Below are positions 1 to 64,000 of a stretch of 64,000 nucleotides of DNA, piece by piece. The notes under the pieces were generated by a model, which made no database searches, was not told where the DNA came from, and worked only from the letters and a program-made list of their open reading frames with translations. The stretch is from Bradyrhizobium sp. CCBAU 53340 (lineage in GTDB: Bacteria > Pseudomonadota > Alphaproteobacteria > Rhizobiales > Xanthobacteraceae): positions 3,286,001 through 3,350,000 of the forward strand of contig NZ_CP030055.1 of the NCBI RefSeq assembly GCF_015291645.1, in the 5' to 3' direction. Made by a program: the position numbers and the translations under genes. Numbering within the stretch: position 1 is the stretch's first letter; every line of letters starts with the position of its first letter.

Positions 1-120
1 CGGCAGGACGCGATGATCGCCGAGATCGAGGCCAAAGCAAAGGCGGGAATTCGGTTCGACGAACGGCCCGTTCAGCCAGACTTGTTCGCTAATCTTGGCT
101 CTGTTGCATCCAAGCGTTGA
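1..120 (+). CDS. C-terminal end of an unidentified ICE protein (partial)
   Basis: Frame 1 is open from the window edge to a TGA at 118-120. The 39 residues are charged and end in FDERPVQPDLFANLGSVASKR-like sequence without a recognisable domain. The start lies outside the window. Proteins ending like this are found next to conjugation genes, but I cannot name the family. The gene is on the same strand as the relaxase downstream. Confidence 0.45.
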   Translation, partial: RQDAMIAEIEAKAKAGIRFDERPVQPDLFANLGSVASKR

Positions 121-416
121 TGGTCGCTGTGTTGAATTTCGTCTACATCATTGCCATCTGAGCGGAACAGGCAGTATGCCGGTTTCACTCAGGCGGCATC
201 AGCGCGCGGTGAGCGTTGGCGCGACGCATGAGCGTCGCGCCAAGATCAAGGGACGGGGCTTCCGCCGGCTGAAGCCGCCAAAGCTCGCGGCTTCAGATCG
301 TTGGCAAGTTTGCCCGGATCATCATGAACGCGCGCCAGAGGTCTCGAATGAAGCGACTCGATCGCTTGTGTCGCACAATCCTGCACAAAGCCGTCGCGAA
401 CGAGAAAATGGTCGCA

Positions 417-812
417 TCAGGTGACCGTAATTACCTTTGAGACGTAGGCGAGGGCGTGCAATAGGGCCATGTGAGACTTCGCTCGCTTTTCGCGCAAGAC
501 CTTCCGTACGGAGTCGTCGGCCAAACTGTCGATGATCCTGTCGGCCTCGGCCCCCAGCTCGAGCAGTTCTCCGATCTGACGCCGTATTGCAATGCAGCCT
601 TCCGTAATCGCTGCAAGCTGTTCGGTCGACAACTCACGGTTTGGCTCCGGACGATGCCTGTCCACGGAGCGTTCCTCAACGCTATCTCGATGCAGGCGTA
701 TGACCTGTCCCACCTCTTTCCTCCATCGTGCAATGGTTAAGGAGTCCCGATCGCAGATGGTGCGGGCGAAGCTGGAAAGACCCGTTAAGGCGAGCACCTC
801 GCGGAGATCCAA
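417..812 (-). CDS. Hypothetical protein, 131 aa
   Basis: I do not recognise this protein. It is hydrophilic and predicted helical, with no signal peptide or membrane segment. Residues 65-110 (ELSTEQLAAITEGC onward, many Leu/Ile/Glu/Arg) could form a helical hairpin. The frame begins at a TTG codon, and internal starts are possible. It is transcribed away from the relaxase. Overlapping frames on both strands are also open, so coding is likely but not certain. Confidence 0.4.
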   Translation of the reverse strand: MDLREVLALTGLSSFARTICDRDSLTIARWRKEVGQVIRLHRDSVEERSVDRHRPEPNRELSTEQLAAITEGCIAIRRQIGELLELGAEADRIIDSLADDSVRKVLREKRAKSHMALLHALAYVSKVITVT

Positions 813-1555
813 AAAGCGAAAAGCCTATCCCAAATGCGAGCCGTCCCGTTGCTTGATGTGCGCTAAGTGCACTTGTGGTCACAAGCGAATCTGCCCCGCA
901 CCGACGAGAGCGGGGGACCAAGTTGGTTGGCCATGAGGCGCAATCGTCCCCGGTCAGCCATCGGCAACGCGTTATGCGAGCGCATGGATGCGCGAAATAT
1001 CCATCATCAAAAGCTGAGACAACGACCGGCAATGTCACAGCCTGACTTGTGGTGCGGGACATCTGGTGAGGGCCCGAAATTCGACCGAGTTTGCCGCTTT
1101 TGCTCGCCGCGATGGCACACATTCTATGCGCGACGATCGCGTGGGAGTGTCACTGGTGGGGTTCATAACGTGCTGATAACGTATGGGCGATGCCTTCGGC
1201 CCGCGCTCTACTCGTCGCTTCGCTCCTCACCGAGCCACCCTACGGGTGTCTCGGCCCTGCGGGTAACGATCGCTATCGCGAGCGCGCGCAAACAGCGGGG
1301 CTCCGCAAGTCAACTGCCAAGTCGCGGCGGCTCCTTCGCTAGGAAAGCAAAAAAGCGAGAGGGCAAGATAAAAGCACTGGCGCTACGGAGCGCCTAAGCC
1401 GTTGTCTGCACATCCAAGATTTGGTGCTGCCCAGGTTCTTGCTGTCACCAGGTTCGACCTAATGCAATGGTGATCTTGCGCAATCACGTCTGCGTCTTGG
1501 CGAAAGCTAGTAGGCCACACATATCGGCCGCTCATTCAGATGTCGGATGCGTGCC
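813..1555. other. Non-coding stretch upstream of the relaxase; possible oriT region
   Basis: No convincing gene is seen in about 740 bases. An imperfect inverted repeat lies at 1230-1254, with arms CCGAG/CTCGG outside ACCC/GGGT around a short loop. In related elements the transfer origin lies next to the relaxase gene, so this is a reasonable place for oriT, but no known nic consensus could be identified. Long open frames here read as low-complexity Arg/Ser protein and were not called. Confidence 0.35.
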
Positions 1556-3523
1556 ATGCGAGAGATCGACGACGAATTCGAAGCCAAGCTCGGACGGATC
1601 GGCAACCGCAGAGCCGGAAGGGCGCACAGCTATCTTCGACGCGTCCGTCAGGAAGCGGCCAAGGCCGGCGCCAGTGCGCGGGCAAGTTCGTCGTTCACCG
1701 GCGGTCGTATCGGCCGCGGCCGGGCGCAAGGTGCGGTGCTGGCAGGGCGCGGACGAAGTCAGGGGCAACGCCGTGTTGTGATCAAGGCCCGGATCGTCAG
1801 GATCAAGTCGGGCGATCTAGGTGCCGTGCGAGCCCACCTTCGGTATGTCCAGCGCGACGGCGTCACTCGTGAAGGCGAGCCAGGTGAGCTATACGACGCC
1901 AGCAATGACCGCGCCGACGGCAAGGACTTTACGGAACGAAGTGCCGGCGATCGCCACCAGTTCCGATTTATCGTGGCGCCTGAGGACAGCGTAGAGCTCG
2001 CAGATTTGAAGCCGTTCGTCCGCGACCTGATGCAGCAGATGGAACAGGATCTCGGCACCAAGCTCGACTGGGTCGCTGCCGATCATTTCAACACCGGCCA
2101 TCCCCATACCCACATCGTCTTGCGCGGCAAGGATGATCAGGAAAACGACCTGGTCATCGCGCGCGACTACATCGCTCATGGCTTTCGGTCGCGGGCGGCG
2201 GAACTGATGACGCGAGAGCTCGGCCGCGAGACCGAGATCGAGGTTGCTCGCAAGCTTCAGCAAGAGATCACTGCCGAGCGGTTGACGCGGCTCGACCGAA
2301 ATATCCTGCGGGATGCTGCTGGCGGAGTTCTTGAACTGGGGGCGCTCTCTGCGCGTGAGCCTGTCTGGCAGACGGCTCGGATCGGGCGGCTGCGAACCTT
2401 GGAGCGTATGGGATTGGCGGAAGAGACTGAACCGGGCCGTTGGCAGATCGACCCCGAGCTCGAGCCCAGGCTGAGACGCATGGGGGAACGCGGCGATATC
2501 ATCAAGACCATGCACCGCGAGATGGCCGCGGCCGGAGTTACGCGGGCTCCCGGCGACTACGCGATCTTCGATCCGCAGGGAAGCGCTCACCGCCTGGTCG
2601 GGCGGGTCGTTGGCGAGGGCTTTGCGGATGAACTGACGGAGCGCCGCTATGTTGTGATCGATGGGGTGGACGGACGAACGCACTATGCCGAGATTGGGGC
2701 TCTTCGTCCCAACGAAGAAGCGCCTGTCCGGAACACAATCCTGGAGCTCCGGTCGCGCGTCCCTGAGCCTCGCGCAATCGATCGCACCATCGCTAGCGTC
2801 GCCGCCGGCAATGGCGGCATCTACAGCGAGCGTGCGCATCGGCAATTCGATCCGCAAGCATCTGGCGAATATGTCGGGTCGCACGTGCGGCGCCTGGAAG
2901 CGATGCGGCGCGAGGGGGTGGTCGGCCGGCTTGCCGATGGCAGTTGGAGCGTGGGACGGGATTATCTGGATCGGGTGCTCCAGTACGAGAAACTCCAACA
3001 AACGCGCAATCCGGTGCGGGTCACCGTGCTGTCGTGGCAACGGCTCGAAGTTCTGCCGCAGGCGCTGGGTACCACCTGGCTCGATCGCACGCTTGTTGGG
3101 ATGGAGCCCGATGGGCTCGCATCGACCGGCTTTGGTGCGGAGGTGGAGACCGCGCTCCGAACAAGACGGCAATGGCTGATCGAGCAGGGGCTGGCGCGAG
3201 AGGAAGCCGGCCAGATGCGCTTTGCCCGGAACATGCTCGAGACGCTCGAGGCGCGCGAGCTGGCACGGACTGCGGCCGACATATCCGCGCGCACTGGCCT
3301 TGCACATGTCGATGTCAAAGCCGGCGACAAGATCGAGGGCGTCTACCGGCGCATGTTGACGCTGAACAGCGGACGGTTCGCCCTGATCGAGCGATCCCAA
3401 GAGTTCGCGCTGGTGCCGTGGCGGCCGGTGCTGGAGCGGGCGCGCGGCCAATTGGTCACCGGCCACGTCGGTGGGGAGGGCATCTCCTGGTCGATCGGCA
3501 TCAAGCGCGGCATCGGCCGATGA
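1556..3523 (+). CDS. Relaxase/mobilization nuclease, VirD2-like with DUF3363
   Basis: This protein should nick the transfer origin and lead the cut strand into the recipient, covalently attached to its 5' end. About 655 aa. The histidine triad of the relaxase metal site is visible as HFNTGHPHTHIVLRG (from H177; HPHTH at 182-186). The N-terminal leader is Arg-rich, as usual for this family, and the C-terminal half is the long DUF3363-type region. The start at the second ATG of MRAMREIDDEF is chosen because family members begin close to this acidic segment; 1547 is the alternative. The coupling protein is about 5 kb away, separated by inserted cargo. Family assignment is firm; the catalytic tyrosine was not pinned down. 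Confidence 0.85.
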   Translation: MREIDDEFEAKLGRIGNRRAGRAHSYLRRVRQEAAKAGASARASSSFTGGRIGRGRAQGAVLAGRGRSQGQRRVVIKARIVRIKSGDLGAVRAHLRYVQRDGVTREGEPGELYDASNDRADGKDFTERSAGDRHQFRFIVAPEDSVELADLKPFVRDLMQQMEQDLGTKLDWVAADHFNTGHPHTHIVLRGKDDQENDLVIARDYIAHGFRSRAAELMTRELGRETEIEVARKLQQEITAERLTRLDRNILRDAAGGVLELGALSAREPVWQTARIGRLRTLERMGLAEETEPGRWQIDPELEPRLRRMGERGDIIKTMHREMAAAGVTRAPGDYAIFDPQGSAHRLVGRVVGEGFADELTERRYVVIDGVDGRTHYAEIGALRPNEEAPVRNTILELRSRVPEPRAIDRTIASVAAGNGGIYSERAHRQFDPQASGEYVGSHVRRLEAMRREGVVGRLADGSWSVGRDYLDRVLQYEKLQQTRNPVRVTVLSWQRLEVLPQALGTTWLDRTLVGMEPDGLASTGFGAEVETALRTRRQWLIEQGLAREEAGQMRFARNMLETLEARELARTAADISARTGLAHVDVKAGDKIEGVYRRMLTLNSGRFALIERSQEFALVPWRPVLERARGQLVTGHVGGEGISWSIGIKRGIGR

Positions 3524-3589
3524 GGCCGATGATGTGGCCAAGGTTTCTGTACTCCGGTCGCAGTGCGGAGGAGCCGTCGCCGCTTCAAC

Positions 3590-6187
3590 TCATCGACTTT
3601 CAACGGTGATCCTGGCCTTTCCGCTGCTGCCTATCCAGTCGGCGAGGGAAGATTCATAGCCCCACCAGCCGAGCATGGGCTTGTTCAGATATACGAAAAG
3701 CTCGCCGTCACGTTTTGGCGTAAGAACCTCAGCAAGCTGCTCGGAATCATCGGGTATCGTATACTCAACGTCGTTGGCCCGAACGTCATCGCTCTGGTTG
3801 GGTGGCGCGCGGTCGAGAAAATCCTCCTCGTTACCCCTTGCGCCGACGCGGAATATGATGCTTCCCCATGGGCGGTCGAACGTGTGGCGGAACGGATAGA
3901 GCAGAGCCATTGCCGCTGCCTTGAAGAATGGCAGACGGCCTATCGGCTGTCCGCCCATATAGGACTCTTCGCCGAAGAAACTCCACTTGCCGGATGGGGG
4001 CTTCGTCTCGGGCGCAGGGAGCCGCTGGACGACAATTCGGTATTCCTTGCCGGTCCTGACGAATACGCCGGTCGAGATGCAGATATTGTTCGGCAAGTTG
4101 GTGGCCGATGGCGATGCATCGAAGACCACCTCGATCTGCTGCTTCTTCCTGCCTTTTTCCGTGCTGCCAGCCAGTCCGGTCGTCTCCGTGCAGAAACTGC
4201 CGAAGCCGTCGCGGATGTTGAAGAGGTAGTGGCTGCCAAATGCGACGGCCAGATATAGGATTCCAATCGCAGATAGCGCTGGAGCGAGATAGAACTTAAA
4301 TCCTCGAAGCAGCGCCTGATAGATTTTCGATTGCCGAAGCTTCCGGACAGCCACGCTGGGCAGGAAATAGAACACAAGGAAAGCGCCAAGAACGGCGCGG
4401 ACTGGCTGCGCGGTATAGGTCAGCAGGCTGTCCTCGTAGCTGGCGGGCAGACGCAGCCAGTTGAGCAGCGGGCGGTCGAATTCAGGATAGAGAAACAAAT
4501 ACAAGATGGCGCCAGCGAACAGGATGGTTTGGGCGGGCGAAACAACTTTGGGGACTTTCGGTTCTTCGGGCTTGTTGGAGTCCGGCAAGAAACGCGTCCA
4601 CAAAAGTCTCATGCCATCATTGATCGATCCTTTCAGGCTCGCGCTTATCCAGATGAGAAATGCGACGAGAGAAGCCCAGATGACGAACCAGGCCGGATCT
4701 CGCGCATAGGCGTCTATCCAGCGCGAGGCCATGCCTGGCAGGAAATTGCCGATGATCCGGATCGTATCCGACAGGAATCGAAAGGAGGTGCGGAGCTCCT
4801 GGAACGGGTAACTGTCCCTAAACAAGGGATAGAGCAGGAGGTAGCCGGTGACGAACACCGTCAGAAAGTAGATTGCCCGGCGCCGCCAGACGAGGTCCCA
4901 GATGCCTTCTTGCTCCTTGTGCCGGTCGATGGACGGCTTTCCCTCAGACACGCTCGAGTCATTTGGCTCGACAGTGACCGAGACGTTGGAGATCGTTGGT
5001 CCCGAAGGCCAATAGTTGACATAGGGAGCGGTCGAGCGGACGACCTCATATTGTTTTGGGAAGCCAATGGGCGCATAAAAATGCGCACCAAGCTTGATCC
5101 TGCCGAAGACTGCCTCATGAATTTTCGGCACTGGCTTGGGATTTGGCGTGCCGTCAGGCGCAACTGTCGCAGGCATCGCGTCATAGAAGTCCTGGATCTT
5201 GCGAGGACTGTAGCGGTAATAGCCGCCAAGGCCGCTGCGGGAATCGTACAGCCTGCCGTCCTTGTCCTTTGCTGACTCGGTGCTGATGAGTGCATCGGGC
5301 TCGGCGTCAGGCATGTCCTTGAAAACGACGCCGGCTTGCTTGGCCTCCGACATCATCCACGCCAGCGAGATGTTTGCGAGAGAATCGTCAGGGTAGCCGC
5401 CGCCGACGTTGGAATGAACACCGGTGAACCAGACCTGCAACAACCGCTCGTCACTGGAATGCCGGCTTGATCCGCTCGGCTGTGTATTGGTCGTATCTTC
5501 ATCCCAAAGGACGGGGTGGAATGTTGCCCGCTCGTCGTCGATTGCCAGCGCATGGCGCGCCTTGCGGATCTTGGGATTGAATGTCTTGTTCGGCAGCTCC
5601 AGCGGCCAAAGCCAATCGTTGACGCCGCGCGTCATTTCATCGATCGGCAACCCGTAAGCCGCAACCGTGTCCCACACGCCGACGAATTCGATGGAATCGA
5701 CCACGCGTTCGCATGGGGTGTAGAAGCGCTTGTCGAGCCAGGACTGAATGAGGCGAAATGGATATTGGAGGTTCCAGACCGGATATTTGTCGTGACGATA
5801 AGCGCGATAGGCCGCACGTGCCTTTCGATCCAGTTCTGCCTCGTTAGCGAACTTCACGAGCCCCTGATTGAGCACCAAGCCAACGACTATCCGAACGGTA
5901 AAAGCACCTCGGCTGAAGCCAAAGGCATAGATCTTGTCGCCCTCTCGGTAATTGCGGCAGATGAATTTGTAGAGGTTGAGGACGTTGCGCTTCAGACCGT
6001 ACCCGAAGGCACCGCCGAGAATGGCAAGCGGCTTGAAGGATGAAGTTCCGACGCCGTCATCGTAGATCGCGATCTGATCCGATGTCTTGAGATCAAGCGA
6101 CTGAAAAGTCCGCCAGACATTGGTCCGCCAGACCTTGCCGGCGGCGTTGCCCGTGCCATCCGATAGCAGAATGATATTCTTGGGCAT
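3590..6187 (-). CDS. DUF2235-domain hydrolase with membrane-spanning C-terminal half
   Basis: An 865-aa protein starting with a typical DUF2235 segment. It has an N-terminal LLSDGTGN motif and the nucleophile elbow GFSRGAF with Ser92. DUF2235 is an alpha/beta-hydrolase fold that includes type VI secretion phospholipase effectors (Tle1), so lipase activity is possible but not shown. After about residue 440 come several hydrophobic segments (near 440-460, 510-530, 560-575, 600-615 and 640-655), which suggests anchoring in the inner membrane. A strong ribosome site, GGAGGAAGCCG, precedes the ATG at 6187. It lies 59 bases downstream of a small membrane-protein gene on the same strand, probably one operon. 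No type VI genes are nearby. Confidence 0.8.
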   Translation of the reverse strand: MPKNIILLSDGTGNAAGKVWRTNVWRTFQSLDLKTSDQIAIYDDGVGTSSFKPLAILGGAFGYGLKRNVLNLYKFICRNYREGDKIYAFGFSRGAFTVRIVVGLVLNQGLVKFANEAELDRKARAAYRAYRHDKYPVWNLQYPFRLIQSWLDKRFYTPCERVVDSIEFVGVWDTVAAYGLPIDEMTRGVNDWLWPLELPNKTFNPKIRKARHALAIDDERATFHPVLWDEDTTNTQPSGSSRHSSDERLLQVWFTGVHSNVGGGYPDDSLANISLAWMMSEAKQAGVVFKDMPDAEPDALISTESAKDKDGRLYDSRSGLGGYYRYSPRKIQDFYDAMPATVAPDGTPNPKPVPKIHEAVFGRIKLGAHFYAPIGFPKQYEVVRSTAPYVNYWPSGPTISNVSVTVEPNDSSVSEGKPSIDRHKEQEGIWDLVWRRRAIYFLTVFVTGYLLLYPLFRDSYPFQELRTSFRFLSDTIRIIGNFLPGMASRWIDAYARDPAWFVIWASLVAFLIWISASLKGSINDGMRLLWTRFLPDSNKPEEPKVPKVVSPAQTILFAGAILYLFLYPEFDRPLLNWLRLPASYEDSLLTYTAQPVRAVLGAFLVFYFLPSVAVRKLRQSKIYQALLRGFKFYLAPALSAIGILYLAVAFGSHYLFNIRDGFGSFCTETTGLAGSTEKGRKKQQIEVVFDASPSATNLPNNICISTGVFVRTGKEYRIVVQRLPAPETKPPSGKWSFFGEESYMGGQPIGRLPFFKAAAMALLYPFRHTFDRPWGSIIFRVGARGNEEDFLDRAPPNQSDDVRANDVEYTIPDDSEQLAEVLTPKRDGELFVYLNKPMLGWWGYESSLADWIGSSGKARITVESR

Positions 6188-6246
6188 CGGCTTCCTCCAG
6201 ATGAACAGGGGTCAGCAGTTGATTAAGAGCAATTACAGGTGCCGGC

Positions 6247-6801
6247 TCAAACAGGCCGGCCCGGTGGAAAAAAGAACAACAAGAGGTTCAGCGCACCAAG
6301 GAATAAGAACTGGCCGATCGCCAGTGTCACCGTGGCGAGCTTGAGAGCGGTGAGCGTCGAAAGTAAGCGGAACGAGTGAGGAGTGAGCGGGATGCACAAT
6401 TTTAGAGTTGCCGCCAGGCCAGTATCTTCCGCCAGATCCGCCACCATGTAGAAGGCGGGGAGAATCCACCAGATCCACGTCGGAACGGCCGAAAGGAATC
6501 CCAGCCGCTCAGCGAGTGAGGTGGATGCAAGGCCAAGAAATAGCCCAAGGCAAATCAGGAAGAGGACGTCGAGGGGGAATAGGACGGGAAAGACATATCC
6601 GCGGATCGCCTTTGCATGCGTACTGTCCGCAAGCCAGCGAGCGAGCGTTGTCTCGCTCAGAACTTCGGTCTGAGAGGGAATATACTTGAGCCGCTCGAGA
6701 AATCGCTCCGCGACGTCCTCGCCATATCGTGGGGCGACAATAAACTTCAGCGCAAGAGTCAACGCAAGCGTCAGTCCGAACAAAACAAGGATCGTTCGCA
6801 C
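6247..6801 (-). CDS. Small multi-pass membrane protein, partner of the DUF2235 hydrolase
   Basis: A 184-aa protein with an N-terminal hydrophobic helix (residues 3-20) and about three further membrane segments (near 70-92, 105-122 and 150-178). The loop between the first two, about residues 25-65, should lie on one side of the membrane. No family is recognised. It precedes the DUF2235 gene with 59 bases between them and the same orientation, so the two products may act together at the membrane. Confidence 0.6.
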   Translation of the reverse strand: MRTILVLFGLTLALTLALKFIVAPRYGEDVAERFLERLKYIPSQTEVLSETTLARWLADSTHAKAIRGYVFPVLFPLDVLFLICLGLFLGLASTSLAERLGFLSAVPTWIWWILPAFYMVADLAEDTGLAATLKLCIPLTPHSFRLLSTLTALKLATVTLAIGQFLFLGALNLLLFFFPPGRPV

Positions 6802-7059
6802 AAATATGCCCTCGTCAAAAAAAAATCGGTCTTCGATCGAAGCCGCTCTCGCCCGTAATACAAACCTTCTGGGTACCTTCTGAGGGCGGATCGGTCCCTA
6901 GCCTCAGCAATTTATCGATATTGTCACACTTTCAAGTTGCTTGGCTAGATCAATGCAGCTTTTCCCCAGACCCCAGGCGGGCGCGCTACTTCTGATCGGT
7001 GGCAGGAAGTACCTGATCAGGCAGGTAGGTCCTGTCCCCAGCTTCCGGCCGGGTAGGGA

Positions 7060-8220
7060 TCATGATGGGTCGTCGCTAGTCGGGCGATGTGTTGTGCGTC
7101 CTGGCGCAACGGCGCTTAGGCACACGAGGGAATAGCTCGTACTCCTCCCGCCGCCCTCGTCCTTGACGAGGATACCCTGATTGACGAGACCTTGGATGTC
7201 GCGAAGGGCGGTATCAGGCGAGCACTTTTCGATCGTTGCCCATTTGCTCGATGTCAGTTTGCCTTCAAACCCGTCCAGCAGACGGTTCAGCATATCGCGC
7301 TGCCGCTCGTTCACTTGAGCCGTGGAGTGCCGCTTCCAGAAGTCGGCTTTTTCGAGCACGGCTGCGAGAGTAGTCTCGGCGCCACTGAAGGCGCGGTCGA
7401 GACAGCCCAGGAACCACTCAAGCCAGGGTGTGATGTTGAGATCGCCTTTCTGCGTGGTCTCCAGCAAGTCGTAGTAGGTCTTCCGCTCGGTCCGTATCTG
7501 GGCCGACATGCTGTAGAAGCGTTGCGGGATCCCTTCGGAGCGGGCAAGCGACATGTCGGCGATGGCGCGCGCGATACGTCCATTGCCGTCCTCGAATGGG
7601 TGGATGGTCACAAACCAGAGATGCGCGATCGCAGCCTTGATGAGCGGATCGGTGTTCTCTTCGGTATTGTACCAGTCGAGAAACGCAGTCATTTCGGCAT
7701 CGAGCTTGTCGGCAGTCGGTGCTTCGTAGTGCACGCGCTCACGTCCATAGTCGCCCGAGACGACCTGCATCGGTCCTGACGAGGCATCGCGCCAGGCTCC
7801 CACCGCGATCTTCTTCATGTTGCTGCGGCCGGTCGGAAACAGCGATGCATGCCAGCCAAACAACCTTTCCGCCGTGAGCTCGGCTTTGAACTTCTGAGTA
7901 GCGTCGAGCATCATCTCGACAACACCCTCGACGTTGCGATCGGCTGCTGGCAGAGCGCCTGCGTCCATGCCGAGGCGACGCGCCAGTGAAGAGCGCACCG
8001 CGTCTTTGTCGAGTTTTTCGCCCTCGATTTCGCTGGACTTGAGGACTTCCTCGGTCAGGCTCGTGAGGACAGCCTCCTCCTGTTGGGGGAAGCCGAGCGC
8101 CTGCATCCGGCCGATGAGCTGGCCCTGGCGCAGCCGCACGGCCGCGAGCTGCTTCGCGAGGGCGTCGCTAAGCCAGGAAAAGTGAGGCCAATCAGGTAGT
8201 TGGTGGATATAGTCGGACAT
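7060..8220 (-). CDS. Fic-domain AMPylase/transferase with DUF4172 N-terminus and winged-helix C-terminus
   Basis: Fic enzymes transfer AMP or another phosphate-containing group onto protein hydroxyls. The catalytic motif HPFEDGNGR is complete (H207 to R215). An N-terminal inhibitory helix carries SSEIEG at residues 62-67, matching the (S/T)xxxE(G/N) rule, so the enzyme should be auto-inhibited. The C-terminal 80 residues look like a winged helix. The start at ATG 8220 is set by AAGGAG eight bases upstream; a GTG at 8229 would overlap that site. An inverted repeat covers the start codon and ribosome site, and more copies of the same 10-mer lie upstream, which suggests autoregulation through the winged helix. 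Confidence 0.85.
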   Translation of the reverse strand: MSDYIHQLPDWPHFSWLSDALAKQLAAVRLRQGQLIGRMQALGFPQQEEAVLTSLTEEVLKSSEIEGEKLDKDAVRSSLARRLGMDAGALPAADRNVEGVVEMMLDATQKFKAELTAERLFGWHASLFPTGRSNMKKIAVGAWRDASSGPMQVVSGDYGRERVHYEAPTADKLDAEMTAFLDWYNTEENTDPLIKAAIAHLWFVTIHPFEDGNGRIARAIADMSLARSEGIPQRFYSMSAQIRTERKTYYDLLETTQKGDLNITPWLEWFLGCLDRAFSGAETTLAAVLEKADFWKRHSTAQVNERQRDMLNRLLDGFEGKLTSSKWATIEKCSPDTALRDIQGLVNQGILVKDEGGGRSTSYSLVCLSAVAPGRTTHRPTSDDPS

Positions 8221-8317
8221 TCCCCGCACTCCTTGCGGGGAATATGGCGGCTTTTCTCCGCAACCGCAAGGTTAATTACCGCAAAATATGCGGAGAATGG
8301 AGGCGGTATTCTCCGCA
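8219..8317. promoter_or_regulatory. Five copies of a 10-mer (ATTCYCCGCA) in and upstream of the fic start
   Basis: Copies are at 8219-8228 (+), 8234-8243 (-), 8253-8262 (+, TTTCTCCGCA), 8289-8298 (-) and 8308-8317 (+). The first two form a perfect 10-bp inverted repeat with a 5-base loop that contains the fic Shine-Dalgarno sequence, and the repeat includes part of the start codon. The array may be an operator for the Fic winged helix, an mRNA hairpin hiding the ribosome site, or both. The repeats are seen directly; their role is inferred. Confidence 0.55.
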
Positions 8318-8825
8318 CCGGACCGGACCTCGCCAGCCCGAAACAGGATCCGTTGGAGCTTCCGCCTGACGCCCTCCTTTGAACTTCGAGGGCCATCAAA
8401 GCCGCCGGCGGATGCCGCTGGGTGCTGCCTGGATCGCCATACCTCCGCCGAGGCTGCGCGAGTTCGCGCGCTTATACTCATTTCGCGAAGTGAGTATAAC
8501 GAGCCGCTTTTCAGATAATCGGTCGATGCGCACCGTCGAACATTGCGATCGAGTAGGGCGGTCGATTCGTTCTCTCTCAATCGGTCTCGTGCGCGGCGCA
8601 CATCGAAGCGAGCCCGGTAAGTGATCCAGCTTGATCAGGCCGTTCACAGTCTATTGAGCTGCTTCCTCAAAGACGCCGAGATTGGCGCATTAACGATCTC
8701 GCATCGATAGGCTTGATAGACACGGATCTCGTTGCCGCAACCGATTTTTATTCAGGTTGAATGCGAAGGCGTCTGCCGCTTTTCATCTTGCCGCGCTCGT
8801 TCGCGAGAGTTGAGTGGGGCAGAAA
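8318..8825. other. Intergenic region between fic and the coupling-protein gene
   Basis: About 500 bases without a convincing gene. It should hold the promoter for traG and the trb operon, but no clear -35/-10 pair was found. Confidence 0.4.
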
Positions 8826-10853
8826 ATGTTTCCGGCGAAAATCTATGTCGGCCAGATCGCCGTCGTGCTCGGCATCGTTGCCGTCTCGACGTGGGGCGCG
8901 ACGCAATGGACTGCCGCAGCTCTCGGCTATCAGCAGCGCCTCGGTGAACCCTGGTTCCTGATTGTCGGCTATCGCGTCTATCTGCCCTGGCGGTTGTTCG
9001 AATGGTGGTTTGCCTACGAGGCCTATGCGCCCGAGGTGTTCGAGGAGGGCGGAGCGATTGCTGCAGCTGGCGGCATCGCGGGCGCGCTTTTTGCGATCGT
9101 CAATTCGGTGTGGCGCGCGCGCCAAAGCCAGTTGGTGACGACCTATGGTTCGGCGCGGTGGGCCACGCCGAAGGAAATCAAGACGGCCGGCCTTTTCGCG
9201 TCCAAGGGCGTTTTCTTAGGGCGCCTCGAAAACAACTATCTGCGTCACGATGGACCGGAACACGTCATGTGCTTTGCGCCGACCCGGTCGGGCAAGGGTG
9301 TGGGGCTGGTATTGCCCACGTTGTTGTCGTGGACCTCCTCGGCTGTGGTGCACGACATCAAAGGCGAAAACTGGGAATTGACCTCCGGTTGGCGTTCGAC
9401 GTTCTCGCACTGCCTCTTGTTCAATCCGACCGATTCCAGAAGCGCCCGCTACAATCCGCTGCTCGAGGTGCGCAAAGGGGAAGCCGAAGTCCGCGACGTC
9501 CAGAACATCGCCGATATTCTGGTCGATCCCGAAGGAGCGCTCGAACGCCGAACCCATTGGGAAAAGACCAGTCATTCCCTTCTGGTCGGTGTCATCCTTC
9601 ACGTCCTTTACGCCGAAGAGAAGAAGACGCTCACCCGCGTCACCGAGATCCTGGCTGACCCCGCGCAGTCCTTTGAGAAGACGCTCAGGATCATGTTGGC
9701 AACCAATCATCTCGGCACCGACGCGGAGCCGAAGGTGCATCCAGTCGTTGCCGCGACCGCACGAGAGCTGCTCAACAAGTCCGAAAACGAACGCTCCGGC
9801 GTTCTGTCGACCGCCGTGAGCTTTCTGGGGCTCTACCGCGATCCCGTCGTCAGCAGAAACACCGAGCACTGTGATTGGCGCATCGCCGACCTCGTCAGTG
9901 CCGACAAACCGGTCACACTCTATCTCGTCGTTCCGCCGTCGGACATCAGCCGTACCAAGCCGCTGATCAGGCTGATCCTCAACCAGATCGGCCGCCGGCT
10001 GACCGAGACGCTGAACACCAAGGCAGGTGACCCCAGGCATCGCCAGCTCCTGATGATGCTGGATGAGTTTCCTGCGCTAGGCCGGCTCGATTTCTTCGAA
10101 AGCGCGCTCGCATTCATGGCCGGTTATGGCATCCGCGCCTATTTGATCGCGCAGTCGCTCAACCAGATCGCAAAGGCCTATGGCGAGAACAATGCGATCC
10201 TGGACAATTGCCACGTCCGCATTGCCTTCGCCGCCAATGACGAGCGCACCGCAAAGCGGATCTCGGACGCACTCGGCACCGCGACGGAGCTACGTGCACA
10301 GCGCAACTATGCCGGACATCGCCTGGCTCCCTGGCTCGGACATGTCATGGTCAGCCGTCAGGAGACGGCGCGTCCTTTGCTGACGCCGGGCGAAGTGATG
10401 CAGCTGCCGCCCGACCAGGCCATTGTGCTGGTTTCGGGGCTGGCACCGATCCGCGCGATCAAGCTGCGGCACTATGAGGACGCAAACTTCGTCAGCCGTC
10501 TGCGCAAGCCGCCGTCATTGGTAGGCGATGTATACGCCGATCGGCCGCCGGCGCGACCTGACGATTGGCGGGGCGAGGTGCGCTCCACCGATCTTCGCCT
10601 TGCGACCCTGCCGTATCGCGAACTCGTGCAGACGGGCGGCGAGGAGGGCGGTCTCAAGCAGCAATTGGCGCTATTCGACGAGGCCGCACCCGCCGTGAAT
10701 GAGCCGCGCACCTTCGAGGAGCGATTGCTCGACGACGAGACCGACGTCGCCGCCGACCGCAGCCAGATGCAGCAGGCGGCAAGCGCGTCAAGCAGCGTAC
10801 GCCGCGCTCATGCCGTCACTCGCGACGACGACGATCTTCTCCCCTCATTCTGA
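8826..10853 (+). CDS. traG: Type IV coupling protein, VirD4/TraG family
   Basis: A hexameric inner-membrane ATPase that brings the relaxase-DNA complex to the type IV secretion channel. About 675 aa. N-terminal hydrophobic segments (near residues 5-25 and 75-95) are followed by a cytoplasmic ATPase. The Walker A region reads APTRSGKG with the lysine near residue 157, and Walker B reads MMLDEFPALG with the acidic pair at 413-414. The usual TraG words are present, such as TYGSARWATPKEI and the IKGENWELTSGWR region. ATG 8826 is taken as the start; a GTG four codons upstream (8814) is an alternative. The next gene follows 12 bases after the stop. Confidence 0.92.
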   Translation: MFPAKIYVGQIAVVLGIVAVSTWGATQWTAAALGYQQRLGEPWFLIVGYRVYLPWRLFEWWFAYEAYAPEVFEEGGAIAAAGGIAGALFAIVNSVWRARQSQLVTTYGSARWATPKEIKTAGLFASKGVFLGRLENNYLRHDGPEHVMCFAPTRSGKGVGLVLPTLLSWTSSAVVHDIKGENWELTSGWRSTFSHCLLFNPTDSRSARYNPLLEVRKGEAEVRDVQNIADILVDPEGALERRTHWEKTSHSLLVGVILHVLYAEEKKTLTRVTEILADPAQSFEKTLRIMLATNHLGTDAEPKVHPVVAATARELLNKSENERSGVLSTAVSFLGLYRDPVVSRNTEHCDWRIADLVSADKPVTLYLVVPPSDISRTKPLIRLILNQIGRRLTETLNTKAGDPRHRQLLMMLDEFPALGRLDFFESALAFMAGYGIRAYLIAQSLNQIAKAYGENNAILDNCHVRIAFAANDERTAKRISDALGTATELRAQRNYAGHRLAPWLGHVMVSRQETARPLLTPGEVMQLPPDQAIVLVSGLAPIRAIKLRHYEDANFVSRLRKPPSLVGDVYADRPPARPDDWRGEVRSTDLRLATLPYRELVQTGGEEGGLKQQLALFDEAAPAVNEPRTFEERLLDDETDVAADRSQMQQAASASSSVRRAHAVTRDDDDLLPSF

Positions 10854-10865
10854 AGAGCATCCCCG

Positions 10866-11417
10866 ATGAAACCGAAATTGTCGGCCTACGTGTCTGAAAG
10901 TGTGGCGCAGAGGCTCGAGATCGCCGCCAAGCGTCCAGGAGCCAACAAGTCATCCATTGTGGATGCCGCGCTGGATCGCTTTCTCAACCCTGAGCGGGAC
11001 ACGAGCGGCGATGCGGCGCTGATCCGTAGGCTCGATCGCATGAGCCGTCAGCTCGATCGATCCGATCGCGATCTGTCGGTGATGGCGGAGACCATCGCGC
11101 TCTTCATCCGCTACTACTTGACCATCACCCCGCCGCTGCCGTCGCAGGATCAGGATGCAGCGCGAGCGCTCGGCCGCGAGCGGTTCGAGATGTTTGTCGC
11201 CCAGGTCGGCAAACGCGTCGCCTCCGGTGGCCGGCTTGTCGCCGACGTCATGGACCGCGTCAGCGCCGTCAAGCCGGATCTCTTCATGCGGAACATCGAG
11301 GAGGGCGCCCCATTGGGCGCTGCTCAAACTGGCGATACTGGATCCCGCGCGCAGAGCGCGGCGGGTGAGCCGCCGGAGCATCCTCCGGCAGGGCGAGAGG
11401 AGGTCGGCAATGTCTGA
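10866..11417 (+). CDS. Ribbon-helix-helix (CopG-like) protein of the transfer operon
   Basis: A 183-aa protein lying between traG and trbB, as in many Tn4371-like elements. The N-terminal 45 residues (KPKLSAYVSESVAQRLEIAA, then a helix with SSIVDAALDRFL) fit a ribbon-helix-helix DNA-binding fold. The middle contains a helical region with LDRMSRQLDRSDRDLSVMAE. It may regulate the operon or act as an accessory DNA-binding protein for transfer. It overlaps the trbB start by eight bases, implying translational coupling. Confidence 0.75.
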   Translation: MKPKLSAYVSESVAQRLEIAAKRPGANKSSIVDAALDRFLNPERDTSGDAALIRRLDRMSRQLDRSDRDLSVMAETIALFIRYYLTITPPLPSQDQDAARALGRERFEMFVAQVGKRVASGGRLVADVMDRVSAVKPDLFMRNIEEGAPLGAAQTGDTGSRAQSAAGEPPEHPPAGREEVGNV

Positions 11418-12393
11418 TCTCCTCTCGCCAGAAACCCGTGAACGGCGCCGGGGCATGCTGCGGACCGCGATGGGGCCGGCAATTGCGCTCGCTCTGGAGG
11501 AGCCTGATGTCGTCGAGGTCATGGTCAATCCCGATGGAAGACTTTGGCTTGATCGGCACGGAACGGGCCGCGCCAATACCGGCGTTGTCCTGACGCCGCA
11601 GGAGTCCGAGCGGATCATCCGCCTTGTTGCCAGCCATGTGCGGGCGGAAGCGAGCGGTTCGTCCCCAATCGTCTCGGCGGAACTCCCCGAAACCGGTGAG
11701 CGCTTTGAAGGCGTCTTGCCGCCGGTTGCGCTCGCCCCTTGCTTTGCCATCCGCAAGCCCGCAACGACCACGTTCCGGCTATCCGATTATGTCAAGGCGC
11801 AGATTGCCTCGCCATTGATGGCGAAGGTGCTGACCGCCGCCGTCACGGAGGCGCGAAGCATCCTGATTGCCGGCGGCACTGGCTCGGGCAAAACGACGCT
11901 CGCCAATGCGCTTCTTGCTGAGATTGCCGGCCTTGAAGAGCGGGTGGTCATCATCGAGGACACCCGAGAACTGCGTTGCGATGCCAAGGATGCCGTGACG
12001 CTCCGAACCAAGCCGGGCGTCGCGAGCCTTGCCGATCTTGTCCGCTCCACGCTGCGCCTGCGGCCCGACCGCATCATCGTCGGCGAGGTCAGGGGCGCCG
12101 AAGCCCTCGACATGCTGAAGGCCTGGAATACCGGTCACCCCGGCGGGATTGCCACTGTTCATGCCAACTCGGCCCGAGCTGCGCTCTACCGGATCGAACA
12201 GCTCATCCAGGAAGCAGTCGCAACTGTGCCGCGCCGGCTCATCGCCGAGGCAATCGATCTGATCGTCTTCATCAAGGGGCGAGGGCCAGCGCGACGCATC
12301 GAGGCCGTCGCCGAACTCAAAGGTCTCGATCCATCTGGCGACTACCTGCTCGAGACCCCGCCCGGACTTCCAAACACATCCCATCGCCCCTGA
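11410..12393 (+). CDS. trbB: Conjugal transfer ATPase TrbB (VirB11 family)
   Basis: A hexameric traffic ATPase at the cytoplasmic base of the mating channel. 327 aa, normal length. Walker A is GGTGSGKT at residues 155-162. The downstream Asp box and Walker B region (VIIEDTRELRC, IIVGEVRGAEALDML) and the conserved His stretch (NTGHPGGIATVHANS) are all present. The ATG at 11410 overlaps the preceding stop; the longer upstream frame is a shadow. It is the first gene of an unbroken trbBCDEJLFGI set. Confidence 0.95.
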   Translation: MSDLLSPETRERRRGMLRTAMGPAIALALEEPDVVEVMVNPDGRLWLDRHGTGRANTGVVLTPQESERIIRLVASHVRAEASGSSPIVSAELPETGERFEGVLPPVALAPCFAIRKPATTTFRLSDYVKAQIASPLMAKVLTAAVTEARSILIAGGTGSGKTTLANALLAEIAGLEERVVIIEDTRELRCDAKDAVTLRTKPGVASLADLVRSTLRLRPDRIIVGEVRGAEALDMLKAWNTGHPGGIATVHANSARAALYRIEQLIQEAVATVPRRLIAEAIDLIVFIKGRGPARRIEAVAELKGLDPSGDYLLETPPGLPNTSHRP

Positions 12394-12410
12394 CCTCAAG
12401 GAGACTGCAA

Positions 12411-12779
12411 ATGTCCATTCGTCTATCTCTCAAGGTGCGTTCTCGCCTGCGCGGCTTCTGCTCGGTTAGCGGATTGCCGCTGGTCGCGCTCGGTGCAGCG
12501 TCGGCTTGCGTGCTTCTCAGTGTCACGGCGGCACACGCCGCGGGTTCAGGCATGCCATGGGAAGCTCCGCTCGAACGAGTTCTAGAGTCCGTGCAGGGAC
12601 CCGTCGCCAAGATCGTCGCCGTCATCATCATCACAGTGACCGGCATATCTCTGGCCTTCGGAGACACCTCCGGCGGATTCCGCAAGATGGTCCAGGTCGT
12701 ATTTGGCCTCTCAATCGCCTTCGCTGCGAGCTCGTTCTTCCTGTCGTTCTTCTCGTTCGGCGGTGGAGCTCTGATCTGA
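12411..12779 (+). CDS. trbC: Conjugal transfer pilin TrbC (VirB2 family)
   Basis: The major pilin subunit. 122 aa with a long cleavable leader ending near VTAAHAAG (residues 38-46), then two hydrophobic helices (about 65-84 and 95-115) with a GGFRKMVQV loop between them, as in VirB2/TrbC pilins. A strong ribosome site, AAGGAG, lies upstream of ATG 12411. The stop overlaps the trbD start (ATGA). In RP4 TrbC is cyclised; whether this one is cannot be judged. Confidence 0.9.
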   Translation: MSIRLSLKVRSRLRGFCSVSGLPLVALGAASACVLLSVTAAHAAGSGMPWEAPLERVLESVQGPVAKIVAVIIITVTGISLAFGDTSGGFRKMVQVVFGLSIAFAASSFFLSFFSFGGGALI

Positions 12780-13036
12780 TGCGTCCCGATGGTTTTGAGC
12801 TCGTGCTCCACCGCTCGTTGACCGAACCCATCCTGATCGGCGGCGCCCCGCGTGCGGCCGCCATCCTGATCGGGACCCTCTCGGCCGTGCTGGCGCTCGG
12901 CCTGCGCCTTTGGTTCGCAGGCCTCATCCTCTGGGTCATCGGCCACAGCGCGGCCGTCTGGCTTGCCAAACGCGATCCGGCCTTCGTCGAGGTCGCCATC
13001 CGTCACACCAAGCACAAGGGACAGCTCGCATGCTGA
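12779..13036 (+). CDS. trbD: Conjugal transfer protein TrbD (VirB3 family)
   Basis: A short inner-membrane component of the secretion channel, 85 aa. The N-terminus (GFELVLHRSLTEPILIGG) is typical of TrbD/VirB3 and is followed by a membrane hairpin of two segments (about residues 25-42 and 44-62). The start ATG overlaps the trbC stop by one base (ATGA), and the end overlaps trbE by seven bases, so translation is coupled on both sides. Confidence 0.9.
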   Translation: MRPDGFELVLHRSLTEPILIGGAPRAAAILIGTLSAVLALGLRLWFAGLILWVIGHSAAVWLAKRDPAFVEVAIRHTKHKGQLAC

Positions 13037-15594
13037 ACTTGAGAGAATTCCGCGGCAACGCCTATCGGCTGGCTGATTGGCTGCCTTGGGCATGCCTGGT
13101 CGCGCCAGGCGTCATCCTCAATAAGGACGGCAGCTTTCAACGGACGATACGCTACCGCGGACCGGACCTCGACAGTGCGACCGAGGCCGAGCTGATGAGC
13201 GTGGTATCTCGCGTCAACAACGTTCTAAAGCGCCTTGGTTCAGGTTGGGCGCTCTTCTTCGACGCCACACGCATCCCAACTGGCGAATATCCGCGGTCGG
13301 AATTTCCTGATGCGGTGTCGTGGCTGGTGGATGAGGAGCGACGGGCCGGTTTCGAAGGGCCGGCCGGGGTGGCGTGGGAGGATCCTTCACGCCCCGGCGG
13401 GCAGCACTTCGAAAGTGTGCTGCATCTGACCTTGATGTATTTGCCGCCGGCCGAAACGGTCTCGCGCCTCGAAGGCCTGTTTCTGGAGCGTCCCCAGGCG
13501 AGGACTCGCGCGGCTGGGGGACAACGCGCTCGTAGTGGTCAAACACCCAAACCTCATGAGCGCGGTGACATTGACCACGGGGAGACCGACGGCCAACGAA
13601 GATTTGACAGCGACCAGAAAGGCTATCGCGATCATCTCCAAAGATTCATCCAGGAGACCGATCGGGCGATCGATCTGCTCTCGTCAGTCCTGCCCGAGAT
13701 CTGGCCTCTCAGCGATGCGGAGGCGCTCACCTATCTTCATAGCTGCATCTCGACCAAGCGCCATCCGGTCAGCGTTCCCAAGATCCCAGCCTATCTCGAT
13801 TGCTTCCTAAGCGATGAGCCTTTGACTGGGGGATTGTCGCCGGCGATCGGGCGGAGCCATCTCCGCGTGTTGACGGTCCTTGGGTTTCCGCACGTCACCT
13901 TTCCAGGCCTGCTCGATGAACTGAATCGGCTTGGCGTCGCCTACCGATGGGCCACCCGGTTCATTCCGCTCGACCGCACCCAGGCTAACGCGACGCTATC
14001 CCGATACCGGCGGCAATGGTTTGCCAAGCGGAAGTCGCTTGCCGCAATCCTCAAGGAGGTCATGTTCAACGAGCAGGCGGCGCTGCTCGACACCGACGCC
14101 AGCAACAAGGCTCTCGACGCCGACGCGGCGCTGTCCGAGCTCGGCGACGATCTGGTTGCTTTCGGCTATATCACCACGACCGTTACCGTAAGCGATGAGG
14201 ACTCCCATCAGGCTGATGAGAAGCTCCGTGCGGTCGAGCGGGTGATCAATAGCCGCGGTTTCACGGCCATCCGCGAGAGTGTCAACGCCGTGGAAGCCTG
14301 GCTCGGCAGTCTGCCGGGCCAAGCCTATGCCAACATCCGCCAGCCGATCGTCCACACCCTGAACCTCGCCCATATGTGCCCGTTGTCGGCAGTATGGGCC
14401 GGACCCGAACGGTGTGAGCACCTCGACGGCCCGCCGCTTCTGATCGCCAAGACCAAGGGGGCGACCCCGTTCCGGTTGTCGCTCCACGCCGGCGACGTCG
14501 GGCACACCATCATTGTCGGACCTACGGGAGCGGGCAAGTCGGTCCTGCTTTCGATGCTGGCGCTGCAATTCCGTCGATATCCGAATGCGCAGTTGATCAC
14601 GTTTGACAAAGGGCGGTCGGCCCGGGTTACCACGCTCGCATTGTCCGGATCCTGGTATGAGCTAGGTGCCAAAGGGGGCATTGCCTTTCAGCCGCTCAAG
14701 GATGTCGCGGAGGAGGGGGCAAGGCTCTGGGCGCTGGACTGGCTCTGTGGTGTCCTCGCCCATGAGCGCGTGACAGTGACCCCCGAGGTCAAGGAGACGC
14801 TCTGGTCGGCGCTCCGGAGCCTCGGGTCTGCGCCGGTCTCGCAGCGGACGATGACCGGCCTCGTGGCGCTGCTTGCCCGCGACGCGCTGCGGCAGGCGCT
14901 GCAGCCCTACACGCTGGAAGGACCCTACGGCCGATTCCTCGACGCAGACGCCGACCGTCTTTCCGGTGCCGACGTGCTCACCTTCGAGATGGAAGAATTG
15001 ATGGCATTGCCGGGCCTGGTGGCGCCGGTGCTGACCTATCTCTTCCACAGCCTTGAGGACCGCTTCGACGGCCGGCCCACGCTGCTGGTCCTCGATGAGG
15101 CCTGGGTGTTTCTGGATGACCCGCTGTTTGCGAGCCGGATTCGCGAATGGCTGAAGACGCTGCGCAAGAAGAACGTCTCTGTCATTTTCGCGACCCAGTC
15201 GCTGACCGATATCGCCGACAGCCACATTGCCCCTGCGATCATCGAATCCTGCCCAAGCCGCATCTTCCTTCCGAACCCAAGAGCGCTGGAGCCGACCCAG
15301 ACCGAGACCTATCGCCGGTTCGGCCTGAACGACACGCAAGTTCGGCTAATCGCAGAAGCATTCTCCAAGCGCGACTACTACCTGCAGTCCCGTGCTGGAA
15401 ACCGCTTGTTTGAGCTCGGCCTCGGTCCGGTGGCGCTCGCGCTGGTCGCGGCGTCCTCGCCAGAGGATCAACGGGCCGTCGATAGTGTCCTGTCCCGCTC
15501 CGGCCCCCATCACTTCGCCAAGCGCTATCTCGCAGAGCGAGACCTGCACTGGGCAGCGAACCTGATCAGCACCTTCGAACAGGCCAAGGCCTGA
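13030..15594 (+). CDS. trbE: Conjugal transfer ATPase TrbE (VirB4 family)
   Basis: The large secretion ATPase, 854 aa. Walker A GPTGAGKS lies at residues 497-504 and Walker B LLVLDEAW has its acidic pair at 689-690. Later conserved words include FATQSLTDIADS and SCPSRIFLPNP. The N-terminal domain matches the family, but residues about 158-205 form a hydrophilic, Arg/Gly/Asp-rich insertion (ARTRAAGGQRARSG onward) before the conserved helix that resumes at RDHLQRFIQETD. The frame stays open throughout, so this is a tolerated insertion or local divergence, not a break. ATG 13030 lies seven bases inside the end of trbD. Confidence 0.94.
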   Translation: MLNLREFRGNAYRLADWLPWACLVAPGVILNKDGSFQRTIRYRGPDLDSATEAELMSVVSRVNNVLKRLGSGWALFFDATRIPTGEYPRSEFPDAVSWLVDEERRAGFEGPAGVAWEDPSRPGGQHFESVLHLTLMYLPPAETVSRLEGLFLERPQARTRAAGGQRARSGQTPKPHERGDIDHGETDGQRRFDSDQKGYRDHLQRFIQETDRAIDLLSSVLPEIWPLSDAEALTYLHSCISTKRHPVSVPKIPAYLDCFLSDEPLTGGLSPAIGRSHLRVLTVLGFPHVTFPGLLDELNRLGVAYRWATRFIPLDRTQANATLSRYRRQWFAKRKSLAAILKEVMFNEQAALLDTDASNKALDADAALSELGDDLVAFGYITTTVTVSDEDSHQADEKLRAVERVINSRGFTAIRESVNAVEAWLGSLPGQAYANIRQPIVHTLNLAHMCPLSAVWAGPERCEHLDGPPLLIAKTKGATPFRLSLHAGDVGHTIIVGPTGAGKSVLLSMLALQFRRYPNAQLITFDKGRSARVTTLALSGSWYELGAKGGIAFQPLKDVAEEGARLWALDWLCGVLAHERVTVTPEVKETLWSALRSLGSAPVSQRTMTGLVALLARDALRQALQPYTLEGPYGRFLDADADRLSGADVLTFEMEELMALPGLVAPVLTYLFHSLEDRFDGRPTLLVLDEAWVFLDDPLFASRIREWLKTLRKKNVSVIFATQSLTDIADSHIAPAIIESCPSRIFLPNPRALEPTQTETYRRFGLNDTQVRLIAEAFSKRDYYLQSRAGNRLFELGLGPVALALVAASSPEDQRAVDSVLSRSGPHHFAKRYLAERDLHWAANLISTFEQAKA

Positions 15595-15623
15595 CCTCAA
15601 TCTCAACTCTTGGAGTCTCTTCC

Positions 15624-16376
15624 ATGCTCGAAAGTGTCGGCCGCATGTTCTTGGGTACAACTTCTAGAATTATCGTAACAACGATACTATCGATGGCCAT
15701 CGCCGTGAATGGTTCGAGGCGGCTTGGCGCGTTTGATATCGTATTCGATCCTACCAACTACAGCCAGAATCTCCTGACTGCCGCACGAGCGCTTGATCAG
15801 ATCAACAATCAGATCAGGAGCCTCGAGAACCAGGCGCAATCGTTGCGCAATCAGACAAAGAATCTCACAGCCTTGCCGACGAGCGTCGTTGGCCAACTCA
15901 CGTCGACGATCAACCAGATGAACACTCTGATTGGTCAGGCCAAGAACATTTCGTTCGATGTTCAGAGAACCCAACAGGATTTCGAGCGGCTGTATCCTCG
16001 TCAATACGCGGCAGCCGTTTCGTCCGACAAGATGGTTCAGGACGCGACCTCGCGCTGGGACAATAGCTACGACGGGCTGAAGCAGTCGCTCACGCTTCAG
16101 TCTGCAATCGTTGGCTCGTTGGATCAGGACGGCCAGACGCTTCGATCGCTAATGGCGAATTCGTCCGCTGCGGTCGGCTCGCTACAAGCCCAACAGTCTG
16201 GCAATGAATTGCTCGGCCTCCAGATCAAGCAATCGTTGCAGACCCAGGCTCTCATGGCGACGCAGGCGCGTGCGGACACGTTGCGTGCAGCCGAACAGCA
16301 GGCATCGTCCGCCGCCGCGAAGGAGCGATTCAATCGCTTCATCGGCGATGGCCATGCCTATACCGGCGGCAAGTAA
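15624..16376 (+). CDS. trbJ: Conjugal transfer protein TrbJ (VirB5 family)
   Basis: A periplasmic, mostly helical protein needed for pilus assembly and mating contact. 250 aa. The conserved start of the mature part, DPTNYSQNLLTAARALDQIN, is seen near residues 42-62, and Gln/Asn-rich coiled helices follow. The hydrophobic leader (IIVTTILSMAIAV) is present, but the signal peptidase site is less clear than usual, because NGSRRLGAF replaces the normal Ala-x-Ala region. Only 11 bases separate it from trbL, where many relatives carry a trbK entry-exclusion gene. Confidence 0.88.
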   Translation: MLESVGRMFLGTTSRIIVTTILSMAIAVNGSRRLGAFDIVFDPTNYSQNLLTAARALDQINNQIRSLENQAQSLRNQTKNLTALPTSVVGQLTSTINQMNTLIGQAKNISFDVQRTQQDFERLYPRQYAAAVSSDKMVQDATSRWDNSYDGLKQSLTLQSAIVGSLDQDGQTLRSLMANSSAAVGSLQAQQSGNELLGLQIKQSLQTQALMATQARADTLRAAEQQASSAAAKERFNRFIGDGHAYTGGK

Positions 16377-16387
16377 GTGAGGGCGCC

Positions 16388-17548
16388 ATGGCCGATCTCT
16401 CCGTCATTGACCGGTTCACCGACACCTTCTCGCGCTACATCGACTCCGGATTTGGCCTACTGTCCGGCGATGTCTCATTCTTGAGCTCAACGTTGATCGG
16501 CATCGACCTGACGCTGGCGGGACTTGCCTGGAGCATGCGGGCGGACGACCACATCATGGTCACGCTCGCCAAGAAGGTGCTTTATGTCGGCGCTTTCGCG
16601 TTCATTATCGGCAACTTCAAGAACCTTGCCGATATCGTCTTCTCGTCCTTCTCCAGCATCGGTCTAAAGGCGGCCGGCGGGAGCTTGAGCGCGGCCGACT
16701 TGGCGCGGCCTGGCTTTGTCGCTTCCGCCGGGTTCACCGCCGCCCATCCACTTCTGGAGGAGACCGGGCAATTCTCTGGGTTTGATGTCCTGACCAACCT
16801 GCCGACGATCCTGATCCTGCTGTTCTGCTGGATCCTGATTGTGCTCGCGTTCTTCATCCTCTCGGTGCAGCTCTTCGTCACGCTGATCGAGTTCAAGCTC
16901 ACAACGCTTGCAAGCTTCATCCTCGTGCCGTTCGCCCTGTGGGGAAAGACTGCGTTCCTCGCGGAAAAAACCCTCGGCAACGTGGTTGCCTCGGGAGTGA
17001 AAGTGATGGTTCTCGCAATCATCATCGGCATCGGTTCGACCATCTTCGGTCAGCTCGCGAGCACGTTGACGAAGCCAGTCGACATCGTATCGGCCATGAG
17101 CTTGTTGCTGGCCGCCCTTTCGCTGTTCGGTCTTGGCATCTTCGGCCCAGGAATCGCGGCAGGACTGGTCTCAGGTGCACCCCAGCTCGGCGCTGGAGCG
17201 GCCGCCGGAACGGTGGCGGGCGCGGCGGCTGTCGTGATCGGCGGCGGAGCGGCAGCCGCCGGAGGCTTGCGCCTTGCGGCGGGCAGCTCAATGACCGCGG
17301 TTCGCTCCGCAGCATCGCTCACAGGGGCGTCTTCGGCCGCCGGCACATCAGCCCGGGCCGCAGTGGATCAGCTCTCGAGTGCGGGTACTGCCGGCGCGGC
17401 GACCGGAGCACCGGCGTCAGGCGCAGGGCGTGCAGCAGCGCCGGCAGGACGCGGACACGCGAGGGAAGCGGCACAAGTTGCAGCTCACACGCTGAAAGAG
17501 GGCGACAAGGGTGGGCATTCGTCGGGCCCGAAGCTGGGGGAGGAGTAG
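16388..17548 (+). CDS. trbL: Conjugal transfer protein TrbL (VirB6 family)
   Basis: A polytopic inner-membrane channel component, 386 aa. At least five hydrophobic segments lie between residues 25 and 270, including a very long one around ILILLFCWILIVLAFFIL. The last 110 residues are Ala/Gly/Ser-rich and low in complexity, as usual in TrbL. It starts at ATG 16388, and trbF follows four bases after its stop. Confidence 0.92.
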   Translation: MADLSVIDRFTDTFSRYIDSGFGLLSGDVSFLSSTLIGIDLTLAGLAWSMRADDHIMVTLAKKVLYVGAFAFIIGNFKNLADIVFSSFSSIGLKAAGGSLSAADLARPGFVASAGFTAAHPLLEETGQFSGFDVLTNLPTILILLFCWILIVLAFFILSVQLFVTLIEFKLTTLASFILVPFALWGKTAFLAEKTLGNVVASGVKVMVLAIIIGIGSTIFGQLASTLTKPVDIVSAMSLLLAALSLFGLGIFGPGIAAGLVSGAPQLGAGAAAGTVAGAAAVVIGGGAAAAGGLRLAAGSSMTAVRSAASLTGASSAAGTSARAAVDQLSSAGTAGAATGAPASGAGRAAAPAGRGHAREAAQVAAHTLKEGDKGGHSSGPKLGEE

Positions 17549-17551
17549 GAT

Positions 17552-18256
17552 ATGGCAGCCCACCCCTTTCAGCGCGTGTCCGTCCGCTATGGCGAGACGC
17601 CAGAGCCGGTCACGCCTTATCAGAAGGCAGCCCAGGTCTGGGACGAGCGGCTCGGATCCGCCCGTGTTCAGGCCAGCAACTGGCGGCTGGCAGCGCTGGC
17701 AGCCATCGGCCTGTCCAGCGTCCTCGGATTGACGATTTTCACCCAGATCGCTCGCTCGGGCGTCGTTCCCTACGTGGTCGAGGTCGATCGGCTCGGTGAA
17801 GTCCGAGCAGTCGGGCCAGCGCTCGAGGCCTACCAGCCGTCAGACGCGCAGATCGCGCATTTTCTTGCGCGATTCATCGAGAACGTCCGCTCGCTGTCGA
17901 TCGATCCGGTCATCGTTCGTGCGAACTGGTTGCGCGCCTATGACTTCGTCACCGACCGTGGGGCGCAAGCCTTGAACGATTACGCGCGCGAAGCCGATCC
18001 GTTCACGAAGATTGGCTCCAAGACCGTGACCGCCGAAGTCACGTCCGTGGTGCGCGCGTCCGGCGACAGCTTCGAGATCCGCTGGAAAGAAAACACCTAC
18101 GAGAATGGCGCAATCGCGAAATCCGAGCGTTTCACGGGTCTCGTCACCACCGTTCTCAAGCCGCCGGCGGATGCCGAAACGCTGCGGAAGAACCCCCTCG
18201 GGCTCTACGTCCATTCCCTCAACTGGTCGCGCGACCTCATCGGAGACGCCAAATGA
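17552..18256 (+). CDS. trbF: Conjugal transfer protein TrbF (VirB8 family)
   Basis: A bitopic inner-membrane scaffold protein, 234 aa. It has a short cytoplasmic N-terminus with TPYQKAAQVWDERLGSAR, one membrane helix (about residues 45-65), and a periplasmic VirB8-like domain ending in the typical LGLYVHSLNWSRDL. It overlaps trbG by four bases (ATGA). Confidence 0.93.
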   Translation: MAAHPFQRVSVRYGETPEPVTPYQKAAQVWDERLGSARVQASNWRLAALAAIGLSSVLGLTIFTQIARSGVVPYVVEVDRLGEVRAVGPALEAYQPSDAQIAHFLARFIENVRSLSIDPVIVRANWLRAYDFVTDRGAQALNDYAREADPFTKIGSKTVTAEVTSVVRASGDSFEIRWKENTYENGAIAKSERFTGLVTTVLKPPADAETLRKNPLGLYVHSLNWSRDLIGDAK

Positions 18257-19278
18257 ATTCCAAAGCCCTCACCAAGCTCGCGTCGGCCAGCGCCGTTGCC
18301 TTGTCGCTTGGGCTTGCCGGATGCGCCACCAAGCTCAATCTCGAAGCGCCCTATGATGAGATGACATTTGAAAAGGCCCTTCCAGAGAGCGATTCGCCGG
18401 CGCCGGTGCAAGTCGTCGAAACACCCAAGGTCCTGCCGTTGCCTGGCCAGCTGAAGCCTCTTCCGACGAAGGCAGCCAAGGAGGAGAAACTGCCGCCCGA
18501 GCAGGCGATCGCGAAAGCGAACAAGGCCGCGCGGATGGAGCCCACACGCGCCGGGTATATCAACGCCATCCAAGTTTATCCCTGGACAGAAGGAGCGCTC
18601 TACCGGCTTTATGCAAGCCCGGAGAAAGTCTCAACCATCGCGCTGCAGCCGGGCGAGGAACTGATCGACGTTTCCACGGGCGATACGGTTCGCTGGGTCG
18701 TCGGCGATACATCAAGCGGGCAGGGGAGCTCGCGGCGCGTGCATATCCTGGTCAAGCCAACGCTTCCGGACATTCAGACCAACCTCGTGGTGCTGACGGA
18801 CCGGCGCGCCTATCACCTCGAGCTCGTCTCGACCAAGCAGACCTACATGGCGTCCATCTCATGGACGTATCCGACTGATACGCTCGTCGCTCTTCACAAG
18901 CAGAACGCCGCCGCCCAGCAGGCCGAAGAGAGGATCGCCGATCGCGGGGTGCGGCTCGACAGCCTGAATTTCCGCTATCGCATCGAAGGTGACGATCCTC
19001 CGTGGCGGCCGGTGCGCGCTTTCGATGACGGCCGCAAGGTCTATATCCAGATGCCGTCCGGCCTGTCGCAAGGCGAAGCGCCGCCTTTGTTCGTTGCCGG
19101 AGCCGATGGCCGGCCAAACCTCGTCAACTACCGGGTCCGCGGTTCCTACTACATCGTCGATCGGATGTTCGGCGCCGCTGAGCTTCGCCTTGGCGAAGAT
19201 CCTCAGCGCATCGTCCGGATCATCCGCATCGACGCGCGGCCGGTGTCTCAGATCTTCGGTACCGGGAGCGCTTCATGA
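18253..19278 (+). CDS. trbG: Conjugal transfer lipoprotein TrbG (VirB9 family)
   Basis: An outer-membrane core component, 341 aa. The signal peptide ends in a lipobox LGLAGC, with the acylated cysteine near residue 24. The VirB9-like domain follows, with YPWTEGALYRLYASPEKVS and the C-terminal KVYIQMP and YYIVDRMF words typical of this family. It overlaps trbF and trbI by four bases each. Confidence 0.94.
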   Translation: MNSKALTKLASASAVALSLGLAGCATKLNLEAPYDEMTFEKALPESDSPAPVQVVETPKVLPLPGQLKPLPTKAAKEEKLPPEQAIAKANKAARMEPTRAGYINAIQVYPWTEGALYRLYASPEKVSTIALQPGEELIDVSTGDTVRWVVGDTSSGQGSSRRVHILVKPTLPDIQTNLVVLTDRRAYHLELVSTKQTYMASISWTYPTDTLVALHKQNAAAQQAEERIADRGVRLDSLNFRYRIEGDDPPWRPVRAFDDGRKVYIQMPSGLSQGEAPPLFVAGADGRPNLVNYRVRGSYYIVDRMFGAAELRLGEDPQRIVRIIRIDARPVSQIFGTGSAS

Positions 19279-20576
19279 CGACAGGGTCGGATCAGGATCC
19301 GGAGCCGCTGGAACTGCGGGCACGGCCGCGGCCCGTGCGGCGCCTCAACAGGCGTGCGCTCATGATCGGCTGCGCTGTTGCTGCGCTGTTCGTCGGCGGA
19401 GCGATACTCATTGCGCTCAAACCAAATTCCTTCAAGCAGTCTGGGCGAACAGAGCTGTACAACACCGACCGCAAGCAGACCGCCGAGGGGCTGAGCAAGC
19501 TGCCAAAGTCCTATGAGGAGTTGCCGCTATCGACGCCGCGGCTTGGACCGCCATCGCCTGGGGACATTGGCCGGGCCTTTGCTGAGAACGAGAAGAAGGC
19601 TGGCGTCGCGCCGGACGCTGGCTTCCGAACCAATCCGGAGGAAGACGCCGAACGGGCTGAGCGGATCCGCCAGACGCGAGTCGCTCAGCAGGCAAAGGAG
19701 TCGGGCTTGTTCGTCCGCTTGTCGGAGAAGCAGGAGAAGCGGAAGCAGACAAGCACGACCGAAGCAGCGGCTGCTGCTGCCCCATCCGCATTCCGGCCTT
19801 CCACGCCCGACACAGGGCCATCTGCTGCGGAACTCGCAAAGACTGCGCAGGCAATGATCGACCGATCCAGCGAGATCATCCCCTCGTCGCAGGCGCGAAA
19901 GCTTGCCTTCGTGGGAGCGAAGGCCGATACGGAGACCACGAATCCCCATGCGCTCAAGCCGGCGCCATCGCGCTATGCCGTGATGGCGGGGTCCATCATC
20001 CCGGCTAGTCTCGTCACGGCGCTCAACTCCGACCTGCCAGGGACCACCATCGGTCAGGTCACCGAGAACGTCTACGACACGATGACAGGCGAGCATCTCC
20101 TAATCCCCCAGGGGACAAGGATCGTGGGCAAGTACGACAGCGTGGTCGCTTTCGGTCAGAAGCGGGCGCTAGTCGTCTGGACGAGACTCATCCTGCCGAA
20201 CGGGAATTCGATCGTGATCGAGAACCTTCCGGCTACAGATGTCGCAGGCTATGCCGGGCTCGAGGACCAGGTGGATTTCCATACCTGGCAGTTGCTCAAG
20301 GGAGTGGCCCTTGCGACCCTGATTGGGGTGGGGACACAGCTATCGATCGGCAACGACGAGAGCGATCTCGTTAAGGCGCTGCGAGAAAGCACCCAACAAA
20401 CGACCAATCGCGCCGGCCAGCGCCTGGTGGAGCGCGAGCTCGACGTGCAGCCGACGATCACGGTGCGGCCGGGTTGGCCGTTGCGGGTGATTGTTTCGAA
20501 AGACTTGGTGCTGAAGCCTTACCAGGACGCTCAGACAATTGCCCAGGACGTTCAGACAATTGCGAAGGGCAGGTGA
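19275..20576 (+). CDS. trbI: Conjugal transfer protein TrbI (VirB10 family)
   Basis: It spans inner and outer membranes and gates the channel. 433 aa: a short cytoplasmic N-terminus, one membrane helix (about residues 30-48), a charged and Ala/Pro-rich periplasmic linker, and the conserved C-terminal beta-barrel domain from about residue 235 (YAVMAGSIIPASLVTALNSD; later LLIPQGTRIVGKYDS). DUF2274 follows after three bases. Confidence 0.95.
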   Translation: MTTGSDQDPEPLELRARPRPVRRLNRRALMIGCAVAALFVGGAILIALKPNSFKQSGRTELYNTDRKQTAEGLSKLPKSYEELPLSTPRLGPPSPGDIGRAFAENEKKAGVAPDAGFRTNPEEDAERAERIRQTRVAQQAKESGLFVRLSEKQEKRKQTSTTEAAAAAAPSAFRPSTPDTGPSAAELAKTAQAMIDRSSEIIPSSQARKLAFVGAKADTETTNPHALKPAPSRYAVMAGSIIPASLVTALNSDLPGTTIGQVTENVYDTMTGEHLLIPQGTRIVGKYDSVVAFGQKRALVVWTRLILPNGNSIVIENLPATDVAGYAGLEDQVDFHTWQLLKGVALATLIGVGTQLSIGNDESDLVKALRESTQQTTNRAGQRLVERELDVQPTITVRPGWPLRVIVSKDLVLKPYQDAQTIAQDVQTIAKGR

Positions 20577-20579
20577 AAG

Positions 20580-20807
20580 ATGAAGCTTGCGAAGCTGCCT
20601 GATCGGACGCCCGTGAAGATGAACGTTGTATTTACGCCAAGCCTGGCACAGAGGCTGCGCGAGTATGCTGCGTTCTATGCAGAAACCTACGGCAACAAGG
20701 AGGAAGTAGCTGAGCTGATACCGTTCATGCTCGAGGCATTTCTCGATGGCGATGCCGATTTTCGAAGGAGTAGGAGATCGGCGGCCACAGACATCGCACC
20801 ACCTTAG
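20580..20807 (+). CDS. DUF2274 protein following trbI
   Basis: A 75-aa protein of the kind that regularly closes trb operons in these elements. It contains LPDRTPVKMNVVFTPSLAQRLREYAAFY and a predicted ribbon-helix-helix-like layout (a strand, then two helices), so it may bind DNA. The molecular role is not established. It starts three bases after trbI and is clearly part of the operon. Confidence 0.82.
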   Translation: MKLAKLPDRTPVKMNVVFTPSLAQRLREYAAFYAETYGNKEEVAELIPFMLEAFLDGDADFRRSRRSAATDIAPP

Positions 20808-20817
20808 TATATGGCTG

Positions 20818-21261
20818 TTAAGTCGCCGCCGGCTCTATTGTAGCGATCGCGCGCTCCACAGCCCAGACTGACTTCTGCAGCCTTTCAAGCAGCAGTTTTA
20901 GTTCGCCCTCTTTCGCCTCCTCCATGTGTAGGTTGTTGCGCCGCAGGAGTGCGTCAACGAGCTCATCAAGTGAGATAGTGCTCTTTGAAGGGCTACAATC
21001 AGACGTCGTACCACTCGCGATGGAACAAATTTCTCCAGTAGATGATAGGCTTATTTCGACTGAGACGCTCTCCATGATGGAGCGTTCGATCAATTCGACA
21101 GGAAGCTCGATGGAAACAACAACTGTCCCACTCGAGACATCTCTATATCCAACCGTAGAAGTGCTCTTTCCAACTTCCGCGAAGGGGCGAAGAGCCAACG
21201 TTTCATCTCGCCACATGACAAGATCTTCCGAGTTGATGTTGCCTTGATTGTGGAATCTCAT
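20818..21261 (-). CDS. Hypothetical protein, 147 aa
   Basis: Not recognised. A Ser/Thr- and Glu-rich protein. The middle part (TVVVSIELPVELIERSIM) looks like beta strand and helix, and the C-terminal 50 residues are helical and charged (EEAKEGELKLLLERLQKSVW). It converges on the trb operon, ending 11 bases from it. It is divergent from the small XRE regulator, with a palindrome between the two start sites that may control both. Confidence 0.55.
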   Translation of the reverse strand: MRFHNQGNINSEDLVMWRDETLALRPFAEVGKSTSTVGYRDVSSGTVVVSIELPVELIERSIMESVSVEISLSSTGEICSIASGTTSDCSPSKSTISLDELVDALLRRNNLHMEEAKEGELKLLLERLQKSVWAVERAIATIEPAAT

Positions 21262-21264
21262 TGA

Positions 21265-21282
21265 TAGGGACTATAATCCCTA
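21265..21282. promoter_or_regulatory. Operator-like palindrome TAGGGA-N6-TCCCTA
   Basis: Perfect 6-bp arms around CTATAA lie between the divergent 147-aa gene and the XRE gene. A further GACTATA follows directly, overlapping a likely -10 element. It is a good candidate binding site for the neighbouring XRE protein. Binding is inferred. Confidence 0.5.
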
Positions 21283-21315
21283 GAGACTATATGCCCGACC
21301 GTATTCGATCCTGCA

Positions 21316-21525
21316 ATGCAGGATTGGCGCAAAATCGTCGGCAAAAACGTCCGGAGGATTCGCCAAGAACGGGGAATAACCCAGGAGAAGCTTGCCTTCG
21401 AAGCCGAGATAGATCTGACCTATGTCGGAGGCATTGAGCGTGGAAAACGCAATCCAAGCCTCCTCGTTTTGGCTCGAATAGCCGAAGCGCTCTCCGTGCA
21501 TTTGACGAAGTTGCTCGCTGAGTAA
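21316..21525 (+). CDS. Small XRE-family helix-turn-helix regulator
   Basis: 69 aa, almost entirely a Cro/C1-type helix-turn-helix: VGKNVRRIRQERGITQEKLA, then ERGKRNPSLLVLARIAEAL. This size is typical of compact regulators on rhizobial mobile elements. The start codon lies inside a short palindrome (CCTGCA-A-TGCAGG), and no strong ribosome site is visible. It may control the cargo or its own divergent neighbour. Confidence 0.88.
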   Translation: MQDWRKIVGKNVRRIRQERGITQEKLAFEAEIDLTYVGGIERGKRNPSLLVLARIAEALSVHLTKLLAE

Positions 21526-21862
21526 CTGCGGCAGTCAACGTCTAATTTAGTGCCTTTTGCTCCAATGGTTCGCGGTCGTCTTCGAAATCGCGATTGAGGT
21601 CGATCAACCACAAGCGAGTAGGCAACACCATCTGACCAGGGGAACGGTCCAAGGTGATAACGTCGACCTGATGGAGGCGTAGTGGCGGACTGTGGGCGGC
21701 TCGGCCTCGGGCGAATCCAGCGCTCCAAAGAAAAACGCAAAGAGGCCGCGAAAGGCGGGCAGAAGGAAAGACGGCGAAAGAAAGCGCAATGACGAAGACG
21801 GCGGCGGGCTGACGAAGAAAATCTGCATAACGCTGCGCGGTCTGCGCTCTTCGTCCTTCTGC
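21526..21862. other. Gap after the XRE gene
   Basis: About 340 bases. Short frames here read as Lys/Arg-rich low-complexity sequence. I see no gene or RNA I can support. Confidence 0.35.
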
Positions 21863-22468
21863 TTACTCGACGGTCAGATTCGTTTTCTCCGAGACGTCAT
21901 TGGCATTCGCCTGCAGTAAGCTTCGCATAGCGCGTGCTGCCGGGACGAACGCCTTTTCGTACGTGAAGGCATGCCAGTCGATATTTTCTCGGGCACCCAA
22001 CTTGTCTTGGTGAAGCTTGTCTCTGACGCTCATCGCACTGCCGACGTCCGCATCGAGACCCAATGTCGCCTCGGGATCGAACTTCTTCACTAACGACGGC
22101 CTCCACTGACGCGTCTCGATGCGATCGCTTGCCGACCCATCCCGCCCGTTTTCGACGAGCCAGAGTGCCGAGCCTAGTCCTTCGCAGATTGAAAACGTGC
22201 CGACGCAGAATTCGAAGTTTAGCATCTGGAAGTAGGGCTCGAACAAAAGCGACTTACCGTTGCCGCGCTTGGCATGCGGAACGATCAGAGCAGCCTTCAT
22301 CTCCAACGCAACCAGAATGTGTTTGAGATTTGAGACAAGCCGATCTTGCACCACCTGAGCAAGGCCTGCCGGAAGACATTTCCTGATCCATGCTTCCCAA
22401 TCGGATGAACTGGAGAGGTTGACATATCCGTCTGGCTGACTCGGCAATTCGATGAGGTGAAACTTCAA
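21863..22468 (-). CDS. Hypothetical protein, 201 aa
   Basis: Not recognised. It is soluble with a well-balanced composition. A central region contains AALIVPHAKRGNGKSLLFEPYFQ, followed by aromatic-rich NFEFCVGTFSICEGLGSALWL, which looks like a folded core; the C-terminus is helical. The start is a TTG (22468) overlapping the stop of a possible small upstream frame. It is divergent from the large nuclease-PIN gene and may share its promoter region. Confidence 0.6.
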   Translation of the reverse strand: MKFHLIELPSQPDGYVNLSSSSDWEAWIRKCLPAGLAQVVQDRLVSNLKHILVALEMKAALIVPHAKRGNGKSLLFEPYFQMLNFEFCVGTFSICEGLGSALWLVENGRDGSASDRIETRQWRPSLVKKFDPEATLGLDADVGSAMSVRDKLHQDKLGARENIDWHAFTYEKAFVPAARAMRSLLQANANDVSEKTNLTVE

Positions 22469-22635
22469 TCTTGCCTCCGAATAAGGAGGGGTTCCATGGA
22501 AGAAACCGGCTCGCCGCGATCAAGAGCCGCTGAAATGTCCTCTTTTTTGTCCCCTAAGTGTTTTGTCATAACCATAATTATATCAGATAGATACGAAAAT
22601 TTCACCCAGGAAGTTGAGCCGATCAAAGTCCTCAT
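22465..22635 (-). CDS. Possible small protein upstream of the 201-aa gene
   Basis: A 56-codon frame from an ATG (MRTLIGSTSW onward) that ends in a four-base overlap (TTGA) with the next gene on the same strand. The composition is protein-like (KFSYLSDIIMVMTKHLGDKK), and the same frame stays open upstream. No family is seen. Coupling to the downstream start is the main argument for it. Confidence 0.3.
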   Translation of the reverse strand: MRTLIGSTSWVKFSYLSDIIMVMTKHLGDKKEDISAALDRGEPVSSMEPLLIRRQD

Positions 22636-22754
22636 AAATGTCCACCTTTCAAGAGGTTGAAGAACTCCAATCTTCGCCAATACATTGAAATTGTTCTCAA
22701 AATGTTCTTTAGGTCTACCCTCCGCCCCAGATGGTGAGTCGAAACAATCGGTCC

Positions 22755-25700
22755 ATGTCTGACGAACAACTTCATCCGCCGGCAAGCTGGGACAAATTCG
22801 AGGAGATCTGCGCCGATCTCTTTTCGCGCATTTGGAATGACCCAGAACTCGTTCGTTACGGGCGAAGCGGCCAGCGGCAAAAGGGTGTCGACATATACGG
22901 AAAGCCAAACGGCGCCGACGCCGGCGTTCAATGCAAAGGAAAACGCGTTTGGCCGCCGACGAAGCTAACAATTGCGGAAATTAATGCGGAGATCGAAGAA
23001 GCCAAGAAATTCCGTCCTGCGCTCAAGACCTACATTATCGCAACCACCGCTGATAACGACGTCGCCGTCACTGACCACGTCAATGCGATTTCCGAGAAAC
23101 ATGCGGAAGAGGGGCTTTTCCGCGTAACTGTCTTCGGCTGGCGTGAGCTCACGCGCCGCATTGATGATTTTCCTTACCTAAAAGAAAAGCACTTCGATAT
23201 TATCACGCTTCGGCAAATGAAGCGCTCAATGCCGGACGAGATTGCCGAGCGTGTTGTCGAAGGATTGAAAAACGCAAATATCGTCATTCCTGCCGGCGTG
23301 GATCATGCGACGCAGCCCAAATCCACTATTCTTGATGAAGGCCTCGCCGAAGCAATCGAACGTGATGTCGCGCACCGCTATGAGCGAGCCCTTCAACGTT
23401 CCATCTTCCCTGAGTTAAGCAAACAGGATGAATTGGCGCAGCTTGCGGTCGAGATCATTGACAGCAAGGGCTCAGCCCCGTCATCCGGACTACGGCGCAC
23501 CATCTTACTGCGAGCCGCAAGGTCCGCCGCCGCTCGCGGCAATCTGATAAATGCGCGCAGTTTTTTGACCGCCGGCCAGAACCTTTCAGGCGCCGATTCC
23601 GACGCGCCAGCCCGCGCGCGCCTCGCAGTCGCCGAAGGCAACATCAATGAAGCGATTCAGATATTGCGCGACCTCTCCGACGCGGATTCGCGCTCGGTTC
23701 TTTTAAGCATTCTGGCAAAGGACCGAGGCGAAGATCAGGCTGTCGCTTGGATGACCGAGAACAAGGTGTCACCCGCGCAGCTAACCGCCTTGGGCATTTT
23801 TACTCTCTGCACGATCTACCTGAAGAAGGGGGACCTGGACTCCGTCAGTCGAGTTCTGGCTCAAGTGACGCCGGCGCAGTTCAAAGAGCTTCCCTATTTG
23901 CATTTTCTGAGGGGGGCCATCAGTTTCACGCGGCTGCTGCCGGTAACGGAACAGGCAACAGCCCTCAGCGGCCTCCCTCTGGATGTGCGCAACGCGCGGC
24001 CCGTTATAGGTGGGCAGGAACTTTCCGTCATCCTCGATGCCGCGATCGACGACTTTCGCGAGGCTCTTCCCTACGCCATAACCCTCAGCCTCACGCATGC
24101 CCCGCGGCTTATTCAGTTTTATATCAGATGGTGCGAGTTATTACATCCGACCCGTAAACAAGCCGCGCTCGCGCAGCTTCGCAGCGACATGGAGGACAAC
24201 GCGCGCGCAGTCGCCAATGTGCAATATGCGTTTGCCTATCTCGATGGCTATTCGCCAGCAGCACTCGAAACCTATCTTCAGCGCCGCGACGCTCTCGGTG
24301 GATTGAACGATGACGAACTCCGCGCCGCGTTTGTCATAAGCTTGAACAAGAATGACGCGTCCGGCCTCGCTTCGCTGATCGCCGCGAAGCGCCAGCAAGC
24401 CGAGGCCTCGTTTGGCAAAAATGGCATTCTTTCGCTTGAAATTCAGGCGCTCGCAAAAAGTGGCGATGCGACGTCGGCGAAAATAGTCCTCGAAGACAAT
24501 CTCGAGCTCTTCGATTCGGGCCAAGTCGCTAGCTTTCGCGCGGAGATCGCGAAAGCGGAAGGCGCCGATCCGGTCGCCGAACATTTGCGTCTCTATGAAA
24601 AGGAGAAGACGCCCGAAACTCTACGGGCACTCGTCGACGTCCTCGTTTCAAAAAAGGACCATGTCGGCATTGCCAAATACGCCAAATTGCTGTTTGCCGC
24701 GACCAAAGATCCGCGCGACATCGCACTGGCCGCGGAAGCCGAAATGCGCGCCGGGCTTGGTGACGATTTCGTCCGCACATTTGAGCTCAATCCTTCCTTG
24801 CAGGATCATCCGCCGTTCCTGCGATACTACGCATGGCAGTTGTTTCGCCTCGGCCGGGTGCGTGAAGCGAAGGCGATTACAGAACGTATCGAGAAGAACG
24901 ATGCGGCACATCGCGATCTGCAACTCGAAGCCGCGATCGCGATCGAAACCGGCGAATGGGAATCGCTCGCGGGTCCATTGGCGGCTACACTTGATCCCTC
25001 ACAGGACTCGAACGGCCTCACACTCATCCGCGCTGCCCATCTCTCGCAGGCGTCGAGCCAAGGGCCGCTGATGGATCTTATTGCCGCCGCCATCGCAAAG
25101 GGCGGTGACGACCCAAATGTCCTGCTGGGCGGTTACTTCCTCTATGTCGAACAAGGGCTCGAAGAGGAGCGCGCGGAATCGCACGAGTGGTTCCGAAAGG
25201 CGCTTGCCCTTTCCGGCCCCGACGGGCCACTTCAATCCTTTGAGATCAAGGATCTTCTCGCGCAGCAGACGGATTGGGATCAGCACACGCGCTTCGTTAG
25301 CGCGAAGGTGGTTGCGGGTGAGTTTCCGCTTGCGGTTGCTGCGCCAGGTTTGCGAACAACCTTGGTCGATATCGTTCTTCGAAATCTGATCCGCAATGCC
25401 GCGATGACTGATGCCCGGCGAAAGGTCGCTCTGCCACTCTTTGCCGGCAACCGGCTTCCGACGCCCCCTGGCCTGACGACGTCCCTTGCGCTGGACATCA
25501 CGGCGCTCCTTGTGCTCGGCTGGCTCGGCATCCTGCCCCTGATCCTCGCGACTTTCCCCAACGTCATTCTGCCGGGCGGTGTCTTTGCGGAACTCTTCGA
25601 AGGACGACGTCGGATACGCCGCGGACAAAAGACGCGGCTGCGGAAGTCAATCGAAATACGCGAGGCCATTGCGAAGGGGCAGATCAAGGTCTTGCGTTCG

Positions 25701-27017
25701 CCGGCCCTCGTCCAGGATGCCTTGACCGCCGAAATTGGCGTTGAGCTCAGCGCGCTCCTCCGCGAAGCAAAAGCAGCAGACGGAATCGTTATCCGGCCAG
25801 CGCCGATTGCGCGTGTTGGCCTCGCAGAGACCGGCGACGCTGACATGAGCGCTCATGAGGATCGCTTGTCCGACATGCATAGCCTGCTGAAAGTGTTGGC
25901 TGATCAGAATGCAATTGATGAAGAGGCGGAGAAGTCTGCCAAGCAGTATTTTGGTCTTCAGGACAAGATGTGGGCTTCATCAGCGATACCTGACCCCGCG
26001 CGCCCGGTTTACCTGGATGGCTTAGCCCTCGCTTACCTGCAATATACCGGCCTGCTGCCCGCGTTTCTCCGTACATTCTCCGACGTTTACATCCATCAGT
26101 CGACTGAGGAAGAAGCCAACGCCTTGATCGAAGACGATCTGAACGTAGCTGAAGTGTTCCGCATCATCGACGATATTCGCTCCGCTGTACGGCGAGCCAA
26201 TGCGGCCGGACATGTTACGTTCGGAGCCCGACGTGCGCAGGCCAATGAGAATGATTTCGATGGCATGCAATCAAGTTTGAATCTGATTTCGGACCTGACC
26301 GATGTCGATGCTGTCGCCATCGACGATCGTGCTCTAAATAAGGAGCCCTTCGCGGCAGATACCGCTGGGCGCCGTGCGCGCTTGGTGACGACGCTGGACC
26401 TGATCGAAGAGCTCCGTACTCGCGGTGCGCTGACTGAAGAGCGATGCCGGGCGTTGCGCTACCGCCTGAGATCGGTCGGCGCCATGTTAATGCCAGTCAC
26501 GGCCAGCGAACTCGCGGCCGCCGCCAGACGTAATCGTCAGAACGAGGCTCCCGAGTTCAAGGCCATTCGCGATAGCCTTGATTTGGCACGGGTATCGGAG
26601 ACGCCACAATTTCCCGGCGAAATGCGCTGGTTCATGAGCTACGTGCAGGCAACTCGTATCTCTATCGCGCGCATCTGGAATGAAGAACCCGACGAGCAAC
26701 GCGCACGGATACTCGCGACAGCTATCTTCAATATGCGGATCGTCCCAGAAGACTGGCTCGGTCGTTGGGGCGATCATCCACCTTCCAATTGGGTGGACGC
26801 CGTCCGAAGCGCTTTGCTTGGCGGATTCGCGGTACCGGTCGAAATTGGTGACGACGACAAAATCGCGGCCTACCAAAAGTGGCTCGATGACGTCGTAATG
26901 GCCGATATCCGCTCCCTATCACCTGAACTCTATCAGAGGGTGGTCATCTATCTACGAAGCTTTGCGCTCACACCGTGGAGCAAGGACGAAGAAGATGCGG
27001 GGGACGAAAATGAATAG
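22755..27017 (+). CDS. PD-(D/E)XK nuclease - helical repeats - tandem PIN-like modules (giant defence-type protein)
   Basis: 1420 aa. The N-terminal 150 residues look like a restriction-endonuclease fold, with E16/E17 (KFEEICADLF), D46 (KGVDIYG) and Q59-x-K61 (VQCKGK). Residues about 200-900 are Ala/Leu-rich helical repeats of TPR type (for example YKLLFAATKDPRDIALAAEA-like units). Two similar PIN-like segments follow, near residues 910 (LALDITALLVLGWLG) and 1087 (VYLDGLALAYLQYTGLLP), each with an Asp at the strand end and a Glu after a second strand. ATG 22755 is preferred over 22731; neither has a strong ribosome site. Its stop overlaps the next start by eight bases. A role in phage or plasmid defence is inferred from the domains and the location. 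Confidence 0.7.
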   Translation: MSDEQLHPPASWDKFEEICADLFSRIWNDPELVRYGRSGQRQKGVDIYGKPNGADAGVQCKGKRVWPPTKLTIAEINAEIEEAKKFRPALKTYIIATTADNDVAVTDHVNAISEKHAEEGLFRVTVFGWRELTRRIDDFPYLKEKHFDIITLRQMKRSMPDEIAERVVEGLKNANIVIPAGVDHATQPKSTILDEGLAEAIERDVAHRYERALQRSIFPELSKQDELAQLAVEIIDSKGSAPSSGLRRTILLRAARSAAARGNLINARSFLTAGQNLSGADSDAPARARLAVAEGNINEAIQILRDLSDADSRSVLLSILAKDRGEDQAVAWMTENKVSPAQLTALGIFTLCTIYLKKGDLDSVSRVLAQVTPAQFKELPYLHFLRGAISFTRLLPVTEQATALSGLPLDVRNARPVIGGQELSVILDAAIDDFREALPYAITLSLTHAPRLIQFYIRWCELLHPTRKQAALAQLRSDMEDNARAVANVQYAFAYLDGYSPAALETYLQRRDALGGLNDDELRAAFVISLNKNDASGLASLIAAKRQQAEASFGKNGILSLEIQALAKSGDATSAKIVLEDNLELFDSGQVASFRAEIAKAEGADPVAEHLRLYEKEKTPETLRALVDVLVSKKDHVGIAKYAKLLFAATKDPRDIALAAEAEMRAGLGDDFVRTFELNPSLQDHPPFLRYYAWQLFRLGRVREAKAITERIEKNDAAHRDLQLEAAIAIETGEWESLAGPLAATLDPSQDSNGLTLIRAAHLSQASSQGPLMDLIAAAIAKGGDDPNVLLGGYFLYVEQGLEEERAESHEWFRKALALSGPDGPLQSFEIKDLLAQQTDWDQHTRFVSAKVVAGEFPLAVAAPGLRTTLVDIVLRNLIRNAAMTDARRKVALPLFAGNRLPTPPGLTTSLALDITALLVLGWLGILPLILATFPNVILPGGVFAELFEGRRRIRRGQKTRLRKSIEIREAIAKGQIKVLRSPALVQDALTAEIGVELSALLREAKAADGIVIRPAPIARVGLAETGDADMSAHEDRLSDMHSLLKVLADQNAIDEEAEKSAKQYFGLQDKMWASSAIPDPARPVYLDGLALAYLQYTGLLPAFLRTFSDVYIHQSTEEEANALIEDDLNVAEVFRIIDDIRSAVRRANAAGHVTFGARRAQANENDFDGMQSSLNLISDLTDVDAVAIDDRALNKEPFAADTAGRRARLVTTLDLIEELRTRGALTEERCRALRYRLRSVGAMLMPVTASELAAAARRNRQNEAPEFKAIRDSLDLARVSETPQFPGEMRWFMSYVQATRISIARIWNEEPDEQRARILATAIFNMRIVPEDWLGRWGDHPPSNWVDAVRSALLGGFAVPVEIGDDDKIAAYQKWLDDVVMADIRSLSPELYQRVVIYLRSFALTPWSKDEEDAGDENE

Positions 27018-28935
27018 GCCGAACCTCACGCCCGCCGAACTCGCGCGATACAAGGCTATGTTCGCCTTGCGTCGTCTCGGTTCCACGCTACAAAGCGATG
27101 TACTGGCGGATGGAGCCGTCGCCCGCGAGTCCGGTATCGGAATTTCAAACCCAGTTCATTTACCCGATGGCGTTAGCCTCGATCGCAATAGCCTTTTTGA
27201 CGCTTTTCAAAAGGCGACCGACGGTGAGGCGATCCCATCACTCAAGGATACGGACGGCGCCGAACGCAGCCTTAAGCTCGAAATTCAGAATGGAAATGGT
27301 GTTCTTTCTTACGGAACGAACCGTATTGCGTTTCCCCAAGCTGCGCTGCTCTCTAAAAAAATCGACACGCGGCAGGCACTCCTCACTGGGGCTTTGAAGG
27401 GCAACACGCTGACCCAACACGCTGCGGAACAGCTCAACGCGATCGTTAGCAAGCCGGATTATTCACAAACTGATTTTTTCGCCGCGCGCAAGATTTTGGG
27501 TGGCGCCCCGGAAAGTTTTGCGACCGGCCTCCATGAAGTCGCCCGCAACAAAGGCGAACTCTCGCAGGACGACCTTCTTCCTTCCGAACCATCGCATTGG
27601 GAGAACCTCGCTGCGGCTCACAGGGCATCCCAACAGCTCGCCGATTTTGTCAGTTGCGAGCTTGCCGCGGAACGCTCCAGGCGTATCTCCCAAGATCCTA
27701 TTGCCGCCATCGATACCATTTCATTGAGCTTCGGAAGCTCAGAGATGGTTCCTTTCGAGCTTATGCGGACAATCCATACGGATGATCTGCTGTCCAGTCT
27801 GCGAGCGCTGATTGAGCTCTCCGACCCTGTTGCACTAACGGGTGCGTTTGAACTGTGTGCGGATCGAGCCGCGGACGATCAGCGGCTGATCGAGATGGGC
27901 AGTGCTTTGCTTGACCGGTTGTTGAACGACCCAGCGCGCCTTCTTCGCGAGCTTGAGACTTTTGCAACGGCGTTTGTCATAGCGACCGCCCATCTTGCTG
28001 AGCACGAAGACTTTCGCACGAAGCCGGTCTTCTGGCGTCGAGTTGTCGCAGCTGCGCATGCCTCCCTTGTGGCGCGAGTCCTGGGTAGCTCGCCAGATGA
28101 CAAGAGTTCGCTCTTGAATTGGGCGATACGAATTCGCGGCAAAGCCTACTATCTTTCGATCGTGCACGACGCTTATACCGGGGCCCGCTGGCGCGCTGAC
28201 TGGATCACTCCTGACCATGTAGCGGCAGATCTCTACGGCCGCCTCCTTGGCGCCCTACAGAAAATGGGAGATGCTGTGCCAGAAGTCTGGCGCGACAAAA
28301 TCAAAAGTGCAGAGCGTTCTATCTTGAAGGATAGCTTGCCTCTGGCGCAGTCGTTTCCATCCCTGCTCCAAGGTGCAGCGCCAAGCGCGGAAAGGCCTCC
28401 GATAGCGACCGATGTGGGCCGCATGTATGCTGAGTTCATAAGTGAGCCGACGCTCGAGAAATTTCTCTACTTCATTCCCATCGTCTATGCTTTTGGCTTT
28501 TCGGCCGATGCCCGCAACGCCGTCCTCAGCACGATCCAGATGCTCCGGGAAAATCTGTCAACGACTCCGCCGGAAATGGCGCAGGCGGCTCTCGGCCTTG
28601 CGGCCATGATTGCGGCTCAAAACCGCGACGTCGAGATCGCCGATACTGTCACTATGGTTGCCGTCGAGCGCGTTGCATTCGATCAGGGTGTCGATGTTCT
28701 GTTGTGGACCGTGACGACACTCGTAGAATGCGCAGCTGCACGGACCGATCGTAAGGAGGCGCTCGCCGCCTTAGCTCGGCGACTGGAAAACCTAGCCTTC
28801 GTAGCGCCGACCAAGTTCCTTGAAGAAGCGGTCGATGCCTTGCGAATTCTCCAGTCCTTGGATCGGGAGCTGGCAGTATGGCTCGGACGGGCGATTGCAA
28901 CGGCCCGGCTAGGATTGTCTAGCTCAGCGAATTGA
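27010..28935 (+). CDS. Unrecognised 641-aa partner of the nuclease-PIN protein
   Basis: I recognise no domain. Residues 1-130 look mixed alpha/beta (NRPNLTPAELARYKAMFAL at the start). From about residue 200 to the end it is strongly helical with many Ala/Leu/Glu, possibly HEAT/ARM-like repeats. No Walker motif, nuclease motif or membrane helix is visible. ATG 27010 lies inside the end of the preceding gene (eight-base overlap), so translation is coupled and the two proteins probably work as a pair. Confidence 0.75.
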   Translation: MNRPNLTPAELARYKAMFALRRLGSTLQSDVLADGAVARESGIGISNPVHLPDGVSLDRNSLFDAFQKATDGEAIPSLKDTDGAERSLKLEIQNGNGVLSYGTNRIAFPQAALLSKKIDTRQALLTGALKGNTLTQHAAEQLNAIVSKPDYSQTDFFAARKILGGAPESFATGLHEVARNKGELSQDDLLPSEPSHWENLAAAHRASQQLADFVSCELAAERSRRISQDPIAAIDTISLSFGSSEMVPFELMRTIHTDDLLSSLRALIELSDPVALTGAFELCADRAADDQRLIEMGSALLDRLLNDPARLLRELETFATAFVIATAHLAEHEDFRTKPVFWRRVVAAAHASLVARVLGSSPDDKSSLLNWAIRIRGKAYYLSIVHDAYTGARWRADWITPDHVAADLYGRLLGALQKMGDAVPEVWRDKIKSAERSILKDSLPLAQSFPSLLQGAAPSAERPPIATDVGRMYAEFISEPTLEKFLYFIPIVYAFGFSADARNAVLSTIQMLRENLSTTPPEMAQAALGLAAMIAAQNRDVEIADTVTMVAVERVAFDQGVDVLLWTVTTLVECAAARTDRKEALAALARRLENLAFVAPTKFLEEAVDALRILQSLDRELAVWLGRAIATARLGLSSSAN

Positions 28936-28945
28936 GGAGTGATCA

Positions 28946-29649
28946 TTGGTCGAAGCGGAGAAGAAAACGCCGGATGACATGGCAGCGGATGTCGTCGCCG
29001 ACATCAAACGAGCTGAGTCTGATATACTTGATCTCTATGAAAGGCACTGCCGAGGGCCAGTCGGCTACCAGCATTTCTATTTATTGGTATCGCTCGTCGT
29101 GCGCTGGCCCAAGCTGCCGCTTTCCGCAGCATGATTGAACAGCGCAATTCGCTTGTCGCCTCGTCAATCATTCGCATGCAGCTGGATACGGTGCTTCGGC
29201 TCTATGCCATGTTCTGGGTCGCCGATCCGGAGAAATTCGCAGAAAAGGTCTTCAAGGGGACTGACATCAATAAGCTTAAGACGGCTGACGGTGAGCTCTT
29301 GACAGATGGCTATCTCAAGAAGCGCCTCGGGGCGAAAAATGATTGGATACGCCCGGTCTATAGTGAGACGAGCGGCTACATTCATTTCTCGAACCGCCAC
29401 ATCAAGGCAGCATTCAAACCTTCGGAAGCCGAGACCGCGCGTTCTGTCGATCTGGTGATTGGGCCGGAAGATATGGGCCGGCCGCTAGCTTACTATGGTG
29501 AGATGTTGCGAGCGTTTCGACATCTCACAATGATGATACCTGTTGCCGCCGAGGATTGGTTCGAACGTCTAAAGGGCAGCAAATTCAACACTGCGACCCT
29601 GTCGAATTCACCAGGGATCAGGAATTCGAAGGGCAAACCTCCAAAGTGA
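28946..29649 (+). pseudogene. Hypothetical protein, about 234 aa, split by one missing base
   Basis: The gene begins at a TTG with a good GAGGAG ribosome site, ten bases after the 641-aa gene. The first frame reads to YQHFYLLVS and then diverges. A second frame resumes at ARRALAQAAAFRSMIEQRN and runs to the stop at 29649. The total span is one base short of a multiple of three, so adding one base near 29090 restores a single protein. The product is soluble and helical (SSIIRMQLDTVLRLYAMFW). No function is known. It may be the third gene of the preceding operon. Confidence 0.6.
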
Positions 29650-29675
29650 TTCCGTTGAAGTGGGTGCCGAGGAGC

Positions 29676-31340
29676 TCACGAGCTCGACAGAATTTCAAAA
29701 GTGTCTGGGTGAACACGGAAAACCTGCTCAAACCGTGTCTTGGCCCAGTCCGCCATCTCCGCCTTGGAATAGGTTTGCGTCAGCCAGTCAAAGTCGTAGC
29801 GAAACGGGCCCTCATCTAAGATCCATTGGCGGGTAAGATCATAGTTGATGATGTTTGCGTAGAAATTGCTGAGAGTTTTTGTGATGGCTTCTGGGGCTTT
29901 CCCAGGGATGTTCCTTGGGAAAATGCCGTCATCGTCCGCTCTATCGGTAAAGAGGGACAGGTATTTTAGAAACAGAGATTGGCTGTTCTCAGAAACACGC
30001 GGCGCGGCGAGCCAGGCGCCTGGCCAGCAGAAGAATTCCGGACGCTTCAACTTGTCTATCGAAAAGCTAATGAAATAGGAAAATAGAACGCGCACAACAA
30101 CGTTACCGGGATTGAACCGGAATGTTTCCTTTTCTGCCAGAATTTCGGCAACGCCAGGCATGGCGGTCGCCCACGTTTCGATCGTTGAAAGCGCCACGCC
30201 CGGGTGGTCATACCCACACGCCTTCGTCAGCATGTCGGCGACCTGCATATACTCTTGGCGCGAATACTCGGTGATACGGCCCAGCAACTCAGGGTGCTCC
30301 TCTCGCACAGACTGGCACAGACGCAAAAACCGAATGCCCGGATCGACGTCGATGATGAAATTCTCGAAACTTTCGATATCGAGTGGAAAACCGGCGGTCG
30401 GATTGATCGCGAGATCGACAATCAGAAGGAAAAGGGCAACCGCGGGATCATCGACAAAATTAGGCCTCGCTGAATTCGTTGCTTTGAGAAAGCTTTCGAA
30501 GGCTTTCCCATACTCGCCTCTGAAATAGCCGGCATCCTTCAGCGCGTCCAAAGTAGGTGGATTGGCCATTCCGAACGTCAGGAATTGTAGTTGGATCATT
30601 CGCGCTTGGCCTTCGAACAGTGCGTGCAATCCCAAGGGGGCAACGCGTACCTGCGTGTCGCGTGCCCAACCTTCCAGCTTCGCATCCCTATTGCGGATAA
30701 AGCGCTCCTGCCATCCTGCTGTATCTGGTAAGTGCAACCAATCACGGTCGACTGTCGCAGCCAGCAGTCCCACCGCGTGCGTGTAGGCCATCCAATAGCA
30801 GTGACCCACAGTCTCGAAATAGGGGTCTTTCATCGCCTGCGGGATCAACGCCGGTGTGATCGTTGCGATCTTGTAGAATTCGGCGTCAACGGCGTTATTG
30901 ACCGCCATGTTTGCCGCTCGAAGGCCGGGATCTTCGTCTGTGAGACCAGCTCGTGCAGCGTCTTCGGCCCACCGCTTCAGCGATTTTTTCGGACCGACAA
31001 GCTTGAGGACTTTCTCCAGGTGTTCCAGATTTTCGTGAGCTTGCGCAGGGTAGGTCAGGCTCAAAATAAGACCCGAGATCGAGCCGATATGCTGCCACCA
31101 ATGAATCGTTTCGTGCAAATAAGTGGAATATGCTTGAATGGTTTCTCCATCGACGTCTCCCGGGGCACGAGCACCGCTCGTGACGGCATCGACAAGTTCG
31201 TGGACCCGCGGGCTTAGTCGCAAGACGAAATGCTCAGTCGTATAGGTACCGAGCTGATTGAGACATGCGCCGAACTCGCCCGGCGCCCTGAGCGGCTTGG
31301 CAACAGGCTCAAGAAGGGTCGGGTCGAGGTTGTCGAGCAA
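29676..31340 (-). CDS. Putative zinc metallopeptidase-like protein with HExxH
   Basis: 554 aa. A clear HETIHWWQH motif (H76-E77-x-x-H80) sits at the end of a helix (AYSTYLHETIHWW), as in gluzincin-type active sites. A possible third ligand is the Glu of LHALFEGQARMIQL around residue 245. The rest is helical and unlike any family I can name. It converges on the split gene above, 26 bases away. On a mobile island next to nuclease genes, a protease could be an effector or a processing enzyme, but that is inference. Confidence 0.6.
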   Translation of the reverse strand: MLDNLDPTLLEPVAKPLRAPGEFGACLNQLGTYTTEHFVLRLSPRVHELVDAVTSGARAPGDVDGETIQAYSTYLHETIHWWQHIGSISGLILSLTYPAQAHENLEHLEKVLKLVGPKKSLKRWAEDAARAGLTDEDPGLRAANMAVNNAVDAEFYKIATITPALIPQAMKDPYFETVGHCYWMAYTHAVGLLAATVDRDWLHLPDTAGWQERFIRNRDAKLEGWARDTQVRVAPLGLHALFEGQARMIQLQFLTFGMANPPTLDALKDAGYFRGEYGKAFESFLKATNSARPNFVDDPAVALFLLIVDLAINPTAGFPLDIESFENFIIDVDPGIRFLRLCQSVREEHPELLGRITEYSRQEYMQVADMLTKACGYDHPGVALSTIETWATAMPGVAEILAEKETFRFNPGNVVVRVLFSYFISFSIDKLKRPEFFCWPGAWLAAPRVSENSQSLFLKYLSLFTDRADDDGIFPRNIPGKAPEAITKTLSNFYANIINYDLTRQWILDEGPFRYDFDWLTQTYSKAEMADWAKTRFEQVFRVHPDTFEILSSS

Positions 31341-31659
31341 TACGGTGATCCCAGCAACGAATGGAGAGACGTTGTGCGCGCTGTCTCAATCCTGCAAGAA
31401 CCCACGATCCAGGGCAATATCCCCGTGACAATGAATTGTTGTTGGCAGAGGCTTCATGACTATGAAGCGGCAATCGTCTAAGGGGTAAAAGCCGGCCGTC
31501 GCTCACGCTCATGGTCCCGGCACTCGTGCTGAACCAGATCAATCAGGGCCGCCAGCGCCGTCTCATTGCTCTGGCGCAAGCACGTTGCTCTTCTCCGCCG
31601 CAACGAAGTCGAGCAGCTTTGATTTTCGGGCCCAAGCAATCACCCTGGGAACACTCTCG
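31341..31659. other. Gap with a possible decayed C-terminus
   Basis: About 320 bases without an intact gene. On the minus strand around 31565-31655 the sequence reads like a protein end (ISESVPRVIAWARKSKLL and on to a stop), but it is not linked to a start. Likely gene debris. Confidence 0.3.
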
Positions 31660-32022
31660 CTAATGGCGGCGCGACGGAATCTTCAGCTCCGTCCGGCGCT
31701 CGGCGACCAGTTGCCGCGCTTCTGTAGTATCTAGCCCGGCTTGCTGAAGCTGCCGTATTGTTCCGTTCAGTGCCGCGATCTGCGCGCGAAGATGAAGCAT
31801 TCGTATCGGCTGCTTCTCTTGCACTCTGATGAAACCGCCCAACACCGATTTGCGTGCACAGAGCACCGAGCCTAGCCTGAACACGGGAAGTTTCGATGTC
31901 TCAGCCAGGTAATATACTTTTCGCCGAAGCTCACGTGATCCGAACAGATATTCTGCGATAGCTCCAGCACCTTCCAAGATGTCGTCAGCGCTTATGTTTA
32001 AGCTGGCGGCCCTCGGGTCCAT
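31660..32022 (-). CDS. Small DNA-binding protein, excisionase/MerR-like
   Basis: 120 aa. Residues about 20-60 (AIAEYLFGSRELRRKVYYLAE, then LPVFRLGSVLCARKS) fit the winged-helix pattern of excisionase-type proteins: a helix, a turn rich in charged residues, then the LPVFRLG wing. The C-terminal half is a helix (HLRAQIAALNGTIRQLQQAG) that could dimerise. Proteins of this kind are common on rhizobial islands. It might be a recombination directionality factor, but no integrase gene is adjacent. Confidence 0.6.
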   Translation of the reverse strand: MDPRAASLNISADDILEGAGAIAEYLFGSRELRRKVYYLAETSKLPVFRLGSVLCARKSVLGGFIRVQEKQPIRMLHLRAQIAALNGTIRQLQQAGLDTTEARQLVAERRTELKIPSRRH

Positions 32023-32342
32023 GTGTCCTCACTTGCAGTTGGTTAATCCTTGGCGGCTGCTAAGGATATTCCCAGAGCAACAGGGGGCACGTTCGCTTGA
32101 ACCTCACTGGACCGGCCTCGAAATTAGACCCTGCCAAATTCAGGTAACCCCAACTATCCTGACCCGCGTTGAACTTAGGCAAGGGGGTTAAGGGAACAGG
32201 CTCATTGTCGTTTTTGATAGATGAGAATCAATCGCAAAATGCTGCAGCGCAAAACATTACCAATGGCTCCAGACATTCCTAGTCGACGCCATACGCCGAT
32301 ATTCACTGCGCAATAATTGGCGTGACGGCTAAGCATTCTTGC

Positions 32343-33269
32343 TCAGCTATCTTCCGATAGATTTTGCTGATCCTGGCCACAGGTGTGACATACGTCACCG
32401 CTGCTATATTCGCTTTCGCTGATGACGTTGCCCTTGCAATTGTGGTCGCGACAATCTTGGCGTCTGATTTCATAGTCTTTGTCGCACATCAGGCAATGAA
32501 GGGTAGCGTTGTCCTTGAGGAAGGCGGTCTTGCTTTTGTCCAAGTTCACTTCGTAAAATCTTGTCGTGGCCTCATAGATGCACGAATGACAAAGATACCT
32601 GCGCGTCGTCTTGCTGATCCCGAAAAGTGTTTTGAACGCGCTCTTCTTGATGGCAGCAAGATCTAACGGCAATTCGTCGATAACTTCTGACGCAGCGGAC
32701 GAATATTTTCCGTCGTGAAAGAACGCGGGGCCTGTCCGGGATGCGAAGGAAACGCGATCCTTAAGCCACGGCCTGCCGTTCCATAGTTCGACATATTGAC
32801 GAACTAAAAGATCAATCAGCTCTTCAGGCTGAAACCTCTGGCCCGCATGTCCAAGGTGCGCAAACTTATTCCTGAGGGATCGAATTTCATTGTAGGCTTG
32901 AATATATTCGTCGCTGAGCGCTTTCGCGCAGAGGGAATTGACGGCCGCGGGTAAATCGACAGCGTCGAGAGTCCGCAACTCCGAGAAATCGATATCACGT
33001 CCCACCGTACTGAACTTCGGGTCACTGTTAAGAAGAAGCAGGTAAGCGCTGACAGCGCATATCCGCGCTTTCAAGGCGAGTTCATTCGACTGCTGAATGA
33101 CAGAGCAAACAGCCTGCAACTCGGGTTGATACTGTTGGATATATTCGGACCATTCCTCGCCCCATTGCCCCTTCGTTGGGCGCGGGTCCTCACCCGGTAC
33201 ACACCTGATCAAAATCCTGCCGGATTCGGATGAGCGACGACCAAGCCGAGAAATATAGCCTGAGAGCAA
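32343..33269 (-). CDS. HEPN-like protein with C-terminal zinc ribbon
   Basis: 308 aa. The N-terminal 180 residues are helical and contain SLRNKFAHLG, an R-x4-H motif (R133, H138) typical of HEPN ribonucleases and often used in toxins and abortive-infection proteins. The C-terminus (about residues 235-302) holds four Cys pairs (CHSC, CLMC, CRDHNC, CHTC), which suggests one or two zinc ribbons. It stands alone with its own upstream region. HEPN is a short motif, so the call needs structural support. Confidence 0.5.
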   Translation of the reverse strand: MLSGYISRLGRRSSESGRILIRCVPGEDPRPTKGQWGEEWSEYIQQYQPELQAVCSVIQQSNELALKARICAVSAYLLLLNSDPKFSTVGRDIDFSELRTLDAVDLPAAVNSLCAKALSDEYIQAYNEIRSLRNKFAHLGHAGQRFQPEELIDLLVRQYVELWNGRPWLKDRVSFASRTGPAFFHDGKYSSAASEVIDELPLDLAAIKKSAFKTLFGISKTTRRYLCHSCIYEATTRFYEVNLDKSKTAFLKDNATLHCLMCDKDYEIRRQDCRDHNCKGNVISESEYSSGDVCHTCGQDQQNLSEDS

Positions 33270-33539
33270 CGTCGTCCAAGGCTTGAGGGGTCGGGATATT
33301 CACGATCATGAGAAGGCTCTTAGGGGAACGGGCTGGTTGGAGTTTTAGGTCATAGCCGCAACAGTGAGCAAGCGACGCGGCTCGGCAGATAAACGGATCA
33401 TCTTCGAGGCCCGAATGCCTGCGGCGCGGCATTGACAATCATTCCCGACGTTTCCGCCCGGATTCCCAATCCTTCCGATCGGGAATTCCAAACTCATTCG
33501 GTAGACCAGAGTCTCCTCAATCCAGAAAGGAGATTGCCA

Positions 33540-33901
33540 ATGACTGTCCTCACCATCGGAAGAAAACTCGTCCCCCTTGCACAGGTCGCCTTTGTGGAGG
33601 GGTTTGATCCGACCGCAAATCCCGAGTTCAAGCCGGAGAAGGAGTTCAAGGCGAGGCTGATCCTACTCAACCGCGAGATCGTCCTCACCTAGAAACCGTG
33701 GAAGCGTTCGCGGGCGAGCACGGGCTGCACCTCTTCACCGAAGATACGGTTGCCGTAAACCAGGCGATCGTTTTCCGGGTCGAGGTTTTCGAGTCAACCG
33801 CGGACTTCAAACCGGCGAAGCCTTACAAGACCCGCCTCAAATGGCGCGACCTCGTCGGCGGGGAACAGAGCAAGCTCCTGCTCACGGACCGCAGACCGTG
33901 A
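33540..33901 (+). pseudogene. Hypothetical protein, about 120 aa, split by one missing base
   Basis: The ATG at 33540 follows an AAAGGAGA ribosome site. The first frame ends in a TAG at 33690-33692. The continuation ETVEAFAGEHGLHLF is in another frame and runs to 33901. The span is one base short of a whole number of codons, and one added base near 33688 joins them. The two halves share FKPEKEFKARL- and FKPAKPYKTRL-like segments, so the protein may be an internal repeat. Function unknown. Confidence 0.5.
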
Positions 33902-33993
33902 TCCAGGGCATACTGAAGACAAAGGTCGCGACCCGGCCGGCTGCGATCGCAGCTCGACGCCCTGCTCGCGGCCGCAAGGGGTCCCGTCGGCTC

Positions 33994-34779
33994 TTAGCGA
34001 TCTCTTTCTGACGCAATAAATCTCTTGATATCGTCCGTCAGCCGAAACCATTCGCGGCTATGACGAGCGGTTCGGAAGCGCCTGTGCAGCTCGCGTTCAA
34101 GCGACACCGTGCCCGGGATGGTCAGGTGAATTGTAGGCTCGACATGCGAGGCCGTCCGCAACTGCTTCAGTCTTCGCTCAAGGGACGTACTAAATCCAAT
34201 CTTTACGAATTCCGGATTGTCGGTGCTGATGAGATAAACAACAGGCCCGGAAGATCTCTCCGGACCGTTGTAAATCTCGCTGATGATACGTTGGCACTGA
34301 CGCCGCACATCGTCATCGAAACAGTCGGTCCGGTCTGGCGGTTCCTCGGGAAATCCAAACACGAGGCGCGCGGCCACCGTTGCCTCGCGAGCTTTTGACT
34401 GCGTGGGATCGACCGGAATATTCGCGTATGCCCGCCGCGATGACATGACCGTGGATACGACGTCATCGATTGAGTTGATGGCTCGTTGCTTTAACTGCCT
34501 ATCATCGAATTCCTCGGTGCCGTCACCTCCCTCGGCTTCCTCCGAGAGTTCCATATCCATTTCGCCTGGATCAAAACGATCCAATAGCCAGCGGCGCGCT
34601 GTTTCCTTCTTTGCTTTCGCAAGCAATTTCTTTGCAGCGGTCCTTGGCATATGGCGCAGATCATCGTTGTCGCAAAGGATGATCCAGTCTTCCGGCAACC
34701 CCCACGGGGCGCCAAGGTGCTCCAGGAGGCTCGCCAAAGCTTGAACTGCCTCTGCGGTTTCGCCCATAACCCAATCCAT
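33994..34779 (-). CDS. GIY-YIG (T5orf172/MUG113-like) nuclease-domain protein
   Basis: 261 aa from the first ATG. The C-terminal 81 residues carry the compact GIY-YIG form: VYLIST near residue 181, KIGFSTSLERRLKQL with the catalytic Arg, and SLERELHRRF with the likely metal-binding Glu. The N-terminal 110 residues are helical and acidic. The frame stays open upstream to about 34881 with protein-like sequence (ILERFTYTRNDFTPRW just before the ATG) but no ATG, GTG or TTG, so the N-terminus may be truncated or use an unusual start. Confidence 0.75.
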   Translation of the reverse strand: MDWVMGETAEAVQALASLLEHLGAPWGLPEDWIILCDNDDLRHMPRTAAKKLLAKAKKETARRWLLDRFDPGEMDMELSEEAEGGDGTEEFDDRQLKQRAINSIDDVVSTVMSSRRAYANIPVDPTQSKAREATVAARLVFGFPEEPPDRTDCFDDDVRRQCQRIISEIYNGPERSSGPVVYLISTDNPEFVKIGFSTSLERRLKQLRTASHVEPTIHLTIPGTVSLERELHRRFRTARHSREWFRLTDDIKRFIASERDR

Positions 34780-34906
34780 CCATCGAGGCGTGAAATCGTT
34801 TCGAGTGTAAGTGAATCGCTCCAGAATACGCCAATTCGTACCCTTGGACGACCGGTTCCGTCCTATTGGTTGGGGACAATATCAATCGGACGGCAGCGTC
34901 CTGCAT

Positions 34907-35086
34907 TTAGAAGTGCAAACGGCGGCGGGCCATGACACGCCGGATGTTGTCGAGGCTGACAAGGACGTTCAGCCGGGCGACGGTGCCGGATTCGAGAAGG
35001 TCGAGTTCATCCTCAAAGCCAAAGGTAAGCCTGCAAAGCTCGTCACGGGTGAGATAAAAAAGATCGTCGATTGTCAGCGGCAGCAT
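34907..35086 (-). CDS. Small conserved-looking protein, 59 aa
   Basis: It starts at an ATG with an excellent ribosome site (GGAGGAAACG). The product begins MLPLTIDDLFYLTRDEL and is acidic in the middle and basic at the end (RRVMARRRLHF). The longer upstream frame is Arg/Pro/Ala-rich and is not thought to be coding. Function unknown. It lies just upstream of the GIY-YIG gene on the same strand. Confidence 0.55.
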   Translation of the reverse strand: MLPLTIDDLFYLTRDELCRLTFGFEDELDLLESGTVARLNVLVSLDNIRRVMARRRLHF

Positions 35087-35322
35087 CGTTTCCTCCATCA
35101 AACGGCCGCGCCAATCGCGGCCTTTAACGGAGGCCGATGCGACGGAGGAGGCGGGCGCGCCCGGAGGGCGGGAGCGAAGCGGACGAGCGCTCAGTGCTTG
35201 CGCCTTCATGCCGAGGACGGTGCGACAAGGCCGGAGAAGAACGTGCTTGGGGTGGCTATGGAGAACAGATTGCGGGCTTAATCACCGCCGATGGATATCG
35301 AGCCGATGAGCTTCCAGGCTGC

Positions 35323-35838
35323 TTATCCCGCGATAATGCCGCTATGGACGAACAGATAGAGCTTTTCGTCGGGGCGGCGCTGCGATTGCCATTCCTGACC
35401 ATGACGTTCGAAGCCGCACGCCATCAGACCTTTATGCATCGGCACGCGCGCTGTTACGGACGTGGCAAATATTCGGCGGCCCCCAGCACGGGAAATCAGG
35501 GCTTCGACGATCTGCCGGGCGTGCGAATGTCCCCGGTGCGCCTCGGCGACGACCACCCATCCAATTTCCAGATCAAATGTGCTGGAGACATCCTTCGCAT
35601 GTGCGTTGCGAAATACCTTACGCACGTAATTCGGATAGGGGTTTTTGAGAGCGCCTACACCGATCAATTCCCGCCCGATGCGCAGGAAAGCGAGCGCTTC
35701 GGCTCTCACGATCCGCGCATCAAACCCGCCCGCGGTGACCTCTCCGGCTTCGAGGACCATGCCCCGAAAGCGGTCTATTCCCTCTCTAGAACACTCGCCC
35801 GGCGCCTTCAATTCGAGGGTCGGCCCACGCTCGGTCAT
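35323..35838 (-). CDS. GNAT-family acetyltransferase
   Basis: 171 aa. The acetyl-CoA binding signature lies in the middle (IGWVVVAEAHRGHSHARQIVEAL; the HRGHSHA turn corresponds to the R/Q-x-x-G-x-G/A loop). It is followed by IFATSVTARVPMHKGLMACGFERHG, the usual final strand and helix. The substrate is unknown. Its ATG overlaps the stop of the HNH-like gene by four bases, so the two are translated together, which hints at a toxin or modification pair. Confidence 0.75.
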   Translation of the reverse strand: MTERGPTLELKAPGECSREGIDRFRGMVLEAGEVTAGGFDARIVRAEALAFLRIGRELIGVGALKNPYPNYVRKVFRNAHAKDVSSTFDLEIGWVVVAEAHRGHSHARQIVEALISRAGGRRIFATSVTARVPMHKGLMACGFERHGQEWQSQRRPDEKLYLFVHSGIIAG

Positions 35839-36581
35839 AACTCAATGTTCCAGAAGGCCAGCGCGGCGCGCACCTCGTCGCGGGGATAGTGCGGTCCAGC
35901 ATCTTTAAGGTCCCGGCGGATCGCGGCCAGCCTGCGGTCCGCGCTTCGCCGTATCCCGTCATCCAGCTTTGCAACGCCTTTCGGCAAAGACGCCCGTCCG
36001 GACCTAGGCCAGCTCTCGGGATAGGCGCTCCAATCCGTCCAGGCCTCGATAGCGGCGAGCCCCTCTTTGGCACCCTCATGGTCGCAATGCCAGCCATACA
36101 GATGCCGCGCACAAATCCGCAACATCGCCTTCACATCCTGCATAGTGTCGGTGAAAGCCTTGAGAGGGGTCGGCAACAGAACCATGTTTGCGACACAGGA
36201 GAAGAAGCGGCGATCCTGCACGATCGCGTTGGCTTCCTGAAACTGCGCATCGTCGATGCCCCAGATATGGCAACATGACCAGTTCGGGCGGTCGTCAGAC
36301 CGCAAGCCAAGAGCATGTGTCAGCGCCATGTTGGCGTGAACATTGCCCTCCCGCTTGTGCTCCGTATGACCCGATTGCCTGTTCCTGTTCATCTGCGGCT
36401 TGGACCAATTCTCCTTGTAGAAATAGGTCCGCCTCGCATGCTCCGGATACCATAGTGGCAACAGCCGGAAAGTCGTGGGATCAACCCACCGCGCCGTGTC
36501 TTCGATGAGCCGCATGATTTCGCTCAGCTTCAACACGTCGCGCAGAGCGGTTAGCCCATCAGGTAACGTCGTGCCTGACAA
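35835..36581 (-). CDS. HNH-endonuclease-like protein, partner of the GNAT gene
   Basis: 248 aa. Residues about 95-150 (CCHIWGIDDAQF, then FFSCVANMVLLPTPLKAFTD) resemble the His, Asn and downstream Lys positions of HNH enzymes that read CHIW...NLVLLP. The rest is unrecognised, with many aromatic residues near 45-60. It overlaps the GNAT gene by four bases. If it is a nuclease, the pair could be a defence or selfish element, but the fold call is tentative. Confidence 0.45.
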   Translation of the reverse strand: MSGTTLPDGLTALRDVLKLSEIMRLIEDTARWVDPTTFRLLPLWYPEHARRTYFYKENWSKPQMNRNRQSGHTEHKREGNVHANMALTHALGLRSDDRPNWSCCHIWGIDDAQFQEANAIVQDRRFFSCVANMVLLPTPLKAFTDTMQDVKAMLRICARHLYGWHCDHEGAKEGLAAIEAWTDWSAYPESWPRSGRASLPKGVAKLDDGIRRSADRRLAAIRRDLKDAGPHYPRDEVRAALAFWNIEL

Positions 36582-37126
36582 TTCGTCCCTGCTCCTATTG
36601 CTCGGGAAACTTCCTCCTCCGCATACATTCTGTCAATTCCGCTGGTGCGCCCCGCTGCGTCTTGCCCAAGCGCTCTTGGCGAGCTGACTCCGCCGGTAGC
36701 GTTTGTTATGCGATGGAATGTCCTTCGATGATAGCCATACAAGTAGCGCTCATGGAGGGCGGGAGCGTGGCGGAGGTCCAGTACGGACAATTGCTGACAT
36801 TGGCCGTAGCGCTACCGTGAGTAATTGTACTCAGGCTCCTGCTCCCTCTCATTTGACGTCTCACGTGGACGATCCGACGAGATATTTTCGCTATCGCATC
36901 TGAGCTTAATTCGCAGCTGAAGCGGTTGAGCGCCCACAAAGTTATTGGTCCTTCCGCGTCTAACCGCGTGCGCTCATCGTCAACCTGCAGGCAGTAATTC
37001 GCCAGCACGGGAATACCTCGATCGAAATTGCCGCTCGACTGTCGACAAGATGACGCGTAGCACCCGCGCGCCACTCTCCTCTAGCGAACCCGCCGATAAG
37101 TCTTCAGCAGAGTCAGCTCTCCGCGA
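36582..37126. other. Gap between the HNH-like gene and the integrase remnant
   Basis: About 545 bases with no frame I can support on either strand. It may contain decayed left-over sequence of the nested element whose integrase remnant follows. Confidence 0.35.
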
Positions 37127-37740
37127 TCAGCCTTTTCTTTGGCTGCCAACAGAATCGCGCGCAGCCTTGATCACCGGCGGCTCGAGAGAGGTAATGAGAG
37201 CCGCCACCTTGGGATCGAGGCCGCCATTGCGGCCATAGCGCCGGCGAGCATCGCCGGCATGTACAAGATACGATCCCGAGTCCGCTGTGCGATGGCGTCG
37301 TTGTCGAGGAGCTAGGCCATGAAATGCCGGCTCGAATAAGCGATACGTCCTGACGCTAGATCTTGAGAATTTTCTTGATGTACTGCCACGATTTCGAAAG
37401 CGGCTGTGACCAGCGAACTGTGCCGTCTTTCCGGACGTATTTTTCCCATTCGGGGAAGAGACGTTTTTCGCCTTGATCGGAAAGCTCTTCCATTGAGCTC
37501 GATCAGAATCGGGTGAATTGGCACGACCCGTCCTGAGGAATTGGTCTTGAGATTTCTCACGTCCTTGAGCGCGACCCTTCCGGTTCGTGCATCGAAATCT
37601 CGAAGGTCGAAATAGAAGAATGTTCCGTCGGTCGGAATTTGCGCGCACTCGAGTTGACCGACTTCGTCCCGCTTCATGCCGGTGAACAGGCAAATCAGGT
37701 ATCCCCAATATAGGTGGTGCTGAACGAAATATGCTCCGGG
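37127..37740 (-). pseudogene. Degraded tyrosine integrase (C-terminal part)
   Basis: Pieces of a phage-type integrase core are spread over three minus-strand frames. First comes KPGAYFVQHHLYWGYLICLFTG with MKRDEVGQL, then LKTNSSGRVVPIHPILIEL. After a frameshift MEELSDQGEKRLFPEW follows, then YSSRHFMA with the conserved R-H, a stop, and LLDNDAIAQRTRDRIL. The first catalytic Arg position reads Lys (GMK for GxR). Several frameshifts and stops rule out activity. The N-terminal half is missing, cut off at the end of the membrane-protein gene. Confidence 0.7.
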
Positions 37741-39146
37741 CTTCCAAATGCGGAGCCGGTTGAGGCAGCGGCGGAGTTCGAAGGCGAGGGCGCTACGTCG
37801 CTTAGCGTGTGTACGCCAAACGCAACGAGAGCCGCGATCAGCAGCGCATAAACCACCAGCAATACCGCGCGCGTCTCCCGGTAGTTTTTCATCGCTTGTT
37901 CGATCGGTGTTTCGGCTATTTCCTCCCGCTCGCGGACGGAAATGTAACTGTAAAGACTTTGCATCCAGCTTCGCCGCGAGGAAGCCTGACTCTGGAAGAA
38001 TGAACCATTGATCCGCCACTGCAAAGCAAACGACAGGCCGATGAATGCCGCAGCCGCAAAGTAGAATAAAGATGAAACCAGGACGCCCGGTGTCTTGGTC
38101 GCGTCGCCCAGGATCTTCAGTATGAAGGGCGCCGCCGAGACGGCCAGGTCGCGCCAGAGGGTAGCCGCGAGATCCTGTGCCCGCTGTGCGACCTTCTGGG
38201 TTTCATCAATGACGGTCTTGCGGAGATCAGCAAGCGCCTTCAGAGTTTCACGGCTCGTTGATTGAACATGAGCCTCATAAGCAGCTTTCGCCGCCTCGAG
38301 CGCCTGTTCCAGGGTCGTTGCAAGATCTTGCTGAGGACGGCTAGCGCGAGCCAGCTCTCCGGAGAAGAGCAGGTGGCGCGCCTCGATGTCGGTCCCGGAA
38401 AGAAAAACCCACGAGGCCGCTTCGGTCAGCTGAGGGCGTGCGCCGGGCAGGGCATGATCATCAGCTTTGATACGATAGATTGGAGGTGTGGCTGCGGCCT
38501 GCAACCAGACCTCACCGTCCTCAAGCCATACGCGGGACACGAGTCCGCCCAACAAGCGTCGGGCCGCAACGGCCTCCCAAGCTTGAAATGCTGCGGATGA
38601 CGCCGCTGGCGCCGCTACCAGGATCCATGGATTGAGATCAGTGGCTACCTCGCGATCCGGAACAAAATCGCGGACATATCGAGTAGGATTGATGGCGTCA
38701 GGCAGCGCTTCCGGAGGTCCGGCCGGTCGCTCAAAATCCCAAGGAGCGACGTTTAATCCACGCGTGCGGAATGCCTGATTGGAATTGAAGTCGGCGGCCG
38801 CAACTTGCGCCAAGACCGTCCGCCGCGTCAAATATTGTGGAATGCTAGATTGGAAAATGAAGAACGCGCAGCCTTCGGCTGCCGGCTTTCCAAGTGTGAT
38901 CACGACCTCGCGTGCTGGGTCGAATGCATCGCCCGTGAGTAGGTCGCCACCGAGAGCGAGATTATAAACTTGCACGGACGTGAACGGCGACGGCACATCG
39001 TCCGCGAATCCGAGCCAAGCCGTCTGCGCATCGGCCGACGACAGCCGCCCGCGCAGAACGAGGGCGTCGACACGCTCGTCCGCTAACGCGCCGCCTGCGA
39101 CCAGCTCACGTACGCGTTCGACCAGATGTGCTGAGCTCGAAGTCAT
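37695..39146 (-). CDS. Membrane protein paired with the NdpA-like gene
   Basis: 483 aa. The N-terminal 280 residues are soluble with no recognised fold. A helical, coiled-coil-like stretch (about residues 275-345, ALEAAKAAYEAHV onward) leads to hydrophobic segments near 365-382 and 425-445. The last residues come from sequence overlapping the integrase remnant, so the natural C-terminus may have been altered by that junction. It overlaps the preceding gene by 41 bases. The layout (sensor-like soluble part, coiled coil, membrane anchor) recalls membrane effectors of defence pairs; this is inference. Confidence 0.6.
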   Translation of the reverse strand: MTSSSAHLVERVRELVAGGALADERVDALVLRGRLSSADAQTAWLGFADDVPSPFTSVQVYNLALGGDLLTGDAFDPAREVVITLGKPAAEGCAFFIFQSSIPQYLTRRTVLAQVAAADFNSNQAFRTRGLNVAPWDFERPAGPPEALPDAINPTRYVRDFVPDREVATDLNPWILVAAPAASSAAFQAWEAVAARRLLGGLVSRVWLEDGEVWLQAAATPPIYRIKADDHALPGARPQLTEAASWVFLSGTDIEARHLLFSGELARASRPQQDLATTLEQALEAAKAAYEAHVQSTSRETLKALADLRKTVIDETQKVAQRAQDLAATLWRDLAVSAAPFILKILGDATKTPGVLVSSLFYFAAAAFIGLSFALQWRINGSFFQSQASSRRSWMQSLYSYISVREREEIAETPIEQAMKNYRETRAVLLVVYALLIAALVAFGVHTLSDVAPSPSNSAAASTGSAFGSPEHISFSTTYIGDT

Positions 39147-40154
39147 CGAGTGTGATCGTGTCCTTGATGATAATCTCGCCCTTGTCGCGATTCACGGAAA
39201 CCACTGAAGGTGTCAAACCGATCGGGAAGGTCAGTTTGACGCCGCTTGCCGTTTCCACCCGCCGGTTCCTGGGCGGAGGAATTGCGTTCTTTTGGAGAAC
39301 GAACGACTCTCCGGCCATTCCCTCACGCTTCAGCTTTGCCTTAAAGTCCGTCACGACGGGACTGTCGTCGGGGAGTGGACCAAAGATACTCTGCAACCAG
39401 TTCTCAGCGTTCTCGCCGTCGACAGAGCCGCCCGACTGGCTTGCATCGTAGAGACGCTGCGCCAAATTCTTCATCGTGTCCGGTGGAAGCGTGTCTTTGT
39501 ACTTTTGGGCGATATTGCGCGTGACATCGACAATTGTCTTGGTCAACTCTTCTTCCGTGCGCTGACGGCGGACCAACAGAAATTGCTCGAAATAGGCAGC
39601 AGGCCGCTGCGGGTTCTGCCGATCAACAACGCAGATCTGGTCTCCCCCTCGATGCAGCTTGATGAGTGCGGCCTTCTGCAAAGCGTTCCGGTTCTGCACA
39701 AACGTTCGCTCGATCTCGCCAAAAGTTGGCTTTGGCTTTCCAGTGCGTCCACGACTGACATCGTAGTCGTAGCTGAGAACCTTTTCGTCTTCGAATTTCA
39801 GAAGCGCAAACAGGCGACCGCTCGAACAGGAGAGCGAAAAAATCAAGAACGCGCCGACCGCAGTGCTTCCCCCGTGGGCCTGGTTGAATGCTGTCGCCAA
39901 CTTCTCACTCTCTTCTTGGAAAGTCCCCTTGTCCCGACTGATGCGAGCGAGCTGGGCTCGGACCGGCGCGTCCTCCAAAAACTCGTATCGGTTTCCGCTA
40001 TTGACGGATCGAACACGGCCAAAAAGAAGGCCGCATGTCGTCCGGCATCGAAGGCCGTCAATAACTGAAAGTGCTCCTCACCCGGGCCAACGATATGGAA
40101 CACACTCTGATCAATGCGCAGGCTTTCAAGCTCCTGCTCAGTAAGGAAGGCCAT
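39106..40154 (-). pseudogene. Nucleoid-associated protein (NdpA/YejK-like), split by one missing base
   Basis: Starting at ATG 40154, the first frame reads MAFLTEQELESLRIDQSVFH to HAAFF, then leaves the true path at an A-run (40021-40025, T-run on the coding strand). The continuation GRVRSVNSGNRYEFLEDAP runs in another frame to 39106. The span is one base short of codon multiples; adding one base gives about 349 aa. Features of the 37-kDa nucleoid-associated family are seen (FLIFSLS, GRLFALLKFEDEKVLSYD). The bodies of both halves look conserved, so the break is recent or a sequencing error. Confidence 0.55.
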
Positions 40155-40752
40155 GATATTGTTCCTAGAACAAATAGAGAACATTTGCAATTGAAGAAAT
40201 TTTCAGCACTCTAATTACCTCGCATGCCCTTAAGAATCCTGCACTTTGTGGAGTATTCCACTTCAAATTGAAGCTACGGGCTTGAGTATTGGGCGGTTGA
40301 AATCGCTTCGTAAACCTTGGAGTGTTAAGCGTGGCGCGTGCCGTCTAACCCCGCAGCGCCACCACTGAAGCCCGGGTGGAGCAGCCGGGGGGCGATCGAC
40401 GCAATCCGAACGACAGATCAGCTATGGCAACAGTGAACCAGAAACCCGCAAATGGCAGCCGGTCTGCAAGCAACCCTCTGTAGTGCCTTCCAAATCAGTT
40501 TACGATTGGGAGCGGTTCTGGATCGATCGCTCGGGTGTTGTCGACCTCTCCGATGGAGGCTTTTTGGTGGATCCGGTCAGCCTGCTTCGGCGAGCTCATC
40601 CAAACGCGCCTGTAACACTTGTAACACTAGCCGAGCCTGGTCGATATCGCGCTCTTCAAATGGCGCGCTTCGGTCTACGGAAATCAAGCCGCGACAGCGC
40701 ATGCCGCCCGACATTGATTGATGGGATTGATTAATTTGCAGTAGGGGGCAGT
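40155..40752. other. Gap containing a remnant N-terminus of a large NTPase-type gene
   Basis: No complete gene. At 40483 a GTG-started frame reads MPSKSVYDWERFWIDRSG then VVDLSDGGFLVDP. This resembles the first residues of big STAND/NACHT proteins that begin with Y-x-W-x-R-F-W and an LSDGGYL-like phrase. The similarity ends after about 40 codons and the rest is unrelated, so this looks like a stub left by a deletion. Confidence 0.35.
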
Positions 40753-41648
40753 GTGCGCGAGGTCACCGACACGAACTATCTGATGTTTCCTGAGCTGAAG
40801 GAGTACTTGTCGAAGCCATACAATTGCGTTGTCCTTACCGATCTGGTCATCATGGAGACGCTCAGAATTGGCGATCTCGAGTCGGTATGCCGCCAGCTCG
40901 AACCGCTGACCCAGCATCCAAAACAGGTCATTGTACTGAAGACGACCCATGCCGTGGCCGGCCTGCGCAGACGCAGGCGCCGCGGCTTGCAACGCCGGCG
41001 CGTCCACAGGGTGCAAACGCAGGGCTTCGCGGCATGGTGCGAAAAACTCGATCTGGCCAGAAAGGGCGACAAGGAGTTGGTCAAACAGTTCGTGGCGAAA
41101 TGCGAGCGCGCGTCCGCAGACCTGGCGGACTTAGCGATGGGCCAAGAGACGTTTGCGGCCAACCTAGCCGAGCACGCAAAGCATTATTCGGAGGCTGAGC
41201 TCAAGATCCTGCGAAAAAATGAGCCTATCACGCCGGAGCTTCTGAAGAAGATTAAGGGGCACATCGTTGATCTCGCTGGCGCTCTCTTTGATGCGCATCC
41301 ATCTTTCAAGAAGCGACCCGCTGTTAAACATCTCCCAAATGCTTTCGTTTTTCGATACGCCATATCCGGATACGTCGTCGCCCTTCGCCGGATAAAGGAG
41401 GGAGGAGCGAATGAGGCGTCGGCCGAGAAGATCCGGAACGATCTGATCGACGCGATGATCGTGGCTCACGCGACCTATTTTGATGGCTCTCGAGCCAGGA
41501 TCAAAAAGCAAAAGAGATACACGAAACGACATGCGAGTTGCTCAAGCACTTCCATGACGAGATCAAGGCGTTTGCGGGAGACGCATCAACCGCTGAAAGA
41601 GCCGTGGTCGAGCAGGAAACGGACGCTTCAGGCTACCTTTCGTTTTGA
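40753..41648 (+). pseudogene. PIN-like domain protein, C-terminus frameshifted
   Basis: The gene starts at a GTG (40753) preceded by AGGGGG. An N-terminal PIN-like strand reads VTDTNYL (D6), followed by VVLTDLVIMETLRIG with a possible second acidic residue, and RNDLIDAMIVAHATYFDG later. Near 41484 one base seems to be missing: in the called frame the tail becomes Arg/Ser-rich, while the neighbouring frame continues sensibly as LSSQDQKAKEIHETTCELLK to a TGA at 41646-41648. A run of Arg at residues 70-83 is also odd. It lies directly upstream of the STAND-Mrr gene. Confidence 0.5.
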
Positions 41649-41682
41649 ATCGGCTCGGATTTGTCGCAGCTAGGATACGGCG

Positions 41683-42786
41683 ATGAGTTTTCTGGACGGC
41701 GCTCAGGACGACATCTTTATCAATCGCGAAAGAGAACTCGCTTGGCTGTCAGAGGTGACAGAGCGGCGCGGCCGTACGGCTCGAATTTTTGGCGTCGGTG
41801 GCATCGGAAAAACGGCTCTCGTCAGACAATTCCTTAAGAGGTATCGATCTGAGGCCGAGGCAATCGTGCTGGCTCAGTCAGGATCGGAGCTCGATCTTGA
41901 TCGCGTGGACTACACTCTGCGTGAAGCGCGACGGGGGCGCGTCAGCATGGTCGTGATCGAGGACGTTACCTTGTCCGCTGAAGCGACCGAGCGGTTGAAT
42001 CGGACGGTGTTCAACTGGAAGGCCATTCGATCCCTAATTCTCACATCACGGCCGAAAACCTTCGGGGGCGAGCGTGACACTTTGCATTTGGGCCCTCTCG
42101 ATCATGGCGCCACACGTAAACTCTTGGAAGCTCTGACCCGGGTGAATGGACCGATTCCCGAGGCCGTGTTTTCGCTGACTGGCGGCCTTCCTTTGGCAAT
42201 CCGCCTCGTCGCTGGCCAGCTCGAAACACAAGGGCCGGACGCGGTCTTGAGTCAGCTTCAAGGTGCTCTCTATGATCTTGAGGCATTAGTTGACGCACCG
42301 CCAAGGAAGCTGATCGCGACCGTCAAACCAAAATTGATTGTCGTCAACGAACAGATCCTCGATCGCCTCAAACGACGCCCTCAGGATATTCACAATATCG
42401 ATCACCGGAAGTTCGAGGAGATCGTCGCGGAGTTGCTGGACGATATGGACTTTGATGTTGAGCTCACGCCCGCCACCCGGGACGGAGGGAGGGATGTTCT
42501 GGCTTACTGGAATTCGCCGATGGGGCGTCTTCTGTGCCTGGTCGAGGCAAAGAAATATCGGCCCGACAGGCCTGTCGGCATTCAGCTTGTGCGTCAACTA
42601 TACGGCACATTGGTTGACGAGCGGGCAACCAGCGCGATGCTTGTCACGACTGCGGATTTCTCGCCGGATGCCAGAAAGTTCGAGCAAAAGCACAAGTGGC
42701 AAATCTCTCTCAAGAATTACGCTGACTTGGCCGAGTGGATTGAGAATTACAAGAAGCCAAAACCGAAGGGCACCATACTGCCGTAG
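41683..42786 (+). CDS. STAND/NB-ARC ATPase fused to an Mrr-type endonuclease
   Basis: 367 aa. Residues 14-210 form a compact NB-ARC-like NTPase: Walker A GVGGIGKT (37-44), Walker B MVVIED (89-94), a LILTSRP sensor and the GGLPLAIRL (GLPL) motif. Residues 244-345 form an Mrr/restriction-endonuclease domain: FEEIVAELL, GGRDVLA (D271) and LVEAKKY (E288, K290). No sensor repeat is present, so recognition may depend on the neighbouring protein. The arrangement resembles STAND nuclease defence proteins such as the AVAST group, but it is much shorter. The next gene starts 23 bases downstream. Confidence 0.8.
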   Translation: MSFLDGAQDDIFINRERELAWLSEVTERRGRTARIFGVGGIGKTALVRQFLKRYRSEAEAIVLAQSGSELDLDRVDYTLREARRGRVSMVVIEDVTLSAEATERLNRTVFNWKAIRSLILTSRPKTFGGERDTLHLGPLDHGATRKLLEALTRVNGPIPEAVFSLTGGLPLAIRLVAGQLETQGPDAVLSQLQGALYDLEALVDAPPRKLIATVKPKLIVVNEQILDRLKRRPQDIHNIDHRKFEEIVAELLDDMDFDVELTPATRDGGRDVLAYWNSPMGRLLCLVEAKKYRPDRPVGIQLVRQLYGTLVDERATSAMLVTTADFSPDARKFEQKHKWQISLKNYADLAEWIENYKKPKPKGTILP

Positions 42787-42809
42787 GGCGAGATACCTGG
42801 AATTCAGTA

Positions 42810-43784
42810 ATGTCGAGCAAGGTGCAAGAAGAGATTTCCGAAGCCGAGGCTTTGATTGCGGAGCTGTTCCGGAACATGGGATATCGTGTCCGCCGTCGCG
42901 TGTTCGCGTTCGGCATCGAAGTGGACATGATCGTCGAGAAAGATGAGCTGAAATCGCCGGTAGAAGTCAAAATCAGGCACAAGTCTCATTTTGGGCTGCA
43001 AGACATCCAAGATATCTATGCCCGCTTCATGCCGCTCGTTCAGGTAGGCGGATACGTAGCTCCCATTATTTGTGTGTTCGGCAGAGTCAGCGGCGCCGCT
43101 AAAGAATTTGCCAAAGCGCAGCCCGGATTCCGTATCTGGGACATCTACGAGCTGCGAGAGAGAGCCAGACCTTACCATGACGTCTATCAGAAGTTTGGTG
43201 GGGCCAGCGGCGACAAGCCGCTTCCGAAAGCATCAAAACAGGCGATTGAGCAGGCCCAGTTGCTGATCGGAAGGTTAGTGAACCATGAGAGCGATGCGGG
43301 ACTGACGCCGCAAGAGTACGAAAGCCTCTGTCAGGAAACCGCCGCCTTCCTGTTCGATCCGCACCTTTACGGCTTTGAGCGACAGACCGAAACAAGCGAT
43401 GGCGGCAACCGGTATGATTTCATTTGCCGTATAAAGCCCGGAGACCCGTTCTGGGACGGGGTTCGAGCGGATTTCCGGACGCGGGCCATTCTTTTTGAGT
43501 GTAAAAACTACGCCGAGCCGATTACGGCCGATCAGATATATTCGACGGAGCGTTACCTGTTTTCGCGCTCTTTGCGCACTGTATGCGTGCTCGTTTCGCG
43601 GCGGGGTCCTGATGACAGTGCAAAACGTGCAGCCCAGGGAGCAATGCGGGAGAGCGGGAAACTCATACTGCTGGTTTCCAACGCTGATCTTGTTCGGATG
43701 TTGAAGCTGAAAGAGCAGGGCGAGAACCCGACGCTGATTTTGGACGAGATGATTTGGGACTTCATCATAAAGCTCCCCCGCTGA
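42810..43784 (+). CDS. Protein with two PD-(D/E)XK nuclease-like domains
   Basis: 324 aa. The N-terminal domain has AEALIAELFRNMGYRV, D39 (IEVDMIVE) and E52-x-K54 (VEVKIRHKS). The C-terminal domain has YESLCQETAAFLF, D203 (NRYDFICRI) and E230-x-K232 (LFECKNYAE). Both keep the acidic and lysine residues expected for metal-dependent cutting. The two domains are joined by a helical linker around residues 110-165. It is probably co-transcribed with the STAND-Mrr gene. Confidence 0.72.
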   Translation: MSSKVQEEISEAEALIAELFRNMGYRVRRRVFAFGIEVDMIVEKDELKSPVEVKIRHKSHFGLQDIQDIYARFMPLVQVGGYVAPIICVFGRVSGAAKEFAKAQPGFRIWDIYELRERARPYHDVYQKFGGASGDKPLPKASKQAIEQAQLLIGRLVNHESDAGLTPQEYESLCQETAAFLFDPHLYGFERQTETSDGGNRYDFICRIKPGDPFWDGVRADFRTRAILFECKNYAEPITADQIYSTERYLFSRSLRTVCVLVSRRGPDDSAKRAAQGAMRESGKLILLVSNADLVRMLKLKEQGENPTLILDEMIWDFIIKLPR

Positions 43785-44137
43785 TGTCTTGTTTGTCGGG
43801 AGCGGTGCGAGGACCGGGGATATGATTATTCGAGCGGATACTCCGGGCAGTCATCTCCGATCGACGCGAGCACCCCGGCGGTCGTGACAGCGGCAACCTG
43901 CGTGGAGAAGCCCGGTGCGGATCCTAGCGAGCGGCGTCGAGCGCTCGTTCGCAGGCATGCGGAACCGTGGCTCTATCGCGCCTGTATCGGTGCAAACGGG
44001 AGGCCGTCGGCCTGTTCGAACGACCCAAATGCCATCCATATAGGAGGCGATTCGCGCCGGTCATCGAAGCTGCCGTCAGCTGGTGCGTGATGTCCGACTC
44101 ACGGTAATCAACAAGCGACACCCACAACGGGCCTAAG
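43785..44137. other. Gap downstream of the double-nuclease gene
   Basis: About 350 bases. I see no gene, RNA or strong repeat. Confidence 0.35.
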
Positions 44138-44335
44138 ATGGTTGCGGCTATGCAGGGACAGCTTGCTTCGGGCTATGCAATCGAGGTAGACGGCCGGCTG
44201 AAGGCCGAATTTGCCACCAAAGACGGCGCAAAGTCGGGCGCTAAGGAACTGAAAAAGCGGTTTCCCATGCTCCAGATTAGAATCTACGATGCTCAGACGA
44301 GAGAGCGGGAAGAGATTCAGCTATTTAGAGCTTAG
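44138..44335 (+). CDS. Small hypothetical protein, 65 aa
   Basis: The product has an alternating strand-helix pattern (YAIEVDGRLKAEFATKDGAK, then MLQIRIYDAQTRE), suggesting a small alpha/beta fold. A second ATG at 44150 is an alternative start. It precedes the next gene by 40 bases on the same strand. Function unknown. Confidence 0.5.
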   Translation: MVAAMQGQLASGYAIEVDGRLKAEFATKDGAKSGAKELKKRFPMLQIRIYDAQTREREEIQLFRA

Positions 44336-44375
44336 CGTTTCAGTCGGACTGCACTCAGGACCGTAAGGGGGCTTC

Positions 44376-45431
44376 ATGCTGTCGGTGGGCCAGATCCATC
44401 GCCTCGCATCCTACTTCGATGCGCTTGATCGTAGTCTGGTCGAGGGATTAGCGGATCGCTATCCCACAGACGAGCGCGAAGTTACTCGCCGGCTTGCTCA
44501 GCTTCTCCATGATCCGTCGAAATGGTACGCCAATGTATCTGTCTCATCGGCATGGCCGAAGACCGAAAGGGATCCGTACCTTGCCATCGAAGTGCGACTG
44601 CACCCAACGGGTTGGGAAAATGAAATCACTTACTCAGATTATGGTCTGGTGGTTACATTTGAGGATGAGGTGCTTGCTCGCGGTCCGCAGACCGCGGCCT
44701 ATCTGATCCAGGCCAAACGCCTCTATGATCACGACGGAGAACCACCCTATGACCTTCAGGCGCAATTTCGTGCCGGCAACGAAGGGCAGCGCTTAAGTCT
44801 CCGGCACCTCGAAGACCATCTCGGCGAGAATACTGTAAAGTCCGCGTCTTATTGTCCGCGGCTGTCAGTTTTTGACAAAAACTCGATCGCGATTGTCCGG
44901 CAATTGCACCAGGAAAACGCAGGCGCCTTGTACGTCGGCACTCCCTTTGGACAAGAATTGCAACGCAATGTGAGCGACGCGAGCTCGACGGCTTCGGAAG
45001 CCGGCTTCTGGATCAGCCCCGTCTCGCCGAGGCTGTCGAGGGCAGTGGATTTGCACCGAACGGCATTCCTCCGGAGCCTGCCGTTCGGATGGTTCCTCAT
45101 CGCAAATTTGTGGACTTTGGCGACAGTTGGCAGCGGACCTTCGCGCGGTCCGGTCCCTTCAGCTCCTCACGTTGTTCCTTGGATCAGTCCGGGTACTCCC
45201 CACGACCTCAGGCTCAACATTGCCTGCGAGCCGAAGCGCCAACAGCTCATCCTCGGCCTTGCCAGAGGGGAGTTGGACGCTGCCAAAGAGCTTGCGAAGA
45301 TCTCTGGAGACAAAGTACCTGCCAGCCGGTTCCGACCAGCTGCCACGGTTGAGATACGAATAACGCGAACAATTGCACCAGAGCTCCGTCTTCCCCTAGA
45401 TCACGATCCGGACGACGGCCTCCGTCTGTAA
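44376..45431 (+). CDS. Hypothetical protein with a possible PD-(D/E)XK-like core
   Basis: 351 aa. Residues 80-116 read NEITYSDYGLVVTF and YLIQAKRLY. The Asp (D88), followed about 24 residues later by Q112-x-K114, matches the variant D...(E/Q)xK arrangement of this nuclease superfamily, and an upstream helix supplies Glu. The remainder (residues 150-350) is unrecognised. It is the last gene before the element boundary. Confidence 0.5.
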   Translation: MLSVGQIHRLASYFDALDRSLVEGLADRYPTDEREVTRRLAQLLHDPSKWYANVSVSSAWPKTERDPYLAIEVRLHPTGWENEITYSDYGLVVTFEDEVLARGPQTAAYLIQAKRLYDHDGEPPYDLQAQFRAGNEGQRLSLRHLEDHLGENTVKSASYCPRLSVFDKNSIAIVRQLHQENAGALYVGTPFGQELQRNVSDASSTASEAGFWISPVSPRLSRAVDLHRTAFLRSLPFGWFLIANLWTLATVGSGPSRGPVPSAPHVVPWISPGTPHDLRLNIACEPKRQQLILGLARGELDAAKELAKISGDKVPASRFRPAATVEIRITRTIAPELRLPLDHDPDDGLRL

Positions 45432-45942
45432 TTCATACGCTAGCTTTCGGACGTGGTATCAACGCCGGGCGGCTCCTTCCTTGCGGTCACGCTCTGCGCG
45501 CAAGCTCGCGCTTGTGGCCCGAGCCGGAAAACGTCTCCGCTCTTCGGGTAACGATCGTTGCTGCTTGGTCGGTCTGCTTGATCCCCGAGGTTGATACAGT
45601 CGCGTCCGTTAACCTGTCAGAGCTAGAAGCACGCCCTGTGGTCTTCGTGAGGGGCTGGACTGACCCACGTTAGATGACGTCGGTTGTCATTGGACGGAAT
45701 TTGCGAAGCGGCGCGATCGCCAGCAAATCGATCGAGCGCCGGCTAGCTCGAGCGCTCACTTCTGAAATCGAAAAGCTGAGGTGTGGTGGCTGTCGAGCCA
45801 GGGGGCAGTCCGAGTACCTTGCCGCCAGTGACAGCCAACTCGAATATCATTCCGACAGGAACAAAATCTGTAGTGATCTCAACAAGCAAAAAGGCTGCGA
45901 ATTGTCGGAATGTCTGTTGAAAGCGCAACGGAAATTCGAAGA
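45432..45942. other. Non-coding right end of the element
   Basis: About 510 bases between the last cargo gene and attR. No xis or other gene was found. It contains two short words also present near the relaxase: GGCGGCTCCTTC (45468-45479, also 1326-1337) and CGGGTAACGATCG (45545-45557, also 1260-1272), in swapped order. Recombinase arm sites would be expected here. Confidence 0.35.
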
Positions 45943-45986
45943 CTTCCAAGCTGAATACGAGGGTTCGATTCCCTTCACCCGCTCCA
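45943..45986 (+). other. attR: 3' fragment of tRNA-Gly
   Basis: The 44 bases run from an anticodon loop CTTCCAA through the 3' anticodon stem, the T-arm (GAGGG-TTCGATT-CCCTT) and the 3' acceptor strand CACCCGC to TCCA. The 5' half of a tRNA is absent: the preceding bases do not form the D-arm or the 5' acceptor GCGGGTG. This is how a tyrosine recombinase element that enters the 3' half of a tRNA gene leaves its distal end. The loop reads TCC, pointing to tRNA-Gly. The intact gene should lie at the other end of the element. Confidence 0.82.
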
Positions 45987-46014
45987 AGCATCTCAGACGA
46001 CGTTGCTCCCGAGC

Positions 46015-48390
46015 TCAATCCCCTAACGCGTAAGCAATGACGTAATCGCCGCGCCTGGTGCCGAACGAGCCGTGGCCGCCGGCCGCGGTGACGACATATT
46101 GCTTGCCACCCGCCTCGTAGCTCATCGGCGTCGATTGGGCGCCGGCGGGCAGGCGATCCTCCCAGAGCACCTTGCCGTCGCGCACGTCGTAAGCACGGAT
46201 CGTGTACTCGTAGGTCCCGGTGTAGAACGCGACTCCGCCGGCGGTCGTGATCGGCCCACCCAGCATTGGGACGCCCATCTTGAAAGGCAGCGGCAGCGGC
46301 GTGGTATCCCGGATCGTGCCGTTGGGATGCTGCCAGACGATCTTCATCGTCTTCAGGTCGATCGCGGCCATCGAGCCCCATGGCGGCCGGTAGCACGGCA
46401 CGGAGAGGGGCGAGAGGAAGCTCTGGATATCCACCCCGAACGGCGTGCCATACATCGGCTGCGCGCCGACCTCGCTGCCGACAGGCTTCTCGGCCGTCGG
46501 CGCCGGAGGATTTTGCGGCCCGCGCGGAATGAGCTTCGAGACGAAGGGCAACGACATCGGGTTGGCGATGGCGATCTGTCTCACCGGATCGATCGCGATG
46601 CCGCCCCATTCGAACATGCCGAGATTGCCGGGGAAGACGAGCGTGCCCTGCAGCGACGGCGGCGTGAACGTGCCCTCGTAGCGCAGCCGGTGAAACATGA
46701 TCCGGCACAAGAGCTGATCGAAGATCGTGCCACCCCACATGTCCGCGCCCGTCAGTCTCGCCTCGGGGCGGAAGGTCAGCTCGGAGAATGGCTGCGTCGG
46801 CGCGGTGCGGTCGCCGGGCGCTGCGCCTTGCGGGACGGTGCGCTCCGGTGCCGGCACGATCAGCTCGCCGGTCCTGCGATCGAGCACAAAGATGTTGCCG
46901 ACCTTGGTCGGCTGGATGATCGCGGGAACGACGCCATTGGCCGTGGTTACATCGACCAGGCTCGGCTGCGAGGGCACGTCCATGTCCCAGAGGTCGTGAT
47001 GCACCGTCTGGTACGACCAGACGCGCTTGCCGGTGTTGACGTCCAGTGCAACGATCGAGCTGGAATAGCGCTCGACCAGCGCATTGCGATTGCCTCCCCA
47101 GATGTCGGGTCCGTTATTGCCTGTCGGGATGTAGACGAGGTTCAATTTCGGATCGAACGAGGCCGTGATCCACGAATTCGGCGAGCCGTTGGTGTAGTGG
47201 CGCGTCGGCGACGGCAGCTCATTTTCGTCGGCCGCGGCGGAGTCCCAGGCCCAAACCAGCTTGCCGGTGTAGACGTCGAAGCCGCGGATCACGCCAGACG
47301 GCACGTCGACCGCGTAATTGTCGATCACCGCGGCGGCGACGACCAGGATCTTGTCGCTGACGACAGGCGGTGACGTCGGCTCGAAGAAGCCCGCCGTCTT
47401 GATCCCCATGCCTTGCTGGAGGTCGAGGCTGCCGTGATCGCCAAAACTCTCGCACAGCTTGCCGCTGTCGGCATCGAGCGCGATCATGCGCCCGTCATTG
47501 ACCGGCAGGAAGATCCGCCGCGGGCATTCGGCGGGCGCGGGAGCGCCGCTGCTGTCGACGGCACCATCGGCGGTTTCGTGATAGGAAACGCCGCGGCAGG
47601 TCATGTGCTGGAAAGTCTTGTTGAACACCAGCTTGGGATCGTATCGCCAACGCTCCTTGCCGGTGCTGGCGTCGAGCGCAAACAGCACCTGGTGCTGCGA
47701 GCAGAGATAGAGCGTATCGCGCACCTTGATCGGCGTCACCTCGAAGGTCGTCTCGCCGGAATCCTCCGGCGTCGGCATATCGCCGGTGCGGAAGGTCCAG
47801 GCCACCTTGAGCCTGCCGACATTGTCGGGCGTGATCTGCTTCAGCGGCGAATAGCGCTGTCCGAACTGCGTGCGACCATAGGCCTGCCAATCGCCGTCCG
47901 GCTGAGGGTCGGCTTCGCTTTGCGCTACGGTCGACGCTGCCTCGGCGATCGTGCCTTTGATGTCGTGATAGCTCGATAGAAGTCCGATGATGAGGACGAC
48001 GGAAGACGCCGCTATGCCGATCCAGAGCGGCAGTGTCGCGCTTCGGTAGGACACCGGCTCGTCTCGCAGCAATCCGCGAACGATCGCCGGCGTCAGCAGC
48101 CAGAGCGCCATCGGGAAGACGACGTCGCCGCGCGCTGCGAGCGGCCACCAGTCGAACTGCACCTCGGAGATGGCCCAGGCCAACGTGCCGACCAGCACGA
48201 CCGCAAACAGCCAGAGCGCCTGATGACGCTGCGCGAGCAGCAACCCGGCCGTCGCGAGAATGCCGACACCGAGAACGACATAGAAGATGGATCCGCCGAG
48301 CGCCGCGAGCCAGAGGCCGCCCCCCGCGAGCACCAGACCGATCAGGCCATAGACGAGACCCGTGACAAAGACGGCCGTGGATCGCTGCAT
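46015..48390 (-). CDS. gcd: Membrane-bound PQQ-dependent glucose (quinate/shikimate-type) dehydrogenase
   Basis: It oxidises glucose or related polyols in the periplasm and passes electrons to ubiquinone. 791 aa from ATG 48390, which has GGAG upstream; the longer frame to 48489 adds a basic leader not expected in this family. Five N-terminal membrane helices (residues about 5-135) precede the eight-bladed PQQ propeller, with the conserved DGDWQAYGRTQFGQRYSPL at its entry and W-motif repeats such as TGKRVWSYQTVHHDLWDMD. It ends 29 bases from the attR tRNA fragment, so it is the first chromosomal gene. Confidence 0.9.
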   Translation of the reverse strand: MQRSTAVFVTGLVYGLIGLVLAGGGLWLAALGGSIFYVVLGVGILATAGLLLAQRHQALWLFAVVLVGTLAWAISEVQFDWWPLAARGDVVFPMALWLLTPAIVRGLLRDEPVSYRSATLPLWIGIAASSVVLIIGLLSSYHDIKGTIAEAASTVAQSEADPQPDGDWQAYGRTQFGQRYSPLKQITPDNVGRLKVAWTFRTGDMPTPEDSGETTFEVTPIKVRDTLYLCSQHQVLFALDASTGKERWRYDPKLVFNKTFQHMTCRGVSYHETADGAVDSSGAPAPAECPRRIFLPVNDGRMIALDADSGKLCESFGDHGSLDLQQGMGIKTAGFFEPTSPPVVSDKILVVAAAVIDNYAVDVPSGVIRGFDVYTGKLVWAWDSAAADENELPSPTRHYTNGSPNSWITASFDPKLNLVYIPTGNNGPDIWGGNRNALVERYSSSIVALDVNTGKRVWSYQTVHHDLWDMDVPSQPSLVDVTTANGVVPAIIQPTKVGNIFVLDRRTGELIVPAPERTVPQGAAPGDRTAPTQPFSELTFRPEARLTGADMWGGTIFDQLLCRIMFHRLRYEGTFTPPSLQGTLVFPGNLGMFEWGGIAIDPVRQIAIANPMSLPFVSKLIPRGPQNPPAPTAEKPVGSEVGAQPMYGTPFGVDIQSFLSPLSVPCYRPPWGSMAAIDLKTMKIVWQHPNGTIRDTTPLPLPFKMGVPMLGGPITTAGGVAFYTGTYEYTIRAYDVRDGKVLWEDRLPAGAQSTPMSYEAGGKQYVVTAAGGHGSFGTRRGDYVIAYALGD

Positions 48391-48462
48391 GGCTGCTCCG
48401 GCGCGGCGAAGGGTCGAGGCGGTCCAGTGCAAACGCAACAGACGGCGCTTGGTTGCAACCAC

Positions 48463-48586
48463 TGTGGTCCAGTCAACCACAGGGAGCAACCCTTAACTGC
48501 TACATCGAAGCAACATCCGCGCGCAAAAACTTGCGATCTGATGTGATAATGCTTTGATCGCAATTGTGCGCGCACGGAGTGCGATC
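48463..48586. promoter_or_regulatory. Divergent gcd-xylB control region with repeated TGCGATC
   Basis: TGTGGT-N7-ACCACA is at 48463-48481 near gcd. TGCGATC occurs at 48532-48538, inverted at 48556-48562 (GATCGCA), and again at 48580-48586, giving three half-sites with 24-base spacing upstream of xylB. This looks like an operator for an unlinked sugar regulator. No regulator gene is in the window. Confidence 0.4.
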
Positions 48587-48636
48587 ACAGTTGCATGGCC
48601 TGTCCACGCCGCTAACCCACGGGAACCACATCCGCC

Positions 48637-50082
48637 ATGTATCTGGGCATCGATCTCGGCACCTCTGCAGTCAAGACGGTTCTCGTCGACGACGCCCAGT
48701 CTGTGATTGCGAGCGCGAGCCAGGCGCTGACGATGGCCTCGCCGCAGATGGGCTATTTCGAGCAGGATCCCGCGCAATGGATCGAGGCGGCCTTTGCGAC
48801 CCTCGACGCCTTGAAGGCCTCGCACGGACAAGAACTCGCGGCGGTCGAAGGCATTGGACTGTCAGGCCAGATGCATGGCCCCACGCTGCTCGATGCGAAT
48901 GATCAGCCATTGCGGCCCTGCATCCTCTGGAATGACGGACGCTCCGCCGCTGAGTGCCGCATCCTGGAGCAGCGCTGGCCCGCGCTGCGCGCGATCACGG
49001 GCAACAAGGCGATGCCGGGCTTTGCGGCGCCAAAACTGCTCTGGATCGCGACGCATGAGCCTGAGATCTTTGCGGCGACGACGCGCGTCCTGCTGCCGAA
49101 GGCCTATCTGCGTCTGGCGTTGTCTGGCGAGGCGATCGAGGACGTCTCGGACGCATCGGGATCGCTGTGGCTCGACGTGGCGCGCAGGGACTGGTCGGAT
49201 GCGGCGCTGGCCGCGACCGGCCTGTCGCGCGCGCACATGCCGCGTCTGGTGGAGGGGTGCGCGCCGGCGGCAACGCTTCGCAGCGAGCTCGCGCAGCGCT
49301 GGGGCATGGCGAGACGGCCAATGATCGCGGGCGGCGCCGGCGACAACCCTGCGGGTGCCATCGGCATCGGCGCGATCAGGCCCGGAACCACGTTTATCTC
49401 GCTGGGAACTTCGGGCGCCTTGCTGGCGCCGACCGACCATATTGCCGCCAACCCGGACCGGGTGGTCCACACCTTCTGTCACGCGATCCCAGGCATGTGG
49501 ATCCAGGCCGGCGCGATCCTCTCCGCGGCGTCATGCCTTGCATGGGCCGCGCGGCTGTTCGGCGTCGCTGAAGCCGAGCTGTTGGCGCCGCTGGGGGCGC
49601 GCCCGCGGGCGCCGTCGCCCGTCAGCTTCCTGCCTTATCTCGCGGGCGAGCGGACGCCGCACGACGATCCCCTCGTGCGCGGCATGCTCGACGGTTTGAG
49701 CCATGGCACAGACCGCACGGCGATCGTGCAGGCCGTGCTCGAGGGCGTCGCCTTTGCGCTGGCCGATTGCCGTGACGCGCTTGGCGATGCTGGCATCGTG
49801 GTCACGGAAGCCGACGTCATCGGCGGCGGTTCACGGTCGAGGTTCTGGTTGTCGGTGCTATCAAACGTTCTGAATATTCCGATCCATCGCTTTGCCGACG
49901 GTGAGACCGGCGCCGCGTTCGGTGCGGCGAGATTGGGGCGGCTTGCTGTCACCGGCGAGGCAATCGCAACCGTCTGCACGCCACCGCAACGCGTCGAGAC
50001 TTTCGAACCCGATCGCGCACTAGTGGGGGCCTATGCCGACCGGCTTTCCGCCTGGCGCCAGTTGTATCGACCGCGCCACTAA
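48637..50082 (+). CDS. xylB: Xylulokinase-type sugar kinase (FGGY family)
   Basis: 481 aa. It phosphorylates D-xylulose or a similar keto-pentose using ATP. The N-terminal phosphate loop MYLGIDLGTSAVKTVLVDD and the xylulokinase words GLSGQMHGPTLLD and LWNDGRSAAEC are present; the C-terminal ATPase half has FVSLGTSGAL-like and GGGSRSRFW motifs. It precedes the sugar ABC genes by about 120 bases, and those probably import its substrate. Substrate specificity among pentulose kinases is inferred. Confidence 0.88.
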   Translation: MYLGIDLGTSAVKTVLVDDAQSVIASASQALTMASPQMGYFEQDPAQWIEAAFATLDALKASHGQELAAVEGIGLSGQMHGPTLLDANDQPLRPCILWNDGRSAAECRILEQRWPALRAITGNKAMPGFAAPKLLWIATHEPEIFAATTRVLLPKAYLRLALSGEAIEDVSDASGSLWLDVARRDWSDAALAATGLSRAHMPRLVEGCAPAATLRSELAQRWGMARRPMIAGGAGDNPAGAIGIGAIRPGTTFISLGTSGALLAPTDHIAANPDRVVHTFCHAIPGMWIQAGAILSAASCLAWAARLFGVAEAELLAPLGARPRAPSPVSFLPYLAGERTPHDDPLVRGMLDGLSHGTDRTAIVQAVLEGVAFALADCRDALGDAGIVVTEADVIGGGSRSRFWLSVLSNVLNIPIHRFADGETGAAFGAARLGRLAVTGEAIATVCTPPQRVETFEPDRALVGAYADRLSAWRQLYRPRH

Positions 50083-50205
50083 CGTCGCTTTGGTTGCGCA
50101 TTTCTCCCTGTTCGCTGTTGCCCTGTGCGATGGCCTTTTGTTTAATGGGCGAACCGCGCTCAAAACGAAACGCGGACAGGAAACGCGTTGTGTGCCGGAG
50201 GAACG

Positions 50206-51729
50206 ATGAACGATCCGATCCTCGAAATGCGGGGAGTTTCGAAATCCTTCTTCGGCATCAAGGCGCTGCGTGCGGTTGACCTGACCGTCTATGCCGGCGA
50301 GATCCATGCCTTGATGGGCGAGAACGGCGCCGGCAAATCGACCCTGATGAAAATTCTGTCGGGGGCCTACCGGCCCGATCCTGGCGGGGAGATTCGCATC
50401 GAGGGCAAGCCGGTGCGGATCGAAGGTCCGCACGGCGGCCGTGCCGCGGGCATCTCGATCATCTATCAGGAACTGTCTTTGGCCCCCAATCTGAGCGTTG
50501 CGGAGAATATTTATCTCGGCCGCGAGATGTCCCGTTCAGGTTTGCTGGCGCGCGGCGCGATGCGCGAGGGTGTTGGCCCGATCCTGGAGCGGTTGGGCGC
50601 CGATTTCCTGCCGTCGACATTGGTGGCGCATCTCTCCATGGGTCAGCGCCAGCTCGTCGAGATCGCGCGTGCGCTGCACGCGCGCTCGAAAATCCTGATC
50701 ATGGACGAGCCGACCACCGCATTGTCGGCCGGCGAGAGCGAGCGGCTGTTCGCGCTGATCCGGCAACTTCGTGCCGCAGGGCTCGCCATCATCTACATCT
50801 CGCACCGCATGGATGAGGTCTATGCGCTCGGTGACCGCGTCACCGTGCTGCGCGACGGCCGGCTGGTCGGCTCGCTCGACAAGCAGGACATCCGCGCCGA
50901 TGCCATCGTCCGCATGATGGTCGGGCGCGATGTCTCTTCCTTCTACAAGAAGGATCATGATCCCGAGGCCGGGAAGGGGCACCCCGTGCTCACGGCCATC
51001 GACATGGCCGACGGCCAGCGCGTCAAGGGCTGCTCGCTCACGGTGCATGCGGGTGAGGTGGTGGGGCTTGCCGGCCTGATCGGCGCCGGCCGTACCGAGC
51101 TTGCACATCTCATCGTCGGTGCGGCACCGAAGATTTCGGGCCGTCTCGAACTCGAAGGCCAGCCCATCGACATCCGCACGCCCGGCGAAGCGCTCGAGGC
51201 CGGCATCGCCTATTTGACGGAGGACCGCAAGGCGCTCGGCCTGTTCCTCGACATGTCGTGTCTGGACAACATCAATCTCGCCGTGCTCGGGCGCGATGCC
51301 AAGCTCGGCTGGTTCCTGGATCGCGACAAGGCGCGCGAGCGCGCCGACCGCGCCTTCGCTGGCCTCAGCATCCGCGCGGCCAATGTCGGCGTTCCGGCGG
51401 GGGGACTCTCCGGCGGCAACCAGCAGAAAGTGCTGCTCTCGCGGCTTCTCGCCATTGCGCCGAAGGTATTGATCCTCGATGAGCCGACGCGCGGCGTCGA
51501 CGTCGGCGCCAAGTCGGAGATCTATTCGATCATCGACAATCTCGCCAAGGCCGGCACTGCGATCCTCGTCATTTCGTCCGATCTGCCTGAAATCATCGGT
51601 ATCTGTGACCGCGTCCTGGTGATGCGGTCGGGGCATATCGCGGGCGAGGTGAGGCGAACAGAGACGGCGCCTTTGACCCAGGAAGACATCATGGCCCTCG
51701 CGACGGGGACGGAGCATCTCGATGCCTGA
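50206..51729 (+). CDS. Sugar ABC transporter ATPase (double-domain, RbsA/XylG type)
   Basis: 507 aa with two ATPase domains in tandem. Domain 1 has Walker A GENGAGKS, signature [15 protein letters not shown] and Walker B ILIMDEPT. Domain 2 has a degenerate A site ([10 protein letters not shown]) but an intact signature [15 protein letters not shown], as normal for this class. The start at ATG 50206 is set by GGAGGAACG. It overlaps the permease gene by eight bases. Confidence 0.93.
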
Positions 51730-52762
51730 CAATACTGCCTCGAAGGCCCAGCCCGCTCCGACGACGACCAACGGGGGCGCGGCAGAGACGAAGCGCCAGC
51801 GGGTGAGGATGCTGATCAGCGCGCTCGGCATGCTGCCGGTGCTGCTGATCCTCTGTATCGGCTTCCACTTCCTGTCCGAGGGGCGTTTCTTCACCGGGCA
51901 AAATCTCGGCATCGTGCTGCAGCAGGCTGCCGTCAACACCGTGCTTGCCGCGGGCATGACCTTCGTCATCCTCACCGGCGGCATCGATCTCTCGGTCGGC
52001 TCGATCCTGGCGGCGTCCGCGATGGCGGGCCTCACGATTTCCAAGCTACCCGAGTTGGGTGCGCTGTGGCTGCCGGTCGCGGTGCTCACCGGTCTCGGCT
52101 TCGGCGTCGTCAACGGCGCGCTGATCGCGCTCTTGCGCCTGCCGCCTTTCATCGTCACGCTGGGCTCGCTCACCGCCGTGCGCGGCCTGGCGCGGCTGCT
52201 CGGCGCCGATACCACCGTGTTCAATCCGTCGATTCCCTATGCCTTCATCGGCAACGGCTCGCTGACGCTCGTGCCTGGCGTTGCGTCGATCCCATGGCTC
52301 TCGGTGATCGCACTGCTCGTCATCCTGGTCTCCTGGCTGGTGCTGCGCCGGACCGTGCTTGGTGTGCACATCTATGCGGTGGGCGGCAATGAAAGCGCGG
52401 CGCGGCTTGCCGGCATCAAGGTCTGGGCCGTCGTGATCTTCGTCTATGGTGTGTCGGGACTGCTGGCCGGGCTCGGGGGCGCGATGCAGGCGGCGCGGCT
52501 CTATGCGGCCAATGGCTTGCAGCTCGGACAAAGCTACGAGCTCGACGCCATCACCGCGGTCATTCTCGGCGGCACGTCTTTCGTCGGCGGCATCGGGTCG
52601 ATCTGGGGAACGCTGATCGGCGCGCTGATCATCGCCGTGCTCTCGAACGGCCTGATCCTGATCGGCGTCTCCGACATCTGGCAATACGTCATCAAGGGCC
52701 TTGTGATCATCGGCGCCGTGGCACTGGATCGCTACCGGCTGCAAGGCTCTGCCAGAACGTGA
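51722..52762 (+). CDS. Sugar ABC transporter permease (RbsC family)
   Basis: 346 aa with about eight to ten membrane helices. The family words [21 protein letters not shown] and [20 protein letters not shown] are present. The extreme C-terminus lies in a 19-base tandem duplication that includes the stop codon. It forms the membrane channel for the ATPase encoded upstream. Confidence 0.92.
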
Positions 52763-52780
52763 AGGCTCTGCCAGAACCTG
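52743..52780 (+). repeat. 19-bp tandem duplication at the permease stop codon
   Basis: AAGGCTCTGCCAGAACGTG is followed immediately by the same 19 bases with one change (CCTG end). The first copy contains the end of the permease gene. The second is the untranslated spacer before the binding-protein gene. Confidence 0.75.
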
Positions 52781-52872
52781 AAAGAGATCGGCGCGCACGC
52801 CGCAATACGAGGTTCCGCTACGGCAACTGGTCTGCCGTGCCGGTTTTTGAAGACAGACCAGGGAGGAAGCCA

Positions 52873-53820
52873 ATGTTGAAGACCACTATGCTCGCCGGCG
52901 CCGCGATGGCGCTCGCCCTGACCACCGCGCCGGCCTCCGCCAAGGAGCTCAAGTCGATCGGCGTCTCGCTGGGGTCGATGGGCAACCCGTTCTTCGTCGC
53001 GCTGTCGAAGGGCGCCGAGTTCGAGGCCAAGAAGACCAATCCCAATGTGAAGATCACCACCGTCGGCTTCGAATACGACCTCGGCAAACAGGTCACCCAG
53101 ATCGACAATTTCATCGCCGCCGGCGTCGACCTGATCCTGCTCAACCCAGGCGATCCCAAGGCGATCGGGCCGGCAATCAAGAAGGCGCAGGCCGCGGGCA
53201 TCGTCGTGGTTGCGGTCGACACGGCGGCCGAAGGCGCCGATGCCACCGTCACCACCAACAACGTTCAGGCCGGCGAAATCTCGTGCCAGTACATCGTCGA
53301 CAAGCTGGGCGGCAAGGGTGACGTCATCATCGAGAATGGGCCGCAGGTCTCCGCGGTGATCGACCGCGTCACCGGCTGCAAGAACGTCTTCGGCAAGAAT
53401 CCCGGCATCAAGGTGCTGTCCAGCGACCAGGACGGCAAGGGTTCGCGCGAAGGCGGCCTCACCGTCGCGCAGGGTTATCTGACCCGCTTCCCCAAGATCG
53501 ACGCCATCTTCGCCATCAACGATCCGCAGGCGATCGGGACCGATCTGGCGGCGAAACAGCAAAACCGCAGCGGCATCATCATCACCGCAGTCGATGGCGC
53601 TCCTGACATCGAGGCCTCGCTGAAAGATCCCGCGTCACCGCAGGTCCAGGCGTCGGCCTCGCAGGACCCGTTCTTCATGGCGCGGCGCGCAGTACAGGTC
53701 GGCGTCGGCATTCTCAATGGGCAGAAGCCGGCCTCGACCGTCGAGCTGCTGCCCTCGAAGCTCGTGACCCGCGACAATATCAAGGATTACAAGGGCTGGA
53801 CCTCGGACCGTACGCAGTAG
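52873..53820 (+). CDS. Periplasmic sugar-binding protein (Peripla_BP_4 family)
   Basis: 315 aa. A signal peptide ends at TTAPASA-KELKSIG (residues about 1-23). Two Rossmann-like lobes follow, with ITTVGFEYDLGKQVTQIDNF, LILLNPGDPKAIGPAI and a second-lobe DAIFAINDPQAIGTDL. The ATG at 52873 has GGGAGG upstream; the longer frame would put a non-signal stretch ahead of the leader. Ligand unknown; a pentose or pentitol is likely given the kinase. Confidence 0.92.
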   Translation: MLKTTMLAGAAMALALTTAPASAKELKSIGVSLGSMGNPFFVALSKGAEFEAKKTNPNVKITTVGFEYDLGKQVTQIDNFIAAGVDLILLNPGDPKAIGPAIKKAQAAGIVVVAVDTAAEGADATVTTNNVQAGEISCQYIVDKLGGKGDVIIENGPQVSAVIDRVTGCKNVFGKNPGIKVLSSDQDGKGSREGGLTVAQGYLTRFPKIDAIFAINDPQAIGTDLAAKQQNRSGIIITAVDGAPDIEASLKDPASPQVQASASQDPFFMARRAVQVGVGILNGQKPASTVELLPSKLVTRDNIKDYKGWTSDRTQ

Positions 53821-53832
53821 GACAGGCTGCAG

Positions 53833-53864
53833 CGGGCGGCGATCCCTTGACGGATCGCCGCCCG
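53833..53864. terminator. Strong GC-rich hairpin between convergent genes
   Basis: Perfect 13-bp arms (CGGGCGGCGATCC and its complement) flank a six-base loop, CTTGAC. It lies 12 bases after the binding-protein stop and just before the end of the opposing MFS gene, so it can end transcription from both sides. No long T-run follows. Confidence 0.75.
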
Positions 53865-53865
53865 T

Positions 53866-55050
53866 TCACTCTCGCTCGATCGCTCGCTTCGGCACCGTCA
53901 GAACCATCGGCACGGTGACTGCAAAAATCGCGACACCGATGATCCATACAAGCCAGGTTCTGTCAGGCCGCGACAGGGCGTAAATTGCGCCGAAGGCGAG
54001 CGGGCCAAGGATGGCAGCCAGACTGACGAAGCTCGCGACAACGCCCTGCAACTGGCCCTGGCGTTCCCTGTCGACGGCTTTCGACTGGAGCGCCCGCAGG
54101 GCCGGCGCGCTGATGCCGCCGAATGCGATCAGGGGAATCAGTGCGAACGCGATCCAGCCTGCCTGCGCGAAGGCGAGGATGAGGAGGGCGATCGCCTCGC
54201 AGCCGATTCCGAGCAGAAGCGTGCCGCGTTCGCCAAGCCGTTCCGTGAGCGGGGCAATGGCGAAGGCCTGCACCAGGGCCACCAATGCGCCGAAGATGCC
54301 GAGCGAAATGCCGATGTCGGTCGCAGTCCAGTGGAAGCGATCCGTGACGAAGAGCACCCAGAGCGTACTGTAGGTCTGGCCGACGAGGCTGACGAGCAGG
54401 AAGACGGACAGCAACGGGATCAGCGCACGAAACGTCAACGCCCAGCGCAGCGGCGCGAACGGATTTAGCGTCCGCCATGCGAACGGCTTGTGCTTGGTAC
54501 GATGCGTTTCCGGGAGAACGAACAGCGCGATCAGGACGTTCGCACTACTCAACGCGGCCGCCGCAAGGAAAGGGGCACGCAGCGAGATATCACCGAGCAT
54601 GCCACCGATGACCGGACCGATGACGAAGCCGGAACCGAAGCAGGCGTGGAACAGGCCGAAGCGGTGGGCGCGCATCCCCTCCGGGGTGATGTCGGCAATG
54701 GTGGCGGTGATCATCGCCACGCCCGCCGCCGTCAATCCGGCGATGGTGCGGCTGATGAACAGCAGTGACAGATATGGCGTGAACGCCATGATCAGATAGT
54801 CGACCGTCGTGCCGGCAAGCGCGAGCAGCAGCACCGGACGCCGGCCGACGCGGTCCGACAGGACGCCGAGCACCGGAGTGACGATGAACTGCGTGAGCGC
54901 GTGCAGCGCCAGCAACGTGCCATAAAGCGCAGATACGTTATCTGTGCCGGCCATGGCGCGCAGCAGATGTGGCAGCGTCGGGAAGATCAGCGCGATGCCT
55001 GATGCCTCGAGGGCTGCACAGACGAGGATCGCAACGAGCGGCCGGCTCAT
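53866..55050 (-). CDS. MFS efflux pump, TetA-like
   Basis: 394 aa with twelve predicted membrane helices. The motif between helices 2 and 3 (GVLSDRVGRRPVLLL) and the family word GIALIFPTLPHLL near the start place it with TetA/TCR-type drug:H+ antiporters. The substrate cannot be told from sequence; many such chromosomal genes give no tetracycline resistance. It lies downstream of the acyltransferase on the same strand, separated by 20 bases. Confidence 0.82.
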   Translation of the reverse strand: MSRPLVAILVCAALEASGIALIFPTLPHLLRAMAGTDNVSALYGTLLALHALTQFIVTPVLGVLSDRVGRRPVLLLALAGTTVDYLIMAFTPYLSLLFISRTIAGLTAAGVAMITATIADITPEGMRAHRFGLFHACFGSGFVIGPVIGGMLGDISLRAPFLAAAALSSANVLIALFVLPETHRTKHKPFAWRTLNPFAPLRWALTFRALIPLLSVFLLVSLVGQTYSTLWVLFVTDRFHWTATDIGISLGIFGALVALVQAFAIAPLTERLGERGTLLLGIGCEAIALLILAFAQAGWIAFALIPLIAFGGISAPALRALQSKAVDRERQGQLQGVVASFVSLAAILGPLAFGAIYALSRPDRTWLVWIIGVAIFAVTVPMVLTVPKRAIERE

Positions 55051-55070
55051 GGGATTTTGCCGCCTGTCAG

Positions 55071-56252
55071 TCAGGCGACACCTTCCGCGAAGGCGGACGA
55101 TGCGAGCGGCAAGGCTTCCCTCCAGCGGTTGGAGGCGGCCGTCTCAGCCGTCAGCCGGCTCGCGTCCGCGGCTTCCACCGCGAGAGCGACGGCCTCGTCA
55201 TCTTCCGGCGCCATCGCGGTCAGGAGATCCGGGCGCTGGCGCTCTGCGATCGCGAGATAGGGATCGTTCGGGATCGGATGCCAGAGCCAATAGGCGGCAG
55301 GCTGCTCTGCCGTGAAGCCATCGACATGAGCCGCAACCTCTTGCGTGAATTCGGACGCCGCGGCTTCGACAGGCATCCGGCTGCGGTAGTCGATCGGGGG
55401 GAGGATGTTCATCGAGAACCCTGTCGCGTCACGGCGCGACGCAAAGCCGGGCAGAACCAGCGTGCCCGTCCGCGCATAACGCGCAGGTCCAGGTGGATAG
55501 CGGAAGTCGGCATCATGGGTCTTGACGGTGATCCCGGCATATCTGGCGCTGGGATAGACGTCCACGACCATGAAGACGACGCCGTTGTTCTGAAGGACCT
55601 TCGAGATCTCGGCGCCGGTGTTGCGTCGTGCAAATGCGATCGGCGTGGCCGCGGTCGCGCTCCGGCCGGCGTAGATCCATCGCTCGGTGGGCGTGGGCTG
55701 GCGGCCGATCGAATAGACGAAGCCGACGTTGAAGCCACGGTCCTTGAGATGCGCTGCGAACAGTTCGAGGCTCCCGATGTGGGGCACGGCAATGATGCAG
55801 CCGTTGCGCGCCTGTGAAAGCGCCCGCGCGAGACGATCGAGCGCATGTTGCGGAATCCTGGCATCGAGGCCCATGGCCCGAGCGCGATCCTGCTGCAGAT
55901 TGGCAAGGTCGAACAGGACGGTGACCCAGGCGGCCAGACCGTCGATCACATGATCCGATGTCGCGATGCTGCGGCGAATGATGCTCTGGCGCAGGAACAT
56001 ATTGTTGCCCATCGTGCTCGGCAGGCTCGTGATTAGGCTTGCGATCTCGCGCGCGACATCCACCTGGCGTGCGATGGGGACGATGGGTGCCAGGCGGTCG
56101 ACAAGGTTCACGACAGCGGTCTGGATGTCTCCGTGTCCACGGGGGAAGGGACGCGGATTCGTCTCGCGCGGTTCGGTGCCTGCTGCTGTTTCCCGGAACG
56201 TCACCTGAACCCCAAAACCCGCCGAATATTGCGGGAAAATCACACCACACAA
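55071..56252 (-). CDS. Lipid-A-type acyltransferase (LpxL/HtrB superfamily)
   Basis: About 393 aa. The acyltransferase signature H-x4-E appears as VPHIGSLELFAAHL, and the later WLWHPIPNDPY region fits the LPLAT family. It probably adds a fatty acyl chain to a lipid A or similar glycolipid. The true start is uncertain: the frame to 56252 uses a non-ATG codon, and GTG codons about 15 residues in are alternatives. It is divergent from gmd. Confidence 0.75.
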   Translation of the reverse strand: MCGVIFPQYSAGFGVQVTFRETAAGTEPRETNPRPFPRGHGDIQTAVVNLVDRLAPIVPIARQVDVAREIASLITSLPSTMGNNMFLRQSIIRRSIATSDHVIDGLAAWVTVLFDLANLQQDRARAMGLDARIPQHALDRLARALSQARNGCIIAVPHIGSLELFAAHLKDRGFNVGFVYSIGRQPTPTERWIYAGRSATAATPIAFARRNTGAEISKVLQNNGVVFMVVDVYPSARYAGITVKTHDADFRYPPGPARYARTGTLVLPGFASRRDATGFSMNILPPIDYRSRMPVEAAASEFTQEVAAHVDGFTAEQPAAYWLWHPIPNDPYLAIAERQRPDLLTAMAPEDDEAVALAVEAADASRLTAETAASNRWREALPLASSAFAEGVA

Positions 56253-56454
56253 GTGTTACCAGCTTCTCAAGGTGCCCCTTTCAGCCATTGGCGGCGCCCT
56301 CGGCCTCACCTTGGCCTTGCGGCTGGAATCCTCGGAAAAAGAACGCTTTAGCGCCATAGTGGGTTGACCCCGGCGAACGATATGTCAGAGAAGGGCAGGT
56401 GTCGGCCGGAGCTGGAAGCCGGCCTTCTTGGGCACTTTGGGAGCATTTGCGGAT

Positions 56455-57525
56455 ATGGCTGAGCGGGTCGCTCTCATCACCGGCGTGACGGGTCAGGACG
56501 GCGCTTATCTCGCCGAATATCTGCTGTCGCTCGGCTATGTCGTGCACGGGATCAAGCGGCGTTCGTCCTCGTTCAACACCGCGCGCGTCGACCATCTCTA
56601 CCAGGACCCGCATGTCGGCAACGTGCCGTTCCTGATGCATTACGGCGACATGACGGATTCGACCAATCTGATCCGCCTGGTGCAGCAGATCCGCCCCACC
56701 GAGATCTACAATCTCGCCGCCCAGAGCCACGTCGCGGTCAGCTTCGAGAGCCCGGAATATACCGCCAATGCCGACGCCATCGGCGTGCTGCGCCTCCTGG
56801 AGGCGATCCGCATCCTCGGCATGGAGAAAGAGACGCGGTTCTACCAGGCCTCGACCTCCGAGCTCTATGGCCTCGTGCAGGAGATTCCGCAGAAGGAGAC
56901 GACGCCGTTCTATCCGCGCTCGCCCTACGGCGTGGCAAAGCTGTACGGCTACTGGATCACGGTGAACTACCGCGAAGCCTACGGCATGTTTGCCTCGAAC
57001 GGCATCCTGTTCAACCATGAAAGCCCGATCCGCGGCGAGACCTTCGTCACCCGCAAGATCACCCGCGGCGTGGCGCGGATCGAGGTTGGTCTGGAGCAGA
57101 CGCTCTATCTCGGCAATCTCGAGGCCAAGCGCGACTGGGGCCATGCCCGGGATTACGTCGAGGGCATGCACATGATCCTGCAAGCCGACAAGCCCGATGA
57201 TTTCGTGCTCGCCACCGGCGAGATGCGCTCGGTGCGCGAGATGGTCGAGCTGTCGTTCGCGCAAGTCGGCCGCCGCCTCGAATGGCGCGGCGCCGGCGTG
57301 GATGAGACCGGCGTCGATGCCATCAGCGGCAAGACGGTGGTGAGGATCGATCCGACCTATTTCCGTCCGACCGAGGTCGATCTGCTCGTCGGCGATGCCA
57401 GCAAGGCGCAGAAGGTGCTCGGCTGGAAGCCGAAGCGAAGCTTTGCGCAGCTCGTCGAGGAGATGATGGCGAGCGATCTGGCCGAGGCCAAGCGGGACAT
57501 CGCGAATGGCAAGCGTACCGTTTGA
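56455..57525 (+). CDS. gmd: GDP-mannose 4,6-dehydratase
   Basis: 356 aa. It converts GDP-D-mannose to the 4-keto-6-deoxy intermediate of GDP-L-fucose. The Rossmann NADP site [14 protein letters not shown] is near residue 10, [17 protein letters not shown] follows, and the catalytic Y-x3-K appears as [15 protein letters not shown] 56455 gives the standard N-terminus. The stop overlaps fcl by 20 bases, so the pair is coupled. In rhizobia this pathway feeds surface polysaccharides and fucosylated Nod factors. Confidence 0.95.
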
Positions 57526-58465
57526 GCTCAACGGCAAGAGCGTCTACGTCGCCGGTCATCGCGGCATGGTCGGTAGCGCCATCGTGCGGCGGCTGGCGCA
57601 GGAGAATGTGAATCTCGTCACCGTCGACCGGCACGAGGTCGATCTCTGTAACCAGGCCGCCGTGTTCGACTGGTTCGCGCGCGTACGGCCGCAAGTGATC
57701 TTTCTCGCCGCGGCAAAAGTCGGCGGCATCGTCGCCAACGACACGCTGCGCGCCGAATTCATCTATGACAACATCGCGATTGCTGCGAACGTCATCCACG
57801 CCGCGCATGTGAACGGCGCCGAGAAGCTGATGTTCCTGGGCTCGTCCTGCATCTATCCGAAGCTCGCGGCCCAGCCGTTGCGCGAGGATTCGGTGCTCTC
57901 GGGCCCGCTGGAGCCGACCAACGAGCCTTATGCGATCGCCAAGATTGCCGGCATCAAGATGGCGGAAGCCTATCGCAGCCAGTATGGCAGCGACTTCATC
58001 AGCGTGATGCCGACCAACCTCTACGGTCCCGGCGACAATTATCACCCCGAGCTGAGCCACGTCGTCGCGGCGTTGATCCGGCGCTTCCATGAGGCAAAGC
58101 TGTCGGGCGCGAAGACCGTCGCAGTCTGGGGCACCGGCACGCCGCGGCGCGAGTTCCTCTATGTCGACGACATGGCCGATGCCTGTGTGCATCTGATGAA
58201 GACCTACTCGGGCGCGGAGCTGATCAACATCGGCACCGGCGAGGACATCGCCATCGCCGAGTTCGCGCGCGTGGTCGCCGAGATCGTCGGCTATCGCGGC
58301 GAGATCGCCTACGATACGTCGCGGCCCGACGGTACGCCGCGAAAGCTGCTCGATGTCAGCCGTCTCGAGAAGCTCGGTTGGCGCGCGACGACGTCGCTTC
58401 ACGACGGCTTGAAGCGCGCCTACGAGGCGTATCAGGCGACCCTGCTGGTTCCCGCGCAGTCCTAG
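57506..58465 (+). CDS. fcl: GDP-L-fucose synthase
   Basis: 319 aa. It epimerises and reduces the Gmd product to GDP-L-fucose using NADPH. The NADP loop [11 protein letters not shown] is near residue 17, SSCIYPK and the catalytic [11 protein letters not shown] are present, and the NLYGPGDNY word follows. It begins 20 bases inside gmd. The gene is called nolK when found in nodulation clusters; here it is on the chromosome beside gmd. Confidence 0.95.
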
Positions 58466-58528
58466 GAACCATCACCGCAAGCACGAGTTGGCCGCTGGGG
58501 CAGGACGACATGCCACACGAGGCCTTCA

Positions 58529-58981
58529 GTGCAAGACATCGTGCCCGTGCGCTCCACTGCGCAAGTCGCGGGTCATCCCATTCATCCGATGCTGGTGCCG
58601 ATCCCGATCGCCTGCTTCATCGGCGCGTTGCTGACCGACATCACCTATCTCGCTTCGGCCGAGATCATGTGGGCGGATTTCTCCGCCTGGCTTCTGATCG
58701 TCGGCGTCATCTTCGGTATGCTGGCCGCGATCGCAGGCCTGACCGACTTTCTCGGCAATCGCCTGGTCCGAGCACAAACACCGGCCTGGCCGCATCTGAT
58801 CGGCAATGCCGTGGCGATGATCCTCGCGATCTTCAATGCGTTCATTCACACGCGTGATGCCTGGACCTCAGTGTGGCCGTGGGGGCTGGTTCTTTCGGTA
58901 CTCACCGTACTGATCCTGCCCGTCACCGGCTGGCTCGGCTGGGCCATGGTGTATCGCCACGGTGTGGGAGTTGCGCGATGA
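58529..58981 (+). CDS. DUF2231 membrane protein
   Basis: 150 aa with four membrane helices and the family start [21 protein letters not shown]. It begins at a GTG (58529). The stop overlaps the next start by four bases (ATGA), so it is coupled to the PQQ-type dehydrogenase. DUF2231 proteins often sit next to such periplasmic sugar dehydrogenases and may be redox or anchor subunits; the role is unproven. Confidence 0.88.
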
Positions 58982-60315
58982 TGTCTTTTCGCACGCGCGC
59001 GCTCTTGTGCGCTTCGCTCCTCGCTCTTCTCGCCGGCTGCAATGACGGCAGCGGCGATCCCAAGGCGCAGATCGGCGCCAATCCTGTCCTGCCCGAGATC
59101 CAGCAATATCTGCTGCCGCCCATGCACATTGCCCGCATCATCGGCTGGAAGAAGGACGAGACGCCGACGGTTGCACAGGGCCTGCAGGCCAAGGCCTTCG
59201 CCACCGGATTGCAGCATCCCCGCTCGCTCTATGTTCTCCCCAACGGCGATGTGCTGGTGGTCGAATCCAAGGCGCCGAAGGCCGCCGCGATCAAGCGGCC
59301 CAAGGAGATCGTGATGGGATATATCGAGTCCTGGGCGACCTCCGGCGGCGATACCGGACCCAGCAATCGCATCACGCTGCTGCGCGATACCAATGGCGAT
59401 GGCGTGCCGGATACGCAAAGCGTCTTCCTCGACCATCTCAACTCGCCGTTCGGCGTCGCCCTGGTCGGCAACGACCTCTACGTCGCCAACACCGACGCGA
59501 TCGTGAAATATCCCTATGCCGAAGGCGACACCAAGATCACCGTATCAGGCACGGTGCTAACGCCGCTGCCGGGCGGCCCGATCGACCACCACTGGACCAA
59601 GAGCCTGGTTGCAAGCCCGGACGGATCAAAACTCTATGCGGGCGTCGGCTCCAACAGCAACATCACCGAGAACGGGATGGAGGCCGAGCACAATCGCGCC
59701 GATATCCTCGAGATCGATCGCGCCAGCGGCCGCTGGCGGATTTTTGCCAGCGGCTTGCGTAATCCGAACGGCCTGAGCTTCGAGCCGCAGACCGGCGCGC
59801 TGTGGACCGTGGTGAACGAGCGCGACGAGCTCGGGCCGGATCTCGTGCCCGATTACATGACCTCGGTGAAGGACGGCGCCTTCTATGGCTGGCCCTACAG
59901 CTATTACGGCCAGCATGTCGATCCCCGCGTCAAGCCGCAACGGCCGGACCTCGTTGGCAAGGCAATCGTGCCCGATTACGCGCTGAGTTCGCATGTCGCA
60001 GCGCTCGGACTTGCTTTCTCCAGCGGCAGCAAGTTGCCGGACGCCTATCGCAGCGGCGCTTTTGTCGGCGAGCATGGCAGCTGGAACCGGCAGGTTCTGA
60101 CCGGCTACAAAGTCGTGTACGTGCCGTTCACGGATGGCAAGCCGAGCGGGCCGGCGCAGGACGTCGTCACCGGCTTCCTCACCAGCGACAACCAGGCACG
60201 CGGCCGTCCCGTCGGCGTTGCCATCGACAAATCAGGCGCGCTGCTGGTCGCCGACGACAGCGGCAACACGGTGTGGCGAGTGACGGCCGCGCATCCGCAG
60301 GTCACCCAGCGATAG
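58978..60315 (+). CDS. PQQ-type sugar dehydrogenase (sorbosone dehydrogenase-like lipoprotein)
   Basis: 445 aa from ATG 58978. A lipobox LLALLAGC anchors the mature protein. The six-bladed propeller of the soluble glucose/L-sorbosone dehydrogenase family follows, with [34 protein letters not shown] and [17 protein letters not shown]. It oxidises a sugar or aldehyde in the periplasm; the true substrate is unknown. Confidence 0.88.
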
Positions 60316-60341
60316 GCAGGCCGCGCAGCGATAGGAGAGGG

Positions 60342-60548
60342 ATGATGGGTCTTGCTCAATATGCGATCGTACCGGTCCAGGACGAATGGGGCGTGCTGCA
60401 TGATGGCAACGTCAAGAGCAGATACGCCACGAAGGAGGCCGCGTTCGAGTCGGCGGTGGCCGCAGCATCCCTGGCGCTCCGTGAGGGTCATGAAGTCCAT
60501 GTCAGCGTGCCCGGCCGTGAACCCGGCGAGAACGCGCTCGGAATCTAG
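60342..60548 (+). CDS. Small DUF2188-like protein, 68 aa
   Basis: It begins with two ATG codons after GGAGAGGG. The sequence WGVLHDGNVKSRYATKEAAF, then HEVHVSVPG, fits the short strand-helix-strand layout of DUF2188 proteins. No function is known. It lies 26 bases after the dehydrogenase and may be in its operon. It ends five bases from the converging NAD-kinase-like gene. Confidence 0.7.
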   Translation: MMGLAQYAIVPVQDEWGVLHDGNVKSRYATKEAAFESAVAAASLALREGHEVHVSVPGREPGENALGI

Positions 60549-60553
60549 CCGCT

Positions 60554-61489
60554 TCACACGATCAGCCGGCCGCGCCTCCTGGCGATGCCGATCGTGACCT
60601 CGGCGCCCGCGTTGAAATCGAGGCGATCGGATTCGACGCCATCGCTGAAGATCACGCCGTTCTCAGCCATCAGCGAGCGGATGCGCAGCTGCTCCTCGGA
60701 CGCGAGGCGGCCGCAGACGAGACTGGTCTGCGAGTGCCGGCTGGGAAAGGGCTCGCGCACGGCAAAGCGCAACTCCGCGGCGTTCCAGGGCAGGGCCTCG
60801 TAATCAGTCAGAGCGGGCGGCTGGCCAAAGCTGCCGGCGATCGCAAGCGAGCCGGTGACGATGCTCTTGAACCAGGCGGTCGAGCCGAGCCCGGTCGAGA
60901 CGATCAATCCGCTCGAGGATTGCCGCTCCGTCGTCCCGCCGGCCGCGATCTCGTAGATCGCGGAGACATGCGTGCGGGCGCCGATGAAGAGGTCGTTCAC
61001 CGCATGCAGCACCTGGCCGTCGCTGAGCCGCGCCTCCGCCATCGTCACGGCCTGGCTGCCGCGCTTGTCGGCGGCGACATCAGGCAGCAGCTTGGCGAGA
61101 TCGCGTGGCGCGAAGGGCAGGAGGATGCCGTCGTAGCGCGCAGGGTCGGGGTTGAGCCCAACAAGCGGATGGTCGTCGAGATATTTCATCGTGTTGGCGA
61201 CGACGCCGTCCTGGCCGAGCGCGACCACGATGTCGTCGGGCGCGAAGATGAAGTTCGGCAGGAAACCGCGCTCGATCACCTGATAGCGCCCCCATTGCTC
61301 CAACACCTGAAGCGTCGCGCGCCGCTGCGCCTGATAGACCTCGTGCTCCCTCTCATAGTCGGAGAAGTCGGCGCCGAGATGCTCGGCATAGAAGCGCGCC
61401 TGCGCCGCCGTCAGGTAACGCGCGACCAGGTCTTCCAGCCTGGTCTTGCGCGTCACCAGCACGATCTTGCGGTCATTGGCGGCGGGCAT
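60554..61489 (-). CDS. NAD-kinase-like protein with altered GGDG motif
   Basis: 311 aa. The ATP-NAD kinase fold is recognisable from VVALGQDGV (residues 89-96) and the second glycine-rich segment SSGLIVSTGLGSTAW. The family GGDG motif is GQDG here, keeping the catalytic Asp (D94) but replacing one glycine. It could still use NAD or could have another substrate. The start overlaps the end of the SPFH gene by 17 bases, so the two are one operon. Confidence 0.72.
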   Translation of the reverse strand: MPAANDRKIVLVTRKTRLEDLVARYLTAAQARFYAEHLGADFSDYEREHEVYQAQRRATLQVLEQWGRYQVIERGFLPNFIFAPDDIVVALGQDGVVANTMKYLDDHPLVGLNPDPARYDGILLPFAPRDLAKLLPDVAADKRGSQAVTMAEARLSDGQVLHAVNDLFIGARTHVSAIYEIAAGGTTERQSSSGLIVSTGLGSTAWFKSIVTGSLAIAGSFGQPPALTDYEALPWNAAELRFAVREPFPSRHSQTSLVCGRLASEEQLRIRSLMAENGVIFSDGVESDRLDFNAGAEVTIGIARRRGRLIV

Positions 61490-62516
61490 TGGCGGGCTCC
61501 GGCTTCGGCTTCTCCATGAGCTGGCTGAGCAGATCAGGCGAGACGTTGAGCTGGCCGATCTTCTCGGCCTTCTCGGCGATGCCGGAGAAGGCTTGCGCGA
61601 TCAGCTGGCCCGGCTGCATGCCGGCGGCGGCGAGCGCCTGGATGACGCGGGTATCGACGCCCTCGAAGATCTTCATCAGCGCGCCGACGCGATAGGCCTC
61701 GGCATCGGCCAGCGTGCGGGTGTTTTCGGCATTGAGGCCGACGAAATCCTTGCGCTTGCCTTCCAGCACGATGTCCGCGGCCATGCTGGCCTCGCGCAGC
61801 CCGTTGCGCTTGGCGGCAACGCTCGCCTCGGCATCCATCTGGGTCTCGCGGATCGAGCGCTTCTTCTGCTCGACCGCGATCTCGGTGTCGAGCTCGCTCT
61901 CGCGAATGGCGCGCTCCTGCTCGACGGCGAAATTGCGCCGCGCGAAGATCGCTTCATCCGCGTTCTTCAGGATCGCTTCGCGTGCCTGCGCCTCCAGCGC
62001 CTTGGCGGTGTCAGGCGTCGGCTTGATGCCGCGGATGGATACGCCAAGGATTTCCAGGCCAAGCGCTTCGATGTCGGCGCGCCCTCGCAGACCGCCCGCG
62101 ATGATGTCGGCGATGCGGTCGGAGGCTTGCAGTGCATCTTTCAGCGTCAGCTCCTTGATGGCCTGCTGCGCGAGCACCTCGACCGTGCCGAGGATGCGTT
62201 CCGGCAGCTTCTCCGGATCGTCGGTCTCATAGGTCTTGCCGTCGGACTTCAGGGTGAAGTTCAGCATCGAGGCCGCCTTCTTCGGCTCGCTGACGCGATA
62301 GGTGACGTGGCCCTGCACGGTCAGCGTCTGAAAGTCGCGCGCGATCAATGAGAAGATGAAGGAGGCGTCGCGGCTGCCGACGGGCACGGCGACGAGCGTC
62401 GTCACCGGCGCGTAGTACAGCGCGGAGAGGCCGGTGCCCTCCGCGACGACCGCACCGGCGCGGTACTTCATCAGATAGGTGGTGGGCTGGGCCTTGATGA
62501 ACCGGATGCCGAACAT
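61473..62516 (-). CDS. SPFH/band-7 domain protein
   Basis: 347 aa from ATG 62516, which has a strong AGGAGG ribosome site. It has the SPFH fold in residues 1-200 (VTYRVSEPKKAASML and IKELTLKDALQA) and a long Ala/Glu-rich coiled coil from about 195 to 300. No clear membrane anchor is seen. Such proteins form large membrane-associated assemblies. Being fused in one operon with an NAD-kinase-like gene is unusual. Confidence 0.85.
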   Translation of the reverse strand: MFGIRFIKAQPTTYLMKYRAGAVVAEGTGLSALYYAPVTTLVAVPVGSRDASFIFSLIARDFQTLTVQGHVTYRVSEPKKAASMLNFTLKSDGKTYETDDPEKLPERILGTVEVLAQQAIKELTLKDALQASDRIADIIAGGLRGRADIEALGLEILGVSIRGIKPTPDTAKALEAQAREAILKNADEAIFARRNFAVEQERAIRESELDTEIAVEQKKRSIRETQMDAEASVAAKRNGLREASMAADIVLEGKRKDFVGLNAENTRTLADAEAYRVGALMKIFEGVDTRVIQALAAAGMQPGQLIAQAFSGIAEKAEKIGQLNVSPDLLSQLMEKPKPEPANARRQ

Positions 62517-62535
62517 GGCTTGCCTCCTGCGGCTA

Positions 62536-62577
62536 TAAGTTGGCCTGAGCAACTAAGTAAGTTGGACTGTACAACTA
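62536..62577. promoter_or_regulatory. Two tandem 20-bp operator-like repeats, NrtR-type control region
   Basis: TAAGTTGGCCTGAGCAACTA (62536-62555) and TAAGTTGGACTGTACAACTA (62558-62577) are 22 bases apart, two helix turns. Each has an inverted core of AGTTG...CAACT. They lie between the divergent SPFH/NAD-kinase-like operon and the NrtR-like gene and fit a repressor site controlling both. Confidence 0.65.
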
Positions 62578-62615
62578 ACTATGCTACTGTCAAGGCCGAA
62601 CAGGGGAGGCTGTCG

Positions 62616-63344
62616 ATGGCGGGCGAGGTGCGGGCCGAAGGTCTTGGAAAGTCAGGACATCTGGACTTCCCGCGGCCGCTGACCACGGTCGATGTCGTGA
62701 TCTTTTCGATTCGCGACGATTGGCTTCAGGTGCTGCTGGTGCAGCGTCCGGCCGGTGAGGGCGAACCGTTTCCGCTCAGCCTGGCACTGCCGGGCGGCTT
62801 CGTCGACATCGCCAGGGATCGCGACCTTGCCGCCTGCGCGGCGCGCAAGCTGAAGGAGAAGACCGGGGTCAGCAGCCCCTATCTCGAGCAGCTCGGAAGC
62901 TGGGGAAGCGCGTCGCGCGATCCGCGCGGCTGGTCGGCAACCCATGCCTATTTCGCGCTGATCCCGGCAGAGGCAAGCGTGCTGACATCAGATGCGCGGT
63001 GGTGTCCGATTCAAGACGGAAGGCTGAAGGAGAAGCTTGCCTTCGATCACGGCGACATCCTGGCAACCGCGATCCAGCGCCTGCGCAACAAGGTGGAATA
63101 TACGTCGCTGCCGGCTTACCTGATGCCCGCGGAATTCACGTTGCCCGACCTGCAGCGCGTCTACGAGATCGTGCTCGACCGTCCGCTCGAGAAGAGCGCC
63201 TTTCGCACAAGGATCCTGTCGGCCGACATGATCGAGCCGGTCGCAAAGATGCGGCGCGGCCCGAACCGCCCCGCGCAGCTCTATCGCCTGAAGAAAAACA
63301 GCGAGCCGGTGTATTTCGTGCGGACGTTCAATCCGCCGGAGTGA
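62616..63344 (+). CDS. NrtR-like regulator (Nudix domain plus winged helix)
   Basis: 242 aa. The Nudix fold is present (VVIFSIRDDWLQVLLVQRP, then ALPGGFVD), but the catalytic box is degraded: RKLKEKTG replaces RELxEETG, and the earlier Glu is missing, as known for NrtR repressors that sense ADP-ribose or NAD-related ligands. The C-terminal winged helix (LPDLQRVYEIVLDRPLEKSAF) is intact. ATG 62616 follows GGGGAGG. It probably controls the divergent operon through the tandem repeats. Confidence 0.85.
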   Translation: MAGEVRAEGLGKSGHLDFPRPLTTVDVVIFSIRDDWLQVLLVQRPAGEGEPFPLSLALPGGFVDIARDRDLAACAARKLKEKTGVSSPYLEQLGSWGSASRDPRGWSATHAYFALIPAEASVLTSDARWCPIQDGRLKEKLAFDHGDILATAIQRLRNKVEYTSLPAYLMPAEFTLPDLQRVYEIVLDRPLEKSAFRTRILSADMIEPVAKMRRGPNRPAQLYRLKKNSEPVYFVRTFNPPE

Positions 63345-63363
63345 TGCTGCGCCGGATGCTCGG

Positions 63364-63594
63364 CTAGAATAACATCATGTTAGGTTTCTCGCATAACAGG
63401 GTAATTGTGTTAGCCCGGCGAAAGCCTATTATCGCGTCACTCAAGCACCAATCGGCAGTAACGAACGCTAGCGGAAAGTCCGCATAGCGCGTGGAGAATG
63501 CTGCCAGTTTCTTCCAGAAGCCCGCCCACGGGCCGCAAGCAAACCAATTTGCAAACCAATTTGGAGGACTCCCAGGATGACCGGAATCCATCAC
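63364..63594 (-). pseudogene. Possible remnant of a VapC-type PIN toxin
   Basis: A short frame with YADFPLAFVTADWCLSDAI recalls the conserved C-terminal YADLPLG...DA segment of VapC toxins. The N-terminal half and the usual final acidic residues are missing, and no antitoxin is seen. Weak evidence. Confidence 0.25.
63539..63562 (+). repeat. Two 12-bp tandem repeats before the last gene
   Basis: GCAAACCAATTT occurs twice in direct succession, directly upstream of the GGAGGA ribosome site of the MHS transporter. It may affect the promoter or translation. Confidence 0.55.
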
Positions 63595-64000
63595 GTGAGC
63601 CAGTCAAGGAAGGCCGCTGCGAGCGGCTGGATCGGGTCGGCTCTCGAATATTATGACTTCTTCATCTACGCGACCGCCGCCTCGCTGATCTTTCCGCAGA
63701 TCTTCTTTCCGTCGGAGAATCCGACCGTCGCCATCGTCGCATCGCTGGCAACCTATGGGGTCGGCTATGTGGCCCGGCCGATCGGCGCCTTCGTGCTCGG
63801 ACATTGGGGCGACACCCATGGCCGCAAGACCGTTCTCATCGTCTGCATGTTCATGATGGGTCTGTCGACCATGGCGGTGGGCCTCCTGCCGACCTACCAG
63901 CAAGTCGGCATCCTCGCGCCGATCCTGCTGGTCATCCTGCGTCTGATCCAGGGATTTGCCGTTGCCGGTGAGATCTCCGGAGCGAGCTCGATGATCCTGG
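63577..64000 (+). CDS. MHS-family MFS transporter (partial, runs off the window)
   Basis: The first 141 codons of a metabolite:H+ symporter. Typical features are SGWIGSALEYYDFFIYATAA at the first helix and GHWGDTHGRKTVL after helix two, then RLIQGFAVAGEISGASS. The ATG at 63577 has GGAGGA upstream. Likely substrates for the family are dicarboxylates, shikimate or alpha-ketoglutarate; this member is not assigned. Confidence 0.9.
   Translation, partial: MTGIHHVSQSRKAAASGWIGSALEYYDFFIYATAASLIFPQIFFPSENPTVAIVASLATYGVGYVARPIGAFVLGHWGDTHGRKTVLIVCMFMMGLSTMAVGLLPTYQQVGILAPILLVILRLIQGFAVAGEISGASSMIL

Follow-up and report, generated by a model that had tools for sequence, protein, structure and literature searches.

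A 64,000-nucleotide stretch of the Bradyrhizobium sp. CCBAU 53340 genome (contig NZ_CP030055.1, positions 3,286,001 to 3,350,000; hereafter the window) carries a giant gene overlapped by a large second gene, which raises the question whether the two (here called A and B) act together in defence and, if so, whether they represent a system that has not been described. The operon contains the following features (window positions):

22755..27017, plus strand: gene A, 1420 aa, with effector head, helical body, HTH, PIN1 and PIN2
22755..23249, plus strand: Mrr-type PD-(D/E)XK effector domain of A, residues 1-165, with E16, D46, Q59 and K61
23337..25154, plus strand: helical, weakly TPR-like body of A, residues 195-800, where the constant region starts
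25245..25454, plus strand: HTH_upst_double_PIN (PF24407) in A, residues 831-900, 51.4 bits at a cut-off of 27
25467..25808, plus strand: PIN1 of A, residues about 905-1018, with D914 present and RP replacing the acidic pair after the last strand
26010..26354, plus strand: PIN2 of A, residues about 1086-1200
27010..28935, plus strand: gene B, 641 aa, a small beta-alpha module followed by a helical solenoid
27166..27294, plus strand: match to Permuted_GreAB-C (PF24388), residues 53-95 of B

The reading frame of gene A ends with the TAG at 27015-27017 and opens at ATG 22755 (1420 aa) or ATG 22731 (1428 aa), the former being the start used by close relatives. Because B begins at ATG 27010, the genes share eight bases (27010-27017), confirming the coupling that a preliminary description of this DNA had reported. 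The nuclease site assigned there to the head of A (E16, D46, Q59-x-K61) is strongly conserved: across 93 rows, made up of the window protein and the 92 REase-headed proteins among the best 120 of 136 homologues, E16 and D46 are each kept in 92 rows, Q59 and K61 in all 93. Position 17, which had been named together with E16, has D or E in 81 of these rows, and a more diverse set of 16 rows shows an acidic residue there in only 9. Against the Pfam model Mrr_cat, the window protein scored 12.6 bits, under the cut-off of 21, and the relative L031 scored 25.3 bits; hhalign comparison of the A REase with the two Mrr_cat genes of the window gave weak results, the second aligning as expected (probability 25). 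TPR repeats in the body likewise remained below the cut-off, both in A (TPR_19, 15.2 bits, cut-off 25) and in the relatives scanned, and one listed homologue (P0037) has a precomputed TPR_4. The PF24407 region is helical in the structure model.

The two PIN-like modules had been considered similar, and their homology is upheld by a mutual match of the PIN1 and PIN2 profiles (probability 92, E 5.6e-7). PF20698 (PIN-TPR-GreABC) matches A at residues 1086-1154 (33.3 bits, cut-off 27.8), and in the relative L010 the match covers nearly the full length of the model (41.7 bits). The likeness does not extend to the catalytic residues: all 17 rows of a diverse set have D1088, D1190 and D1191 in PIN2, whereas PIN1, judged by its residues, is probably degenerate. 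Since PIN1 lacks the acidic pair kept by PIN2, the latter is the likely nuclease and a probable RNase. The domain analysis agrees with the earlier statement that a single chain unites a DNA-cutting with an RNA-cutting domain type. Structure models covered B and the C-terminal part of A, and the proposed inspection of the fold had a mixed outcome: the strands and helices predicted for A are compatible with PIN, but Foldseek named no PIN chain among the best 50 PDB rows and nothing at E ≤ 0.001. With hhalign, the PIN profiles matched neither the single-gene PIN nor a genomic PIN, and PDB sequence searches with the REase, PIN and Gre profiles gave no convincing match to a solved structure.

Gene B had been described as a large protein devoid of recognisable domains, a view that has to be revised, as B matches PF24388 at 26.0 bits in one scan and 30.3 bits in another (cut-off 27). 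The resemblance to this transcription-factor domain is faint, and the relative L070 reached 27.7 bits with the same model. Foldseek searches with the B model returned helical repeat proteins only and did not confirm a Gre fold, and alignment of B with a single-gene REase-TPR-PIN protein gave no useful match. The third gene suggested downstream of B is present as an ORF (TTG 28946, 62 codons, overlapping by ATGA a 172-aa ORF that starts at 29131), but has no counterpart in the other loci examined (tblastn E ≤ 1e-4) and was rejected as a part of the system; the same applies to the 554-aa gene at 29676, which also lacks a counterpart in those loci.

The homology of A is beyond chance, given the 136 homologous proteins found at E ≤ 0.001. 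By their conservation, A and B are a pair belonging together, because B directly follows A in seven of eight genome loci, the sampled genomes that contain A also contain B, and the two are fused in some relatives; the co-occurrence that had been suggested as a check was thus found. Among these loci, A is split into two ORFs in L011 and cut by the contig end in L012; plasmids of Agrobacterium fabrum and Methylophaga thalassica also carry B next to A. A single ORF comprises A and B in G563, G580, G660, G716, G822, P0177-P0180, P0090 and P0104. In the class sample, full-length A was detected in 3 of 385 genomes and B in the same three, while most of the constant region of A was present in 7 of 195 genomes of the genus sample, which held B in the same seven and a truncated B in three more. 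A few distant proteins matched A without a match to B, namely P0181, P0182, a fused-length ORF of G878 and a Nostoc protein of 2125 aa, whose C-terminal 679 aa gave no useful match to B; in G100, the next ORF after a PF24407 protein (1502 aa) encodes 799 aa and matches neither B nor Pfam. The N-terminus of A is exchangeable: the 120 listed homologues comprise 92 REase, ten Cap4-like, five hydrolase, two DUF4062-like and two SMEK heads, one unknown head and eight proteins without an N-terminus, and a tree of 113 rows requires at least ten changes of head type.

The mobility of the pair is indicated by its distribution and surroundings, for which three further stretches of the window are relevant:

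22481..28910, no strand assigned: shared module, 85% identical to the Bradyrhizobium iriomotense locus L006
8814..20576, plus strand: VirD4/TraG coupling protein and trb conjugation genes, adjoining the operon
1547-3523: DUF3363/relaxase-type gene, context

Of 199 genomes sampled from the order, 3 contain PF24407, as do 4 of 299 from the phylum, the own genome being counted in both; as in the class and genus samples, the homologues occur sporadically. Between 18 and 34 kb of the window, the only other stretch shared with L006 is a 446-base piece at 33.5 kb, and the B. iriomotense copy has different neighbours. The argument that a location on a mobile island favours defence holds for the adjoining conjugation genes, but PADLOC matches are sparse around the relatives: among 110 flanking proteins of 13 A-B loci, 11 models were matched by one member each. 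The flanks consist mostly of ordinary genes with known defence genes being rare, and a dense defence island as the general rule was therefore rejected. A phage origin was rejected as well, as no relative was present in viral contigs and the phage collection contributed one record, matching by the REase domain only. Defence would suit a gene pair that is mobile, occurs sporadically and exchanges its head.

On balance, we favour the view that A and B constitute one two-chain conflict (defence) system within the predicted TPR-GreAB-C-PIN class, of which it would be one branch. The most likely mode of action is of the abortive type, for which we infer the following mechanism. In the healthy cell, the A-B complex would be held inactive. 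The Gre-like piece of B may sense, or dock on, an RNA polymerase disturbed by an invader, whereupon PIN2 would cut RNA with PIN1 positioning the substrate. The killing blow would be delivered by the effector head, here by cutting DNA, resulting in abortive infection. An improbable variant is a transcription-coupled restriction, in which B would bring the complex to the polymerase by way of its permuted Gre-like piece, PIN2 would cut the transcript there and the tethered, interchangeable head, a DNase in this case, would attack the transcribed template; if true, the invader would be chosen by its transcription state and not by DNA sequence or modification.

Overlapping genes in the vicinity of conjugation or integration genes are also reminiscent of a toxin-antitoxin pair, with A as the toxin (RNase and/or DNase), B as its neutraliser, addiction on mobile elements as the function and protection as an incidental effect. 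Three genomes (G608, G687, G711) in which a truncated B is present but an intact A is missing would be in line with this, as if B outlives A. However, A remnants without a B match exist too (G632, G587), fusions such as those of A and B in several relatives are unusual for a toxin and its antitoxin, and the head varies while the remainder of A is constant, which makes this reading unlikely. We regard as distinctly unlikely that the pair acts as a Type IV-like restriction system, whose Mrr-type REase attacks modified or foreign DNA under regulation or recognition by the TPR, PIN and B parts. The near-complete conservation of the REase site and the related REase heads on other fusions would agree with such a role, but it is precisely the REase that is replaced, in some cases by domains other than nucleases, whereas the acidic residues of PIN2 are retained. 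A host factor for RNA processing or stress, having no part in conflict, appears very improbable; the mostly ordinary flanks of the relatives would agree with it, but the gene is rare in class and genus, leaves remnants elsewhere, and its close copy in B. iriomotense sits in another neighbourhood.

The operon is related to entities that already bear names, so that the architecture cannot be called undescribed: Pfam models, the entry of one database relative as 'TPR-GreAB-C-PIN type conflict system protein', and the parts of Kaur et al. 2021 (eLife, PMC8195603) dealing with the class cover its components or its parent. A matches PF24407 and PF20698, and B, close to the cut-off, PF24388; these are models of single domains with names silent on the A-B operon, its fusions and the site loss in PIN1. 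Single-gene REase-TPR-PIN proteins of the same genus (L056, 1334 aa; L057, 1316 aa) share with A a related REase head and the start of the helical region, but differ in having one PF20698 stretch (67.1 and 73.0 bits, respectively) and no PF24407; no B match was found by HMM within 1.3-1.7 kb past these genes. DS-5 of DefensePredictor (PMC13092281), compared by its description only, resembles A-B as a two-protein system in which a PIN protein and its partner are both essential; in contrast to B, the DS-5 partner is described with DUF5830 and an AcrIF4-like domain.

The closest counterpart is the predicted TPR-GreA/B-C-PIN conflict system itself, the parent class, for which our search of the open-licence literature found no experiment on any member. 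As far as outlined in those parts of Kaur et al. (PMC8195603), a single gene encodes the system, its product containing GreA/B-C together with one PIN; the gene mostly stands alone, its conserved neighbours being few, and the class is predicted to confer immunity at RNA polymerase. Both share the variable N-terminal effector including REase and a C-terminal PIN of the PF20698 type, and the weakly TPR-like body of A and the faint Gre-like match in B may correspond to the helical repeats and the GreA/B-C piece of the class. In contrast to that outline, the operon consists of two genes with B beside A in most loci, the putative permuted Gre-like piece resides in B, and A has the HTH and two PINs, with PF24407 upstream of them as in the double-PIN branch; GreA/B-C had no match in the A chain at E ≤ 1, and only those relatives that fuse the two genes have the permuted form joined to A. 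In terms of domain content, the A-B operon is a two-gene form of an already named predicted conflict system. With a partner that can be separated, a PIN pair of which one member is intact and the other apparently degenerate, and a naturally swapped head, this compact operon makes the prediction of polymerase immunity testable with respect to the sensing chain, the killing nuclease and the proposed Gre-like contact with RNA polymerase.

The pair lies on a 7.74-Mb contig of a genome of 8.72 Mb and, as the preliminary description stated, its two reading frames share eight bases:

22755-27017, plus strand: gene A, open reading frame
A residues 831-900: HTH_upst_double_PIN (PF24407), Pfam 51.4 bits, cut-off 27
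A residues 1086-1154: PIN-TPR-GreABC (PF20698), Pfam 33.3 bits, cut-off 27.8
27010-28935, plus strand: gene B, open reading frame
B residues 53-95: Permuted_GreAB-C (PF24388), Pfam 26.0 bits, cut-off 27

TPR_19 and Mrr_cat matches in A stayed below the Pfam threshold. B had been described as a protein without a recognisable domain, a view abandoned here given PF24388, which reached 30.3 bits, above its cut-off, in a six-frame genome search. PADLOC and NCBIfam models gave no match to A or B at E <= 1. Window 28946-29649 holds a 62-codon frame starting at TTG that overlaps by ATGA with a 172-aa frame (weak DUF5677), which would be a single broken gene or a pair of coupled ones.

An AlphaFold2 model of A residues 800-1420 (60 rows; mean pLDDT 88.3, pTM 0.80) contained two successive strand/helix alternations at model positions 111-214 and 286-389. 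The profiles of the two modules, PIN1 and PIN2, align with a probability of 92 (E 5.6e-7), with D914 opposite D1088, in agreement with the earlier claim of two similar PIN-like modules. No PIN chain was present among the best 50 rows of a Foldseek search with this model, and the PIN fold therefore rests on Pfam, topology and tandem homology. Downstream of the last strand, PIN2 carries the pair D1190-D1191, whereas PIN1 has RP at this position. All 17 diverse rows have D1088 and D1190-D1191; D914 occurs in each of the 60 closer rows and also in the diverse rows, save one cut there. E946 (60/60), E1119 (56/60) and E1120 (55/60) are acidic in the closer set and lost in several divergent rows. Because of the acidic pair in PIN2, its replacement by RP in PIN1 and the conservation of the acids, we infer that PIN2 is the likely nuclease of the two and PIN1 likely a degenerate copy.

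The model of B (38 rows; mean pLDDT 88.0, pTM 0.86) shows strands at 48-51 and 55-58, a helix at 59-70, three strands within 89-108 and helices from there to the end. This succession (two strands, one helix, three strands) would fit a small domain of the FKBP type, GreA/B-C being one example. However, for B Foldseek returned only helical repeat proteins among the rows listed, and a PDB sequence search gave no match.

The N-terminal domain of A (residues 1-165), also met in other fusions, retains the nuclease residues proposed previously: E16 and D46 are conserved in 92 of 93 rows each, Q59 and K61 in all 93, and a more diverse set of 16 rows keeps D46 and Q59 in 16, E16 in 15 and K61 in 14. 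One relative (L031) exceeds the Mrr_cat cut-off with 25.3 bits. This head is exchangeable among homologues. The 120 listed of 136 homologues found comprise 92 REase, 10 Cap4-like, five alpha/beta hydrolase, two DUF4062-like and two SMEK_N heads, one unknown and eight proteins without N-terminus, the heads of examples being scanned with Pfam and the other rows typed by similarity of their N-terminal letters or by precomputed domains. The SMEK head of P0112 (120.9 bits, cut-off 27) and the hydrolase head of P0035 (28.2, cut-off 26.3) passed; the DUF4062 head of P0100 (20.6, cut-off 24.7) and the Cap4 head of L013 (21.2, cut-off 26.2) remained below, and the Pfam scan of the P0098, P0099, P0102 and P0104 heads gave no match. 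All ten Cap4-like heads are akin to that of L013 by BLAST. Read from their letters, the heads of three distant members (P0170, P0175, P0181) appear HNH-like and the N-terminus of a distant Methylophaga member membrane-like. A FastTree phylogeny of the constant region (113 rows: the window and 112 of the 120, the eight without N-terminus omitted), built without support values or label shuffles, requires at least 10 head-type changes for six types, and the closest REase rows lie 0.16 and 0.20 substitutions per site from the DUF4062-like rows. Related REase heads occur in a large protein with a STAND-type NTPase match (L029, genome G630) and in a 1040-aa protein adjoining restriction genes on an Enterobacter hormaechei plasmid (L075), a widely shared effector cassette. 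A second REase-head protein of 475 aa lies upstream of the Bradyrhizobium iriomotense pair (L006 7110-8534, minus strand).

B follows A in seven of eight genome loci, including one with A split into two frames (L011) and one with A cut by the contig end (L012); in the eighth (L009, Afipia) A is truncated and B absent. The genome counts are lower bounds because few candidates were scored per genome: full A was present in three of 385 genomes of the class sample and B in the same three, a fourth A row being the REase domain alone, and an A match in 24 of 195 genomes of the genus sample, seven with most of the constant region and 17 with the head alone or short pieces. B matched in ten of the latter sample, namely the same seven and three with truncated B (G608, G687, G711), that of G711 adjoining an A remnant; G629 and L007 are probably one genome. 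A and B are fused in one frame in G563, G580, G660, G716, P0090, P0104 and P0177-P0180. Three further long frames were found through PF24407 in the phylum sample, matching A and B (G822), A only (G878, 1946 aa) or neither profile (G913, 2065 aa). Plasmids of Methylophaga thalassica (8-base overlap) and Agrobacterium fabrum (4-base overlap; two records of equal length and coordinates) carry the pair. No B was recognised for the A-like P0181 and P0182, for G100, where a 799-aa frame without match follows a 1502-aa PF24407 protein, or for a 2125-aa Nostoc protein, which has the REase and the constant region but ends in 679 aa that gave no match to B. On the whole, A and B evidently belong together.

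The suggestion that an ICE cargo island favours defence was supported in part: a DUF3363/relaxase-type gene, VirD4/TraG and trb genes lie upstream, but among 110 proteins flanking 13 A-B loci, each of 11 PADLOC models (E <= 1e-10) was matched by a single member only, and judging from the model names two proteins probably account for all of these matches, so that the defence-island argument is weak in general. Two of the 110 carry an integrase domain, and proteins annotated as integrase, HsdR-N-type and SIR2 lie beside the Agrobacterium pair. Bradyrhizobium australiense keeps the trb stretch (12317-20753) at 86% and then has its own pair (70-78% identity), and B. iriomotense shares with window 18-34 kb only 22481-28910, at 85%, and one 446-base piece. 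In L027 (G632), L028 (G587) and L045 (G714), stretches 84-90% identical begin at 22467-22474 and cover only the head end of A; they are decayed copies of the module. No relative of A-B was found in viral contigs. Three of ten window neighbours tested matched PADLOC models, one Fic protein and two adjoining Mrr_cat genes (41683-43784; PDC-S02, mREase_IV, PDC-M36A), the first with ATPase domain PF01637, which are a candidate second defence pair. The conjugation region contains, on the minus strand, a T6SS Tle1-like phospholipase-type gene (3590-6187) and a Fic/SoFic gene (7060-8229). A 308-aa protein (32343-33269, minus strand) weakly matches Csx1 (E 0.00066), and its RNKFAH stretch is reminiscent of HEPN RNases.

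The gene pair, its conserved sites, the swappable head, the missing acidic pair of PIN1 and the fusions can be read from the sequences themselves. In the proposal of Kaur et al. 2021 (PMC8195603), RNA polymerase is engaged by Gre, the transcript it extrudes is cut by PIN, and a fallback killer is provided by the head. From this model and the anatomy of the pair, we hypothesize that A and B would form a complex, that sensing would take place at RNA polymerase, and that PIN2 may cut RNA and the head of A may kill. The fusion of both chains and the head swapping argue against a toxin-antitoxin or a plain restriction system, and the sporadic occurrence argues against a host RNA factor.

In the published class, the constant core consists of TPR, GreA/B-C and PIN, with EAD10 or one of 13 others as head, in mostly standalone genes (Kaur et al. 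2021, PMC8195603). Single-gene proteins of this type occur in the genus with heads related to that of A (L056, L057), and P0170, a double-PIN family member (constant region E 1e-201), bears the database name 'TPR-GreAB-C-PIN type conflict system protein'. A-B therefore belongs to an already known class, as a form with two genes and a double PIN for whose domains Pfam models exist, and the earlier view of an undescribed architecture does not stand. Neither the arrangement in two genes nor the fusions nor a degenerate PIN are mentioned in the article's text on the system, figure and source data aside. In the single-gene form, as published, Gre lies in the PIN chain, whereas the A chain shows no match to it; under the strict published definition A-B is therefore placed in the Pfam double-PIN branch and not in the single-gene form.
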